Shown here: positions 1 through 64,000 of the stretch, one piece after another
Layout of the letters: each line of letters opens with the position of its first letter
How positions within the stretch are numbered: position 1 is the stretch's first letter
Assembly (NCBI GenBank): GCA_037893245.1
Contig: JBAIAA010000605.1
Span: 1,302,001 to 1,366,000 of the forward strand
DNA from: Crossaster papposus
Taxonomy: Eukaryota > Echinodermata > Asteroidea > Velatida > Solasteridae
Reading direction: 5' to 3'
Length of the DNA stretch: 64,000 nucleotides
Program-made: the position numbers and the translations under genes
The notes under the pieces: generated by a model
What the model was told of the DNA's origin: nothing
Database searches by the model: none
The model's input: only the letters and a program-made list of their open reading frames with translations

Positions 1-344
1 GGGTAACGCAGCCCCGGTGCTGTGGTCAACGCGTCATTAAGATGTTCGAATGCTGACTGGCAAGCGCCCGACCAAGATAACGCTCTCTGGTTCTTGCTGG
101 TCAAAGCATGGAGGGGGTGGGCGATCTCGGTGAAGTTCACGATGAACCGCCGATAGTAAGAGGCGAGGCCCAGGAAACTCCGGACGTGTATCAGGTTCGT
201 GGGTTGCGGCAAGCTCCGGATGACCGCGACCTTCTCCGGGTCTGTCCTTACTCCCCTGGCTGACACGAGATGGCCCAGGAAGCACACCTCCTTTTTAAAG
301 AGGCTACACTTGAGTCTCAACCCCGCGGCCCGGAACCGTTTCAG
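1..344 (-). mobile_element. Gypsy relic A, downstream part (RT connection region)
   Basis: Read on the minus strand this encodes the end of a Ty3/Gypsy reverse transcriptase: a LGHLVSARGV block, then FLGLASYYRRFI, the conserved tract before RNase H. It runs off the window edge. It continues upstream at 8128-8310 and is interrupted exactly by the younger element 345-8127. The base composition is clearly more GC-rich than that of the younger element, so this is a different Gypsy family. The reading frame breaks near position 40, so it is a relic. Confidence 0.85.
340..344. repeat. Target-site duplication TTCAG (left)
   Basis: TTCAG precedes the left LTR at 345 and recurs at 8128-8132 directly after the right LTR. 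This fixes the element borders and the integration event. Confidence 0.92.
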
Positions 345-1868
345 TGTGAGAACTGTGTCAGTCAAATCAAACTCGGCTATAATAGTCTAGATACTATTCA
401 ATCTATTTATTGACAAAGTCTTACCAGGTTCAAATAAGTCGCATTCAATTCTTTACAATTCTTTTAACAAGGTTATTTCACAATTCTTTTCACAAGTTTA
501 AGAGGATAAAGCGAACCTGATTTGTTTATGTACAATATTAATAGCAATTCTCCAATTAAATCCAAATATTAATATTGCAATTACATTTAAATACACGTAT
601 CAATTTCTACTGAACTCCTAATAGTTTCGAAATACTACTACATCAAAATTCTAATAAATATACTAATTAACTCAAATTACCAAACACTGTGCCACCAAGG
701 CACATTAAACCACGTACCACCAAGGCACATTAAACCACGTACCACCAAGGCACATTAAACCACGTACCACCAAGGCACATTAAACCACGTACCACCAAGG
801 CACATTAAACCACGTACCACCAAGGCACCACAAACCACGTACCACCAAGGCACCACAAACCACTAAGGTGAAATCATCATATTAATTAGTGCCACAAAAG
901 GCAGACCAACAAATGGCCAAACAATAGTAATTAATGCACACACACTTTAATTGAAACCCTCCACCAAATTCAATAGTAAACTGTCATCCAGACATTGGCT
1001 CGTGGGTTCCGGTGCTATAGCAATCGCTAGTCACGCTAGTCAAAGACCCACAGTAGTCAGTACGGAAGTCCCCGTCATCCTGACGCTGCTTAGATGAGAT
1101 GTTAGTATGGTCACCCGGTAGTAATACACCATTACACGGGCTATATCTGTTCACAGACCCACAGTAGTCAGTACGGAAGTCTTCTCCGTCATCCTGACGC
1201 TGCTTGGATAAGTATGGTCACCGGTAGTAAAACACCATTACAAGGGCTATATCTACATAATAATTATATAATTACTAATTTAAACTCAAAATTACATTAA
1301 AGAAAATATATTATTCTTACAGATTTATGGCCTCCATCGTTGCCTGCAGTCAGTCACCAGTCCCAAAGTCAAACAGGGAGCTACCAATACTCCGTCGAGC
1401 ACGCTCAAGTTTGCAGCAAGCAATGGGAAAAACAAATCCCAAGAGCCAAAAGCTCTAATATAAAATGTAAAAGCTTGCCAAATGGACAGAGCTTGACCAC
1501 TGGTGGTTGCATAGACAGCTAGACAACTGAACCATGAGTACAGTATAGGGAATACTTATATACATGTACACACACCCATACATACCATTGTCTCGCACTG
1601 GCGCACATAATTAAAAGGCCCCACCCAATTGTTTAAATTCCCCCAGATTTACATACTTACCTCTTTTGTAGTCCAAGAGGCCTAATCCAAATCTAGAGCC
1701 CAGCATTTACTTCAAATGCAAATTACTTTTAATCTCAAGAAACAAACAAATACCGAACACGTGTTAAATAGGTCACTACAAATCAGGTGCAACAAACTTT
1801 GTGAAAGAATTAAACTAAAGAGACCAATACACACATTTATTAGACAAAACTCTGGCTTAGATCTGACA
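345..1868 (-). repeat. 3' LTR of the Gmr1-like element
   Basis: 1524 bp, matching 6604-8127 except at one position noticed. It contains a 25-bp tandem repeat (692-866) and two roughly 105-bp imperfect direct copies around 1044-1140 and 1155-1250, each carrying CCCACAGTAGTCAGTACGG. The 60-residue open frame at 1340-1522 is inside the LTR and is not considered a gene. Confidence 0.93.
692..866. repeat. 25-bp minisatellite inside the 3' LTR (7 units)
   Basis: Seven units starting CCACCAAGGCAC; the first five continue ATTAAACCACGTA and the last two read CACAAACCAC. The same array is at 6951-7125 in the other LTR with the same unit number, so it was copied by reverse transcription and not expanded separately. 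Confidence 0.92.
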
Positions 1869-1882
1869 TTTCACCTCCTCCT
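1869..1882 (-). other. Polypurine tract
   Basis: The minus strand reads AAGGAGGAGGTGAA immediately upstream of the 3' LTR, the expected place for the plus-strand primer of an LTR retrotransposon. One T interrupts the purines. Confidence 0.75.
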
Positions 1883-1957
1883 TCAAAAAATGTTTCTTGA
1901 AACATTTACAGTTTTTTTTTTTAAGTGAAAAATCTTTTCTCCTTTCAAAATCAAAAT

Positions 1958-4378
1958 TTACTCACCTTTTACCTCGCTCCTACTAAGGAAATCGGCACCA
2001 ACATTTTCGGACCCTTTTATACTCTCTAGACGAAATCTATATGGTTGTAATGCCAAGGCCCAACGCATGACTCGTGCATTCGTTAATTTGGCTTTGTTCA
2101 TATACTGCAAGGATTGATGATCTGTCTGAAGCACAAATTCACGACCATAGAGATAACGCTGGAACTTTTGAATTCCCCAAACAATGGCTAACCCTTCCTT
2201 TTCTACAGTGGCATATGCCCTTTCCCTAGGCAAGAGTTTGCGACTTGCATATGCAACCGGGAAAAGCTCTTCTGTTTTATCATGTTCTTGGAGCAAAACT
2301 GCACCAACACCAGTATTGGAAGCGTCAGTTCTAAGAATGAACTGCTTCGAGCAATCCGGAAGTTGAAGGATTGGACTAGATGACAACTTAGACTTCAAAG
2401 TGTTGAAAGCAATTTCTTGACTTTCACCCCACTTGATGTTGTTTGGACCCTTCGCTTTTGTCAGATCTGTCAGTGGAACTGCTACTGCTGCAAAGTTAGG
2501 TATAAACCGACGATAATACCCTGCTAAGCCTAAGAAAGATCGAAGATGTTTCTTTGTCTTAGGTTGGTTTGCTTCTTTGATGCTATTAATCTTCTCCATC
2601 TGTGGTTGCAACATTCCCTGACCAACAACATGACCAAGAAAATCTATCGACTTCATACCCACTTGACACTTACTAGGTTTTGCCGTTAAGTTAGCTGAAC
2701 GCAGACGCTCGAGTACCTCACGAAGTATGTCAAGATGATCTTCCCAACTTCTGGTATGAACCAAGATATCATCAATGTAGTTATCCGTACATCGAATACC
2801 ATCGAGAACCCGTCGCATGAGTCGACTAAATGTAGCAGGTGCATTCACAAGTCCGAATGGCATTGTACAGAACTGGAAAAGACCTTCAGGTGTACGGAAT
2901 GCTGTTGCTGATCTGGATTCCTTTTGAACTGGAACCTGCCAATAACCTTTTGTAAGGTCCAACTTGCTAAAATAATTATCATGAGAAAGTGACACAAAAA
3001 TTTCATCTGGGTTTGGAATGGGTTCGGCATCAAAAATTGTACTTCTATTGAGACGTCTATAATCGATGCAAAATCGTTTTGTACCATCCTTCTTGTCAAC
3101 AAGAACAATTGGCGAAGCATAGGGTGAATCTGATGACTCGATTACTCTAAGTTTTAGCATGTTGACAACCTCATCTTTGATTATTTCCCTGAGAGCAAAT
3201 GGCATAGGATATGGTTTCGAACGAATAGGCTCATCGGTGGTCAGTTTGATGTCATGTTCTACGACTGTAGTTCGACCAGGCAGATCTGTTAGAACGTCGT
3301 CAAACTCCTGTAACAATTGACTGACCTGAATTTTCATCTGGTCAGATAAGTCAGGATCAACCTTTACATCACTCACCGACTCTGTTGCATTCAAAACTGG
3401 CGAGTGAAGAAGTTCCCGTCTCTCACTGCCATCCTCACCTACTTCCTGACCAATCACTGCAACACACGCCTGAACTTGCTCTTTATCAACCTGTTCAGAT
3501 TCTCTGTGAATGTAACCCTTTAGAAGATTAGCATGAAATGTTTTTACCGTACCATTCATGTCTATTTGGTAGTCCCATTTACTTTGCTTTGCTACAATTT
3601 GATATGGCCCTTTCCATTGTAACAGAAGTTTGTTGTTGTTTGTCGGAAGAAGCAACAAAACATATTCCCCAACTTTGAAGTTTCTTTGCTTGCTCTTCTT
3701 GTCGTAGTAACGTTTCTGGTATTGTTGAGCTTTCTGGAGATTTTCACGAGCCAACTGACATGTTTCTTGAAGCCTGTTTTTGAGGTCAAGTACATATTCA
3801 TAGGTTGTTTTAACCTGTGGTTCTTCAACCTCGCCTGTCCATAGTTGTTTTAGGATAGACATAGGCCCTCTGACGGTTCTTCCATAAAGCAACTCAAAAG
3901 GAGAAAATCCCAAACTAGCCTGAGGTGCCTCACGATAAGCAAACAACAAAGCTGCAACATACCTGTCCCAATCTTTAGGTCTCTCTGCGCTCATCTTTCG
4001 TAACATCTGTTTTAGGGTACCGTTAAACCTTTCAACTAAGCCATTACAGGCCGGATGATATGGTGTGGTTGTCATCTGTTTAACTGAAAGTAACCGACTG
4101 ATTTCACGCATTAACCCCGACATGAACTGACCGCCTTGATCACTTAAGATTTCTCTAGGAACCCCTACTCTGGTAAACACATTAATCAACGCTTCAGCAA
4201 CTGAAATAGTTTCTATGGAGCGGAGGGGAACAGCTTCTGGGTATCTGGTAGCATAATCTACAATGGTAAGAATAAACCTATTACCTCTGTCAGTTGGTGG
4301 ATGTATAGGCCCAATGATATCAACAGCAATACGCTGGAACGGAGTTTCCTTTCGGAAATGTTCTTTGGCAGATGTCAC
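1958..4378 (-). CDS. pol: Pol part 2: integrase core, GPY/F module, reverse transcriptase, RNase H
   Basis: 806 residues; the frame opens near 4435 without an ATG. Integrase core carries D20, D80 and E116 (35 residues between the last two, a DD35E spacing). WKGPYQIV at about 255-262 is the GPY/F module that follows integrase in chromovirus-like and Gmr1 elements. Reverse transcriptase spans about 380-560 with YIDD at 534-537 and MPFGLVNAP just before it. FLGLAGYYRRFIPNF follows, then RNase H from about 680 with TDAS at 684-687 and TDHQSL near 752. The C-terminus GADFLSR is typical of Gypsy RNase H ends. The beginning overlaps the upstream frame in another phase. It replicates the element through an RNA intermediate. 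Confidence 0.93.
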   Translation of the reverse strand: MTSAKEHFRKETPFQRIAVDIIGPIHPPTDRGNRFILTIVDYATRYPEAVPLRSIETISVAEALINVFTRVGVPREILSDQGGQFMSGLMREISRLLSVKQMTTTPYHPACNGLVERFNGTLKQMLRKMSAERPKDWDRYVAALLFAYREAPQASLGFSPFELLYGRTVRGPMSILKQLWTGEVEEPQVKTTYEYVLDLKNRLQETCQLARENLQKAQQYQKRYYDKKSKQRNFKVGEYVLLLLPTNNNKLLLQWKGPYQIVAKQSKWDYQIDMNGTVKTFHANLLKGYIHRESEQVDKEQVQACVAVIGQEVGEDGSERRELLHSPVLNATESVSDVKVDPDLSDQMKIQVSQLLQEFDDVLTDLPGRTTVVEHDIKLTTDEPIRSKPYPMPFALREIIKDEVVNMLKLRVIESSDSPYASPIVLVDKKDGTKRFCIDYRRLNRSTIFDAEPIPNPDEIFVSLSHDNYFSKLDLTKGYWQVPVQKESRSATAFRTPEGLFQFCTMPFGLVNAPATFSRLMRRVLDGIRCTDNYIDDILVHTRSWEDHLDILREVLERLRSANLTAKPSKCQVGMKSIDFLGHVVGQGMLQPQMEKINSIKEANQPKTKKHLRSFLGLAGYYRRFIPNFAAVAVPLTDLTKAKGPNNIKWGESQEIAFNTLKSKLSSSPILQLPDCSKQFILRTDASNTGVGAVLLQEHDKTEELFPVAYASRKLLPRERAYATVEKEGLAIVWGIQKFQRYLYGREFVLQTDHQSLQYMNKAKLTNARVMRWALALQPYRFRLESIKGSENVGADFLSRSEVKGE

Positions 4379-6353
4379 ATGACTGAACGAATCGTCTGAT
4401 GGTCGACTGAATGCCTGGCCAGAAGAAGTTTGTCATCACTCTGTCGCAGGTCTTCTGGGAGCCCAAGTGTCCACCCAACAAAGATTCATGAGCGAGCTCC
4501 ATTACTTGTTTCCTGTATTTGGAAGGAACAACAATCTGCAAAAATACATTGTTATGCTCTACCTTTGGTGATTGAAATTCTCGGTACAGAATGCCCTTAC
4601 GCCAAACAAAATGAGAGGTATGACTATCCTTACTAACAGACTGAGTTTTGTCTGCAATTTCCCTACAACGATGTAGTGTTGGGTCCGTCTCTTGCTCTAA
4701 TTTCAAGTTTTCTGCAGTAACAACATCGGAAAGAAACTTAGGAACCTTCAGACTTTTTACTGGTCGATTCTCAGCAAGTTTTTGTGCTCGAGTTTGCACA
4801 GCACCAGTGACAACAAGATCAACCATCTGAGCTGGTAATTCTCGGATGTCAACACTACGTGACTTACAATTACCCCAATCAGGATTTGGATCAGATGGAC
4901 CCCTAACACCTGGGATATTCCCTAAAATTACATCATACACTGGATGCTCCATACATAATGCGTCGACTAAACCCTGATAGAACGGAGTGTCAATAGAAAC
5001 ATTGGCAATCGGCACCTTCCGTATGGTTCCATCAATAAGGACACAAACTCGTTCCTCACCGGTAAGAGAATTATCTGGTACTAAATCTCTACGTACAACA
5101 ACTCCACTGCACCCACTATCCCTTAATACTGACACCTTTTGTTTTCCGATTAGACCATCTCGGACTGGCATTTTCGACAACTCATGGTCCCTACAGGCAG
5201 CACTCATTATGGGTAATTTGTGCCCACATCTAAGTGTAACATGATCCTCTTCTCGACAACAGTTTCCCAAACTTTGAGTAGCCATGAACGCTACCGTTTC
5301 TTTTGACTCTGATTTGTGACAAGCACAATCACATGACCCTTGCCTGGATGGTTGTTTTCGAGACTCACCTATAGCTTGTGATGCATATGATGGAGTAGCA
5401 ATCTCAGATTGTACAACCATGCTAGATGCTTTAACAGGCAGTTTCCCTCGCTGATAACAATCACGTGCGATGTGCCCCTTCTTGTGACAAATAAAACACG
5501 TCTTGACTTGCGGCCACTGTGTAGGAGGAGTCGGTCGCTCCCTACTGACTGCTGACTTTGAAGCATCTGGCTTGCGGTTGGGTGGCTGTCTGAATCCTCG
5601 ATCCGACTGAATGAATTGGCCGAATGTAGTACCTCTAGCCTCAATGAACTGCTCGGCGAGTTTTGCCATGCTTTCTAAATTCTTCGGTTCACGCTCCTTC
5701 AAAAATACAGAAAGATCTGGTCCACAACCATTAATAAACTGTTCACAAAGCATGAGATTTCTAACACCAGAAAAACTCTTATCTACTTTTGCCAAGTCAA
5801 CCCAACGATCAAAGTTATGTTCGAGACGAACGGCATACTGGAGAGGACTTTCTATCTTGTCTGGACGACTCTGTCTAAATTTGGTTCTAAATCCATCTTC
5901 TGTCAAGTTGTACTGTTTAAATAAAGCAACTTTAAGTCGATTGTAATCATTAGCATGTGCTTCGGGTATTCTATTGTAAACAAACAGTGCCTTACCTGAT
6001 AAAAGTGCGGCCAAACTAATTGCCCAGCTCTTTTTTGGCCAAGCTTGACTCTCGGCATATCTTTCGAAACGCTGCAAATACGAATCTAAATCGTCTTTGT
6101 CGTCGTGAAATGTAGGCAACTTAGGACCTTTGCCAGGAGTTTTGGTTCCAACACCATGTTTGGATTCTGTCACACCCTTCATTTCCAATTCCTTAACCTT
6201 CAACTGTGTTTCCAATACCTCTTTCTCTGACCTTGCCAGCTCTAACTTCTGAGCCCTATCATCTCTTTCAATTTTCTCTCTCCCTCGCACAAAATCCATC
6301 AACTCGCTACCTTTCAATCCCAAATCCTTACCAATATCTACCCATTTGGCCAT
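4320..6353 (-). CDS. gag-pol: Gag, aspartic protease and integrase zinc-binding domain
   Basis: The open frame extends up to 6491, but the MAKWVDIGKDLG methionine at 6353 is the more credible start; the extra N-terminus looks like translated leader. Numbered from 6491: charged coiled-coil region 70-105; capsid-like region about 125-300; CCHC zinc knuckle CFICHKKGHIARDC at 332-345; protease active site DSG at 458-460 with the partner DVILGN near 520; integrase HHCC finger with H668, H675, C705, C708. The frame then stops 15 residues after the last cysteine, while the integrase core continues in another frame (start of 1958-4378). Gag packages RNA, protease matures the polyprotein. The spacing from the finger to the core aspartate looks short for the family, so a small deletion or shift here is likely. 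Confidence 0.9.
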   Translation of the reverse strand: MAKWVDIGKDLGLKGSELMDFVRGREKIERDDRAQKLELARSEKEVLETQLKVKELEMKGVTESKHGVGTKTPGKGPKLPTFHDDKDDLDSYLQRFERYAESQAWPKKSWAISLAALLSGKALFVYNRIPEAHANDYNRLKVALFKQYNLTEDGFRTKFRQSRPDKIESPLQYAVRLEHNFDRWVDLAKVDKSFSGVRNLMLCEQFINGCGPDLSVFLKEREPKNLESMAKLAEQFIEARGTTFGQFIQSDRGFRQPPNRKPDASKSAVSRERPTPPTQWPQVKTCFICHKKGHIARDCYQRGKLPVKASSMVVQSEIATPSYASQAIGESRKQPSRQGSCDCACHKSESKETVAFMATQSLGNCCREEDHVTLRCGHKLPIMSAACRDHELSKMPVRDGLIGKQKVSVLRDSGCSGVVVRRDLVPDNSLTGEERVCVLIDGTIRKVPIANVSIDTPFYQGLVDALCMEHPVYDVILGNIPGVRGPSDPNPDWGNCKSRSVDIRELPAQMVDLVVTGAVQTRAQKLAENRPVKSLKVPKFLSDVVTAENLKLEQETDPTLHRCREIADKTQSVSKDSHTSHFVWRKGILYREFQSPKVEHNNVFLQIVVPSKYRKQVMELAHESLLGGHLGSQKTCDRVMTNFFWPGIQSTIRRFVQSCDICQRTFPKGNSVPAYCC

Positions 6354-6580
6354 GATTGCTGTCTGTGGTTTTAACTCTACCCAAATCAGCAATACATACA
6401 AAAACACAAGCCACGGTAGATGTAATGACTTTGGGCGTGGTGACGGACGACAGGCAGGTGACATGAGCCCTGGAAATAAGGAAAAATTCAAGAGGAAACG
6501 TCAGTGTACATTTAATGTTAATATGCTGTCTCGCTTAATACTGACTGACTGTTCTCGTGTTGTTTCTTTTTTTTAAATTT

Positions 6581-6598
6581 TTCCCGGACAAGCCCCCA
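6581..6598 (-). other. Primer-binding site, tRNA-Pro type
   Basis: The minus strand reads TGGGGGCTTGTCCGGGAA five bases after the 5' LTR. It matches the well-known proline-tRNA primer site of murine gammaretroviruses at 16 of 18 bases (from memory). This primes minus-strand DNA synthesis. Confidence 0.8.
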
Positions 6599-6603
6599 AA
6601 AAA

Positions 6604-8127
6604 TGTGAGAACTGTGTCAGTCAAATCAAACTCGGCTATAATAGTCTAGATACTATTCAATCTATTTATTGACAAAGTCTTACCAGGTTCAAATAAGTCG
6701 CATTCAATTCTTTACAATTCTTTTAACAAGGTTATTTCACAATTCTTTTCACAAGTTTAAGAGGATAAAGCGAACCTGATTTGTTTATGTACAATATTAA
6801 TAGCAATTCTCCAATTAAATCCAAATATTAATATTGCAATTACATTTAAATACACGTATCAATTTCTACTGAACTCCTAATAGTTTCGAAATACTACTAC
6901 ATCAAAATTCTAATAAATATACTAATTAACTCAAATTACCAAACACTGTGCCACCAAGGCACATTAAACCACGTACCACCAAGGCACATTAAACCACCTA
7001 CCACCAAGGCACATTAAACCACGTACCACCAAGGCACATTAAACCACGTACCACCAAGGCACATTAAACCACGTACCACCAAGGCACCACAAACCACGTA
7101 CCACCAAGGCACCACAAACCACTAAGGTGAAATCATCATATTAATTAGTGCCACAAAAGGCAGACCAACAAATGGCCAAACAATAGTAATTAATGCACAC
7201 ACACTTTAATTGAAACCCTCCACCAAATTCAATAGTAAACTGTCATCCAGACATTGGCTCGTGGGTTCCGGTGCTATAGCAATCGCTAGTCACGCTAGTC
7301 AAAGACCCACAGTAGTCAGTACGGAAGTCCCCGTCATCCTGACGCTGCTTAGATGAGATGTTAGTATGGTCACCCGGTAGTAATACACCATTACACGGGC
7401 TATATCTGTTCACAGACCCACAGTAGTCAGTACGGAAGTCTTCTCCGTCATCCTGACGCTGCTTGGATAAGTATGGTCACCGGTAGTAAAACACCATTAC
7501 AAGGGCTATATCTACATAATAATTATATAATTACTAATTTAAACTCAAAATTACATTAAAGAAAATATATTATTCTTACAGATTTATGGCCTCCATCGTT
7601 GCCTGCAGTCAGTCACCAGTCCCAAAGTCAAACAGGGAGCTACCAATACTCCGTCGAGCACGCTCAAGTTTGCAGCAAGCAATGGGAAAAACAAATCCCA
7701 AGAGCCAAAAGCTCTAATATAAAATGTAAAAGCTTGCCAAATGGACAGAGCTTGACCACTGGTGGTTGCATAGACAGCTAGACAACTGAACCATGAGTAC
7801 AGTATAGGGAATACTTATATACATGTACACACACCCATACATACCATTGTCTCGCACTGGCGCACATAATTAAAAGGCCCCACCCAATTGTTTAAATTCC
7901 CCCAGATTTACATACTTACCTCTTTTGTAGTCCAAGAGGCCTAATCCAAATCTAGAGCCCAGCATTTACTTCAAATGCAAATTACTTTTAATCTCAAGAA
8001 ACAAACAAATACCGAACACGTGTTAAATAGGTCACTACAAATCAGGTGCAACAAACTTTGTGAAAGAATTAAACTAAAGAGACCAATACACACATTTATT
8101 AGACAAAACTCTGGCTTAGATCTGACA
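6604..8127 (-). repeat. 5' LTR of the Gmr1-like element
   Basis: 1524 bp, TG...CA ends, carrying the promoter for the element. Its 25-bp array is at 6951-7125. One substitution (6998 C) distinguishes it from the other LTR in my reading. Confidence 0.93.
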
Positions 8128-8132
8128 TTCAG
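8128..8132. repeat. Target-site duplication TTCAG (right)
   Basis: Second copy of the 5-bp target duplication. Removing 345-8132 rejoins the interrupted Gypsy relic A. Confidence 0.92.
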
Positions 8133-8310
8133 GACTACCGCCAACCTCTTCTGGTGCTCCTCGAAGTCCGCCCCCACACGATCATGTCATTCAGATAAAC
8201 AACCGCCACCTGCCACTGCAGTCTCCTCATCACTTGTTCCATCAGGCGCTCGAACCTTCCCGGGGCGTTACACAGCCCGAACGGCATCACGGTGAACTAA
8301 TACAGCCCGT
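8128..8310 (-). mobile_element. Gypsy relic A, upstream part (RT palm)
   Basis: The minus strand encodes MPFGLCNAPGRFERLM followed by VVYLNDMIV, a degenerate form of the YxDD catalytic box with N in place of the first D, then FEEHQKRLAVVL after a frame break. It joins 1-344 once 345-8132 is removed. The catalytic box change and frame break make it dead. Confidence 0.85.
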
Positions 8311-8339
8311 TCTTCTCCCGGTTCCCCTTTTCCATCCCG

Positions 8340-8802
8340 TTGACTCCCGTGCGGAGCAGTCCTGGTGTCTCCGCCCCATTGCCTCGTGTGAGGAGCAACT
8401 CCAGCGGCTCCGCTCCATTGGCTCGTGTGCGGAGCAGCTCTTCCCCGTTGACTCCCACGAGGAGCAGTTCTGATGGCTCCGCCCCATTGCCTTGCGTGCG
8501 AAGCATTCTCGTCCCGTTGCTCCCCCGGTGAGGAGCAACTCCAGCGGCTCCGCTCCATTGGCTCGTGTGCGGAGCAGCTCTTCCCCGTTGACTCCCACGA
8601 GGAGTTCTGATGGCTCTGCCCCATTGCCTTGCGTGCGAAGCATTCTCGTCCCTTTGCTCTCCGTGAGGAGCAACTCCAGCGGCTCCGCTCCATTGGCTCA
8701 TGTGCGGAGCAGCTCCGCCCCGTTGACTCCCACGAGGAGCAGTTTTGATGGCTCCGCCCCATTGCCTTGCGTGCAAAGCATTCTCGTCCCGAACGTTGCT
8801 CC
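8340..8802. repeat. GC-rich minisatellite, about 140-bp units
   Basis: Units beginning GTGAGGAGCAACT start at 8388, 8528 and 8663, each composed of smaller related modules (GGAGCAGCTC, GCTCCGCCCC, CCCGTTGACTCC). A fourth, degraded stretch resumes at 9587-9800 after an inserted element. Overlapping open frames on both strands (for example 8268-8762) are by-products of the repeat, not genes. Confidence 0.85.
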
Positions 8803-9577
8803 TAGTCTTGGTGCAAGACGTTGTTGTTCATTATCACGCAACTATCGCGATCACGCAACTAACAATAGAGGGCGCTGTTGGGAAACTTTCATAACCACCA
8901 CACACATATCGGCTCAGAACAACGTCTTGGTGATTTCGTCTCGTCTCACGTGACATAACCAAATTTGACCTCTATTGCATATTCAACAAAGGTCATATTG
9001 AAAATACGCAAGCGCACAAGTACGCTGCATAATGAGCTGACAGACTGGTACATTGTACATGTATTACGATGTACACAGGGGTGCACCACCCTAATTGAAA
9101 GGAGAATTTCTACGCGAGGTCATTTGCATGAAATGTGCCCCCACAATTTCTTTTGAAAAAGAATGCCGTTTGGTGAAAGAAATGGTGGGATTGTGTAAAT
9201 ATAGCATAGAATCAACTCCCTGGTTTTTGAGCTTCAATCTGAAAGCCCTAGAATGTGGAGGGATGCCATTTGTAAAATGGCTGCTTTCAGGCTCGGGAAG
9301 TATCGCTTTTCGGAAGGTGAGTTTCTTTTGGTGTGAATATTAAAAAATGTAATCGGCTAACCTACCGTGGGTAAAAAATTGAAAAGAAACTGAAAGATAA
9401 AGACCAAGACAATAATCTGATTGTTGTTTGATAAACCCCAAGACGTTCTTCTTGACAGATTCGCGGCTTCCAGAATACGCCCTCTATCGGTGGAATAGTC
9501 GCGACGCGTATAGTGCTGTTGAGTGCATAGGCCCTATGGTTTTATGAACTCAACAAGAACGTCTTGCACCAAGACTA
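8803..9577. mobile_element. 775-bp non-autonomous DNA transposon with 9-bp target duplication
   Basis: The ends are inverted: TAGTCTTGGTGCAAGACGTT at the left and its complement at the right. Degenerate similarity continues inward (both arms contain ATAGAGGGCG). The 9-bp CGTTGCTCC occurs at 8794-8802 and 9578-9586. It sits inside the minisatellite. No transposase is visible. Nine-base duplications suggest a Mutator-like or Merlin-like source; the family is not recognised. Confidence 0.8.
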
Positions 9578-9586
9578 CGTTGCTCC

Positions 9587-9800
9587 CCGTGAGGAGCAAC
9601 TCTAGCTGCTCCGCTCCATTGACTTGTGTGCGGAGCAGCTCCGTCCCACTGCATGGCTCCCGTGATCAGGAGCAGCTCTGGCGGTTCCGCTCCATTGCCG
9701 GCCGCGGGTGCGGTGCCGGTGCAACCTCGTCCCCCTGCGAGGAGCAGTTATAATGGCTCCTCCGCTCCGTTGACTCACCGGAAGAATCCTCGCCCCGTTG
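9587..9800. repeat. Continuation of the GC-rich minisatellite
   Basis: Same modules as 8340-8802 (GTGAGGAGCAAC, GGAGCAGCTC, TCCGCTCCATTG), more diverged, ending at the next inserted element. Confidence 0.75.
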
Positions 9801-9824
9801 GCGATTTTTTCCCCCGTACCACTA

Positions 9825-10176
9825 AAGGCCTATTTACACACGCGCGCGGTAACGGAATTCCGCGCGGTGAAAAAAATAGAACACATGGTTTTCTATAGGA
9901 GCGTTTACACTGAGAGCGGACAAGCCGCGCGGTAGGGCGATAAACCGCTGCGTTTAGAAACCTGAGCGATTTTTTTGAAATACCGCGCGGAGACTCCGCG
10001 TTCTGGCCAATCAGCGGTCTCGTTGGGTATGACGTCACGGACTTTCCGGAACGCTTCGATCTCTAACAAACGTATACCGGACGGGTTTCCGCCCCGTGTG
10101 TAAATGGACAATATCGCGCGGCATACCGATTTTCGTTGCCGCTTTCCGTTACCGCGCGCGTGTGTAAATAGGCCTT
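9825..10176. mobile_element. 352-bp MITE nested in the foldback arm
   Basis: Terminal inverted repeats of about 33 bp, beginning AAGGCCTATTTACACACGCG, very rich in CGCG. TA flanks each side. Comparison with the uninterrupted opposite arm of the host element (CCACTAACGCG) shows the insertion point directly. Confidence 0.8.
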
Positions 10177-10317
10177 TACGCGTCAATTTGCCCGTTTCAT
10201 TGGAATGGGGCGACTTGAATGGAGACCAAAGCGCGCGCTTCAATTCGAATCGATTTTAATACGCGCGGAACGTATGAAGACCAACAACGTTGACAGCCAT
10301 AATTCACCAAAATAAAT

Positions 10318-10610
10318 GGATACAGTCCACTGACCTCAACACCTGGACAGATCATTGTCCATATTCTGCTGTGCTAACACTTGAAGTCGGCGCGAACTGG
10401 AAGTGCAACATGGCGTCACTGCTGTGAGCCAATGAAATGTCCAGTTGTAGAGGTCAGTGGATTTACCAACCAACTGAACTCTACACCTGGACATTTCATT
10501 GGCTCACAGCAGTGACGCCATGTTGCACTTCTCTGCATGCCGACTTCAAAATGAAACAATGGAGGATCTGTCCATGTATAGAGGTCAGTGATACAGTCCC
10601 TAGTTAATTG
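10318..10610. repeat. Large palindrome, arms about 140 bp
   Basis: The arms start CACTGACCTC and mirror each other through GGACAGATC, GAAGTCGGC, GTGCAACATGGCGTCACTGC and CCAATGAAATGTCC, meeting near 10465. A transcript could fold into a long hairpin. Likely a foldback transposon. Confidence 0.8.
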
Positions 10611-11080
10611 TATACAGTCCCTAGTTTTTCGTATACACGACTTTTATACCTTTTTCTATTAACCAAAATTATTGGTTAATAATCTCATCCAGATAGGGTC
10701 TTATAGAAAAAGGTATAAAAGTCTCTATCCAAGTCGTCCCATTCCAATGAAACGGACAAATTGACGCGTTAGTGGTACGGAAAGAAAAATCGCGCCCCGT
10801 TGCCATGCCCTAGGGCGGCCTTCAGTATGCCGTGCCGCCGTCTGCAGCACGGGCCGGACCTCGGTTAGACTTGACCCAAGTCGGACTTACCATGGAGTTA
10901 AGACTAACAATTTGCTTTCGTCAATCCGGCCGAATAATTATGTGCATGCTTTGTTTGCCTTAGATAAAGGGCGCCCTCATCTGGTTGTCGTTCCGCGATC
11001 GGCATCAACGTGATGTCATCATGTCAGTGCAGTTTCTGAACCACACATAAGCATGGGCGGCGCATGAGGGCGCGCTACTG

Positions 11081-11109
11081 ATATTATTATTATTATTATT
11101 ATTATTATT
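11081..11109. repeat. (ATT)n microsatellite
   Basis: About nine perfect trinucleotide units. Confidence 0.9.
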
Positions 11110-12045
11110 GATGAGCGTGGACGTACGTGACGCGAGGCGCACGGTGTGGATGACCATGAGCAATGTTACCACAGAATCCCGACTTGGATCAAGTCTAGAC
11201 CTCGGTACAATTCCTCCACAAGATCCGGGGAATGTCTAGCCTTTAAACAAGGCCACATGTCTGATAGACGCCGAGCGACTAAAAAGAGACTAATCGCGAA
11301 AACCTGAGTGACGTCAGTGCGAATTGCCCAGACAAGTGGCCTTTATCAATCTGGTTTGGATTTCTTATGTTAACCTTTGTTTCCAACTTGAATCGCTACC
11401 TATATGGTAGCGTCCAATCAGCGAACGTATCTCTGCGTGACGTCAGCTTATATTTGAGTTGGATTAGTTCATTTTACAAACAGGGAATGTCCAATCATGT
11501 CACTTACAATATTTAGCTCAAATCATTAGTTGCTTCCTAATTTATTGAAATTTTGCATGTAAAATAGATTTAAATGTGATATCTTGTATTTATCATTCAT
11601 ATATTCAACTCAGAAGCAACATTTATTTACGTTTTTTTTACCTTTTCTTACATGCTTTGATATTGAACGAATCACGAACGAAGCCAACTGGGAGATCGCC
11701 GTTCTGATTGGGCGTATTGGCATACTAATATGTATCTATGAATAATTCATGCCGAGCAGTGAAACCTACATTAGCCTCTGTCATGACCTTTCTAAAAGGT
11801 CAACGCGAGGAAAATTGTCAAAATGGCGGCGCTTACCAACAGAAACACGTGTGTCGTCGATGTCAGAACTTTATGGCTTACGACGGAGCTCTGAAGGCTG
11901 TGGTTATTTCGAAAGGATAAACCGTAGGCATTAGGCTAAATGTCATCCAAAACCGTAAAATTACGAAAGAAAAAGAAACAGCGACTGAAAAAATGGTCAG
12001 TTTGTGAAAGCGTGCTGCGCTATATACGTACGTGCGTAGCTAGCG

Positions 12046-12150
12046 GATGTCAGACAAGTCGACCGTTGAGACAACTCGACTCGGGACAAGTCGACCGTTG
12101 AGACAACTCGCCCGTTGAGACAACTCGCCCGTTGAGACAACTCGACCTTT
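12046..12150. repeat. Short minisatellite, CCGTTGAGACAACTCG unit
   Basis: Four to five imperfect 18-bp units, alternating GACCGTTGAGACAACTC and GCCCGTTGAGACAACTC, followed by a degraded unit. The unit contains a partial palindrome (GTTGAGACAAC). Confidence 0.8.
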
Positions 12151-13256
12151 GGGAGAGCTATAGCTGTACTTCGACGTTTACATTGTTTATAAACAGTTAG
12201 TGTTGGGCCGACTTTCCTCATGCAATGTTGCCATACTTCTTTGTTGACAAACTGCAAATTCATTGTACCTTTACCATGTTAATGTTATTAATGCTTGCTA
12301 TTTACCCTCTGTTAACAATTTAGGTGTAAGCTTGGTCCGAAAAAACCCAAAACGGTGGCGTCCAGAAATTGTGCACACAATCGACCGAGTGCTCCCTAAT
12401 TGGTCGTGGCGCAATTGAATAATTTTTGAAAAATCCAAGTTTAATATTTACGAACTTCTTTTAATGTCAGGTTTCAGTCAATAAAAGGATAAAATATTAC
12501 TAGATTTCACAGGCGTCTGTACATTTAATGTGACAGTATTTAAAACTGGTTTTTAAATTAACATTGCAGGATCAGGAATTTTGAGGTTTAACGTCCATAT
12601 AGTAATTATGTGAACCAAGTGCTTGTGTGTAAAGCCCCAAATTTATATTTGATGTCAAAAAATAATTAAAAATACAAAAATAATATTGCTTGTACATGTA
12701 TCAAGTTGTTTGTTTACTGTATGGCATTCAAATATGGCTTTCAAATAAAGCTTCAGTTCAGTGCCACTGAATTTTTTGTTTTGTTTAAATGTTAATTTGG
12801 CCTAACCGGTTTTCTAAGGAGCATAAATACACGGCGGGTCTTTTCAAGTGCAGGAAAGAAAATCTAGTTTTATGATTGGCCATTTTTTATTAAGTATTTC
12901 CCCGCAATTCATTAACTATCTGTTGTCTTTCCTCCATGGTATAGCTACTTACGTTAGTCTTACGCGCGAGCTCGAAAGCCATATTGACAAATTTCCGCAA
13001 AACGCCCTCTTCGGTTGATTTTCGTCATTTCATGACAGAGGCTAATTGCAAAAGGCCTCGTGACATTCGTCACTCGGTCGCGCGTTCACCCCGGGTATCT
13101 AGACTCATCTCAGCCGCTTAGCCAGAGTCACGAGGCCTTGTCAAAAGCCTAGGGAATGTCCCGCTGCATCGACGGGCAGAGCTCGGAATCGCTCTGCCTG
13201 AAGCGAAACGTCTGCTGCGCCGCCGTCTACAACATGGGGCGGCCCCCCGCCGGACG

Positions 13257-13592
13257 CGAATTGTTTTTGTTCCGTAGGTGAGAGAGTCAAAATTCATGAA
13301 TTATTCAGTAGTTTGGATGATAAGTTATGTTTATTCATCGGAATAAAACATGACATCACAGCATTGTTGTTATTTAGTTACATCAAATCACTTTAAAGAA
13401 CAGCTGTTGACGAGCTGTTATACCATAGTGTAGTGGATAGTGTGCTGGGCTATGGATCAAAGATCCCTGGTTCGAGTATTTTTTATTTAAGGAGGACAAA
13501 ATACCTATAATCTAAGTGTTGTACAGTGATCAATGCAACAACTGACTAATTCATGAATTTTGACTCGCCCACCTACGGAAAAGAATTCACCC
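13257..13592. mobile_element. Foldback element containing a tRNA-like sequence
   Basis: Arms of about 70 bp: TCCGTAGGTG, then AGTCAAAATTCATGAATTA on the left, with the complement on the right near 13545-13585. Between them, 13420-13478 looks tRNA-derived, with A-box-like TAGTGTAGTGG and B-box-like GGTTCGAGT, but no clean cloverleaf. Possibly a SINE-like insert or a tRNA relic carried inside the element. Confidence 0.6.
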
Positions 13593-13599
13593 GGCAGCG

Positions 13600-14260
13600 A
13601 CCCCGGACAAAATATGGGGAAGGGTGCTCTCACTCCAAATCGGAGTGGACGTACTGTCGCCCCCAGCCCTTGGCGCATGTCCCGAAATTCCCCAACTCCT
13701 CCCCCAACTCCTCCCCCAACAAACACCCAGACCCCACAGGTGTGCGTCGTTTCTTTGCGTCTGTTTACACTTAATGAAATTATCAGGAAGCACAAAACAT
13801 TCAGATTTTACAACTATATATCCTTCTGTTAATTAATGTTAGGCCAATTCAGTGTCACGAAGAAAGAATTTAATTTGGTGTAATTAAAGGCTAATCATGT
13901 GAACGTTGACGCTACGCTTGCCACTAATGAGCCAACACACTCTTTTTTAAATTAAACTGCTACAAAATAGCACGAGTTAAGATTTTATTGATACATGACA
14001 AGTCCTCAAAGCTGTACAATTTCATAAGTGCTAGCTAAATATGAAATAATTTGTAACAAAACACTTTCATACCCAGATGGCCAGGTCAAGTGTGTACACA
14101 ATAGCTCTTTTTTTCTGGGATTTGTATACAGTCCTTTGATTGTTAGCCTGTCTCATTACAAGAACAAGTTTTATTAATTTGTAGTATTTGTAGTAATTTT
14201 AAGTACATGCAGTGGTTTTGTCAAGGGGTACCCGATTCCCATTTTGGGGGAATCGGATTT
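13600..14260. other. No gene seen
   Basis: AT-rich apart from a short pyrimidine-rich patch (13660-13740, repeated CAACTCCTCCCC). Overlapping short frames on both strands there reflect low complexity. Confidence 0.6.
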
Positions 14261-14265
14261 TCGCC

Positions 14266-15485
14266 TAGCTGGCTGGCATTTTTACGACTGTTTAAAGGAG
14301 GAAACAATAATAATTTGTCCCGAGTGACAGGATAATGCACAGTTTCTCATGATTTGGCAAGGCTACAAAGGAAAGACAAAAAACATTACCTCAAATCGTG
14401 GCAACTAAAATATGTTGGGCTACGGAATAATTCATACTAAAACATTAAAGTGCTGATATCAATCTACAATGCATTTGGTGTGCAAGAAAAGTACTGGACA
14501 CCCTTTTTTAATTTTACATTATCGCTATTACAGCGAGGATAAAACGTTTGAGACACAAGGTGAACAGCACTGTTTAAGAAATTGTGTGTAGAAAAGACGA
14601 ATATACGAATTTGTCACTGTGAGCAGCAAAAGTGCTCAAAATCGAGAACTGAATTTCCTTGGGTAGGTGAGGTACACCAAGAAGTATTGGAGATGTTCTT
14701 GTTTGGTCGAGTATATTTGGTAACTTTCTGTAGTCAAACATTTTTGGAACCGCAATTCAGCCACACAAATTTCAGTAATTTAGGTTTTAAATAAGTTAAA
14801 TTATTGTACAAAAAAGAAAAATTATTGTACATGTAAATATAAAAAAAAATTATAAAAAATTACAACCTATTGTCAGTACCCTCCGACCCGAAAAGCTAGT
14901 TTGAATAGACGGGGAATCTTCTCGATACAAAATGATACCAAGATCACTTGATTCAGTCCAGTAGTTTTCATTCCAGTAGTCTTTTTCTGGAACCAAGTCG
15001 GGGGTCAGTTCGACAGTTGATTAACACAAGCTCGACAGAAAAGGCCTTTTCAATTAACCACCAACTTGGTTCCAGAAAAAGGTCCCTGAATGGTCCGTGA
15101 CCGAATCGGGCGGTCTTGGCATCATTTTTCATCTAGAAAGATTTCCCGTTCATCCAAACTAGTTTTTTCTGTTTGGAGGTTACTGGAAACAGACTGTTCT
15201 ACATTTCTTTTTATTAAAATTTTGGTTCAGGGGGGGGGGGGGGGGGGGGGGGGTGACCCTGTATAAACTAATGTTTCCCCTTTCTAAAAAAGAGCTTTAG
15301 AGGGGAAAAGGGGGGTTATCTGTAGAAAAATAACACCCGAGAGGCCCAGAATCTAAATTTGGGGTTGGAAATAAAAACAATCTGGAAGGGAGAAAAACGA
15401 GTATTTATGTTTTCTTAACTATACATGAATATAAAGAAATATCCACAGTACATATCGAACTATGGTACATTTAATTGTGCATACG
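14266..15485. repeat. Dispersed repeat family R1, copy 1
   Basis: A stretch of about 1.2 kb that recurs in the same orientation at 29786-30796 plus 31395-31565. Shared landmarks include GACTGTTTAAAGGAGGAAAC, AAAGTGCTGATATCAATC, a poly-G tract of more than 20 bases near 15230, ATAACACCCGAGAGGCC and GGTACATTTAATTGTGCAT. An inverted-repeat element (14874-15185) lies inside both copies. No coding frame. Confidence 0.85.
14874..15185. mobile_element. 312-bp palindromic MITE, family P1
   Basis: The ends are CAGTACCCTCCGACC and the mirrored GGAGGTTACTG. Inner mirrored blocks include CTAGTTTG/CAAACTAG and CTTTTTCTGGAACCAAGT against ACTTGGTTCCAGAAAAAGG. Related copies: 30400-30712, a partial copy at 39890-40030 and a diverged one at 39055-39315. 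Confidence 0.75.
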
Positions 15486-15489
15486 TGTG

Positions 15490-16670
15490 TAAACAATGTG
15501 ATGAAATTGTCTGCAGCTTTACATAAAACCAACAAAATTGAAAGCCGCTAAAAAATAAAATCGACTTTAGAATGAGGGTTTCAGGTTTTCCCAGCAATGG
15601 TGCATCTAGGCCAACAACTTGTGTCTCCGATCCACAGAATTAACACTGATGAGACACATTTACGTTCACAGAGGCCAGAAACCGGTGCCGATGCTGCCGA
15701 CATTCTCGTTTTGCAGAACGGAATATACCCTTTCAACAAAATGCCGTCAAACTCGTGACAAACGTCCGAGGAATGTTCTTTGTCGGGTAGTCCCTCAGTT
15801 TCATATCGTGCTGGGTATACATATTGGAATAACCCACTAATTTAAAAAGCTTGTCAGTAATATTGCATTGTACAAGCACAAAACATGCTAAACAGTTCAT
15901 AAAATTGTATAAACAGTTCATAAAATATAATTATTTAACAAAGTGCAATTATTATTAACATAGAGCACAATGTTCTTGGATAATGTTAACAAAGTTTTAG
16001 TATTTTGAAAAACCTTGGGTATCGGTATGACGTCACAGTTTCAGTTTCGCGTAGCTACGTACACGTAGTGTTAAAGGAATAATTTGTAAAATGCTGATTC
16101 TGAACACTGGGAGTCCAGTTTTCTTCACGCTGTTCTATATCACATTGTACTCGTGCGCAGTTGATTTATAAACTCTACCCATCTAGCAGGGATGCCTCAC
16201 GAATCTTGCGGGTGCAGCATCTCAATATAAAGTAAACAAGGATAGTATTTTTGTTGTTTACAAAGTCCACAAAACATTAGTCTCCTATATCACATATGAG
16301 CAGAACGCATAAAGTGATGACGTCAAAAGCAACAAGCACGAATTCGTGCAGGAAACGCGTCCTTGTGTATTGGTCTTGTTTAAATGCACAACAAAACCGC
16401 AAACAATTCTCTCTAACTTGTTCATTTCATAATGTTCGGAAGGCGCGGTTTGACTACAACCGAAACGCTGCGACGTGCGACTTCGGTTGCCATTTTGATT
16501 GCTCGAATTTGGTACAGAAAAAAGAAGAAGAAGAACACCTGGCTCTTAATTATAAAGCCGCTATCTACGACACAGCTAAACAAATTAGATCTGGATACTT
16601 TAAGCTGTCGAAACTCTATACTAACCCTTTTACTTGTTATGACACCTTACCTACCATCGAACCTAACAAA
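15490..16670. other. No gene supported
   Basis: Mostly AT-rich. Short frames at 15619-15840 and 16296-16724 have no recognisable domain; the latter runs into the downstream minisatellite. This is the 3' flank of the minus-strand GPCR gene. Confidence 0.55.
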
Positions 16671-16677
16671 TGTATGG

Positions 16678-16785
16678 CACGACAGGGGCACAACTTTGAC
16701 GGGACGACAGGGGCACAACTTTGACGGCACGACAGGGGCACAACTTTGACTGCACGACAGGGGCACAACTTTGACTGCACAACCT
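16678..16785. repeat. 25-bp minisatellite just 3' of the GPCR gene
   Basis: Four units of GACAGGGGCACAACTTTGAC plus a variable 5-base spacer (GGGAC, GGCAC, TGCAC). It ends within about 30 bp of the GPCR stop codon, so it probably lies in the 3' UTR. Confidence 0.88.
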
Positions 16786-16811
16786 TTCTTTGAAATTGTC
16801 GCACATACTCT

Positions 16812-17039
16812 CTAATTTGGAGTTGCGACACTAACAGAGACCTCAAAATCTGCAGTCTGCCCGGCTGACGGTGACGTAACAGCCGTCGCTGACACCACCA
16901 TTTCGGACTCGTTTGTCTTTTCAGGATGCAGTACAGGCAAACGACACTCATGACCACAGCAAATGCGCCTCATGTACGGCACAACAACGGCACGCACCTC
17001 CTCACGTCGAGCGCAGAACATGATGAACACAACTAAACC
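16812..17039 (-). CDS. GPCR exon 21: TM7 end and cytoplasmic tail
   Basis: GLVVFIMFCARREEVRAVV completes TM7 with the characteristic xEVR. The tail is only about 55 residues, with RRICCGHEC (possible palmitoylation cysteines) and a Ser/Thr/Val-rich end. Confidence 0.92.
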   Translation of the reverse strand, partial: GLVVFIMFCARREEVRAVVVPYMRRICCGHECRLPVLHPEKTNESEMVVSATAVTSPSAGQTADFEVSVSVATPN

Positions 17040-20000
17040 CTGTAATAGAAGAGAAATAATTACCACACTTTCCAACGGTCAGATATCATAAAAAGAGTCC
17101 CTATGTTAAAAAACTGTATGACAGTGATGTGAGTTACAGAGTTCTCGCAATTAGTTATTTCGATTTCGTTTAGGAAAGAAGCGCTAGCCAATTTTACAAA
17201 CTACGTACACAGTAGTTTTTCGAACGTCGAAAGCGAACAATTTTAATATCATTTGTTGTAAATTTTGAAAATAAAATCAGGCTACAAAGAAAAATTGATG
17301 GCGCATGCGAATTTGCAGTTGACGCCTTAATGCATAGTTCACTGTAAACACTTCTATCTCGCTGTGCTAGCTCCCTGATGTAGAAATATCATTGTGCGGA
17401 CCTTTATGAACAAGCTGAAAAAGAACTTACGAGTTTAAAATTTAGGAGTAGGGTTTCTTTAACGGGTACCCGAGTAATGGGTAACGGGCACCCGGTTTTC
17501 AAATTACCCGTAAATACACACCCCTAGGCCGTTTTTCAAACCCCTGGCTTAGGTTTCGACTCCAGCCTATTGCTAAACTGCATAAATGAAGCCTGAGACG
17601 AAGATGAAGCTGGGGTTTGGAAAACAGCCCAAGTATCAACAAGGCGAGCTGCAAAATTGGTAAAGTATGCCTGTAGGCCTACTGTTTATCTAAACAGACG
17701 AAAAAGAATGACGCGCACCTGCAAGGAGTTGGCCAGACAGAAGATGAGCTGAAAGGCGAAAGTTGCTCCTTCGATGGCCAGGAACCCAAAACACCAGGTC
17801 AAGCCCATGAGAGCGGAGATTCCCACGGCATTCTGAAGGCGTTTAGAGATCTGCTGGGAGCGAGACGCCTCCTTGACCTTCAGGAGACTGCGCATGACCA
17901 AGATGAAGGTGATGATGTTGTGGATGAGGATGAGACCAATTGGAGCAAGGAGGCCGAGGTACAGCACGAGACCGGGCTCGGGGAAGCAACTGGAAGGATA
18001 CAAACCAAAATAATCAAGAGACTGCGCATGACCAAGACGAAGGTGATTATGTTGTGGATGAGGATGAGATCAATGGTAGCAAGGAGGCCGAGGTACAGCA
18101 CGAGACCAGGCTCGGGGAAGCAACTGGAAGGATAAAAGCCAAAATAATCAAGCGACTGCGCATGACCAAGACGAAGGTGATGATGTTGTGGATGAGGATG
18201 AGACCAATGGGAACAAGGTACAGCACGAGACCAGGCTCGGGGAAGCAACCGGAAATGTGGACAAAACCATCATCTCTTTTTGAATATCACGGTCGCCTTC
18301 GCATAGTCTTTGGGGATTTTTTAAGCCAAAGTTTAGTACGTTTTTCCAGAACCCCTTTATATATACACAATTATTACCTAGAGAGAGGGCAGTTTGGTAA
18401 CTAGCTAAAACTGGATAGCGTCCACAGCAAAAAAAAAGAAAAAAAGAAAACAAGAATCAATTACTTACTAATGCTTGTTGGCATAGTGATGTGATGCCGC
18501 AGCCAAGGTGATTATTAACACAATCACTGGGGAACCTACAAATAGAGATACAAATCTTAGAGGAATTAGAGAAACAAATGGACCATTCATTGGGCGAGTT
18601 CTCTAATGACACCATTTCTGGGTACAAACACTAGAGGAAAAGATGTTTATTGAAGAATCTAATTTAAAGATTGCAAAAAGGTTATTACAGCACCCTCATT
18701 CAAATAAAAATAACCTAGCCATCACCATACGTGATACCTCCACCCATCTCAGATGGCGGAGGTTATGTCTGTCTGTCTGTCGGGCTGTCTGTCTGTCTGT
18801 CTTGGTGTCTGTCTCTCTGTTAGCAGGCTGGAAAAACTACTGGAGGGATTTTAATGAAACTTGGTGGATAGATAGCTTATGGGTCAAGGACAATTCCATT
18901 ACATTCTCAGATTGGTCAGGATCCAGATCAGGATTTTGGATCACTTTGATTTGTTTTTCACATTGGGATATTTGTTGCGGAGGTCTGCGCTCCAGCGAGT
19001 GCCCTTTATCTAGTTTAAGGATGTGATTTAATAATGAGAAGTTATTTAAAATAATGTTTAAGTCTAGACTTACCCCAAGCGATGAGGCAAGCCTTGACCA
19101 TGTATCGAGGCGTATCTTCTGGGAACACCTTCACCGTACTGACGTACATGTTTCTGGCTTCAACAGCCATCCACATCATAGTGGACAGAGTCAGGTAGTG
19201 GAGTAAAGCAGCCACAAACGCACAACCACCTGTGGTAGCCTTTTCAAATTGAAGCAGAAATATCTTGAGAATTAAACTGCAAGTATGTTACAATATCAAA
19301 TGAAAATGTAATTTAAGAGTGTTAAAACGAATCTTTTCCAGAAATTGCAACAACTTTGTAGAGTTGCAACTCACAAAAATTTGCTTAGCACAACAAATTG
19401 TAGCTCAGTAAAAACAGCTTACCAGCCAAAACTGCACAAGCTTTTCATGCTAAGTAAAAAACTCAGTCACGAACAATATACATCGACTGAAAATTGGTTT
19501 GTAACCTTGTTTTTGCCAAGGAAGAATTTTCATGCTAAACAATTTGTTTGTGCTGAGCAGCTTCGAGAAATTGGCCTTATATGGACACAAGCTTTAGTAC
19601 CCCTTAAACTCATTTTAAAAGATGTGTGGTGAAACTTGTTGTAAAACTCTTTCACCTTAGCATTGTCAACACCAGCGAGGAACACAATGTACAACATGAA
19701 CAAGGAAAAGCAGAAATGGATGAAGATCTGGCGAGATTTGCCACTTCGCAGTTTCCTAAACAAAGATAAAAGGTGTAGTTGATTTGTTAATGTTAACATG
19801 CTTTATACAGCAACAAGAAAACACAGCAATGCAGTGGTTAGTAAAGCACACAGCGAAACAGTGTTGGGTTGACATTTGTTTATCATGTCATTACAATTAT
19901 CTTACCTGATACCTAGGTATATAATCAGCGTGATAGCCAGAGCTATGATTGACAACGCACAGCCAACCTGGCTGATGATATCAAGCGCTCGTTTAGCAGA

Positions 20001-23000
20001 GGTGTCACCGTTATCATGGGGTGCTTGACCCTTCACATCCTAATAGAAAGAGAGAATCAGTTCACTAATTCAGACAAGATTTAAAGATAAGTCACGGTAG
20101 ACTTATCACAAAAGGTCCAATGGGAGCACGGCTAAAGACTCGATGTTCTACATACCAGAAGGATTGCAAAGTTGGTGGCATGAGAGCAAGTACACACAAC
20201 GGTCTGATTGGTCACTTCAGCAAGCTTGCATCCGTCTGTCGTCCAATCACCAACTCCCTCTTCCAGCCCAAAGTCCCAAGACACGCAGTGAACATCGCTT
20301 GATTCCTCCTAATTTTTCAAAATCGGAAGATTGATAAAAAGTCACACAAAATTGCGAGTACAATCGAAAATTGGAAGGATAGGCATTTTATAATCTTCAT
20401 TTGTTATACTTAAATATTAATCATCTAGTGATTGGGGGAGTGTGGCCAAGTGGTTAGGGTTCGTGAATCAGAGGGTCAGGGGCTCGAATCAGCTGTTGGC
20501 TATCTGTTGTTTCCATCTGTTGAAGCCACTTCACCTCACTTGCTTCTCTCCACTCAGGACTGGCATTAGCTGGGTAGTAACCTGCGATGGACTGGCATCC
20601 CATCCAGGGGGAATAGAAATATTCCCAGTCAATTTATGCCACTGACACCGGGGTTAAACACCAGCCTGATGAGCTACATTGGCTCGTGACGGACTTTGAT
20701 TTTGTTTGCTTTTGGATCTGGTGTTCACCTTAAATTCAATCAAGACCGGCTCTGTTAGGTTGACGAGATCAACATTCTCTACAGTTAGCGAGATGACAGA
20801 TCCAGCCACCTTACGAGTCGAGTTGTCCTCCCCTCGATACTCTCTGATTGAGGCAGACTGGAACAACGTGTCATCGGCGTAGATCAGGAAGCTGGCTTGC
20901 AGCTTCGCAGAGCTGTTATCTACATTTTGAAGAAATATCTGATCAACATGCAGTGTTGTAATGACTACATCAAACGTTGAAACGCTGAAGGTTTGGCTCA
21001 GGGATTGACTGTATCTTTGTTATGACCATTCATTATAGTGTCTCGAAAAAAGAAAAACCCACACAAACAATCGACAGCTAAGTTTAAACCATCACGCGGT
21101 ATACTTTGGCCATTTTTTCTTCTAAAAATGAATTCTGACAAAGTTTTCGATTGAACACGATGTACTTACCATCAGAAGACTGCAGCAACTCGATGATGTT
21201 GCTAGGCAACCGAGCCGATGCTAAGACGTTGAGATCCGTCGGTATCACAGTCGAGTTCAAAGTCTCGACCTCGGTACCGGCAAGGCTGCCCTCGTGTGCC
21301 GACCCTTGTTTAGGATGCTCAGCCGTGGGTCGTTTCACGGACACGAAGCTGAGTCCTTCTCTAACCTGCTGTGGGTCTCGACTGACCGCCTCAACGTGGA
21401 TGGAGTCCTGCCGAATACTGACTTTCCCTTCCTGCTGGAGAGTCAAGGAGATTTGTGTCTCTACAGACTTAACGATGGCTGACGTGATGCCGGCATCGAT
21501 CTCGGTGGGCTGGGAGTCGGGAGTGTCGGGTGCAATGCTCGTGATGACATTGCTTACAGTCTCCAGCACTAGTTCAGTCACCTTCCAGAAAAATCAAGAC
21601 AAAAACTCTGTGGCAAAATCAGACAGAATAAGCCAGTTCGGTGTGGGCAGTTTATGCTCCTCTGTGATTTACATGACTACAAACTTGGTATGTGCATTGC
21701 CACTGAATAAGCCAATTCAGTATTCCAACTGCGCATGCGCATCACAGCAATGACAATGTTTATCTCAAGATAAACGCGGCAGATAAATACACACAAGGCT
21801 ATGGTGGACGTGGTAATAATATAATACTATATAGCAACGGTAATTCGACATACCTCTGTGTCTCCGGACTCTGCCTCGGCGATGTTCTTCAAGATGTCGG
21901 CAACCACCTTGACATCCTCTGCCTCCTTGGATGATTCTGACGTCCGATTGGCCAGAAACTCGGCCACTTCAACTGCATTGCCTTTGCTGACCTCAACCTG
22001 TCAACAACAACAAAATGCTTCGTGGTCTCATTCTTAAGGTCATCTTCATGTAAATTTGGTAGAGATCATGTCCTTGCCCACACCTTGAGTGGCCTTTGGC
22101 CTTGTGATAGGCGATTTGCGTAAAATTATTAATAATAATAATGTCCCAATATGAAATTTACCTTGACGACCTCTTGGAGAGAGATTTCCTCCTTGGCGTC
22201 ACCGCAGCCACGCATGTCATGCTCTTCCCATCGGAAGTAGAGAGGTGGATCTAACTTGGAACAGTTCCGAACGGCCACGGGTTGACCAGCTTCATTAAGG
22301 GTGATCAAAAAGCAGTAAATCAGATGAACAAAAGGAAGTGAATTATACATTTGAAAATGAACGAATGAGAATTGCAGCCAAGAAAAAGGAGAAGAAAAAA
22401 AAAACCAGGTGGAACACAGAAGCGGCGGAAAGACAATCTCAAAAACTAGCGTTACAAGAAATATTAATACCAATAATAATAATAAACAAAACTTATATAG
22501 CGCCAGTATCTGGCCATTGATGCCATTTAAGGGCCCGGGTCCATGCAAAAAATAAAATGCCCAGTTGAAGGGGAGAGTTTTGAGATGACATTTATCATGC
22601 AGATCAAAGAACATTTTGGAGTACGAAGAAAGTTTTAAAGACCATGAGACGGTCAAGTCAAACCATTTGCGGTGGTGAGTGAACAGCGTTTGACGGATTT
22701 GGCAGTAGAACCAGCTACAGCAGTAGGCCATCTCAGACCTTCATCGGTTATGTTGGCCGGACACTGACCTGTTGTGAAAGCACGACAAAACAAAGTTTTG
22801 AAATCTCTGAGTTAAAAGGGACAATAGACCATTTGTCAGTTTTGCATTGTTATATTGTTTGAAGCAGCAAAAGTGCTCTAGAAAGGGGCTTGACAACTAA
22901 CCTGATAAAGTTTTTGAGAACACAATATTCCAAGATATTGATTTCGATTTAAACTTTGGCGAGTCACAGTTCGATTTTGCGGCCCCAATCTGCGTTCTTA

Positions 23001-26000
23001 TTCAGCTGGTTGCAGCTACGCTTAGGTCACGTAATGAACAGACTAATAATATCACCCACGCACACGCCGTGAATCGTTCAAATGCTTGAGCGTACCATTC
23101 CAACACCATTTGCCGAGATTTTCGAATATATGCGTCTCAGTTTAGTGTCATCAATATGTTTACAACAAGTTAAGCTTTTCAACAGTATTTTGGTTAGTTC
23201 CTTGGGTATTGGATTTTGGATAACTGCAAAAGGTAAAAATAAACTTTGTTTTCATATTATAGATTGAAAATAGGTTCAAACAAAACCTTTGAACTATGGC
23301 TAAATCCTCAAAAGCTCAGACTATCTCACCTTCCACCAGTACATGGAACGAACACTTCAATTGCAGGTCATATGCAGCAAACCATTGCAGATACTCTACT
23401 CGATGAGATCCTATCAACAATTCAACACCAGAATTGTTGTTCGAAGTGAAGTTTGTAGGCCCGTCCCATCCAGTTAGATCTGGTTCTGACCAGCTGACAC
23501 GGTAACTGGTCGAGCCAGGACTTGCCAATGCAGAAACATTGGCTGGGCAGACGAGATTCACAACTGAGAAAAAAAGACCAAAGAGTCATGACCAAGTACC
23601 AGCAGAGGTATCCATCTTGTACAATTGAGGTACAAGTTTTGTTCTTATTTTAGTACTATATGACAAACTATAAGCACATGGACAGATCGAGAGCTGCTTT
23701 ATTGATTTTCTTTATTCGGTCTGATCTGAAAACAATAAAGCTTCGAAGAGCACTCAGTTTATAGCAACATCCTTTATGCTATCAGAAGTGGGATGAACAA
23801 AAGACCTGCGATCTGTACAGCAAATCAATTCGTAAAAAAAGACTTTGAATTGGAAATTGAACCTGTAACCGTCACGGTGAAGGTGCAAACATTCTCATTC
23901 CCAAACGCATCTTCGGCTCTGTACGTCATCGTGGAAACGCCGACTGAAAAGGTTCCGTTGCCCGCTTGGTCGCAGCCACTAGCTGGGGCTGGTAAGCGAC
24001 AACTGAACGACACGTTGACATAACTACCAGAATTGTCATAGGCCATTGGAGGAGACCACCTGTGATGTGCCTGATTAGATGACGACCTGACCGGGATAGT
24101 GAAGTCAGATGGACAGCCTTCAAGCTTTGGAGACTCGTTATCTGGAATGGTGTAAGGAAAGAGTTTCATAGTGGGGCGCTGTGTTCTAATGGTTGATGTG
24201 TTTGATGTGTGATGGTACAAGGGCTCGAATCCTGACGAGAACATGGTGCTTGGGTTCTTGGCCAAAGTTACTACGATTGCCTCTCTCCACCCTGGAGTAT
24301 AAATGGGTACCTGTTAAGGTAGAGACCACATTGCACTGATCTCAAGTTGTTGCAGACATGGTATCTATCCTGATGAATAGGGATAATAATTGTAAGCAAT
24401 CGATCTCTAGCTGTGCATGTATAAGGTCGCATGGCAGCTGTCTACACGCCATTGACTCTACCACGTTGTAGCCGCCATTCTTCGTAATTCAGCTTAAGCT
24501 GCCAGTAAGAACGATTAACCCTCATTATTATTATTATTATTATTATCTAAACACCACAAACAACGTTCTCTTTCTGAAATCGTTTGAGGTTTAGGCCAGA
24601 TTGTGGGTACACATAATCATTGGTGGCACCGTGGCAGAAGTGACAGTTAACAACATCCTGGCACCTGAAAAAAAAAACTTTTATTTTGCTTAGTACCTTC
24701 GACAGTGACAAGGAAATTGCACTCGATCTCGGTGCCCTCAACCCGGTAGACGACAGAAGTTGATCCAATTTCAAAGGAATCCCCAGGACTGTTGTTGGAG
24801 AGCAACCGAACTTGTGTCTGGCCATCATCTTGTGAGTATAAAACACCACTACCACTGTCATCGTCGACGTCATCATCATCATCTCCTGATGAAACCTGTT
24901 CAAGATTATACGTATCAATTTTGCCACCTTCTCTCTGAAGTGAACTGAAGATTACTTGGGGTTGAGCCCACGAAACCAAAGCGACGTTACTTCCAGGATC
25001 GGTGGCAGCTGTGATGTTGGCCGCACAGTGAATTTTAACCCCTGCACAGTGAAAACGATGACACAAGTTATTTGCATAAAGGCCGGGTCATATACTCGTC
25101 GCAAACCAAATGCAAATGTGACTGTGTGACGCCAGGGAAGGTTTTTGTGCTGCATTTTGTGCAAAGGTTTCAACTCCGGTCAATTTCACAGCGAATTAGC
25201 ATTAGCATTGCATTCACTTTGGCGTTATAAGTATGAACCGACCTATACCTATCAAGTATCTGATAAATGGCATAAAAAACGAGCACAATTTGGAAAACAG
25301 AACATAAGTCTTTTTGTCTTGCAGATAGGCACAGACCTGTCACTGCAACGGTGAAGTTACAAGACCCGGCGTTTCCGTCTTGGTCCGCGACTGTGTATGT
25401 TACTGTGGTGACACTACCAACGGGGAAGGCGTCACCGGGGTGATGGCTGGCGTTCCATAGCAACGGCGAGTTCGGGTCGGATGCTGTCACGTTAGGCCAC
25501 ACCACGGCGGCTGATTCTTCGTCGAGGTCAACTAGACGATCAATGTCACCTGGGCAACCGGTGGTAAACGCTGGTGGGGTCAAATCTAGTGACGCAAAGA
25601 GTTTAACAAGAAGAGAAAGGTTACATATGACACAAGCGTGTTAATTTTCATGCCAGGATTATTTTGACACTGACCACGCCCAAGCGTGGGATTGTATTTC
25701 ATAAACCTCGATCGAATAAGGGTTCGGGCCGGCATCTGTGGGTAGCACACCCTGATATTTCCAGCCTCGCTCGCTACCATGAAGAGTAGTCACTATAAAC
25801 CGCACACTTATAATGTTAATTCGATCACGCTTTAAGCATGTATGTTAAAGTCTTGGGATGTAACCATTGTAAGTCACTGCTTACCTATGAGAACAATTTG
25901 CATGGTGCAGGTTGCAGTATTGTAGCCTGCATCTTGGGCTGTGTACAGCAGTGTGTATACGGACTCATCAGTATAAAACAAGACTGTGTGATTGACACGG

Positions 26001-29000
26001 TACCCATAATGAGACCCCTCGATTTCAATGGTAATTTCAAATCGTCCTCTGTCGTCGGATGCAGCAGCCGTGTCGGGTAGGGTGACCGTTGCAAAATGTT
26101 TGCCTTGATCGGTCTTAATTGTTTGATTGGGCGGGCAGGTAATCTGGGGTGGCTCCGTATCTAAAACTAAAAGAAAGCATGATTATTATTATCCAGGCAA
26201 ATTATTAGCAGGGGAACCCTAACCCTTCAGGGTATTTTGGCTAGAAACCCTGCCAGATGCAGCAACATGCATCATTTGTCAAAGTGACAACGTACCCTGC
26301 CCAGAACAGCAAGATCCATCAGATAGAACAATCTTAAGGTGAAACTGCCTCAGAGTCACTGGTCACCCAATGCAGCAGAATCCATCTCTGGCATTGTTTA
26401 ATGGGGACTAGCTCTCAATAGTCTTAGACTGTGGTTGTTCATGCACTGGTGTTGAGTGACAGCTGAATGCATCAAAGTGCACCATACTTTTGTTCCTGAT
26501 GCACTGTGCTGCGTCTGGCAGGTTTAGGGTTAATCGCCACATATTTGCTCGTTACAAGGCAAGGATAATGCCTATGAGCAAAAAGCCAGTTAGCCCTCAA
26601 GATGAAACAGAAGTATTTTATTACAATTTAACAATTCAAATGTTAAGGGAAGGATGCTAACTTTTTTGGAAAGAATATGTAATTTGTTTACTGAAATCGG
26701 TCAAACGAAACAAAGTTTATACATGCACTTAAAGCCTGGTTTGCATATTGATGTTAAGCTGACGCAGACTATACTGCGCAGACACAGCTACACGGAACCG
26801 TAGGCAAAGTTGAACCTGGTTCAACTTTGGCGATCGTCTGCCAGGCAGTTTGTGTTGTCGCAGTTTGGGTCATGTTTGCATTTCACTTTGCGTTTCTTTA
26901 TCATATGTTGATACAGAAATAAGGATTTAGAATTGAGTCGTATAGTCGCATTGTTTCTAAGATAATATATCAGAGGTATTACACGTTTTGCTTGTGCTTT
27001 TGTTTACTAGTTCTAATTACTTACCTAGAATAGTGATATGCATGAGACATGTTGCGACATTGTTGCCAGCATCTCTCGCAACGTACTGCGCAAGGTGTTG
27101 AGGAATCGCAGTGCTTAAATTGACCGAGTTGTTGACACTATACCATTTGTCCACGTAAATAGTGATTTCAACTCCTCCACTGTTGTCAGACACAGAGGTT
27201 GGGTCAGGGAGGGTGACTGTAGTGAAGTTCTGGTTTGGATCCGTCTCGATGGCCTGATCAGGTGGGCAAGTGATAACTGGTGGCTGAGTATCTGAAAAGA
27301 AATGATAATCTTCATACAAATGTATAATTAGCAGGTTGTTGGCTTTACTGTACTCTACATGTACAATAGCTTCTAGGCCCAGACCCAAGCTTAACCAACA
27401 CGATCAGGGTCGGATGTCATTCATTTCTTTTTGGTTGGTCAAAAATTGGGTTGGTGGGTTGGTGGGTGGGTCGGCATGGGTCAAACTGGTCAATTTATAG
27501 TCAGTTGGTGAGTCAGTGGTAGTTGTCAGTTGATTGTTGTCGGTAGGTTGTGGGTCAGTCGATTGGTGAAAAATGGGTTGCCCAGTTGAGTCGGTCAGTG
27601 CAGTGAGTTATTTGGTCAGTTAGTAAATGAATCGGACAGTCAGTCATTAGTCAGACAGTTGATTGGTCGATCGGTTGGTCAGACAGTTAGCCAGTACTAG
27701 GAGTCATGTTTAATTTATAATTATGGCACTTTGACAAGTTCGGGTACGGCTCAGATAAATTGATCTAATTTGTGTTGCATTTTGGAATATATTAAAAAAA
27801 AAAATAATCGCCTACCATGAACGATGACTTGCGTGGTGCACAATGCAGTGTTGTTGCTTATGTCACTCGTGGTGTATTTCAATAAATGTGGGGAGTTTGC
27901 AATATTCAAACTGACAGTGTCATTAATACGGTGAGTAGAGCCGGCGATATCGATGACAATTATGAGATAGCCGCTGTTGTCAGATGCAGAGGCTAGATCG
28001 GGGAGGGTAAACGTCGCAAAGTTCTGGTTGGGATCTGCCGGGATTATCTGATCAGCTGGGCAGGTGATGGTAGGAGGCTCAACATCTTTTTTTTTTAAAT
28101 AAAAAAGAAATCAGCTATTTCAGACACAAGTTCAAATTTTTGTGAAAGGTTTTGTTTCTAGCCGAATGATGAAACACCTAGTAAAGTATCTTGTCCACAT
28201 CTGTGTTTTTTAATTAATAGTTACAATTAAATAATTAATCAACTCACCACGCATAGGATTACAGCTCACACCTATCGCAATATTACGAGAACAGGGTCGA
28301 GCATTCTCAAATCCATCAAGCCGACACTCATCAATACTTGCTTCCGTTCCAGTACATAGAATGCTATTTAGCGACACCGGCGTAGATGACGTATAGTGAA
28401 GGTGAGAATTCAATACAGGAGGCAAGAACCCAAGCTGTCGACAGACTACGTTGGCCTCTTCTATACCCCAACCGTTGTGACACACATGACCCCAGCGACC
28501 CTCGTGGAACAATTCCAATTGTCCTTCGGAACCACCACCAATAAGGCGTATTTGCACTGAAATTGGTAAACGGATATCAATTACAGGTTTTTACATACAT
28601 GATATTTCTACTTTTTGGAAGGTCTGCACGAGTTCACGTTTCAAATCCTTTCTTCTACTGGCAAATGTTCATCATAATGAAAACAAAAAACCCACATTTC
28701 CATAATTTCTCTGAATGATGTTATAATTGCAAATCCCCAAGTCCTTTATGAATTGAGTGCAAATAGCCTTATCCACCCCAATCCTTTGACAAATCTTAGA
28801 CTTCATACAGCTGTCGCCTTTGCAAACTCCTGCAACCACCATTGTCAACTTATGAGTAATGACAACAAAGCTGTTTTTTATATACTGTTTGGAATACTGT
28901 ATAGAATAAAACAAAAATTGTGGGTACTTTTCTGTTAGTGTTATTCCCCCGCCAACAAATTATCAACTCAAACTACTATAAATTCAAACAGAAAGAGAAA

Positions 29001-29486
29001 ACAAGTGAAATACAAGTTTAAATACGTCTTCTACATCAACTCAAACTAAACTTGGCTTTGATTAACATTGAATAAACTGCTCAGTTTGGTGGCCAGTACA
29101 CCGCAATGTCCGCCAAAATCCTGTCGAACAAATTCAAGTTTCGGCGGCGCTGTCGCCACATCCACTCGGCAAAGGTGTGGTTAGGGTTAGTGTTTGGGTA
29201 AGGGTATAATATACCCATTATACCCTAACCCAGACAATAACACTAACCCACATCCTAACACTAGTTTTTAAGTAATTTAAGTACAACCCCCCCAAAAAAA
29301 AATTGGCAGGGGAATAACCGAAAAGTACCAAATAGTGAAGGAAAGGAGGCTCTGACCATTATTTGTATGATTGTTAATGAAATTTTGCTTACCTAAGGCA
29401 ACCGCTTGGAACTTGCATCCGAAGGCAAGAAATGCAAATATTGCAAAAGTCGCAATGAACGATCTATCAGCCCTTCGTCTGAACAT
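16812..29486 (-). CDS. Adhesion GPCR with SRCR and seven HYR modules (21 exons)
   Basis: A complete gene model on the minus strand. Exon lengths from the ATG (29486) to the stop (16812) sum to 4422 nt, 1473 residues, with every intron GT/AG and every phase consistent. Order: signal peptide; SRCR; seven HYR exons, all phase 1-1; hormone-receptor (HRM) domain over two exons; GAIN domain over three exons; GPS; seven transmembrane helices; short cytoplasmic tail. Family B2 receptors sit in the plasma membrane, self-cleave at the GPS and are activated by the exposed tethered agonist. HYR and SRCR modules are extracellular adhesion or recognition domains, common in echinoderm surface proteins. The ligand is unknown. 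The TM5 exon carries tandem partial duplications upstream (17870-18260). Introns hold SINEs and MITEs. Orthology to a named receptor is not claimed. Confidence 0.92.
17719..17989 (-). CDS. GPCR exon 20: TM5, TM6, start of TM7
   Basis: The junction completes HYC of ECL2, then PEPGLVLYLGLLAPIG (TM5), KEASRSQQISKRLQ (loop 3), ISALMGLTWCFGFLA (TM6, with the family LTWxxG motif) and FQLIFCLANSLQ. The 5' part of this exon with its splice acceptor is duplicated twice upstream (to 18260). Confidence 0.93.
17870..18260 (-). repeat. About 130-bp tandem triplication over the TM5 exon acceptor
   Basis: Three copies of a unit that runs from intron sequence through TCCTTCCAG|TTGCTTCC into the first 100 bases of exon 20, ending at codons for VMRSL. 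The copy at 17870-17999 belongs to the real exon. The second (about 18007-18135) keeps the acceptor and TM5 coding but has no donor. The third (to about 18260) has lost 10 bases and its acceptor context. Only the innermost copy continues into TM6. Confidence 0.88.
18469..18535 (-). CDS. GPCR exon 19: TM4
   Basis: Short 67-nt exon: SPVIVLIITLAAASHHYANK. Both splice sites are strong (TTGTAG and GTAAGT). Confidence 0.9.
18730..19025. repeat. Dispersed repeat with (CTGT)n
   Basis: CTCAGATGGCGGAGG, a (CTGT)n run and TTGCGGAGGTCTGCGCTCC at the far end. I recognise the GCGGAGGT...GCGCTC ends as a repeat common in marine invertebrate DNA; class not assigned. Confidence 0.5.
19074..19239 (-). CDS. 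GPCR exon 18: TM3
   Basis: GGCAFVAALLHYLTLSTMMW then MAVEARNMYVSTVKVF and ACLIAWG. Phase shows the acceptor is at 19240 (AAAAG|GCTACC), not the stronger-looking CAG ten bases further. The cysteine before TM3 pairs with ECL2. Confidence 0.92.
19345..19592. mobile_element. Diverged MITE of the TGCTTAGCA family
   Basis: Contains TTGCTTAGCAC near one end and GAGCAGCTTCGAGAAATTGGCC at the other, with CATGCTAAG and GTAACCTTGTTTTTGCCAA internally. It is the same family as the better preserved copy at 60559-60797. Confidence 0.65.
19656..19755 (-). CDS. GPCR exon 17: TM2
   Basis: KLRSGKSRQIFIHFCFSLFM then LYIVFLAGVDNAK, matching the loop 1 basic patch and helix 2 of the family. Confidence 0.93.
19906..20039 (-). 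CDS. GPCR exon 16: TM1
   Basis: ALDIISQVGCALSIIALAIT then LIIYLGIR, the first helix of the adhesion-type 7TM domain. Confidence 0.93.
20156..20308 (-). CDS. GPCR exon 15: GPS motif
   Basis: 51 codons, phase 0-0. CVSWDF, DWTTDGCKL, VVCTCSHATNFAILL: the four GPS cysteines and two tryptophans are present. The cleavage triad reads H-A-T where H-L-T or H-L-S is usual; the following TNFAILL fits the tethered-agonist consensus. Confidence 0.94.
20434..20660 (+). mobile_element. tRNA-derived SINE in intron
   Basis: A-box-like TGGCCAAGTGGTTAGGG and B-box-like GGGCTCGAATC near the 5' end, then a body ending ACCTGCGATGGACTGGCATC, which resembles L2-type LINE 3' tails. Confidence 0.7.
20729..20919 (-). 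CDS. GPCR exon 14: GAIN subdomain B
   Basis: ASFLIYADDTLFQ, VAGSVISLTVENVDLVNL and EPVLIEFK: the beta-sandwich strands immediately before the GPS. Confidence 0.9.
21170..21581 (-). CDS. GPCR exon 13: GAIN, helical to beta part
   Basis: Begins VTELVLETVSNVITS and ends IPTDLNVLASARLP...LLQSSDG. Phase 0 to 1. The middle is polar and likely loop. Confidence 0.88.
21854..21997 (-). CDS. GPCR exon 12: GAIN subdomain A
   Basis: 48 codons, phase 0-0. Amphipathic helices VEVAEFLANRTS and VKVVADILKNIAEAES, typical of the helical part of GAIN. Confidence 0.86.
22162..22289 (-). CDS. GPCR exon 11: HRM second half and start of GAIN
   Basis: AGQPVAVRNC then YFRWEEHDMRGC, completing the HRM cysteine pattern, then a helical segment EEISLQEVVK. 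Enters in phase 1, leaves in phase 0. Confidence 0.84.
22664..22768 (-). CDS. GPCR exon 10: HRM domain, first half
   Basis: 35 codons, phase 1-1. QCPANITDEGLRWPTAVAG then KRC, the CPA...G...WP...AG...C pattern of the hormone-receptor domain found before GAIN in adhesion GPCRs. Too small for easy gene prediction. Confidence 0.82.
23330..23563 (-). CDS. GPCR exon 9: HYR-like module 7 (diverged)
   Basis: 78 codons, phase 1-1. LVCPANVSALASPGSTS, VSWSEPDLTGWDG, ending KCSFHVLVEG. A divergent hyalin repeat, shorter than its neighbours. Confidence 0.82.
23863..24141 (-). CDS. GPCR exon 8: HYR module 6
   Basis: 93 codons, phase 1-1. GCPSDFTIPVRSSSN, PPMAYDNSG, then MTYRAEDAFGNENVCTFTV. Confidence 0.92.
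24172..24546 (+). mobile_element. tRNA-derived SINE family S1, copy with (ATT)n tail
   Basis: GGGGCGCTGTG head, B-box-like GGGCTCGAATCC, body with TGCCTCTCTCCACCC and ATGGGTACCTGT, and an ATT microsatellite tail. A second copy is at 41075-41385 in the opposite orientation. Confidence 0.75.
24697..25041 (-). CDS. GPCR exon 7: HYR-like module 5 with acidic insertion
   Basis: 115 codons, phase 1-1. HYR-like ends (CAANITAATDPGS; SFEIGSTSVVYRV; CNFLVTV) around an insertion with SSGDDDDDVDDDSGSG. The acidic loop is longer than in the sister modules and could bind calcium, but that is a guess. Confidence 0.83.
25337..25585 (-). CDS. GPCR exon 6: HYR module 4
   Basis: 83 codons, phase 1-1. GCPGDIDRLVDLDEESAAV, then VTYTVADQDGNAGSCNFTV, the most canonical HYR C-terminal half in the gene. 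Confidence 0.93.
25885..26160 (-). CDS. GPCR exon 5: HYR module 3
   Basis: 92 codons, phase 1-1. EPPQITCPPNQTIKTD, ATVTLPDTAAASDD, YTAQDAGYNTATC. Confidence 0.9.
   Translation of the reverse strand: MRSHPRLPARPIKQLRPIKANILQRSPYPTRLLHPTTEDDLKLPLKSRGLIMGTVSITQSCFILMSPYTHCCTQPKMQATILQPAPCKLFS
26211..26536. mobile_element. Inverted-repeat MITE in intron
   Basis: The left end AACCCTAACCC...CCTGCCAGATGCAGCA is mirrored at the right by TGCTGCGTCTGGCAGG...AGGGTTAAT. About 325 bp, no coding capacity. Confidence 0.65.
27025..27291 (-). CDS. GPCR exon 4: HYR module 2
   Basis: 89 codons, phase 1-1. DTQPPVITCPPDQAIETDP, TTVTLPDPTSVSDNSG, then YVARDAGNNVATC: an Ig-like hyalin repeat. Confidence 0.92.
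27415..27705. repeat. Cryptically simple GGTTGGTCAGTTGGT tract
   Basis: Irregular repetition of GTTGGTGG, GTCAGTTG and GGTCGGTC in a 290-bp intron stretch, without a fixed period. Confidence 0.7.
27816..28085 (-). CDS. GPCR exon 3: HYR module 1
   Basis: 90 codons, phase 1-1. Starts DVEPPTITCPADQ and continues with ATFTLPDLASASDNSG, the hyalin-repeat signature. The acceptor is preceded by a T-run. Confidence 0.88.
28248..28556 (-). CDS. GPCR exon 2: SRCR domain
   Basis: 103 codons encoding one scavenger receptor cysteine-rich domain: VQIRLIGGGSEGQLELFHEG, then WGHVCHNGWG, EANVVCRQLGF, C-x-G-x-E-x-SIDEC and a final VSC. Six cysteines, group B-like or A-like not decided. Exon phase 1-1, as in shuffled modules. 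Confidence 0.93.
29393..29486 (-). CDS. GPCR exon 1: signal peptide
   Basis: MFRRRADRSF followed by the hydrophobic FIATFAIFAFLAFGC: a basic N-region plus an H-region of a secretory signal. Donor TTAG|GTAAGC. Ends in phase 1, matching the SRCR exon. Confidence 0.88.
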
Positions 29487-29489
29487 GGC

Positions 29490-29785
29490 GTTTTTCTTTA
29501 TTTTGTTACAAAACACTCCAAAGGGTAAAGTATCGTCGAAAACATGCACCAGCGTTGCTCCTTACAAGTTGGAAAATAAGGAAGTAATTTGCAGTCAAGC
29601 TCTTATAAGCATTCCACCCTCGGTGTCACGACCAGCACATGACAATGTATGGTACATGTATAAGGAAGGTCAATGCCAAAGTTGACTTTACAATGTTTTG
29701 CAATCCCAGAGTGAAAGTTGGCCTCCTTGACATGAACATAAAACATAAAACATACAGCTCCCAATTTCCTTGTTGGTCTGGCCAG
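29490..29785. other. 5' flank of the GPCR gene
   Basis: Presumed promoter and 5' UTR side of the minus-strand gene. I see no clear TATA box or CpG island here. Confidence 0.4.
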
Positions 29786-31565
29786 CTGGCATTGTCATTT
29801 TTACGACTGTTTAAAGGAGGAAACAATAATAAATGTTTTTCCCGATTGACAGGATAATGCAGACAGATAATCATTTGGCAAGGCTACAAAAAGAAGAAAA
29901 AAAGCCCATTACCTCAAATCTTGGCTAGTAAAAGAGTTGATGGGCTATGGAATAATTCATACTAAAACATTAAAGTGCTGATATCAATCTACAATGCATT
30001 TGGTGTGCAAGAAAAGTACTGGACACCCTTTTTTATTATACATTATCGCTATTACAGTGAGGATAAAATGTTTGAGACACAAAGTGAACACTGTTTAAGA
30101 AATTGTGTGCAAGATGAATTTAAAGTAGAATAGACCAATTTGTCACTGTGAGCAGCAAAAGTGCTCAAAAAATCGAAAACTGATTTTCCTTGAAAAGGTA
30201 AGAAGTATTGGAGATTTTCTTGTTTGGTCGAGTATATTTGGTAACTTTCTGTACTCAACAATTTTTGGAACCGCAATTCAGCAACACAAATTTCAGTAAT
30301 TTAAGTTTTAAATAAGTGAAATTATAGTACACAAAAAAAGTGAAATTATTGTACATGTAAATATAAAAAAACTAAAAAACAAAAATTATGACCCATTTTC
30401 AGTACCCTCCGACCCGAAAAAAATAGTTAAAATAGACGGGAAATCTTCTCGATACAAAATGATACCAAGATCACTTGATTCAGTCCAGTAGTTTTCATTC
30501 CAGTAACCTTTTTCTGGAACCAATTCGGGGGTCAGTTCGACAGTTGATTAACACAAGCTCGACAGAAAAGGCCTTTCCAATTAACCACAAACTTGGTTCC
30601 AGAAAAAGGATCCCTAAATGGTCCGTGACCGAATCGGGCGATCTTGGCAAAATTTTTCATCTAAAAAGATTCCCCGTTCATCCAAACTAGTTTTAATGTT
30701 CGGAGGGTACTGGAAACAGACTGTTCTACTTATTATTATTATTTTTTATTTGGGGGGGGGGGGGGGGGGGGGGGGGACCTTGTATAAACTCGAGTCTAAA
30801 AAAGTGGCCAGGGAAAATCTCTTTAATTGGTTAGGCGACATTATCTCCTTATGACATCTTGAGACACGCACAGTTTCAAGTTCATGTATACAAAAAAAAA
30901 AAATGCTGTACAAAACTACAATGTACATGACGTGCTACATGATGTGTTTATTTCCTCCCCAGATAAGAGGAAGACATGCCTTCCACGCGAGTATAGATCC
31001 GGGTGTATGAGTTGATCCCGCACCATACCACTCTCTCAACTTGGCTATCAGTTTGAAATAAAAACAAGCACTGCTCGGAACGTCTAAACTCGAACACTGA
31101 AAGAGGAAAGGAAAGCTTGTGTGCGTTTGTTTATGGTGTAAGTGGAGGACACATGCCTGGCGACACAAAGGTGAATTTGGGTTAGAATCGAGGACGTCCT
31201 CGACTGAGATTCGTGTACAAAACCAATGAGAGCCGTCGAAAAAAGTTAGAGTACAAACAAAGGAAATTATCGAGAGGAACAAAAGAAACTCAATTTACAC
31301 CATAAACAAACGTACATGTACATGTACCAACATTGTATACGTACTGTGGCCTAGAAACGAGAGAGGAAACAGATTGTGGACTTGCACACGTCCACAGTCC
31401 CCCTTTCTAAAAAAAAAAGCTTTAAAAATGAAAAATAACACCCGAGAAAACAATAACACCCGAGAGGCCAAGAATCTGAATTTGGGGTTGGAATTTTGTT
31501 TCTGGAAATGAGAAAATTGAGGAATTTCCACAGTACATACATGTAGAACTAAGGTACATTTAATT
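29786..31565. repeat. Dispersed repeat family R1, copy 2, interrupted
   Basis: Matches 14266-15485 in the same orientation from 29786 to about 30796, including the palindromic element (30400-30712) and a poly-G tract (30751-30776). It is interrupted by about 600 bp of other DNA and resumes at 31395-31565. The inserted part contains 31085-31290, which recurs inverted at 44676-44862. Confidence 0.85.
31085..31290 (-). repeat. Repeat R2, copy 1
   Basis: Inverted relative to 44676-44862. Shared blocks: CTCTCATTGGTTT, GTACACGAATCTCA, GTCGTCCTCGATTCTAACCC or near-identical, TTCACCTT, GTGTCGCCAGG, ACACCATAAACAAACG. Confidence 0.8.
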
Positions 31566-31569
31566 GTGC

Positions 31570-33222
31570 ATCCCTACGAATCCCCTAAAGGGACATATGA
31601 CAAATAAAAATCACCGTGACGAAATAATTTGAGTTTTTTAATTCGTGCGCTCGAAATGATATTTCGTGCCCACGAAATGATTTCGTGCACTCAAAATCAT
31701 TTCGTGCGTTTGCTAGAAATCGGTTATTAAAGTAAATATGACGTTGTGTCAGCACTCAGCATTAAGCAGGTAGTAGGCTAGTCTTGCTCCAAGACCGAGT
31801 ACAAATTGTACAAATCAAAAACAAATCCAAATACATAAATGAACTCAATATCTAAGACATACAAGTTAAAGAAGACAATTGATTATCACACTTTGTTACA
31901 TAATAATTTAATTCAGAACCCTGTTATTAGAACTGAACCCTAAAAATATGGGATAACAGAAGAGTTCTTGTTATCAACATAACTCTAACATTGTTCCAAA
32001 CTACAGCTGACAGGGTTTTAACCAATAAAAGGATATCACAAATCTATACATGTACTAAAATGAAATAAATTTGTTACATAGAAATATTTGTATTTAATAC
32101 TTAGTTCTTTAAAGCTTTACAGCACATCTGACAACTGATTCTTTGGTTTCACTCTCAATTTTTTTTCACCGACTTTACTAGGAAATCCCACACCAATAGA
32201 AAAGAAAAATGAAAAAAATACAATATCAGCATGATGCAGGAATCTATTCTTAGCCAAACCTTTAGTGAGTACTTTCCATGTACATGTATGTACTTTCGTT
32301 AAATCAGTATAAAAACAGCAAGAGTAAATAAAAAAGATTTGTTTGAACTGGGAAGTTCACCTTTTTTGGCATAAAGATAAAAAAGTTCAAGGCAAGATTA
32401 GGAAGAAAAAAGTATCAGAGAATAAAAACTATCTAACATTTGTAATTATTTCTGCAGCAAATTCTTTGCCTATTTCAAACACAGAAAACCCTTGGTAAAA
32501 CAAAATTTGTTTTAGATTTGATAGAAAATTGTTTGGGAAAATAGTAGCCACCTATCACTCTTTAACATAGAGCACCAGCCGTTTGACATTTGGCAATTAA
32601 AAAAGGCCTAAATAGCATTTGATAGACATGTACCCAGTGGTTGACATATTTTCAACAACAATGTTTGGTTTGTACGGACACAAAAATCCAGGGATGTAGT
32701 CGAGTCCACCACAAGTCCCTGCAAGTCCATCACAAGTCCTTCAGTTCCAATTCAAATCACAAGCTATTTATAAAATCAGCTTTGACAAAAACATTCCTTT
32801 GTCATTGTTCATCCAGTTACTTGTGACTGCCTTTATGAATGGACTTGTGACTGGCTTCACGAAAGGACATGTGAACGGACTTGCAGGGACTTGACTACAA
32901 CCCTGCAAAAATCTAGAGCCAAGGATCGTGTTCGGTATAGCGGCGTTTCACTGTATCATGCTTAACCAGTTCACGCCAGAGGACAGGTATACATGCAATA
33001 TCCTTCCGAAAATCTAAACAGATGACTGATAAACACGCCACGAGCAACTCGAAGCGAGGCCGGAAATATCTGTCAGCGACCAGCTCGCAGCTGGCATGTG
33101 TGGGTGTGCTGCCCACAGACTGCCACCTTGGTCTGCTTATCTGATATTTGCTTACAGCAAATGTCTGTGCTAAGGTCCCTGGGTAACTGATGAACACCCC
33201 CAACATGGAGGCCATGCAACAA
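31570..33222. other. No gene; 3' flank of seipin
   Basis: AT-rich. It contains palindromic 18-bp modules around ATTTCGTGC and GCACGAAAT at 31640-31715, and a hAT-type MITE at 32689-32905. Confidence 0.6.
32689..32905. mobile_element. 217-bp hAT-type MITE with 8-bp target duplication
   Basis: Starts CAGGGATGTAGTCGAGTCC and ends with the mirrored GGACTTGACTACAACCCTG. CAAAAATC is duplicated at 32681-32688 and 32906-32913. 5'-CAGGG ends with 8-bp duplications are diagnostic of hAT elements. Confidence 0.87.
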
Positions 33223-33677
33223 CTATAAACCGTTGTTATCAGGTTCCTTCTTACGTTGTCTCAACTCTTCTCCGTCTGGCACTAATGGTCGGCTAGCTCC
33301 CTCCGCTAGCATTTCAGATACTTCTCTACTCTCAACGCCTTCAGGATCTCTGACTGCAGGCTCTTCCTCCTCCCCAGCATCATCTTCAACCTCATTTTCT
33401 AGCATTCCTGCCTCTCCTTGCGTCAACGAGGCCTCGTCTTGTGGTTCCCCGGGGCTGTTAGAGTCAACCTGATCAGATTGAGGGGCTGCAACCTCCCAAC
33501 CTGTGTCTGACGACCCCTCGCCATTGGTCGCCCTGACTGTGTCCGTAATGGAGGAGCTTCGGTCGCCAGTGGACAGCCCATCAACACTGCTGACACCTGA
33601 ACTCTGAGAATCACGATCATCCTGGAAGCCCCTCTGGCTGATGACGGTGACATTATTTGGACGGCCTCGAAGCAGAG
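33223..33677 (-). CDS. BSCL2: Seipin exon 8: cytosolic tail
   Basis: [20 protein letters not shown], then a Ser/Glu/Asp-rich disordered tail with [15 protein letters not shown] and a terminal [10 protein letters not shown]. Poorly conserved acidic tails with a LRQR end also occur in vertebrate seipin. Confidence 0.9.
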
Positions 33678-36600
33678 CTAAAGACAAAACCCAGAAATCA
33701 GGGTTTTACAGATACATTTGTAATAGCGGTACCTAACAGTTTGATGTCCTCTCTCCAGCTTGCATTGTCACAGATTTTTAAGCACAGCTTTGACAAAAGC
33801 TACACTTTTTGTATGTTGTCCTTTTTGTTCAAGTGATAAAGTGTCAGTAATTACAGGCCTTTTCTTTTAGGGGGTGGGGGGTGGGGGGGGGGGGGGGGGG
33901 GTGGGAGTAAGTGCACTTTGACCTTGAATGAAGCAAAATTATTGAGGGCACCAAGGCCAGTACGTAGGGCACCAAGGATAAATTATATCTGGAGTAAGGG
34001 CACAGAGGCTAAAATTGAAATATTTGTACGCATGTGCAATGCATTAATTAGACTTATCATACTCTGCCTTATCAGATTCCCGTGTTCTCAAACTTTGAAA
34101 ATTAAAGGTCGGGGGTGGGGGTTGCGGGGGTGGGGCGGTATCGTAAGTCCGACGCCTCGTAAGTCCAATGCCTTGTAAGTCTGTCGCCTCATAAGTCAGA
34201 TGCCTCATAAGTCCAATGAGGCGTCGAACCTATAAGGTGTCGCACTTATGGACTATTGCAATAAAAGGTGGATTTGTGCAACAAGGCAAGAACTAGTTTA
34301 ATTAGAAGTTCATGCCCCCCCCCCCCCCCCCCTTCCTCTCCCCTGGTGTTCACCGACTCGATAAATCTACTTGACTTCCAGTGTTTTTGAACTCATTGTA
34401 CCCAGACATGCAGTTGAGTTTTTCGTTATTTAAAACACAAGGTAATGGTATAAGACCCAATTTTACACTCAAAACATGAACACAATTTTGACGTAAAAAT
34501 GTGCTGTAACAAAACATTGCTTGGAGACTGGACTTATTTACCTACACTGTACATATACTGTAACACAATATCAAACAGGTGGAACCAGACTAATGTGTAT
34601 ACTGAGTACCACCTCGTTCCCATTCATCGAGCGCTCTGTCGCTACAAGTGCAATGCAATCATTTTGACTACGAGGTCATTTTGCATGACATTGCTTTTAG
34701 GTTGCTGTGGAATCGCGAAGCTACATTATGTTGTGCATACTGTACATCACTGTACGCATGCCAGCGTTTAATGTTAACGATACGTGCAGCGAGAAAAACA
34801 AAATACAAATGAAATCAAGAATTGTAGACAGTAATATTTGTCCCGTGGATGTTTTTTTCTGCAAAAATGAAAAAACTGGCCCATTATTTTTAGTGGGGCA
34901 CCTCGGCCAGTAAAAAGGCCCTGACGAAAATGGCCGTCGTTCAATTCAAGCCCTGTAATAACTAAGAAAATACCTCTTGACTGCATTGCCTGCAGTTTTC
35001 TTTGTGTATTTATCAATGACCATGAACCACACTCGAACCCCAACCACACGCCTGCCATACCCACCCAAAATACAGTGTCCAAAAAATTGAATGAAATGAA
35101 ATATAGTGGAATGCTAAACATAGAATTAGAATGTGCAAGGGTATATATAGGTATGGTATAAAAGATACATCTTTCCACTTTAAAATTAAATATCAAACGT
35201 CCAAATCTGGTAACTTTTCACAGAGTTATGAGTAATTTCCCAAGACAGTTCAAATTTGACCATGGGATCAAGTTTTCAATTTTAGGCATTTGTACAAAGG
35301 TAGCCTATTTGCCTCTGTGGATAATTGCCTGGCCTTCACTGCAGGAGCAGTAAACAACATCCATGTTAAACATGTTTACATGCTTAGGATGGATAGTGTT
35401 TAGGCATTGAATATTGATGTTTAGGAATTGGCCGGACACGTGCGTTTAACTGCAAATTAGCAACAACCACATTTGCGTATTCAAATAAAATTGAAAAACT
35501 TGGTCTCAATGTCAATTTGACCTCTGCTTGGAAATCACTCACAACTGTCCAAAAATATCAGATTTTGACATTTGATGTCTCATTTTAAAGTGGAACAGTG
35601 TATCTTTCTAACCATACCTATATTATCTATGTTGGTTACACATTCTACAAGTGGCATTCCGTTATATTTTGTTTGCATTTTTTTGGAGACACACTGTATG
35701 TACATCTACCTGAGTGTCCGATACCATGCTTTTTTCAATTACCTTCCCGTGTTCCTCAATGGCCACAAAGTGCACTGTGACTACACCCGTGCCCCACCCA
35801 CAACTACCTGTTTGTTAATGCCTGCTCTTTTTAATGATCTTCCAGGATCCCTCATTGGCAAAAAACTACGCCCATGTCCAAACCCACTCTGTGATCACCC
35901 CTGCCCCGCCCACCTATCTGTATATATACATGTATCTACCTGCTCGTTCGGAGGCCATGCTCTTTCTGATCATCTTCCGGCGGTCCTCGTAAGACAGCGA
36001 ATTCACTTCCTCGAGTCTGACCACGGTCTCCTCATCTTGGCTGGAGAATGCCCCAGTGCACTGTTGCCACGACACCACGGTGACCAGAGACAGAAAGAGG
36101 AAGAAGGTGGATATGAAGACAAGAGCCGTGCTGAATGGCCACCGGTACATCAGATACCTGAATGAATAACAACAATTACTGCTGATCAGAGCCGTGCTGA
36201 ATGGCCACTGGTACATCAGATACCTGAATGAATAACAACAATTACTGCTGATCAGAGCCGTGCTGAATGGCCACTGGTACATCAGATACCTGAAGGACAA
36301 ACAACAATTACTGCTGATCAGAGCCCTGCTGAATGGCCACTGGTACATCAGATACCTGAAGGAATAACAACAATTACTGCTGATCAGAGCCCTGCTGAAT
36401 GGCCACTGGTACATCAGATACCTGAAGGAATAACAACAATTACTGCTGATCAGAGCCCTGCTGAATGGCCACTGGTACATCAGATACCTGAATGAATAAC
36501 AACAATTACTGGTGATCAGAGCCGTGCTGAATGGCCACTGGTACATCAGATACCTGAAGGAATAACAACAATTACTGCTGATCAGAGCCCTGCTGAATGG

Positions 36601-39600
36601 CCACTGGTACATCAGATACCTGAAGGAATAACAACAATTACTGCTGACCAGAGCCGTGCTGAATGGCCACTGGTACATCAGATACCTGAAGGAATAACAA
36701 CAATTACTGGTGATCAGAGCCCTGCTGAATGGCCACTGGTACATCAGATACCTGAAGGACAAACAACAATTACTGCTGATCAGAGCCCTGCTGAATGGCC
36801 ACTGGTACATCAGATACATGAAGGAATAACACCAATTACTGCTGATCAGAGCCCTGCTGAATGGCCACTGGTACATCAGATACATGAAGGAATAACACCA
36901 ATTACTGGTGATCAGAGCCGTGCTGAATGGCCACTGGTACATCAGATACCTGAAGGAATAACAACAATTACTGCTGATCAGAGCCGTGCTGAATGGCCAC
37001 TGGTACATCAGATACCTGAAGGAATAACACCAATTACTGCTGATCAGAGCCCTGCTGAATGGCCACTGGTACATCAGATACATGAAGGAATAACACCAAT
37101 TACTGCTGATCAGAGCCCTGCTGAATGGCCACTGGTACATCAGATACCTGAAGGAATAACAACAATTACTGCTGATCAGAGCCGTGCTGAATGGCCACTG
37201 GTACATCAGATACCTGAAGGAATAACAACAATTACTGCTGATCAGAGCCCTGCTGAATGGCCACTGGTACATCAGATACCTGAAGGAATAACAACAATTA
37301 CTGCTGACCAGAGCCCTGCTGAATGGCCACTGGTACATCAGATACCTGAAGGAATAACAACAATTACTGCTGATCAGAGCCCTGCTGAATGGCCACTTGT
37401 ACATCAGATACCTGAAGGAATAACAACAATTACTGCTGATCAGAGCCCTGCTGAATGGCCACTGGTACATCAGATACCTGAAGGAATAACAACAATTACT
37501 GGTGATCAGAGCCGTGCTGAATGGCCACTGGTACATCAGATACCTGAAGGAATAACAACAATTACTGCTGATCAGAGCCGTGCTGAATGGCCACTGGTAC
37601 ATCAGATACCTGAAGGAATAACAACAATTACTGCTGATCAGAGCCCTGCTGAATGGCCACTGGTACATCAGATACCTGAAGGAATAACAACAATTACTGC
37701 TGACCAGAGCCCTGCTGAATGGCCACTGGTACATCAGATACCTGAAGGAATAACAACAATTACTGCTGATCAGAGCCCTGCTGAATGGCCACTTGTACAT
37801 CAGATACCTGAAGGAATAACAACAATTACTGCTGATCAGAGCCCTGCTGAATGGCCACTGGTACATCAGATACCTGAAGGAATAACAACAATTACTGGTG
37901 ATCAGAGCCGTGCTGAATGGCCACTGGTACATCAGATACCTGAAGGAATAACAACAATTACTGCTGATCAGAGCCGTGCTGAATGGCCACTGGTACATCA
38001 GATACCTGAAGGACAAACAACAATTACTGCTGATCAGAGCCCTGCTGAATGGCCACTGGTACATCAGATACCTGAAGGAATAACAACAATTACTGGTGAT
38101 CAGAGCCCTGCTGAATGGCCACTGGTACATCAGATACCTGAAGGAATAACAACAATTACTGGTGATCAGAGCCCTGCTGAATGGCCACTGGTACATCAGA
38201 TACCTGAAGGAATAACAACAATTACTGGTGATCAGAGCCCTGCTGAATGGCCACTGGTACATCAGATACCTGAAGGAATAACAACAATTACTGCTGATCA
38301 GAGCCGTGCTGAATGGCCACTGGTACATCAGATACATGAAGGAATAACACCAATTACTGCTGATCAGAGCCCTGCTGAATGGCCACTGGTACAACAGATA
38401 CCTGAAGGAATAATATCATCATATTAATGTCATTCTTCCTGCCCTTTTGGTTTACTACTCGCAAGTACTCAACTACTCGAGATTAATTTCCTTGCGAATA
38501 CCCGAGTAGGAAAATCTACTACTCGCCTAGCACTTATAGTTGAGGTTTCAAATTTTGTTTAATTACTTACCTGAGTCCTGTGAAGTAAGCTTGGATCTTG
38601 AGGATGGAGGAATAAATCTCTAGTTGTCTTGCTTGAAGTTCAACGCATGCTCCAATCATTGGTTTGTACTGTCCATGTAAACAATGACGTACAAAAAGTC
38701 AATTCGTAATAGAAACAGAAATACTCATGTGGCTACACGTAGTTACAAAATTACAGTTCTGGCAGAATTTATTTTTGCCATTTTCGTATCTCAAGTGAAA
38801 AAAAGAAGTTTGTCACAATCTAACACAGATTATAATATTGCAGCCCTGTGGAGACAGTGTCCGCTCAATTGTCCAAATTACTCACAATAAATACATGTAG
38901 GCTTTTTGACCTTATTCTTGGAAGAAGTGGATGCTGCATAATAAATCAATCAAATAGGAAATAAAAAAACATATGGTATCAAATAAATTACTCACAACTG
39001 TTTTTTTTTTAAAGTGTTTTTTTAAATCAAATTTGTTTGTCTAAATCTGTCAGGTTTCATCAGGCTCTCCAGTACGTGTCATTGCTCGAACAATCATTTG
39101 TCTGGGACAATCATATACCGAAGGGCCTCCTATACTCGTTGTTAGAAGATCTCTTCCAAATGGTACATTATAAATGATGGATTTGACGTAATCCTGGTCT
39201 ATTGGTGTCAAGTCCGGTGTCAAGGCCTGTCCAATTGACCACTGACGTGGTTCAACAAAAAGATCCTCAATGGACCGATCCGGCCTGTCAATCACTACGC
39301 GCGCATTGACCAATAAGATTACGAGTTTTGTTCAGGTACCTTAGCAACGGTTGCTACAGGCGTGGTCCGCCATTAGCTCGGTCAAACTATCACATTGTGG
39401 TTAGAAACGTGTACACAAACAAATGGCTTCGGTACGAAAAAGCACCGTATTTGTCAATCAAAATACGGCTGTATGGAGTTTAAAAAATTGTCAAAAATAT
39501 GCATGAAATGGTCATGAAATATGTAAATAACACGCTGGTACTCGGATTATGACATCATTTTTTCCCCGTTAAATACCAAAACAAACCTCGAAAATGAGAA

Positions 39601-42600
39601 TTATCGTTGAACTCGTGTGACGTGAACGGCGGGAATGTCAAGAACTTAAGATAAACAAGGTCAAGGACAGTGCAGTCTAAGGTAGGATAGGGGCCTATGT
39701 AGAGTTAGTAGTAATAATCTACATGTATAGCAGTCTATTAATTAGGCTAAAGTTTAAATCAACATTTTCGTTGTACGTGTTCTACGCCTAGCCTAGCGTA
39801 CATAAGTACATGTACATGTACGTACGTGTGTGCAACTTGACCGAGGTAATGGCGTCGCCATGCCGTTGCTAAGGTGGGCGGGGCTTATGGTCAAATCCGG
39901 ATCAGTCCATTAAAACTACTGGACCAAATCGGGTAGGCTTGGTATCTTTTTTTTAAATCTAGAATTATAAAGATTCCCCATTCATCCAAACTAGTGTTTC
40001 TGGTCAGAGGGGTACTTAAAATAGGCCGTTCCTGTTTTTTGGTGACCACCCTATATATTGGATTTGTGATGTCACTTACCGGGTTGTCAAGGTAATTTTC
40101 CATCAAGCTGACCATGATGGTCTGTTTCTCTTCACTGTACCCCGTCAACAACAAGGGAATAAAGAATAACGTTTGGATAGTTTTCAAGAGGTTGGACTGG
40201 TAGTGCAGCATAGCCTAAGAGACAAGAAAAACAATAATATCAAGTTATACGCAGAAGAAAATTGCCTGTTACTTGAGCTAAAAAGCCCAACTTTTCAAGC
40301 CACTCACATTTTCTCCACTCCTACTCTCTCCCCCCAAAACCACTAATAAACTTAACTCAGAGTAATTAATAAGAACAGTTTGAATTAATATTTAGGTTTT
40401 TCATTACCGTCCACGCTGATTTTTACACCGCCATATTTGTTTATTTTATATATTTTTGTGCAAGTTTGAATTTTTTTCTCAATAACGTGTATTTTTCAGA
40501 CAAAATTTTCCACCAAATTCACAGGTGACTTTGGTTTCCGACATAATAAGCAAGTTTGATAGTGATACTGATATTAGTCTCCTCATAAAAATATGGAGAA
40601 ATTCGTCATGTACATTGTACACTGCCATTATAAAAATACATACAAAATACAGTATACAGACACAAAATATTATCAATTAATATCAATTAAACAGGAACAC
40701 AAACCAACACCAGGATGACAAACACAGCACTAAAATCATTGACAATACCCAACTATCTGTATCTGTACTTGTGATAAATATTGTCAAACCCAACAATTGA
40801 AGTGGAAACGAGCAACTTATTGAAAACAAGTTGTACGAGTGCAGACAGTCCTAAAATGTTTTCCTGAAGGAAGTTTTATTCACTGCATGCATGCCATCAT
40901 ACACTGGTTCTCACTGCTAACAGAACGAACAACTACAAAGTATGTTCAAACTTTGACAGCGTTGAAGATCTCAGGAAAACAGCATTGAAACCCGATGATA
41001 CCGGTATATTCAATGAGGTTTTCTGAGTTACCATCTTTTGGTATAGGTAGTTTTTGCATCAGGGTATAACAATAAAAATGTTAGTTCTTATATAGCGCTT
41101 TAGACTCCCACAATATGGGTGTATCAAAGCGCTTTACAATTATTATCCCCGTTCACAAGGAACGAGAGCATTTCTGCAGCAGCTCAAATCAGCGCATGTG
41201 GTCTCTACCTTCACAGGTACCCATTGATGCTCCTGGGTGGAGAGAGGCAATTGTAGCAAAGTGTCTTGCCCAAGAACACAAGCACCATGTTCCATCCAAG
41301 GGTTCGAACCCACGTACGGTACTATCGTACAGGAGTCAAACACCAGAACCACTGGACCACAGCGCCCCAGAGTAGTGAAAGTATGCCTGTTCAGTTTTTG
41401 TATGGGCAATGCTAGTATACATGTATGTAAATGTAGCTACATATGTATTCCTTGAGAGAAACGATACTCTACTCACTGGACGTGATGACGATGCTGTTAT
41501 TTCACCACCAGCGGCATAGAGATCCATTTTCACCATAAATACACCTGTATATAAATATATTGCATTTTTAAATCTTCAAGTAGCACTTATAAGGCATGGC
41601 ATCTGAATTTTAAATATAAAATGCATAACTTTTTCAAATTCTCAAATTGTGACTGGTCTTAGAAAGATGAAAAGAAATGTCAACGATATCATTACTTGCA
41701 TCCCTAACACTCCTTCAGTAATTTACTGGGAATATTCTTCACTCTTGCAAAACCAAGTTCCATATAGTACTTGTACATGGGTCATTCCACCATGTGACAT
41801 TAATATTCATAAGTACTATTACAGTAGACTAGGAGCAAAGTTGTGAAAGCCCTGTAAATAAGAATTTTGCTCAACACCTACTACATCCAAGGTTTGACTT
41901 CACAATATGGAAGAACATACCCTACTGAACACTGCTAGGTAGTATGTGGCTTCAAATTGTGGTATCACTTTTGAGAAAAACTTGGTTTTTGAGGGTAAAA
42001 AGTTGGCATTGTTATTAATTTGGCACCAATTGTTAGTAAACAGTCTAGTCATATATTTAAAAAAAAAAAAAAAAAAAATGCTTATATCTTAATATCTTAT
42101 ATAAATTATCACAACTATCATTTAAATATTTTTTACATTTCATTTTTATAAAGTACATACTAAAATGTGAAATAATTTTGAAATAAGAAAAAAGAAAACT
42201 TGTACGAGGCTACTACATGTAATCCCGTTTTGGTTTTTTTAGTTTTTTTTAAAGGTTATCTTTTAAAGGGGCGTGGCCACGCCCCTTTGTCTCCTTAGAC
42301 CATAATTATTATTTTTTAGCCAATGAGGAACATTTGAGTCATGAACTCATTAAACAGCATCATTTGCATGAACAAAAGTGATGTTTATATGCTTTCATTG
42401 TGTCAAACTTATCTTAATTTTTTTTTTTTTATTATTTTTTATCAAATTAATTTTTTTGTAATATTTTTTGATAGCAGCGCTAAATTTATACCACAATTTG
42501 AGTCCACATACTACCTAGAGATGTTCTACTAGGTCTATTCCACCAGATAAAGCAATCGAACCTTAGATGTAGTGAGAGTTGAGCACCCACTTTTTTTTTT

Positions 42601-45600
42601 GGTCCGTGCTCCTAGTCTACAGTTGATTCAGTTATTTCATGTAACATCAGACTTTAAAGGTTTTGAATCATGTAAATTATATATTACCAAAAATGTGATA
42701 AAAAAATGTGTCATTTTGACGTAACCAACTTACATTGGACAAGTCTATATTTCATTTTTCTTCTTATTTTTTATTATGGTATTCAATATCCAAAAGCAGC
42801 ACAATTTTCACACAACATTTGACCTTATTCTTTTTCCAACATCACAAACAAAGATGAACATAAACAAATTGCCAAATTCCTTACAATTGAGGCAAAATGA
42901 GCCGCGTTCGCATTGGACTTAATATTGTCAAAAGTTACCGTACGTGATTGTCAAAGTTAACGGTGTTAAATCCTCCGCTAGAAGCTTGGGCCTGTAGATC
43001 TTACTGTTGTGGAGGGTAAAATGGACGATTTGACAATGTTAACCTCTGTCCGCATTGGATTTAATTTGGTTAAAGTTGACAACAGTCTCCGTAGGTTTTA
43101 CCAAAAAAAGTCCAATGCGAACGCGGCTATGTACTGTATGATTTCACTTACCCTGATTTTCATTGATTGGAGACTGGGGCATTTCTAGTTCTAGGAGAAT
43201 CCAATATTTCTGGCCTCGCATCAGAAGCTATGCCAAAGAAAACAACTGTCCTCAATTAAAATGATTACAAAAATTAAATGAGTCAAGTAAGCAGTTATCT
43301 TCCACCCGAAAATGTCTTTTTATTTATTTATTTTGTTTAAATTTTGTATAAGAGTGTTTTGTAATAAAAGAAAACACATCATGTACATAGTGAATGTGTA
43401 AAAAATAAAAACACCTAAACACTGAAACTAAAAAGCTGTTTTTAGTTTGTATTTTGGTTTTTTTGGGGGACACGTTATGTATGCAAACTTTACAGTATTG
43501 TATTGAGAATTTTATTCTCTTTCCTAATCCTCATTTTAACCTCTGCTCATCAAGTTCTGTCTCATTTGGGCAGAATGAAAATCCAGTATTTTCGTAATCC
43601 AGTATTGGCGCGGTTACCCGGCGGTTAACCGGCGGTCACCCTGCGGTCACCCGGTGGTCACCCGGCGGTCACCCGGCGGTCACCCGGCGGTCACCCGGCG
43701 GTCACCCGGCAGATACTTAGCAGTTACCCGGCGGGTACCATTGGGTAACCAGACAGTTCTTATATCGCGCAAGTATCTACCAAGTTGATGAGAATACGAG
43801 ACCTATTATGTAGCAGCTTTGTAAGTGTTTTTACAAGGTGTTGCAGCGCACTTTGCAGCCACTGACAGGAACACTGGGGCAAACATTATTTTATTTTACT
43901 GGGTTCTTTTACGTGCATTACACAACACACGGGACCTACGACTTTACGTCCTATCCAAAGGACGAAGCAATAGTGGTTAAGTGCCTTGCTTAAGGAAACA
44001 TGTGTCAAGAACAAGACTCGAACCCAAACTCTGCTGATCAGAAACACCAGAGCTTGAGTCCACGTACTCTTAACCACTCAGCCATAACACCCCTCCCCCT
44101 GTATGTACATGTACCTAAAAACTTAAATTCCTGAGATTCCAGGATCACATTGACCAACACTATCATAACTATAGGGGAGGGTGGAGTTTTCCTTCTGTCA
44201 AATGTATCATTGCTGACAAAAGATGCAGACACGGTATTCCAGTGAGCTCTAACAAGACGACAATTAGACGTTTTGACTTACGCTTGCCATATCAGGGTCC
44301 CTTAAAGTTGAATTCACACTGGGGAAGGGACAATTCGTTTGTGCACCAAACTCCCTGCAGGAACTGTGGAGAAATGAGACAAAAAAAGCGGTGACTTTTA
44401 ACTAGTTTTTGTAGCACGGCACACTCACGGCAACTCTTTCTGACTGTTAGACAGAATTAAAAACAATGGGCCATATGAATAAAAATAAATTATCCATCGC
44501 AAGTGTCGCCTTTTCCAGCGGTCAAATTTTGTGCATGTTTAAAGGACGACCTCAAATAACCCCTCGTACAATCGGAGGAATGTCTTCCAACCCAAGGATT
44601 AAAACCCATGAAGGCATGTAGAAGTAATATATTTTGTAATACTTAATAACCTGTGATTTAACCTGTGATTTTCTTTGTTCCTTTCAAAAATTTCCTTTGT
44701 TTGTACTTTTTCAGACGGCTCTCATTGGTTTAGTACACGAATCTCAATCGAGGTCGTCCTCGATTCTAACCCTAACCCCAATTCACCTTCGTGTCGCCAG
44801 GTACAGTATAATGTCCTCCATTTACACCATAAACAAACGCCAGTTCACATACATGTAAAGGGTAATTCTGAATGTCAACAGGAATTTGTTCTATACGGCC
44901 ATGAACTGAGAGAGTACCAGCAACTAAAATGTATTACTGATAGTTACAAATGCCTGTAGCAATGGTAGCACCAAGAATAAAACCCACACAATTCAATTGT
45001 GAAGGATAGTTTCATGTGGGACTTGTCTGTATTAAGCTGTGAGGAAACAAAGTTGAGGGCATTAAACAATATTATTTTTATTTATTATTATTTCTTTTTG
45101 GTAATGAAACCAAGGATCTCTCAATAGCGCCCAAGGCACTTTAGCTCACAAGCCTGAAGAAACCTGTAGAGAGAAGACAATGAGAAGAACGTACAGTTTT
45201 AGAGGTGGGAGGAAAACCCCAGAAGAATATTCTGGGATATACCCAGCACGATATGTGGCAGAGGGGTACCCCCCTCTTATCCCTATACTTTATACGCACT
45301 CAACACTATTGTAACCTAACCCACCCCCCCCCCCCCCCTTGAACCCAATCCAGATTCAGGCCAGATTCGAACCCGGGTCGTAGTGGTGAAGGGCGAGGAA
45401 AGAACCGCTACGCCAACTTGACATGTTAACGCAGTGAGCATTTCCATCTCGTATAGTTCTGCAAACATTGGGGAAACTGTTCGAAGTAATGAATTTGTTT
45501 TTCTCACATTGATGGAAAGTGGGATTGTAGGAATTGTGGCAGCACACCCCCCCCCCCCCCCCCCCCCCCCCCCATTTTTGTTTCCACTTGGGGGATATGG

Positions 45601-46883
45601 CTAGGGGTGTAACGATACCACTTTATCACGATATACGTATCACGATATACGTATCACGATACACGTATCACAATACGTATCGTGCAAACAAACAAAAACA
45701 CAAATAAAAAACAAACAAGAAAACTACCCGAAACCACTACCAAAAAATAGACAAGTTTCTGAATTTAACTTTCAAATTCAAGTTTCGTTTCAACAGAAAA
45801 TGAAAATAAATGCATTATGTGTACACTGGCCAGAGTCCATCAATGCAATGTGCCTGTAATGAGTTGAACAGCTATACTGATGACAATTTATTTCTGAAAT
45901 ATCATTGTTAAAAATTTTTTTTTATTAAATTATTTTTATACAGCACATATCGCCTCTGCACGCAGCCGCAGCAACAGCCACAGTGCAGCTTGTGCCATCT
46001 TATGAAACAGCCGTAGCTAACCCTGCAACCGAGCCGCTTGTTTGTTTTTTACCATTCGCGCGCGCGATACACTATGACCTGTGACATCGCAGAGCACCCC
46101 CTCCCCCGTATAGTGGTACAGTTGGCATGCACCATCCAGTTTAATGCAAATCATCATGGCGAACACCAAGAGTGCAGTACTCGGTCGAATACTGTCGTGG
46201 AATTTCCTGGACAGGTCAAGAATAAAGTACATGCATATGACGTCACACGCACGTCGCACTTCACGACAGCGCCCCCAATGAGGTCTTTGCGTAATCACGG
46301 TAATGCACCGTCTGCACTTTGTTTGACCTCAATAATGGCCGCTCGGCCCTGTTGCTAGTGTATTAGCGCGTACGCGTAGCGCGCGTAACGTCAATGCAAC
46401 CCCTTTAATTATTGATCGTGAGTACCCCCAAAGCCCTGGAAGTTGATCCTGGACAAATATCGAAGGCTATAATTTAGACAATTTTGAGGTATTTTGTTAA
46501 GTATTGTTGTGGTTTTGGCGACCTTTGTTTATTGTTTTGGTGTGGGGCCCTAGTGTAGTATTAGTAGTACGGCAAGCTAAATCAAAAATTCGGGTCTAGT
46601 CTATTTTTAATCGGATTTTTAATTTAATTTAAACAGGAAAATAACAAAAAAGTTCAGCAAACCTGAATTGCAAATAGACAGGGCTGATATGCGAGACTGT
46701 AGGCATGTAGGCGTAGTAGAAACTGCCGTACAGAAAGACCGAGAGCCATAACTGCAGTGTTGCGAGCACCAGGATCGCAATCACTTGGAATGCCGTGCTT
46801 TTGAGCCAAGACACCCATCGGTCGGTTCCTCCCTGCACGGTCTGGACAAGTTGGCTTGCCTTCCTCCGCAACACCGAAGACAT
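33223..46883 (-). CDS. BSCL2: Seipin (BSCL2), 8 exons
   Basis: The ATG at 46883 and stop at 33223 give 1353 coding nt, 450 residues, over eight phase-consistent exons. The first exon encodes [15 protein letters not shown], nearly identical to vertebrate seipin. The luminal domain follows with [41 protein letters not shown] and [19 protein letters not shown], collinear with the human protein. TM2 is in exon 7 and the last exon is an acidic disordered tail ending in a basic patch. Seipin forms oligomeric rings in the ER at lipid-droplet contact sites and controls droplet assembly. Human length is 398 or 462 residues, so size fits. The exon 7 acceptor is embedded in a 34-unit 66-bp array that is in frame with the gene, so longer isoforms are possible. 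Confidence 0.94.
35073..35696. mobile_element. About 624-bp mariner-type inverted-repeat element
   Basis: The ends CAGTGTCCAAAAAATTG and the mirrored TTTTTTTGGAGACACACTG are flanked by TA. The arms are similar over about 120 bp (ATATAGGTATGGT, AAGATACA, TTCCACTTTAAAAT). No transposase; lies in seipin intron 7. Confidence 0.75.
35940..36157 (-). CDS. BSCL2: Seipin exon 7: TM2
   Basis: [30 protein letters not shown] (TM2), then the cytosolic [20 protein letters not shown]. The acceptor used for this boundary (TTCATTCAG|GTATCTG) is the last of the 35 related junctions. Using an upstream one adds multiples of 22 residues before TM2 without breaking the frame. Confidence 0.9.
36158..38403 (-). 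repeat. 66-bp VNTR, 34 units, each over the seipin exon 7 splice acceptor
   Basis: Each 66-bp unit (22 codons) contains, on the minus strand, the first codons of exon 7 (MYQWPFS), a diverged hydrophobic stretch ([12 protein letters not shown]) and a copy of the acceptor TTATTCCTTCAG|GTATCTG. No unit contains a stop codon in the gene frame, so the array is one open frame of 748 codons joining exon 7. Four unit boundaries have ATG for AGG and lack the AG. Units 7-12 and 13-18 are nearly the same six-unit series, showing higher-order duplication. The outermost acceptor (38402-38403) abuts unique intron sequence and is probably the ancestral one. The translated 826-residue frame is not a separate protein. 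Confidence 0.92.
38571..38668 (-). CDS. BSCL2: Seipin exon 6
   Basis: [33 protein letters not shown]: the last luminal strands leading into TM2. Donor CTCAG|GTAAGT, phase 2. Confidence 0.93.
39055..39315. mobile_element. Diverged palindromic element of family P1
   Basis: CTATTGGTGTCAAGTCCGG, AAGGCCTGTCCAATTGACCA, GACGTGGTTCAACAAAAAGA and ATGGACCGATCCGG match the central part of 14874-15185 loosely. The 87-residue open frame here is a by-product. Confidence 0.5.
39890..40030. mobile_element. Half copy of palindromic family P1
   Basis: CCAAATCGGGTAGGCTTGGTA, ATTCCCCATTCATCCAAACT and GAGGGGTAC match the right half of 14874-15185. Sits just 50 bp downstream of seipin exon 5. Confidence 0.7.
40080..40214 (-). 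CDS. BSCL2: Seipin exon 5
   Basis: [40 protein letters not shown]: the conserved membrane-proximal hydrophobic helix that binds triglyceride in the ring. 45 codons, phase 0-0. Confidence 0.93.
41075..41385 (-). mobile_element. tRNA-derived SINE family S1, copy 2
   Basis: The minus strand reads GGGGCGCTGTGGTCCAGTGG (A box) and GTGGGTTCGAACCC (B box), then AACATGGTGCTTGTGTTCTT and a CGCTTTACA/TATAGCGCTTT tail. Homologous to 24172-24546. Confidence 0.78.
41477..41544 (-). CDS. BSCL2: Seipin exon 4
   Basis: [23 protein letters not shown], matching the vertebrate GMFLVTISCYTRGG block. 68 nt. Confidence 0.92.
41821..42622. mobile_element. About 800-bp inverted-repeat element
   Basis: Arms of about 150 bp: CAGTAGACTAGGAGCA, then CTAGGTAGTATGTGG and CAAATTGTGGTAT on the left, all mirrored on the right (42485-42622). 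The centre is A/T runs. No coding frame; in seipin intron 3. Confidence 0.78.
42900..43128. mobile_element. 229-bp MITE with 3-bp ATG duplication
   Basis: The ends AGCCGCGTTCGCATTGGACT are mirrored exactly. ATG flanks both sides (42897-42899, 43129-43131). Ends 24 bp from seipin exon 3. Confidence 0.8.
43152..43227 (-). CDS. BSCL2: Seipin exon 3
   Basis: [20 protein letters not shown] then INENQ: beta strands of the luminal sandwich. The acceptor is GGCATAG|CTTCTG, fixed by phase and by alignment to the vertebrate LMYGQPYRV. Confidence 0.92.
43610..43735. repeat. 11-bp minisatellite (GGCGGTCACCC)
   Basis: About ten units, diverging at both ends to GGCGGTTACC-like forms. Intron 2 of seipin. 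Confidence 0.88.
43884..44100 (-). mobile_element. tRNA-derived SINE
   Basis: The minus strand starts GGGGTGTTATGGCTGAGTGG (A box), has GGGTTCGAGTC (B box) and continues ACATGTTTCCTTAAGCAAGG. Confidence 0.75.
44282..44363 (-). CDS. BSCL2: Seipin exon 2: luminal CPFP loop
   Basis: [20 protein letters not shown]: the paired cysteines correspond to the conserved C...CSFP of vertebrate seipin. 82 nt, ends in phase 0. Confidence 0.92.
44676..44862 (+). repeat. Repeat R2, copy 2
   Basis: Inverted copy of 31085-31290 (TTTCCTTTGTTTGTACT, GACGGCTCTCATTGG, GTGTCGCCAGG, ACACCATAAACAAACG). In seipin intron 1. Confidence 0.8.
45340..45445 (-). mobile_element. tRNA-related SINE fragment
   Basis: The minus strand reads TTGGCGTAGCGGTTCTTTCC and GACCCGGGTTCGAATCT, an A-box/B-box pair with tRNA-like spacing. 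Borders unclear. Confidence 0.6.
46663..46883 (-). CDS. BSCL2: Seipin exon 1: N-terminus and TM1
   Basis: [11 protein letters not shown], then [18 protein letters not shown] (TM1) and [20 protein letters not shown]. Donor TTCAG|GTTTGC, phase 2. Confidence 0.95.
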
Positions 46884-48185
46884 GCTGCTCTTGCTTCTTA
46901 ACCTCGTCTTAACGTTTCATCAAGAATTAATAACAGTGACTGTGAAAGAGTGAGTGTATTCATTGCAATTAATTACGCAAAACAACCTGCTTTTCTCAGT
47001 CATACCGTACCGGTACAGTACGTGCCGCTGCTGGCGGGGAAGACGATGACCGGACCAGCTAGCTGTGGCTGTTGAACACGATGACGTCATCAAATTGGGC
47101 AATGGGGAAGGGCGCCGCTTACGGTACGTAGGTAAACGTGCCTTCGTCTCTCATGCATCCGTCTGAGCCACGCGCGCAGCGCTTATACGCGCTTTCTACT
47201 CACAAAGTATGTGAATTGTATCAGATGTAAAATGCGGGCGGAATTTTCATTAATGAAGGGGGAAAGTCGAATACATTGAAAACAAAATTGCATAAATTAA
47301 TGAACGAGTAAATCAATAAAAGGGGATAAAATCAGTGAAAATAGTGACATCATTTATTTATTTATTTATTTATTAACCACTTCCAACAGCGGAGGAACCG
47401 CCAATTACAGGAATGGGATAAACATACAAACAATATATCTTTATATATAAAACAAGTATATATATATAAAATATACAAACTGTATTAAATTACTTTGTAA
47501 AACAACACAAAGAGTAGGACAAAACAGTGGATGAGGATGGTTTGGGGGTTGATAGGTTGAAGGTGGGGAGGGGTTTGGGGTCAGGGGGTAGAAGGATGTA
47601 CGTGGTGGGTTGGGCAGGGGAATAACAGACAAAAACTTGGGTAGTGGTAGGCAAAAAATACAAAGATAGAGATAGAGGAATACGACAGAAAAATAATTAT
47701 ACTGGGCCAAATTAAATACATGTAACTTAATCAAGTGATAATTATACAAACCCGTCGGGGGGTGTGGGGCTGACAAACTTGGAATAAAATTATCAATTAT
47801 GAGAAAGTTATGGGCAAGAGGTGAAATGCAACAGAAAAAAGCTAAACATATACTAAACAGACATGCTTGAAAGGGCACGGGATACCTGTATACGGAATGA
47901 CTTAAGGGATACAGCAATGCATATCAACAATAAAATTATCAGTGAATATAATTATGTAAGTTTAGTGTCAATTGTCTTTAACTTCCTGATGTTTACTGTT
48001 CAATTAATATGAAAACCTGCTTCAAATATAGCGCATTTAATTTTTATTATTAATTATGTATAAATTATTGTATAAGTCTAAACACATATTGCTCATAACC
48101 TGAATATAATGTTTATGTGATCCTCTTCAATGTTTTGACGATATATAATTAATAAATCTTACTGTAAAAGCGCTTTACATTTATT
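46884..48185. other. 5' flank of seipin, no other gene seen
   Basis: 46884-47200 is CpG-containing and is the likely seipin promoter side. A TTTA microsatellite lies at 47351-47375. The minus-strand frame at 47441-47917 is low-complexity Leu/Pro/Tyr and is not credited. Confidence 0.5.
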
Positions 48186-48189
48186 TAAA

Positions 48190-49743
48190 GTATGTCCTAT
48201 GTACCGTGCGAGGCACCCTTCCTATGCCTGTTACCTATGTACCGTACGAGGCACCCTTCCCCTAGGCCTGTTACCTATGTACCGTGCGAGGCACCTTTCC
48301 CTATGCCTGTTACCTATGTACCGTGCGAGGCACCCTTCCCCTATGCCTGTTACCTCGTGCGAGGCACCCTTCCCCTACGCCTGTTACCTATGTACCGTGC
48401 GAGGCACCCTTCCCCTAGGCCTGTTACCTATGTACCGTACGAGGCACCCTTCCCCTACGCCTGTTACCTATGTACCGTGCGAGGCACCCTTCCCCTAGGC
48501 CTGTTACCTATGTACCGTACGAGGCACCCTTCCCCTAGGCCTGTTACCTATGTACCGTGCGAGGCACTATTCCCCTAGGCCTGTTACCTATCCATCATGC
48601 GAGGCACCCTTCCCCTAAGCCTGTTACCTATGTACCGTGTGAGGCACCCTTCCCCTAGGCCTGTTACCTATGTACCGTGCGAGGCACCCTTCCCCTAGGC
48701 CTGTTATCTATGTACCGTGCGAGGCACCCTTCCCCTAGGCCTGTTACCTATGTACCGTACGAGGCACCCTTCCCCTAGGCCTGTTACCTATGTACCGTGC
48801 GAAGCACCCTTCCCCTATGCCTGTTACCTATACATCATGCGAGGTACCCTTCCCCTAGGCCTGTTATCTATGTACCGTGCGAGGCACCCTTCCCCTAGGC
48901 CTGTTACCTAGGCCTATGTACCGTGCGAGGCACCCTTCCCCTAGGCCTGTTACCTATGTACCGTGCGAAGCACCCTTCCCCTATGCCTGTTACCTACACA
49001 TCATGCGAGGTACCCTTCCCCTAGGCCTGTTACCTATGTACCGTGCGAGGCACCCTTCCCCTAGGCCTGTTACCTATGTACCGTGCGAGGCACTCTTCCC
49101 CTAGGCCTGGTACCTATCCATCATGCGAGGTACCGTACCCTTCCCCTAGGCCTGTTATCTATGTACCGTGCGAGGCACCCTTCCCCTAGGCCTGTTACCT
49201 ATGTACCGTGCGAAGCACCCTTCCCCTAGGCCTGTTACCTATGCATCATGCGAGGCACTCTTCCCCTAGGCCTGTTACCTATGCATCATGCGAGGTACCC
49301 TTCCCCTAGGCCTGTTACCTATGTACCGTGCGAAGCACCCTTCCTCTATGCCTGTTACCTATACATCATGCGAGGTACCCTTCCCCTAGGCCTGTTACCT
49401 ATGTACCGTGCGAGGCACCCTTCCCCTATGCCTGTTACCTATGTACCATGCGAGGCACCCTTCCCCTAGGCCTGTTACCTATGTACCGTGCGAGGCACCC
49501 TTCCCCTAGGCCTGTTACCTATGCATCATGCAAGGCACCCTTTCCCTATGCCTGTTACCTATGTACCGTGCGAGGTACCCTCCCCCTAGGCCTGTTACAT
49601 ATGCATCATGCGAGGTACCCTTCACCTAGGCCTGTTACATATGTACCGTGCGAGGCACCTAGCTCCCCCTAGGCCTGTTACCTATGTACCGTGCGAGGCA
49701 CCCTTTCCCTATGCCTGTTACCTATGCATTATGCGAGGCACGA
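48190..49743. repeat. 40-bp minisatellite, about 38 units
   Basis: Unit: CCTGTTACCTATGTACCGTG followed by CGAGGCACCCTTCCCCTAGG. Variants alternate TGTACCGTGCG, TGTACCGTACG and TRCATCATGCG; one unit is internally deleted (48354) and one has an extra CTAGGCCTA (48910). Many short frames inside (RARHPSPRPVTYVPC) are translation of the repeat. Confidence 0.95.
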
Positions 49744-49745
49744 TA

Positions 49746-51447
49746 TACAGGGTGTATCAAAAAAAAGGAAACCCAACTTAAAATAGTCACTGTGGCAAAA
49801 CTATACATTTTACAGCAGAAACCATGGTATCATTTAAAAGTAGACGACAAATGCTTTCCGACGATACTTCATTCATGAATTTTCGGTTACGCATCGCTGA
49901 GCAGCAGTGTGTTGGAATTTGGGTAATTTTTTTGAGGTGGCTCACTCTGATATGCAACAAAATTAACACTGACTCGTGGTTTTTTTCTCTGAAATTTTAT
50001 TCAAGAAATTTCCAAACACATTTCACTTTTTTTACTGTCCAATGCCCTCCACATGCCCCCTCCCCTCTCAAGACACAGTTGGCATCGACGTCTCATGTCG
50101 TTCACGGCTCGTCGGATGGTACTGGGTTCTGTCGCAAAACTTCAACCTCGTGCTCAATTCTCTGTTGCAAGTCCTGCAGGTTGCGTGGAGGAGTTACAAA
50201 CACTTTATCTTTCAAATACCCCCACAGAAAAAAGTCACAAGGCGTCAGGTCGGGAGACCTGGGGCGCCATTCCACTGGGTGATAGAGTGCAATAACGCGC
50301 TCATTGAAGAGCTCCCTGAGGCGTTCGCGAACTGCAATGAGGCGATGAGCTGGGGCACCATCTTGAGCCCACCACACGTAACGGAACATTCCATTTTCAT
50401 TTTGTCTGTCAAAGTGGAGTTTTATCTGGGGTACAACCTCTTCGTCAATCATTCGGAGATAGGCCTGGCCATTGACGTTCCGCTGAAAGAAAAATGGACC
50501 AATGATCCTGCCATTTCCACACAGTCCGAGTCAGACCGTCAGTTTTTCTCTGCTCATCCTTGTTTCAAAGTTGAAAGCAGGTGGCTGTCTTGCAGGGGCA
50601 TTCACCATTCATCGCAAATCCTGCTTCATCTCCTATCACGAAGTAGCGAAGAAATCTGGGGTTCCTGGCACACCGTTCAAGAAACCATTCGCAAAAAGCT
50701 CGTCTTCGCTCAAGGTCCGCTGGTAGAAGCTCATGACGGATGTGGATGTGGTAGGGATGATGATGAAGGTCGAGGCGGGTAATTCGATTAAAGGTCGCAG
50801 GGGCCAGTCCAACTCCATTCCGTCTGGCACTTGTTTGCGCGAGATGTTCGGCCAATTACTGTCGTACGGCTGCAATTTTGTCTTCAGTTTTTGCGGTCCT
50901 CCGCCTCCCTAAGTGCTCCCTGTTACGGTTAAGGCTAGTTCCGTGGTCTTGATACTTTTTTACGTTTGACCAGATGGTTTTCTTTGTGGGTGGTTCTCGA
51001 TCAGGGAAAGTTTCTGCGAACGCATTCTGAGTGGCCTGAAAACTCTGGTTTCGTGGTAAATCTTCACCACAAAGATTCTCTGTCCTGGTGTAAGCTGAAC
51101 CAATGTGATCTCAGGTACACACACTGTCTGAAGGCCTGTCAGAGCTCTTAGGCTTATCCACAAGTGGTTGCATAATCAACAAAGACATTTCCAGTTACAC
51201 CCGAATGAATTATGAAAGGAGCCACGTTGATTTCATTGACTTGGAAAGTGAGCCACCTCCAAAAATTGACCTAAATTTCAAAACGCTGGTGCTCAGTGAT
51301 GCGTAATCGTAAATTTATGTGTGAGGTATCAGCGGAAAGCATTTGTTGTCTACTTTTAGTTGATATCATGGTTTCTGCTGTAAAATGTATAGTTTTGCCA
51401 CAGTGACTATTTTAAGTTGGGTTTCCTTTTTTTTGATACACCCTGTA
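49746..51447 (-). mobile_element. Mariner-type transposon with about 200-bp terminal inverted repeats
   Basis: 1702 bp, ends TACAGGGTGTATCAAAAAAA and its mirror, TA target duplication at 49744-49745 and 51448-51449. The first 80 bases of both arms are identical and similarity continues to about 200 bp. A broken transposase is on the minus strand. It lies between the last unit of the 40-bp minisatellite and a tRNA-Phe pseudogene. An antisense frame (49976-50782) is a shadow. Confidence 0.93.
50102..51163 (-). pseudogene. Mariner-family transposase, frame-broken, DD41D-like
   Basis: Three minus-strand segments in order: helix-turn-helix start LTPGQRIFVVKIYHETRVF (51163-50960); middle with first catalytic aspartate FVIGDEAGFAMNG (50855-50565); C-terminal part WWAQDGAPAH and SPDLTPCDFFLWG (50452-50102). 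Counting from the second aspartate to the one in PCD leaves 41 residues, the spacing given for the rosa-type DD41D branch of Tc1/mariner, rather than 34 as in classic mariner. Frame changes between the segments make it non-functional. It would have cut and pasted the element at TA. Confidence 0.87.
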
Positions 51448-51462
51448 TAAAGCAATACACGA

Positions 51463-51535
51463 TCCGAAATAGCTCAGTTGGGAGAGCGTAGAACTGAAGA
51501 TCTGAAGGTCCCTGGTTCAATCCCGAGTTTCGGCA
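51463..51535 (+). pseudogene. tRNA-Phe copy, damaged
   Basis: 73 nt aligned with 51871-51943. Differences: base 1 is T in place of G, breaking the first acceptor pair; GTAGAACTG replaces GTCAGACTG, breaking the anticodon stem; CCCGAG replaces CCCGGG in the T stem. The anticodon loop still reads GAA. The mariner insertion ends 14 bp upstream. Confidence 0.85.
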
Positions 51536-51758
51536 ATAACAACTTGGTTCATGTTGTATTATTTTGTTTCGTACAATAGATTCTGGCAGTGATTAACGAT
51601 TTATGCAAATTATACATTTCCACCACCTGGATTTTTAATGATTTTTAGTATGTCATTCTAGGGACCTTATAGAAGTGCACTATGGTGAAAAACAATTTGT
51701 TTGAGGTCAACAAAACAAAATTAAGTATTTTGCCTGGACTACATGACTGTTGTATAAA

Positions 51759-51777
51759 TCCCGAGTTTCGGCAATAA
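51759..51777 (+). pseudogene. tRNA-Phe 3' fragment
   Basis: AATCCCGAGTTTCGGCA followed by the same AATAAC trailer as the two neighbours: the 3' end of a third copy, evidence of local tandem duplication. Confidence 0.8.
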
Positions 51778-51870
51778 CAGTTTTGTTCATGTTGTAGTAT
51801 TGTGTTTCGGACAATAGATTCTAGCGAATTGTACACATCTTGGTATCGTCGTTTATCAAGCAATACACGA

Positions 51871-51876
51871 GCCGAA

Positions 51877-51926
<50 letters not shown>

Positions 51927-51943
51927 AATCCCGGGTTTCGGCA
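51871..51943 (+). tRNA. trnF-GAA: tRNA-Phe (GAA)
   Basis: 73 nt. Acceptor GCCGAAA pairs with TTTCGGC, then A73. D arm GCTCAGTTGGGAGAGC, anticodon stem CAGA/TCTG with loop CTGAAGA (anticodon at 51904-51906), T arm CCTGGTTCAATCCCGGG. A box TAGCTCAGTTGG and B box GGTTCAATCC are intact. No intron. Decodes UUY. It sits in a tandem series with a damaged copy upstream. Confidence 0.96.
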
Positions 51944-51949
51944 ATAACT

Positions 51950-52840
51950 GCTTTGTTCATGTTGTATTATTTTGTTTCATACATTAAATTCTGGCAAATT
52001 CTACACACCTTGGTACGCATTTTTAAAACAGATGATAAATTGATAAACGGTTGTGCCTATGTTTACACAGACAATGGTTTACTTTTTCGAATAAAATAGT
52101 GTTTAGTGTTAGAACGTCTATACAAAAGCTTCACACGTGTGTACTTTTGTATTATTTTAATTATTGTATACCTTTGTGATGGATTACCTATCCATCGGGA
52201 TCATGTACTGACAAGAGCATCGGAATGATAGGAGTCTAACACAGCAACTTCCGTGCTCTATAATTTATTACTACTGAACAATTACAGAAACTGCCGAAAC
52301 CCCATGTAATACAGTTTGTAAATAAGGACCAAGGTTTACCGGTCGAACAGTGGTCCAGTGAACGAAGTAACGGCCATGACGGGCACAGACGCTTGGAACG
52401 AAGACACCGAGCGCGTGTGACCACTAGGCTTTATACAGTTGGGTAAATAACATGTTATTCAATATTACATAACAGTAATCTACAATAATCCATTGAGTTA
52501 AGTATGTGATTCAATATTACGTAATAGGAATTAACAGGTGTTTCGGCTTTATAACAGGGTCTTTTAAATGTAAATAAATTAACAGCCAAGGGAAGGGTCA
52601 CTACATCACACCTTATAGCAGTAAGTTAGTTAAGTATTTCAAGTTTATAATAATATAGCAAGAAAAGAGATTTCATAAAGTTCAAACTCGAAACTTTATT
52701 CGCAAATTCTTTATTCAAAACCACCTTTTGTTTCAATTACGATTACAATTAAATTTGACGTATAATTAGAACGACAGAAAAAGTCTAACTTTGATAAATG
52801 ACAAACAACACCACATTATAACTTAAATAAGTTAAGAGGG
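51950..52840. other. No gene seen
   Basis: AT-rich; 52200-52440 is less AT-rich but has no recognisable coding or repeat structure. Confidence 0.5.
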
Positions 52841-52845
52841 CCTAA

Positions 52846-53620
52846 TATTTCGATCTTAACAAGATCTTCTTTAGAGACATTAATGGCCTTGTACATGAAA
52901 CCTTCCTTCATGATGAAACAAACATAATTATAAAGGGGGACGTACTAGTATGATGCATAACATGGTTGGGAGAAAAAACACAAAAGAGAAATAACAGAGT
53001 AGAGTGGAACAATCAACAAAAGAAGAATTAGGCTAAAAGAATAAAAATGAGGTGTGGTAGGAGTTGTCAGGATCATAGAGAAAGGAACAGTTCTTTTCTC
53101 TATGGTAGGATCAAAGACAGACCAAAGGGGTAAACGGGTCTGAATTTGGGAGGTGAACAAAAACGGAAGGGGTAAAACCACAAGGAAGGGGGTACATGGG
53201 TAAAGATCAAAGGGAAGAATTAACAAAGTATGACTGGAAGTAATTTGGAGGGGGGGGGGGGGGGTGTTGCGAGGAAAAGGAGTAGGCAATCGTATTACAA
53301 AAAGGGGGTGTAAAAGGAAAATGGACGGGAGAAACCAGAGGAGTGAGAACAAACAAAAACAAACAAAATCATGGCAGGGGATCAATCTGAAACAGATGAC
53401 AATATGAAAACAAAATAGAAGTTAATCATTTCCTATGGATGTTGAGCCCTTGTGGTTGAATAGTCCGAAGACGATTCTTTCAGCTGAGTCAACTGATTCT
53501 TTCCGATGGCCAAGTGATTCTATGCCCTGTAGAATCATATCAGAAATGCAATGGTTAGGCTGGTTGAAGTGGTGATTGACGGGGGTGTCCAGTTTCTTGG
53601 TGAGCGTATAAAAACGTGGG
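52846..53620 (-). mobile_element. Penelope-like element 3' relic
   Basis: The minus strand from about 53620 to 53410 encodes RFYTLTKKLDTPVNHHFNQP then NHCISDMILQGIES, matching the C-terminal end of GIY-YIG-bearing Penelope-like retroelements (HFN-PGHS-D pattern). A low-complexity 3' part follows. Near its end, 52846-52885 folds as CTAAAGAAGATCTT-GTT-AAGATCGAAA, reminiscent of a decayed hammerhead-ribozyme core. The open frame at 52945-53385 is low complexity and not credited. The 5' side is cut off by a TTTG/poly-G tract at 53620-53693. Confidence 0.65.
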
Positions 53621-54146
53621 TTTGTTTGTTTGTTTGTTTGTTTGGGAGGTTTTTTTTTTTTGGGGGGGGGGGGGAGAGGGGGGGGGGGGGGGGGTTGGCA
53701 TCCACCTTGAGAGCCAAATATCTGGGTGCAGCTTTGACTCTGGTAATGGCACGATGAACTTAGCGGGAGATGTGAGCCCTGGCAACCAAATTATTATTCA
53801 GAACCTGGGAAAGGCGGAAAAAATCAGAGTTGTTAGAACAAATCCTTTTGAGTCTGAGGGCCTGACTAAATGCTACACCAGTCTTACAATGCGTAGGGTG
53901 ACAGCTAGATGTACTGGTGTGTATCTGTGGGTTTAAAATACAGATCAGTGATTATCCTCCACAATATAACTCACAGTTTGTTTCTCAAACAGTTAACGTG
54001 GAAATTTAGATCATTTTTAGCGTTGCTGGAAAATGTGCTATAGGGCCTACATACCTATTGCCAGCATGTTCTTTTTGTCAAGTAAAAACATGCAGAATAA
54101 CAAAATCCAACAGTACTTTTATTATTTCAAATTATCTTCATGTTAA

Positions 54147-54440
54147 ATATAGGATACACCATTGGTAATTGCTTGAATTATCAGTAATGGCTTTGGGGGG
54201 TTGTATTTTATAGTAAATATCGTTTAACTGACCTGTCCGAAGTTTTACAATCATGGATGCGCAGTTGTTCTTGTAGTTTTTGTTTATTTTGTTTATTTCA
54301 AGTTTTCAGAACAAATGATATCCAGCGCAATCATTTTGCTGGATGCCTAGAATCATTTTTTACGTTTTAGAAAGTAAGATATTTCTTAATAATTCGGTGG
54401 TAACATTTTTTGATATTGGCAAATGGTGTATCCTACACCT
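54147..54440. mobile_element. TTAA-flanked MITE family T1, copy 1
   Basis: TTAA on both sides (54143-54146, 54441-54444). Ends ATAGGATACACCATT and the mirrored AATGGTGTATCCTA. Internally matches 59124-59500 (GTCCGAAGTTTTA, CGCAATCATTTTGCTGGATG). Confidence 0.8.
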
Positions 54441-54536
54441 TTAAGTCAAATGTGTTTTACACTTTTTCATTACGTTACCCAACCAAAGCATTCCCAATAT
54501 TTTCCGCGTTTCATTGTCATGGCAATAGGTTAACTT

Positions 54537-54928
54537 AGCTTAGGCCTACTACTAACAACTTATAACTTTTAAACTATACTAAAAACAATGAAAAACAAAT
54601 CAAATTTATGCATGCAACAAAACAAAATGCAAATATTTCTTTCAACCATAGACATAATCCTTTTTAGGTGTAGCGTGATTAAACTATATGTCTAGCACGG
54701 GACGAAAATGATCTTCTTTCCGTCTGAACATGGTTAACTAATAGCTTAGGCTAACAACTTATAACTTTTAAACTATACTAAAAATAATGAAAAACAAATC
54801 AAATTTATGCATGCAACAAAACAAAATGCAAATATTTCTTTCAACCATAGACATAATCCTTTTTAGGTGTAGCGTGATTAAACTATATGTCTAGCAGGGG
54901 ACGAAAATGACCTTCTTTCCGTCTAAAC
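54537..54928. repeat. Tandem duplication of about 190 bp
   Basis: 54537-54731 and 54740-54928 are nearly identical (offset 199): ACAACTTATAACTTTTAAAC, GCATGCAACAAAACAAAATG, TAGCGTGATTAAACTATATG. No coding frame. Confidence 0.92.
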
Positions 54929-55168
54929 AGTTAAATTTGCACTATGTTGTGATCAAGCAGACCATAGTTGGTTTGCATCGAGACTCCAATATTATCATTG
55001 TCTTACTCGGTGATTCAAAAAAAAAAAGGTCGAGTTTTAATTCTTTTAAATTTTCACTAAATTGGTTCTTTTTCAGATATTTTCGGTCTAAAATTTGAGT
55101 GATTTTGTCCGGTAGACGTACCTAACTTCACTAATTGGCATTCTGACTGCGATGAATTATTTTAATGG

Positions 55169-55174
55169 TTTATT
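55169..55174 (-). terminator. Polyadenylation signal AATAAA
   Basis: The minus strand reads GGAATAAACC about 63 bases after the amidohydrolase stop codon at 55237, a plausible 3' end signal. Confidence 0.55.
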
Positions 55175-55236
55175 CCGTACTATCGCACAGCTTTATCAGC
55201 AAAACATCCCAGGATGTTGCAGTGTGTCTAGGTTTG

Positions 55237-55602
55237 CTAATCCGACCGGTCTAGAACCTTGACGTTGAGCGCAGGTATGGTCTTGATGTTGGCCAGGTTG
55301 TTGCGGTGCCCGTCCACGAAGGTCTCAACGACACGTATCTGCTCCAAGTCGAACGGGTCCACGTTGTAAGGGTTTGCAGACAGCACCACGAAGTCGGCCT
55401 TCTTGCCCGCCTTGATGCTTCCTACCTTGTCTTCGATGTGGAGCTGCCAGGCTGCGTTGACGGTGTAGGACTTGAGGGCCTCGTGGATGGACACGCGGTA
55501 CTCCGGGCCGTAGGGAGTGGTAGGGTCATCTCTGGTGCAACGGGTGATGGCCGTCTTCATGTTGGCGAAGGGGCTGGCATCTCCAGGGTAGGTCGGATGA
55601 TC
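55237..55602 (-). CDS. Amidohydrolase last exon
   Basis: DHPTYPGDASPFANMKTAIT, YRVSIHEALKSYTVNAAWQL, VGSIKAGKKADFVVLSANPY: the catalytic-site aspartate followed by the return to the beta-sandwich. Stop at 55237. Confidence 0.92.
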   Translation of the reverse strand, partial: DHPTYPGDASPFANMKTAITRCTRDDPTTPYGPEYRVSIHEALKSYTVNAAWQLHIEDKVGSIKAGKKADFVVLSANPYNVDPFDLEQIRVVETFVDGHRNNLANIKTIPALNVKVLDRSD

Positions 55603-55927
55603 CTGCCAAGATAAAGAAATAAAAATGTCAGATAAGTGTTTCAAATAAGAAAGAATTAATAATCAGGGTCAGTCTAGCTAACCGAGAGTACAATGTCAAA
55701 CAATGCAATTACCAATTTGGATTTGTGCAATCAATCATAGATCAACGTGTTATTAATCAAGATACTTTTTGGATCCATCGTTTTACTTATATTGTTGTTA
55801 AACTTCCTTGAATATACCATTCCTAACACTCACAAGTCTCGTATAACGAAAACACAAAGGTGTAGCGCTCATATCAGTAACAATAGCGGGGTCTGTGTTT
55901 TGGGAGGGAGGGGGAGCCTCCATTTAC

Positions 55928-56161
55928 CTGATGGATGGTCCAAGTAACGTTATTCTTGGTGGCCTCAGACAGCGGAGTCCAACGGTTGACTCGCTCAGCA
56001 CCAAAGATGTCAGTCTTGTAGACCTTGGCGTAGAAGCGGAGATGGTCCACGAAGAAGGAGAGTCCCAGGTTGAGCTTGCCGGCGCGGGCAATCTGGTCCA
56101 CGGTCATTAGGCCAAGATGCTCCATGCGATGACGGTTTAGATTCGGGAGCTGGGCCAGAAT
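55928..56161 (-). CDS. Amidohydrolase exon 5
   Basis: ILAQLPNLNRHRMEHLGLMT, KLNLGLSFFVDHLRFYAKVY, ending TKNNVTWTIHQ. 78 codons, phase 0-0. RMEHL supplies the expected conserved histidine. Confidence 0.9.
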
Positions 56162-56842
56162 CTGATGAGAAAATGATCACTGGATAAAGAGTGCTTAAAT
56201 TATAACAGATCGGTTTCTTGATCCTGTCCTTTTAATCAATATTTTGTTAAAGAGAGATACATACATGTACTACCAAAGTCAGTGACTAGTGACGAACCAA
56301 TAGAGTTTCACAACTATGACTAGGAAACGTGGTAGTCGAGTCAATTGTGGGTCAAAGTCGCAATGAAATCGCTATAGTCAAACCACGAGGTGTGTCGCCG
56401 CATTCTAAAATCTTCTGGGTCAGATTGACCCTTAATTTGAATCCACATAATACTCTATAACTTTCCAAGTCAAAGATGACAATTTCGCAAGTCAAATGTG
56501 ACATTTTCTAGGTCACTTTGACTCGTAGAGGTGTATTGTAACCCGGAAAAAGTAGAGCAAATATAGATTTAGGTTCAAGGTTGACCTGGAGATTTTTTTA
56601 GAGTGAAGTTAAAGGGATCAAAGTTGGCAATGACAAAGGAATGCCTTCGCTGAACAGCTTGTCACCAGCGAATGGAGTCTTGTAAATGACTTGCGATTAC
56701 TTATAATAGGTTATGGTTACCTAATTAGGATTGACTTGAGATTGACTGTAATTCAGAAAAGCAGTATTTTAGCTAGTTTCTCCATAAAACATTGGGAATT
56801 ATATCGGGAATATCTTGATGTGAAAAACAATGCATCACCCAC

Positions 56843-57267
56843 CTGTTCGTACACCTTCAACACCTGTTCAGAGCTTCTCTCCCCGTGGCAGTGGATCGCC
56901 AACTGCTTCCCTTCCTGGTAATGTCTCTTGACGGTATCAAAGAGAGCATCATCCTCCATGTTCAAAATGCCGTAGGAGGGAGCCTTTGGGAACCCCAAGG
57001 TAGCAGTCAGTGGGGTGTTCATGTATGGCTCGTGGACAGCAGCCGTACCGCAGTGAGGCGAGCCATCAGCAATCAACTTCAGGCCAACTTCCCACAGACG
57101 GGAGCTGTGGTTGCCAACTCCCCCAACGTAGCTTTTCGCGTTGCATCTGCCTTTCTTGGGCGCGGGCCGACGCCCGATCTGGGGGAAGCAGCTTACCGTC
57201 GGCGGAGTGGAGCCCAAGTTGCTCTGAAAGTCTTCGTCTGTCACCGCATGAATAATCTCGTAGAGAC
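56843..57267 (-). CDS. Amidohydrolase exon 4
   Basis: GLYEIIHAVTDEDFQSN, WEVGLKLIADGSPHCGTAAV, then GKQLAIHCHGERSSEQVLKV: the DGS motif and the HxHG metal-region motif of the family. 425 nt. Confidence 0.9.
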
Positions 57268-57962
57268 CTGCCAAATTATTAAGAAGCATTCAGGGGCGAA
57301 TCTAGGTTTTAACTAATGAGGCGGGGGGGGGGGACCTGAGCGTGTTGAAAGCACGCCTTGCTAGGGGCATAAAACCCGTAAAGCATACCCCCCGGATAAT
57401 TTTCACTGGGCAGCTCAAGGGGGAGAGGGAGGTTCCCCCCCCCCCCCCCCCCCACCCCCCCGTAGATCCGCCACTGGCATTCCAATAAGTCAAAACTGTA
57501 ATTTTATCATCTGTAATTATCAAAACATTACGAGAACTTCATGGTTTACAAAGAGTGTTCTTGATTTAACGTGCCACAAGTAATTAAGAAACGACGAGTC
57601 CAAAAACAAATTAATCCTGTCCATAACGTAGTCATTAACCCTTTAAACTCGGGCATGTTTTCGAAGATTTTGTACATGTTGCTAGTTTGTATATACAAAT
57701 ATCATTTACAGTGTACAAATCCCATATAATTATGTATCATTGGAAAGCTTACAAATAGGGCTATATTTTAGGGGAATATTTGGACCCCAGGAGCTTTTAA
57801 GGGACTTATAAGTCAGATGTAGCGCGGGGCTGAGTGCAAAGGGTTAAGGATTACCCTAAAGTTGATGAACCGTTGTCTTGGGACCTTGGAATATGTGGCC
57901 TCTGTGTTGGAATAGATATCTTAATAAACTGTTTGAGGTTATTATAACTTGTTTATACTCAC

Positions 57963-58235
57963 CCAAACGGATGGGAAAGTCGGGATCATCAGCACTCATC
58001 TTGAGCATCTCGTCCATGTCAGGGGAGGGCATGTAGGCAAGATCAGTCACGGTAGTCAGCCCAGCCGAGGCGTAGACCCTCCATTGATCCTGGAAGCCTT
58101 TGGCCATGATTTCCTCACTGGGGCTTGATTCATGACCAACATGATGGCCGGCTCCTCAAAGAGTTTTCCGGTAGGCCAGCCTTCAGCATCTAGGTCCACG
58201 ATACCACCGGATGGACTTTCGTAGTTCTGGCCAAT
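57963..58235 (-). CDS. Amidohydrolase exon 3, with frameshift
   Basis: IGQNYESPSGGIVDLDAEGW, LFEEPAIMLVMNQAP, then the frame moves and continues EEIMAKGFQDQWRVYASAGL, TTVTDLAYMPSPDMDEM. The break is near 58127-58135. The exon length of 273 needs one more base for the phase of its neighbours. Confidence 0.85.
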
Positions 58236-58965
58236 CTGGGGGGAAACAGGTATAAACCTTATACTAAAGTAGGCAAAAGGTTTAGCCATGTATTGTAAAC
58301 ACCATGCCGTACGTCTTCCTTTGCTTTCAATAGATCATTCTGGATTTGGGCCATAAGTTCGTCCTCCTTTAGTTTGTGTACTTTATAACAGTGTGTTTGG
58401 TTAGGTTGGACTCTTAGGCACCTGACTAATAGTCGTGATCTAATTATCATTATTTGCACTGAGGGTATTGTGTATTACTGGAATCGTTTGTAATTACCAC
58501 TAACATACAGCATCTGGTTCGCGTCCAGACCAGCGTTCTCGAGCAGCGCTAATCTACAAAGTATTTAGGAGCTAGTCAGGTCGACCCTATTAAGGTAGGG
58601 GTTTCAGACACGCGAAATGTTTCATTTTCTATTTGCAAGACTATGGATATGTTTTGAGCGACTGCCACTTTTTTGACGACTTACAATACCGGTAGCCGGT
58701 TAATGCTGAAGTATCAAGAAACGAGGGGGGTTGCAAGACCGTATTCACTGCTAATTGTTTCGAAATCAGGCCACGTCCGAATCTCTTGCCTGTTGCTATT
58801 ATCTAGGTGTTCATCCATTACGAGTACGCCTGAACAAGCTGAAAACAAACGTAGCCGTAGCTCTGGAAGCTACGTTTTCAACATGGCCTTAGTGTTATAT
58901 ATCGGAAATATAGCCTGATTTGGCACGGCCTTCTATCTCTAGCTCTCTCCCAAACTTTTGTCTAG

Positions 58966-59000
<35 letters not shown>

Positions 59001-59123
59001 ACACACATAAATGCAATAAAAAGGACATTCTGGAAAATACGTATACCTGATCTGCGAAAATACGGGGTTAGCCCCCGTAAAATATTGGCTCTAGAACCGC
59101 GCCTGCTCTCTAACGCCAGTTTA

Positions 59124-59500
59124 AAGGTAGTATACACCATTGGTCATTGCTTGAATTATCATGAATGAGTAGATTTGGGGGGTTGTATGGTATAGTAAAT
59201 ATTGTTTAACTGAGCTGTCCGAAGTTTTAGAATCATGGATGCCGAGAAAAGCACGAAAAACAGCGGGTTTTTTCAACCGGCGTCGAGCAGTTATTCTTAT
59301 GTTATCTTTGTTTTTTCGCGATCGCCGTCCGGCGAGAGCGAATTTTTCATTATAAAATTATATTTTTCGGAATAATTACAGGATATCTAGCGCAATCATT
59401 TTGCTGGATGCCCAGAATCAACAATTACTTTAAGATGAGTAGGATATTTCTTAATTCGGTAGTAAATATTTTCGATATCTGCAAATGGTGTATACTACCT
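59124..59500. mobile_element. TTAA-flanked MITE family T1, copy 2
   Basis: AGGTAGTATACACC ends, exactly mirrored, with TTAA at 59120-59123 and 59501-59504. piggyBac- or Kolobok-type target. Inserted in amidohydrolase intron 2, 62 bp from exon 2. Confidence 0.87.
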
Positions 59501-59561
59501 TTAAAGAGCGGGTGTAAGATTGCTATGGTAAAAGCAATAGGGCAAAAGGTAAGCAAATTAC

Positions 59562-59802
59562 AGGTGGTTGGGGTGCCGCTAGAGCAGGGCTGTTGACCCA
59601 TGCCACGTGACCACTCTGTCCATTCACGACGATCGGAGTGATGGAGGAAAAGTTGTCGTCGAGGAAGGCGGCGCTGAGAGCGGGCAGGTCGGAAAGGAGC
59701 TCGGGATCCCAGCCGAAGAAGATACCCCAGTCCTTGTTGTTGGAGTCTGCTTCCAGCTCGCTGATCTAGTCCACCATGACGGTGCGAATGTCTTCATAAC
59801 AC
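59562..59802 (-). CDS. Amidohydrolase exon 2, with in-frame stop
   Basis: CYEDIRTVMVD, stop, ISELEADSNNKDWGIFFGWD, PELLSDLPALSAAFLDDNFS, GQSGHVAWVNSPALA. The donor CCACCT|GTAATT is weak but keeps phase. Confidence 0.8.
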
Positions 59803-60479
59803 CTGTGAGTTGGAAAACACACCGGGTTAAATATTATACGAAAACAATAATTGTAACCCTTGACTGAACTCTGCAGATCTCTGAGATTTTAACCGCAATC
59901 AGGTTCAAAATTGACGCTTTTCTGGGTCGAAATGTGACACTTTTGCCAAAATTATAAGCACAAACACTCTGGGAAATGGCATATTGATTGTTTGTTTACA
60001 CAAAACAGCTTGTTCATTATTATTTTCTTATTCACCTATCCCGAATTTGGTAACATTAATTTGTTGGCTACTTCATGCCATTTACAAAATCTTTTTGTGC
60101 AACACAGAGTCATATTACAAAAGAAAATATGAGAGTGCTATTAAAGATTACAAATATACCACCACAATAAAAATAGAATAGAACAGTAAAAACAAAACAA
60201 AAAACGTAGGCCTATTATTTATTTAGGTGTTTTAGCACCTCAAAATTAGATCAATATAGTTTTAGAAGACTTGTATCCAGTTAATAAAATAATTTTAAAG
60301 AAATACCCCATTTAAACTAGGAATTTGGCTCAGTATGTATCATTTTTAACGCCCCCGAATTAGATCATATAACTGGTTTTCCTGCACATTTTAACACCTT
60401 TTTTTCCCATTCAACCTCAATTTCGTCCCAAGAAGACTGGAACGCGCAAATGTAACAATGAATATTTAGTCATTGGTCA

Positions 60480-60960
60480 TTCTAAGTGATCAATGGTCAA
60501 CCAATTTCAACCTTTTTCATTCAATATCGTCAGATTTCAATCGAATCCGTCTCACCTGGGCCCAATTTCATAGAGCTGCTAAGCACAAACATTTGCTTAG
60601 CATGACATTTTGTCTTTGGCAAAAACAAGGTTACAGACCAAATTTTCACCTGATCTTTATTGTTCTGGATTGATAATCAGCTGTTTTTTTGCTTAGCATG
60701 AAAAACACGTAGAATTTTGGCTGGTAACCTGTTTTTAATGAGCAAGATTTTGGGTGCTAAGCACATTTTTTTGCTTAGCAGCTCTATGAAATTGGCCCCT
60801 GATGATCACCTACATAATGCAATGATTGAAATTGTCTTTGTTCAATCGATTTCAAGAATCTTTTACTCAAATTCACGATAGTAAAATCATACACAGACGT
60901 ATTTGGTACAACCATGCACAGACGTATTTGGTACGATGTATTTCAAAACGATATTGAAAC
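60480..60960. repeat. Diverged copy of 63690-63910, interrupted by a MITE
   Basis: TCAATATCGTCAGATTTCAATC, CGTCTCACCTG and, after the inserted MITE, AATGCAATGATTGAAATTGTC and ACACAGACGTATTTGGT match 63715-63865. A local duplication of about 220 bp. Confidence 0.75.
60559..60797. mobile_element. 239-bp MITE with 4-bp CCTG duplication
   Basis: Ends GGCCCAATTTCATAGAGCTG and mirror. CCTG at 60555-60558 and 60798-60801. The uninterrupted site is visible in the sister copy at 63750-63756, confirming the borders. Confidence 0.87.
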
Positions 60961-61484
60961 ATGTGGAAATATAAATACATATTATAAGGCTACTTATTTC
61001 TTAAATCTATACATTTTTATTTGCATGTGTAGAGATGTTGTTTCTTCCCGTGGTTGACATAAAATTGTCAAAGAAATGGATACACACGTATTTAGAAAAG
61101 ATTTTTTTTTGCAAATTGATGGTGTAGTATACGTTATATATGTACAAGAAAAGCAATGTGTTTAAAGTAGAAATGATAAGATGAAAACGTAAACATACCA
61201 AAGATAGCATATAATCATGTGACGAATTTAAATACAATTTGACATTGATTGCTTTATCTATGTACGTTCGGCAACTGCGGACAACGAAATTGAATCGTAT
61301 TTCACTAAAAACGTATGACAAATGTACACAATTATATTTGGACAAGTATACGAACATGATATTAGCGACCAAAGACGAAATTGAACATGGGAAATGCAAG
61401 GTCATGAATTTTGGACATGAAATTGAAGTTAACCGTTTATGAAATTGAATGATTTTCTGTTGCGGGAAAACCTATAATTTTTAC

Positions 61485-61768
61485 CTGTAATTGAGGGCGC
61501 TGATGTTGATGTACTGGCACCTCATGACCGCGCACATTATAGCATGCTGATGAGGCTCAATGAAGCCCGGCATCAGAGTCTGTTGGTTCAGGAAGATGAC
61601 CTGCGTGTTGGGTCCAGCGTGACGAAAGACCGCGTCCATGGACCCCACGGCTAGGATGGAGTCTCCCCTGATAGCTACGGCCTCGGTCTTCTTGGGTAGG
61701 GACTCGGCTTCGCACCCCTCCATGGTGATGATATCACCCCCGTACATGATGGTGTCGGCCATGGTCAT
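61485..61768 (-). CDS. Amidohydrolase exon with HxH motif
   Basis: MTMADTIMYGGDIITMEGCE, AVAIRGDSILAVG, TLMPGFIEPHQHAIM. Start codon at 61768, with a second ATG at 61762 in a better Kozak context (ACCATGG). An acceptor at 61777 (AAATGTAG|TCTCG) indicates an upstream exon. Ends in phase 2. Confidence 0.88.
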
Positions 61769-61868
61769 GGTCGAGACTACATTTGTTGATGGAATAAGAC
61801 ACAAATTTGTGGATGTTTTTGTCCATGTGTCCCGATAAGTGAAATAGCTGAGCTAAAACTTCAACAGG

Positions 61869-62124
61869 TTAGGTTTTGAAAATTCTTCTGTGGATTTTGA
61901 GGTCAGTGTTATTACCGTGAAACAAACGAAATGCATAAACAAAATCATAATGGACGACAGATTAATTCGCATTAACACATTTGAAAACAGGCAAAGTAAT
62001 GATTGTTCAAGCATTGAGGAAGGATTCCTTCCTACATAATTCAAGGGACAAGCTATAAGTCTTCCCGGCTATTTTAAAACATTTTTTATTCAAATTTGCC
62101 AACGCTCATATTCAATTTCGTCTA
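61869..62124. other. Amidohydrolase 5' intron, nothing coding
   Basis: AT-rich; no feature beyond the intron. Confidence 0.4.
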
Positions 62125-62853
62125 CACTGCAAAAACTGTGGTGTTAAATTGTACACCAATGGTGTAAAATTTGATTATTTCCTGGTGTTTATTTTGGGCA
62201 GGGATTTGGGTGTTGAATAACACCAGTTTGGGAATTAAATTATTTGAACACCAATTTTGGTGTACACCCTGATAGCAACATTTCACGTGGATATCACGTC
62301 ATTTGCTCGTCATTCTAGATAAAAGATATACTGTTTCAACACTATAATTTTACAGTAATAACCTATTCCTATTAGATATACCTACTGAATACGTACTACA
62401 AACATAACCGTTGCCGTTAGTTAGTTTTATACTGCGCTTTTTTTGTCCACGACGAAGTCACAGCTAGTTTTCATGAATAATGTCAACATTTGAAAACGAA
62501 TAAAATGTAACGCGAATTTGTTACTATGTTTGCACAAAAATCAAAATTCAATTATAGAACCGTTTAAATATTTACATATTATGATAAAACAAATTTGGAC
62601 TAAATACAACAATTTAACATCGACTATTGTTTACACAGCGATATCCCATAATTTGTTATCGACCAATCAGAGGGCTTTATATTACACACGCATGCGCACT
62701 AGGTCAAATTTAACACCAAAAGTACGTAACACCAGTACTTGATTTGAAACTAATACTTCAAGAATCATTTTACTCCATTTTAACACCAATTTTCATTCAA
62801 AAAGATTTTTAAAACATTGGTTTTAAAATTTTAACAACACAGTTTTTGCAGTG
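62125..62853. mobile_element. 729-bp TA-flanked inverted-repeat element
   Basis: Ends CACTGCAAAAACTGTGGTGT and the near-exact mirror; TA at 62123-62124 and 62854-62855. Repeated ACACCAATTTTGG-like modules inside. Tc1/mariner-type target choice; no transposase. Confidence 0.82.
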
Positions 62854-62995
62854 TAAGAACAAAAATCACACACTTTCACACTATTTAGTTATTTTATCAT
62901 TCAATTTCAATGTTTGGTCACCTTTTTTAAACACCAGGTCGAGAGTATTTGTCATTACATATCAAATTTGCTAAGCTGTTGCCGAAAGGTACTAG

Positions 62996-63138
62996 CTTTC
63001 AGAAATCGAATTCGTCTTATATCAATCCATTGCAAACTTATGTTAAATAAATTAGTCTGATGTGTGCTTGCGTCAAGCACGCATCAGACTAAATTTACTT
63101 AGCATAAGTTTGAAATAGACGAATTCGATCTCTGAATA
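62996..63138. repeat. Near-perfect palindrome, arms about 70 bp
   Basis: CAGAAATCGAATTCGTCT, CAAACTTATGTTAAATAAAT and TAGTCTGATG...TGCTTG on the left, mirrored on the right, with almost no loop at 63070. Foldback element or hairpin. Confidence 0.87.
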
Positions 63139-63477
63139 CTGCCTTTTCGTAATAGCATAGACGAATTTGTCTGTAATGACGAATATTCCCGAGACAATGT
63201 TAAAAAAAAGTCACACAAAATTGAAATTGAATGATAAATAACTAAATCGTTTTGATAAAAGCGTGTGAATTTGAGAGTTGGTGAATTTGAATTAACCTTG
63301 TCAATTTGGAAAAAAACATAATTATTTGGTTTTCTCAAAGCATGGATGTTTCATATTCTTGGTGTATATAGACTAAGTTGCTCATTTTGATTGGTTACAT
63401 ACAAATATGAGTGTATATATAGTCTTGATTCAAAGCTGAATCCCAGCAGGATTAGCGTCACGTCAAAATATCCCTAC

Positions 63478-63520
63478 CTTTTGACATCCTGGATCTCCCG
63501 TGTATCTGCGTTCTCTGCAT
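63478..63520 (-). CDS. Possible first coding exon of the amidohydrolase gene
   Basis: The ATG at 63520 opens MQRTQIHGRSRMSK and meets a donor AAAAG|GTAGGG in phase 1, which joins in frame to the acceptor at 61777. This may equally be a 5' UTR exon with chance framing. Confidence 0.35.
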
Positions 63521-63524
63521 GGTG

Positions 63525-64000
63525 AAAACGTTTAGGCTGGCAAAGGTTAGCCGACAAACGATGTAAACGGACGGTGGCCGTGTGGAGGGTTTGACGTGAA
63601 CGACTCGCGACCAAGTCTCAGGTGGAAAACCTCAGTTGCAAGCGAACTATGCAAGCTGCAGGCAGGTAGCTGCCTTTTATAACGCCCTCGCGTGACCGCG
63701 TGACCAACCTTTCCCGTTCAATGTCGTCAGATGTCAATCGAATTCGTCTCACCTGATGACCACCTGCATAATGCAATGATTGAATTCGTCTGTGTAACCG
63801 ATTTCGAAAATTTTTCACTCAAATTTATCGCACGTTAGTACAACTGTACACAGACCTATTTGGTTAGGTGTATTGCAGGACAAGAAATTGAAACATGTGA
63901 AAATATTAATAAAATGTATTTTCATAACAATATGCCTACACACTTGGAAATAAAGTGTTGAATCACCATTTTTATAAAGCTGTACTGTCCGTTGGAGACA
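63525..64000. other. Probable 5' flank of the amidohydrolase gene
   Basis: 63530-63720 is relatively CpG-rich and could be the promoter. 63690-63910 is the other copy of the duplication at 60480-60960. No coding sequence seen. Confidence 0.45.

What the first reader, a model, noticed from the sequence alone, without database searches (positions are those of the whole stretch)
35940..38410. Seipin gene with a 34-fold tandem array of splice acceptors in frame with TM2
The 3' border of seipin intron 6 has been amplified as a 66-bp (22-codon) unit. Each unit carries a branch/pyrimidine/AG acceptor and the first codons of exon 7, and no unit has a stop in the gene frame. Splicing to the outermost acceptor would insert about 748 residues of semi-hydrophobic repeats between the luminal domain and TM2; splicing to the innermost gives a normal 450-residue protein. 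Every choice between preserves frame. This could yield a ladder of seipin isoforms, length-polymorphic between individuals, in a protein whose TM2 position matters for lipid-droplet assembly.
Basis: partly seen in the sequence, partly recalled or inferred. Interest (0 to 1): 0.88.

Follow-up and report, generated by a model that had tools for sequence, protein, structure and literature searches.

The report
Repeated splice acceptors in sea-star seipin
In what appears to be a sea star, the DNA at one intron's end in the fat-storage gene seipin has been copied about 34 times in a row, so the cell faces some 31 near-identical places to cut the message; the normal protein is still encoded, and whether longer in-frame versions are ever made is an open question that a simple RNA test would settle.

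Summary
The array is real in the sequence. Minus-strand seipin (450-aa canonical protein, Pfam Seipin; nearest protein Patiria miniata, so probably a valvatid sea star) has a 66-bp minisatellite of 34 full units at the intron 6/exon 7 border. Each unit is 36 nt of exon 7 plus 30 nt of intron tail. The gene frame is open throughout (748 extra residues from the outermost acceptor).

Correction: 31 of 35 junctions keep the AG and 28 also have a branch-like motif; four read CAT.

The open frame is no evidence of coding: two of six frames of the unit are open, copy-to-copy changes look neutral (few, low power), the insert would have 63 Cys, 54 basic and no acidic residues, and none of 14 aligned seipins shows it. 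Best reading: an acceptor-spanning tandem duplication expanded as an intronic VNTR, with mainly canonical splicing and possibly in-frame leakage.

No RNA data were available.

The parts
46663..46883 (-). seipin coding exon 1 (from ATG), TM1
   Evidence: exon model; protein alignment
44282..44363 (-). seipin exon 2
43152..43227 (-). seipin exon 3
41477..41544 (-). seipin exon 4
40080..40214 (-). seipin exon 5
38571..38668 (-). seipin exon 6, ending ...FTGL(R) with donor CAG|GTAAGT (12.61 with a recalled frequency matrix, best of the 7 donors of the gene)
38402..38570 (-). 169 nt of intron 6 upstream of the outermost acceptor; TTAAT branch-like motif 22-23 nt before that acceptor
36158..38401 (-). 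34 full 66-bp units between 35 acceptor-like junctions (36157+66k); 31 junctions keep AG, 28 keep AG and a yTnAy motif (27 of them CTGAT at 29 nt, the outermost TTAAT); the 31 live junctions read CAG|GTATCT
36817..36817 (-). dead junction (CAT|GT); others at 36883, 37081, 38335
35940..36157 (-). seipin exon 7 (218 nt), innermost acceptor at 36157; codes (R)[19 protein letters not shown]..., TM2
33223..33677 (-). seipin exon 8, C-terminal tail and stop
17880..18254 (-). second acceptor-spanning array (TRF span): three exon-like starts at 18248 (no AG), 18123 (AG) and 17989 (AG), about 134-bp unit, out of frame, at an adhesion-GPCR-like exon

Best explanation
A tandem duplication copied the last 30 nt of intron 6 with the first 36 nt of exon 7 of a sea-star seipin gene, and the array grew to 34 units by unequal exchange or slippage. 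It is in essence an intronic minisatellite that happens to carry a working-looking splice acceptor in most units. Most seipin mRNA is expected to be the canonical 450-aa form, because exon 7 is defined as a 218-nt exon between the innermost acceptor and its own downstream donor (inferred). Because the unit is 22 codons without a stop, occasional use of the next acceptors would add 22, 44 or more residues after GLR without an early stop (inferred). The array is tolerated for that reason, not selected for a product (inferred). Shown: anatomy, frame, number of live junctions, higher-order unit pattern, no visible constraint, absence from 14 aligned seipin proteins. Inferred: choice of acceptor, leakage, polymorphism.
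For: Array and frame. Unit is exon head plus intron tail. The canonical join matches 14 aligned seipins without a gap at R|Y. Ten variable positions among 34 units; with the adjacent double change TAT->TTG counted once, 9 changes: 8 nonsynonymous, 1 synonymous, 0 stops, as expected without constraint (P of 1 or fewer synonymous 0.48, P of no stop 0.60). AG lost at 4 junctions. 2 of 6 frames of the consensus unit open. 14 unit types in a mosaic with a 7-unit block repeated at a lag of 6 units; 0 of 2000 shuffles as long. Insert has 63 Cys, 54 K/R, no D/E, no sequon. Two protein searches with repeat-containing queries found no relative (about 8000 candidates scored in each). The second acceptor-spanning array is out of frame, so that gene, if it works, must use its innermost acceptor.
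Against: With a rough matrix of recalled base frequencies, 26 of the 30 other AG junctions score higher than the innermost one (10.0 or 9.74 against 8.68), 2 equal, 2 lower. Equal use would leave only 3% canonical mRNA, and a length penalty with a 100-nt decay leaves 48% (toy model). So a mainly canonical output needs strong exon definition, trimming or another aid that is not visible in the sequence. Rules of splice-site proximity (recalled) would favour the outermost acceptor, 169 nt from the donor. The six other introns are 1.05-2.3 kb, so both intron and exon definition are possible. The Patiria miniata hit is labelled isoform X2; an X1 was not among the hits, so an insertion in a relative's other isoform is not excluded. 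The constraint test has 9 changes only.
Confidence: 0.6

Rival explanations
1. Isoform ladder: acceptors along the array are used in earnest and give a population of seipins of 450 + 22n residues with a repeat between GLR and TM2, varying with array length.
For: 31 AG acceptors, 28 with a branch-like motif, all frame-neutral and none with a stop; 26 score above the innermost; the outermost lies only 169 nt from a very strong donor.
Against: No visible purifying selection on the peptide; insert acid-free, basic and Cys-rich; sits at the switch region, whose deletion or shuffling leaves yeast seipin unable to complement growth and able to rescue lipid droplets only partly (PMC8930772, passages); no repeat in 14 aligned seipins and none found by two capped searches. 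No RNA evidence either way.
Confidence: 0.2
2. Ratchet array: the pre-mRNA is first spliced to an outer acceptor and then trimmed, because each junction CAG|GTATCT regenerates a donor that can be joined to any later acceptor. The array is removed in multiples of 66 nt, leaving the same final junction whatever the path.
For: 31 junctions read CAG|GTATCTG and 4 CAT|GTATCTG; the regenerated donor scores 5.71, inside the range of the gene's own donors (4.47-12.61); re-splicing that removes 54 nt is reported for one fly gene (PMC8184009, passages), and annotated exons with such a start are in similar proportion from sea urchin to human (PMC6224609, section 15 read).
Against: +4T and +5C make it a weak donor: 29 of 745 GT sites in the rest of the gene score as high, six of them the gene's own donors. 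The exon junction complex represses regenerated donors in human cells (PMC6224609, passages; that paper saw no such effect in fly cells, PMC8184009 did). AG|GT also follows simply from the Arg-Tyr codons at this border. MaxEntScan was not available.
Confidence: 0.12
3. Assembly artefact: the copy number, or the array itself, was inflated in assembly.
For: Another block in the window is duplicated at 99.93% identity (345-1870 and 6604-8129), which may be a false duplication; a 7-unit run of unit types recurs exactly in this array.
Against: 14 distinct unit types in an irregular mosaic; 2.3 kb is well within a long read (the sequencing method is not known); exon and intron flanks are coherent.
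Confidence: 0.08

Closest known systems
ABCA7 intron 18 VNTR (human), PMC5954066 (passages, part of the abstract among them)
   Same: A minisatellite whose unit carries a real splice site of the flanking exon; tens of units (about 12 to about 427 reported); retention of one unit observed.
   Different: There the unit (25 bp) carries the donor and retention shifts the frame; here the unit (66 bp) carries acceptor, branch-like site and exon head, and retention keeps the frame. Polymorphism and RNA are known there, unknown here.
[quoted passage not shown]
   Same: A tandem duplication that crosses an intron-exon border, so acceptor, pyrimidine tract and branch site are copied with the exon head.
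   Different: One extra copy with an RNA-confirmed new intron there; 34 copies and no RNA here.
Recursive splice sites / RS-exons held down by the exon junction complex, PMC6224609 and PMC8184009 (passages; section 15 of the first)
   Same: Acceptor and donor juxtaposed (AG|GT) at an exon start.
   Different: Those described there are sites at single exons; here 31 in a row at multiples of 66 nt, with a weak donor, and no evidence of use.
Expanded in-frame internal repeats of the human morpheus/NPIP genes, PMC2812944 (outline and sections 10 and 11 read)
   Same: Minisatellite of 57-69 bp, up to 39 copies, transcripts differing in copy number.
   Different: There repeats lie in a coding exon and transcripts support it; here the unit contains an acceptor and is intronic in the canonical mRNA.

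Membership tests
Seipin (BSCL2, PF06775) | Seipin domain above Pfam's cut-off | tested here: met
   206.5 bits against a cut-off of 25
Seipin (BSCL2, PF06775) | TM1, luminal domain, GLR of the switch motif, TM2, matching solved seipins | tested here: met
   phmmer to four distinct PDB seipin sequences, best 4.9e-62; hydrophobic segments; G225 and R227 invariant in 15 sequences, the Leu between is Ile in two
Splice-site-carrying VNTR (ABCA7 type) | Repeat unit contains a splice site of the flanking exon | tested here: met
   31 of 35 junctions keep AG
Splice-site-carrying VNTR (ABCA7 type) | Copy number varies between individuals | not testable with these tools
   one sequence only; mosaic order suggests turnover
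Splice-site-carrying VNTR (ABCA7 type) | Array changes the mRNA isoforms | not testable with these tools
   no RNA data available
Intron gain by tandem duplication | Duplicated segment crosses an intron-exon border | tested here: met
   36 nt of exon 7 plus 30 nt intron tail
Intron gain by tandem duplication | Absent in relatives | tested here: inconclusive
   no insertion in 14 aligned seipin proteins; genomic DNA of relatives not available
Recursive splice site | Juxtaposed acceptor and donor dinucleotides | tested here: met
   CAG|GTATCTG at 31 of 35 junctions
Recursive splice site | Donor strong enough by MaxEntScan; splicing intermediates seen | not testable with these tools
   only a recalled frequency matrix used: 5.71
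Coding protein repeat (morpheus type) | Peptide under constraint | tested here: inconclusive
   8 nonsynonymous, 1 synonymous change, as neutral; no constraint seen, low power
Coding protein repeat (morpheus type) | Homologous repeat proteins known | tested here: inconclusive
   none at E 0.001 in two searches, each of which scored only about 8000 candidates

The most novel reading that the evidence does not exclude
A natural ratchet array: 31 AG|GT sites through which the spliceosome can enter anywhere and which it then erases in 66-nt steps, so array length stays invisible in most mRNA. In-frame acceptor-spanning arrays may be free to expand in this genome while out-of-frame ones (the three-copy GPCR array, whose outermost AG is dead) stay short. 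If so, acceptor-spanning tandem duplication is a recurrent, frame-filtered route to new introns and isoforms in sea stars.
Probability: 0.12. Interest if true: 0.8.

Novelty: new variant of a known kind. Interest (0 to 1): 0.52.

Why it matters
It is a ready-made competition experiment. About 31 nearly identical acceptors stand in a row before one exon of a gene of lipid-droplet formation, every outcome is in frame, and the choice can be read directly from cDNA. The result would say how strongly exon definition beats proximity in this animal, whether AG|GT arrays are trimmed, and whether seipin tolerates insertions at its switch region. The second array in the same 64 kb suggests that duplications of this type may recur in this genome.

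Tried and rejected
Coding ladder as a selected feature: not taken as best reading, for want of visible constraint on the peptide and for its composition. In one search I had counted 10 changes (9 nonsynonymous); the recount is 9 (8 nonsynonymous, 1 synonymous), which changes nothing in the verdict. The double change TAT->TTG, taken base by base, passes through a stop in one of its two orders.

Open frame as evidence: rejected, 2 of 6 frames open, expected about 2. A plus-strand frame is open through most of the array as well (643 aa). Its two Pfam matches (Paramyxo_NS_C, MbtH) exceed the whole-protein cut-offs but have no single stretch that passes, and I take them as repeat artefacts.

RNA structure: a 296-nt piece folds somewhat better than shuffles (z -2.86), largely by pairing between units; not pursued.

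Source of the 30-nt intron tail elsewhere in the window: its first 20 nt match 34 places with up to 3 mismatches, all inside the array; matches of the unit outside it were 12 nt or shorter among the 15 printed.

Long-isoform relatives: searches with the 1198-aa isoform and with a 217-aa repeat-plus-exon-7 piece gave nothing. Each scored only about 8000 candidates, so they are weak negatives.

Papers: ten searches used. In the rows shown (capped lists) I saw no title or abstract start about an in-frame acceptor VNTR. One search found 0 papers. One search listed 8 of 2,119 papers, none holding the word seipin. Most subscription papers are not held. PMC8605326 was seen in outline only and is not used.
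Full report
WHAT IS THERE. The window carries a seipin gene on the minus strand. I modelled eight coding exons by splice consensus and the seipin reading frame; they join without an internal stop into 450 residues that match Pfam Seipin at 206.5 bits (cut-off 25) and four distinct solved seipin sequences (best 4.9e-62). The nearest proteins are from Patiria miniata (79% identity), Acanthaster planci (73%) and Asterias rubens (49%), so the source is probably a valvatid sea star, nearer to Patiria than to Acanthaster; the species is not known. In an alignment with 14 other seipins there is no gap or insertion at the exon 6/exon 7 border, where FTGLR meets YLMYRWP. The Patiria protein is labelled isoform X2; its X1 was not seen. 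The GLR belongs to the conserved motif of the C-terminal switch region. Deleting or shuffling the switch regions leaves yeast seipin unable to complement growth and only partly able to rescue the droplet phenotype (PMC8930772, passages; the paper prints the motif as FxxGLR, here it reads F-T-G-L-R).

THE ARRAY. Tandem Repeats Finder reports 36122-38413, 66 bp, 34.7 copies, 97%. On the gene strand a unit is GTATCTGATGTACC...GGCTCT, the first 36 nt of exon 7, followed by 30 nt of intron tail ending TTATTCCTTCAG. There are 35 junctions, at 36157+66k. AG is kept at 31 of 35; k=10, 11, 14 and 33 read CAT. A yTnAy motif lies at a fitting distance before 32 of 35 junctions: CTGAT at 29 nt, spanning the duplication joint, or in the outermost its own TTAAT; it is missing at k=7, 17 and 23. 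So 28 of 35 junctions have both AG and motif. The 34 units between the outermost and innermost junctions are open in the gene frame: 748 residues, so isoforms from 450 to 1198 aa are possible on paper.

IS IT CODING? The signs are against it, none of them decisive. Two of the six frames of the consensus unit are open, about what chance gives (0.35 per frame). Among 34 units, ten variable positions, with one adjacent double change counted once, give 8 nonsynonymous changes, 1 synonymous and no stop. The neutral expectation is 77% nonsynonymous, 18% synonymous and 6% stop; P of 1 or fewer synonymous is 0.48 and P of no stop 0.60. No constraint is seen, but nine changes cannot exclude it. The insert would hold 63 Cys, 54 Lys or Arg and no acidic residue, and its best hydrophobic stretch is far below that of TM2 (0.36-0.56 against 2.41). 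Two protein searches with repeat-containing queries gave no relative, though each scored only about 8000 candidates.

HOW IT AROSE. Fourteen unit types lie in a mosaic order; the longest repeated block is 7 units at a lag of 6, against a mean of 2.2 in 2000 shuffled orders, none of which reached 7. This is what unequal exchange or slippage leaves in minisatellites (inference). The two nearest relatives, Patiria and Acanthaster, have Gln where exon 7 here has Arg before WP, and the repeats have Gln or Lys, not Arg, which suggests that exon 7 changed after the array began (inference). The outermost intron tail resembles the repeated one only near the AG.

WHICH ACCEPTOR IS USED? Not known; no RNA was available. 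With a matrix of recalled base frequencies, the innermost acceptor scores 8.68; of the 30 other live junctions 26 score higher, 2 equal and 2 lower. The seven acceptors of the gene model run from 4.06 to 12.1. Strength therefore does not pick out the normal site. Position can work either way: exon definition favours the innermost (218-nt exon), proximity favours the outermost (169-nt intron) (both rules recalled). In a toy model, equal use leaves 3% canonical mRNA and an exon-length decay of 50-400 nt leaves 73-16%, while proximity rules leave under 1%; these numbers illustrate, they do not predict. If this gene is to make normal seipin, exon definition or trimming has to be strong, or the animal tolerates insertions. 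My commitment is mainly canonical splicing with some in-frame leakage (0.6).

First, each live junction reads CAG|GTATCTG (31 of 35; the rest CAT|GTATCTG). As a donor it scores 5.71, within the range of the gene's own seven donors (4.47-12.61); 29 of 745 GT sites in the rest of the gene score as high, six of them being those donors. Three units also hold a CTG|GTCAGC site at 5.3. A message spliced to an outer unit thus carries a regenerated donor facing further acceptors, and removal of n x 66 nt would leave an identical junction. Re-splicing of short stretches is known: 54 nt in one fly gene, seen with cDNA constructs that lack the exon junction complex (PMC8184009, passages). Annotated exons with such a start are in similar proportion from sea urchin to human (PMC6224609, section 15). 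Against it, the complex represses such sites in human cells, and the site is weak. The two papers differ on whether this repression acts in flies. Second, a further array in the window, 17880-18254, is of the same kind. Its unit of about 134 bp is the last 28 or so nt of an intron and about 106 nt of an exon that matches Pfam 7tm_2 (25.5 bits, cut-off 20.6) and adhesion receptors in the PDB (best 6.2e-6). Of three exon-like starts, the outermost (18248) has lost AG, the middle (18123) has AG and scores above the innermost (17989), 9.5 against 7.92. Use of the middle one would shift the frame to a stop after 80 codons. I read this as a second, independent duplication over an acceptor; it shows that frame is not needed for such an array to exist at a few copies. 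Whether that receptor gene works is not known.

COMPARISON. The closest relatives are the ABCA7 VNTR, whose units carry a donor, and the potato gene in which one duplication across an intron-exon border made a new intron. This array differs in carrying the acceptor (from ABCA7), in copy number (from potato) and in being frame-neutral (from ABCA7). I file it as a new variant of a known kind.

VERDICT. The structure is unusual enough, and the test easy enough, to be worth doing.

Noticed in passing
17880-18254, minus strand: Second acceptor-spanning tandem array (about 134 bp, three copies, out of frame) on an adhesion-GPCR-like exon; outermost AG lost.
   Followed up: yes
345-1870 and 6604-8129: 1526-bp direct duplication at 99.93% identity; recent duplication or false duplication in the assembly.
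   Followed up: no
48196-49741: 40-bp minisatellite, 38.5 copies, about 1.3 kb upstream of the seipin start codon.
   Followed up: no
14263-15269 and 29781-30790: About 1-kb dispersed direct repeat at 88% identity, perhaps a mobile element.
   Followed up: no
50105-50908, minus strand: ORF pieces that look by eye like a transposase (recalled resemblance); no Pfam match at E 0.001 for the two pieces tested.
   Followed up: partly
8388-8791: 140-bp, 2.9-copy GC-rich array with ORFs of over 100 aa on both strands; nature unknown.
   Followed up: no
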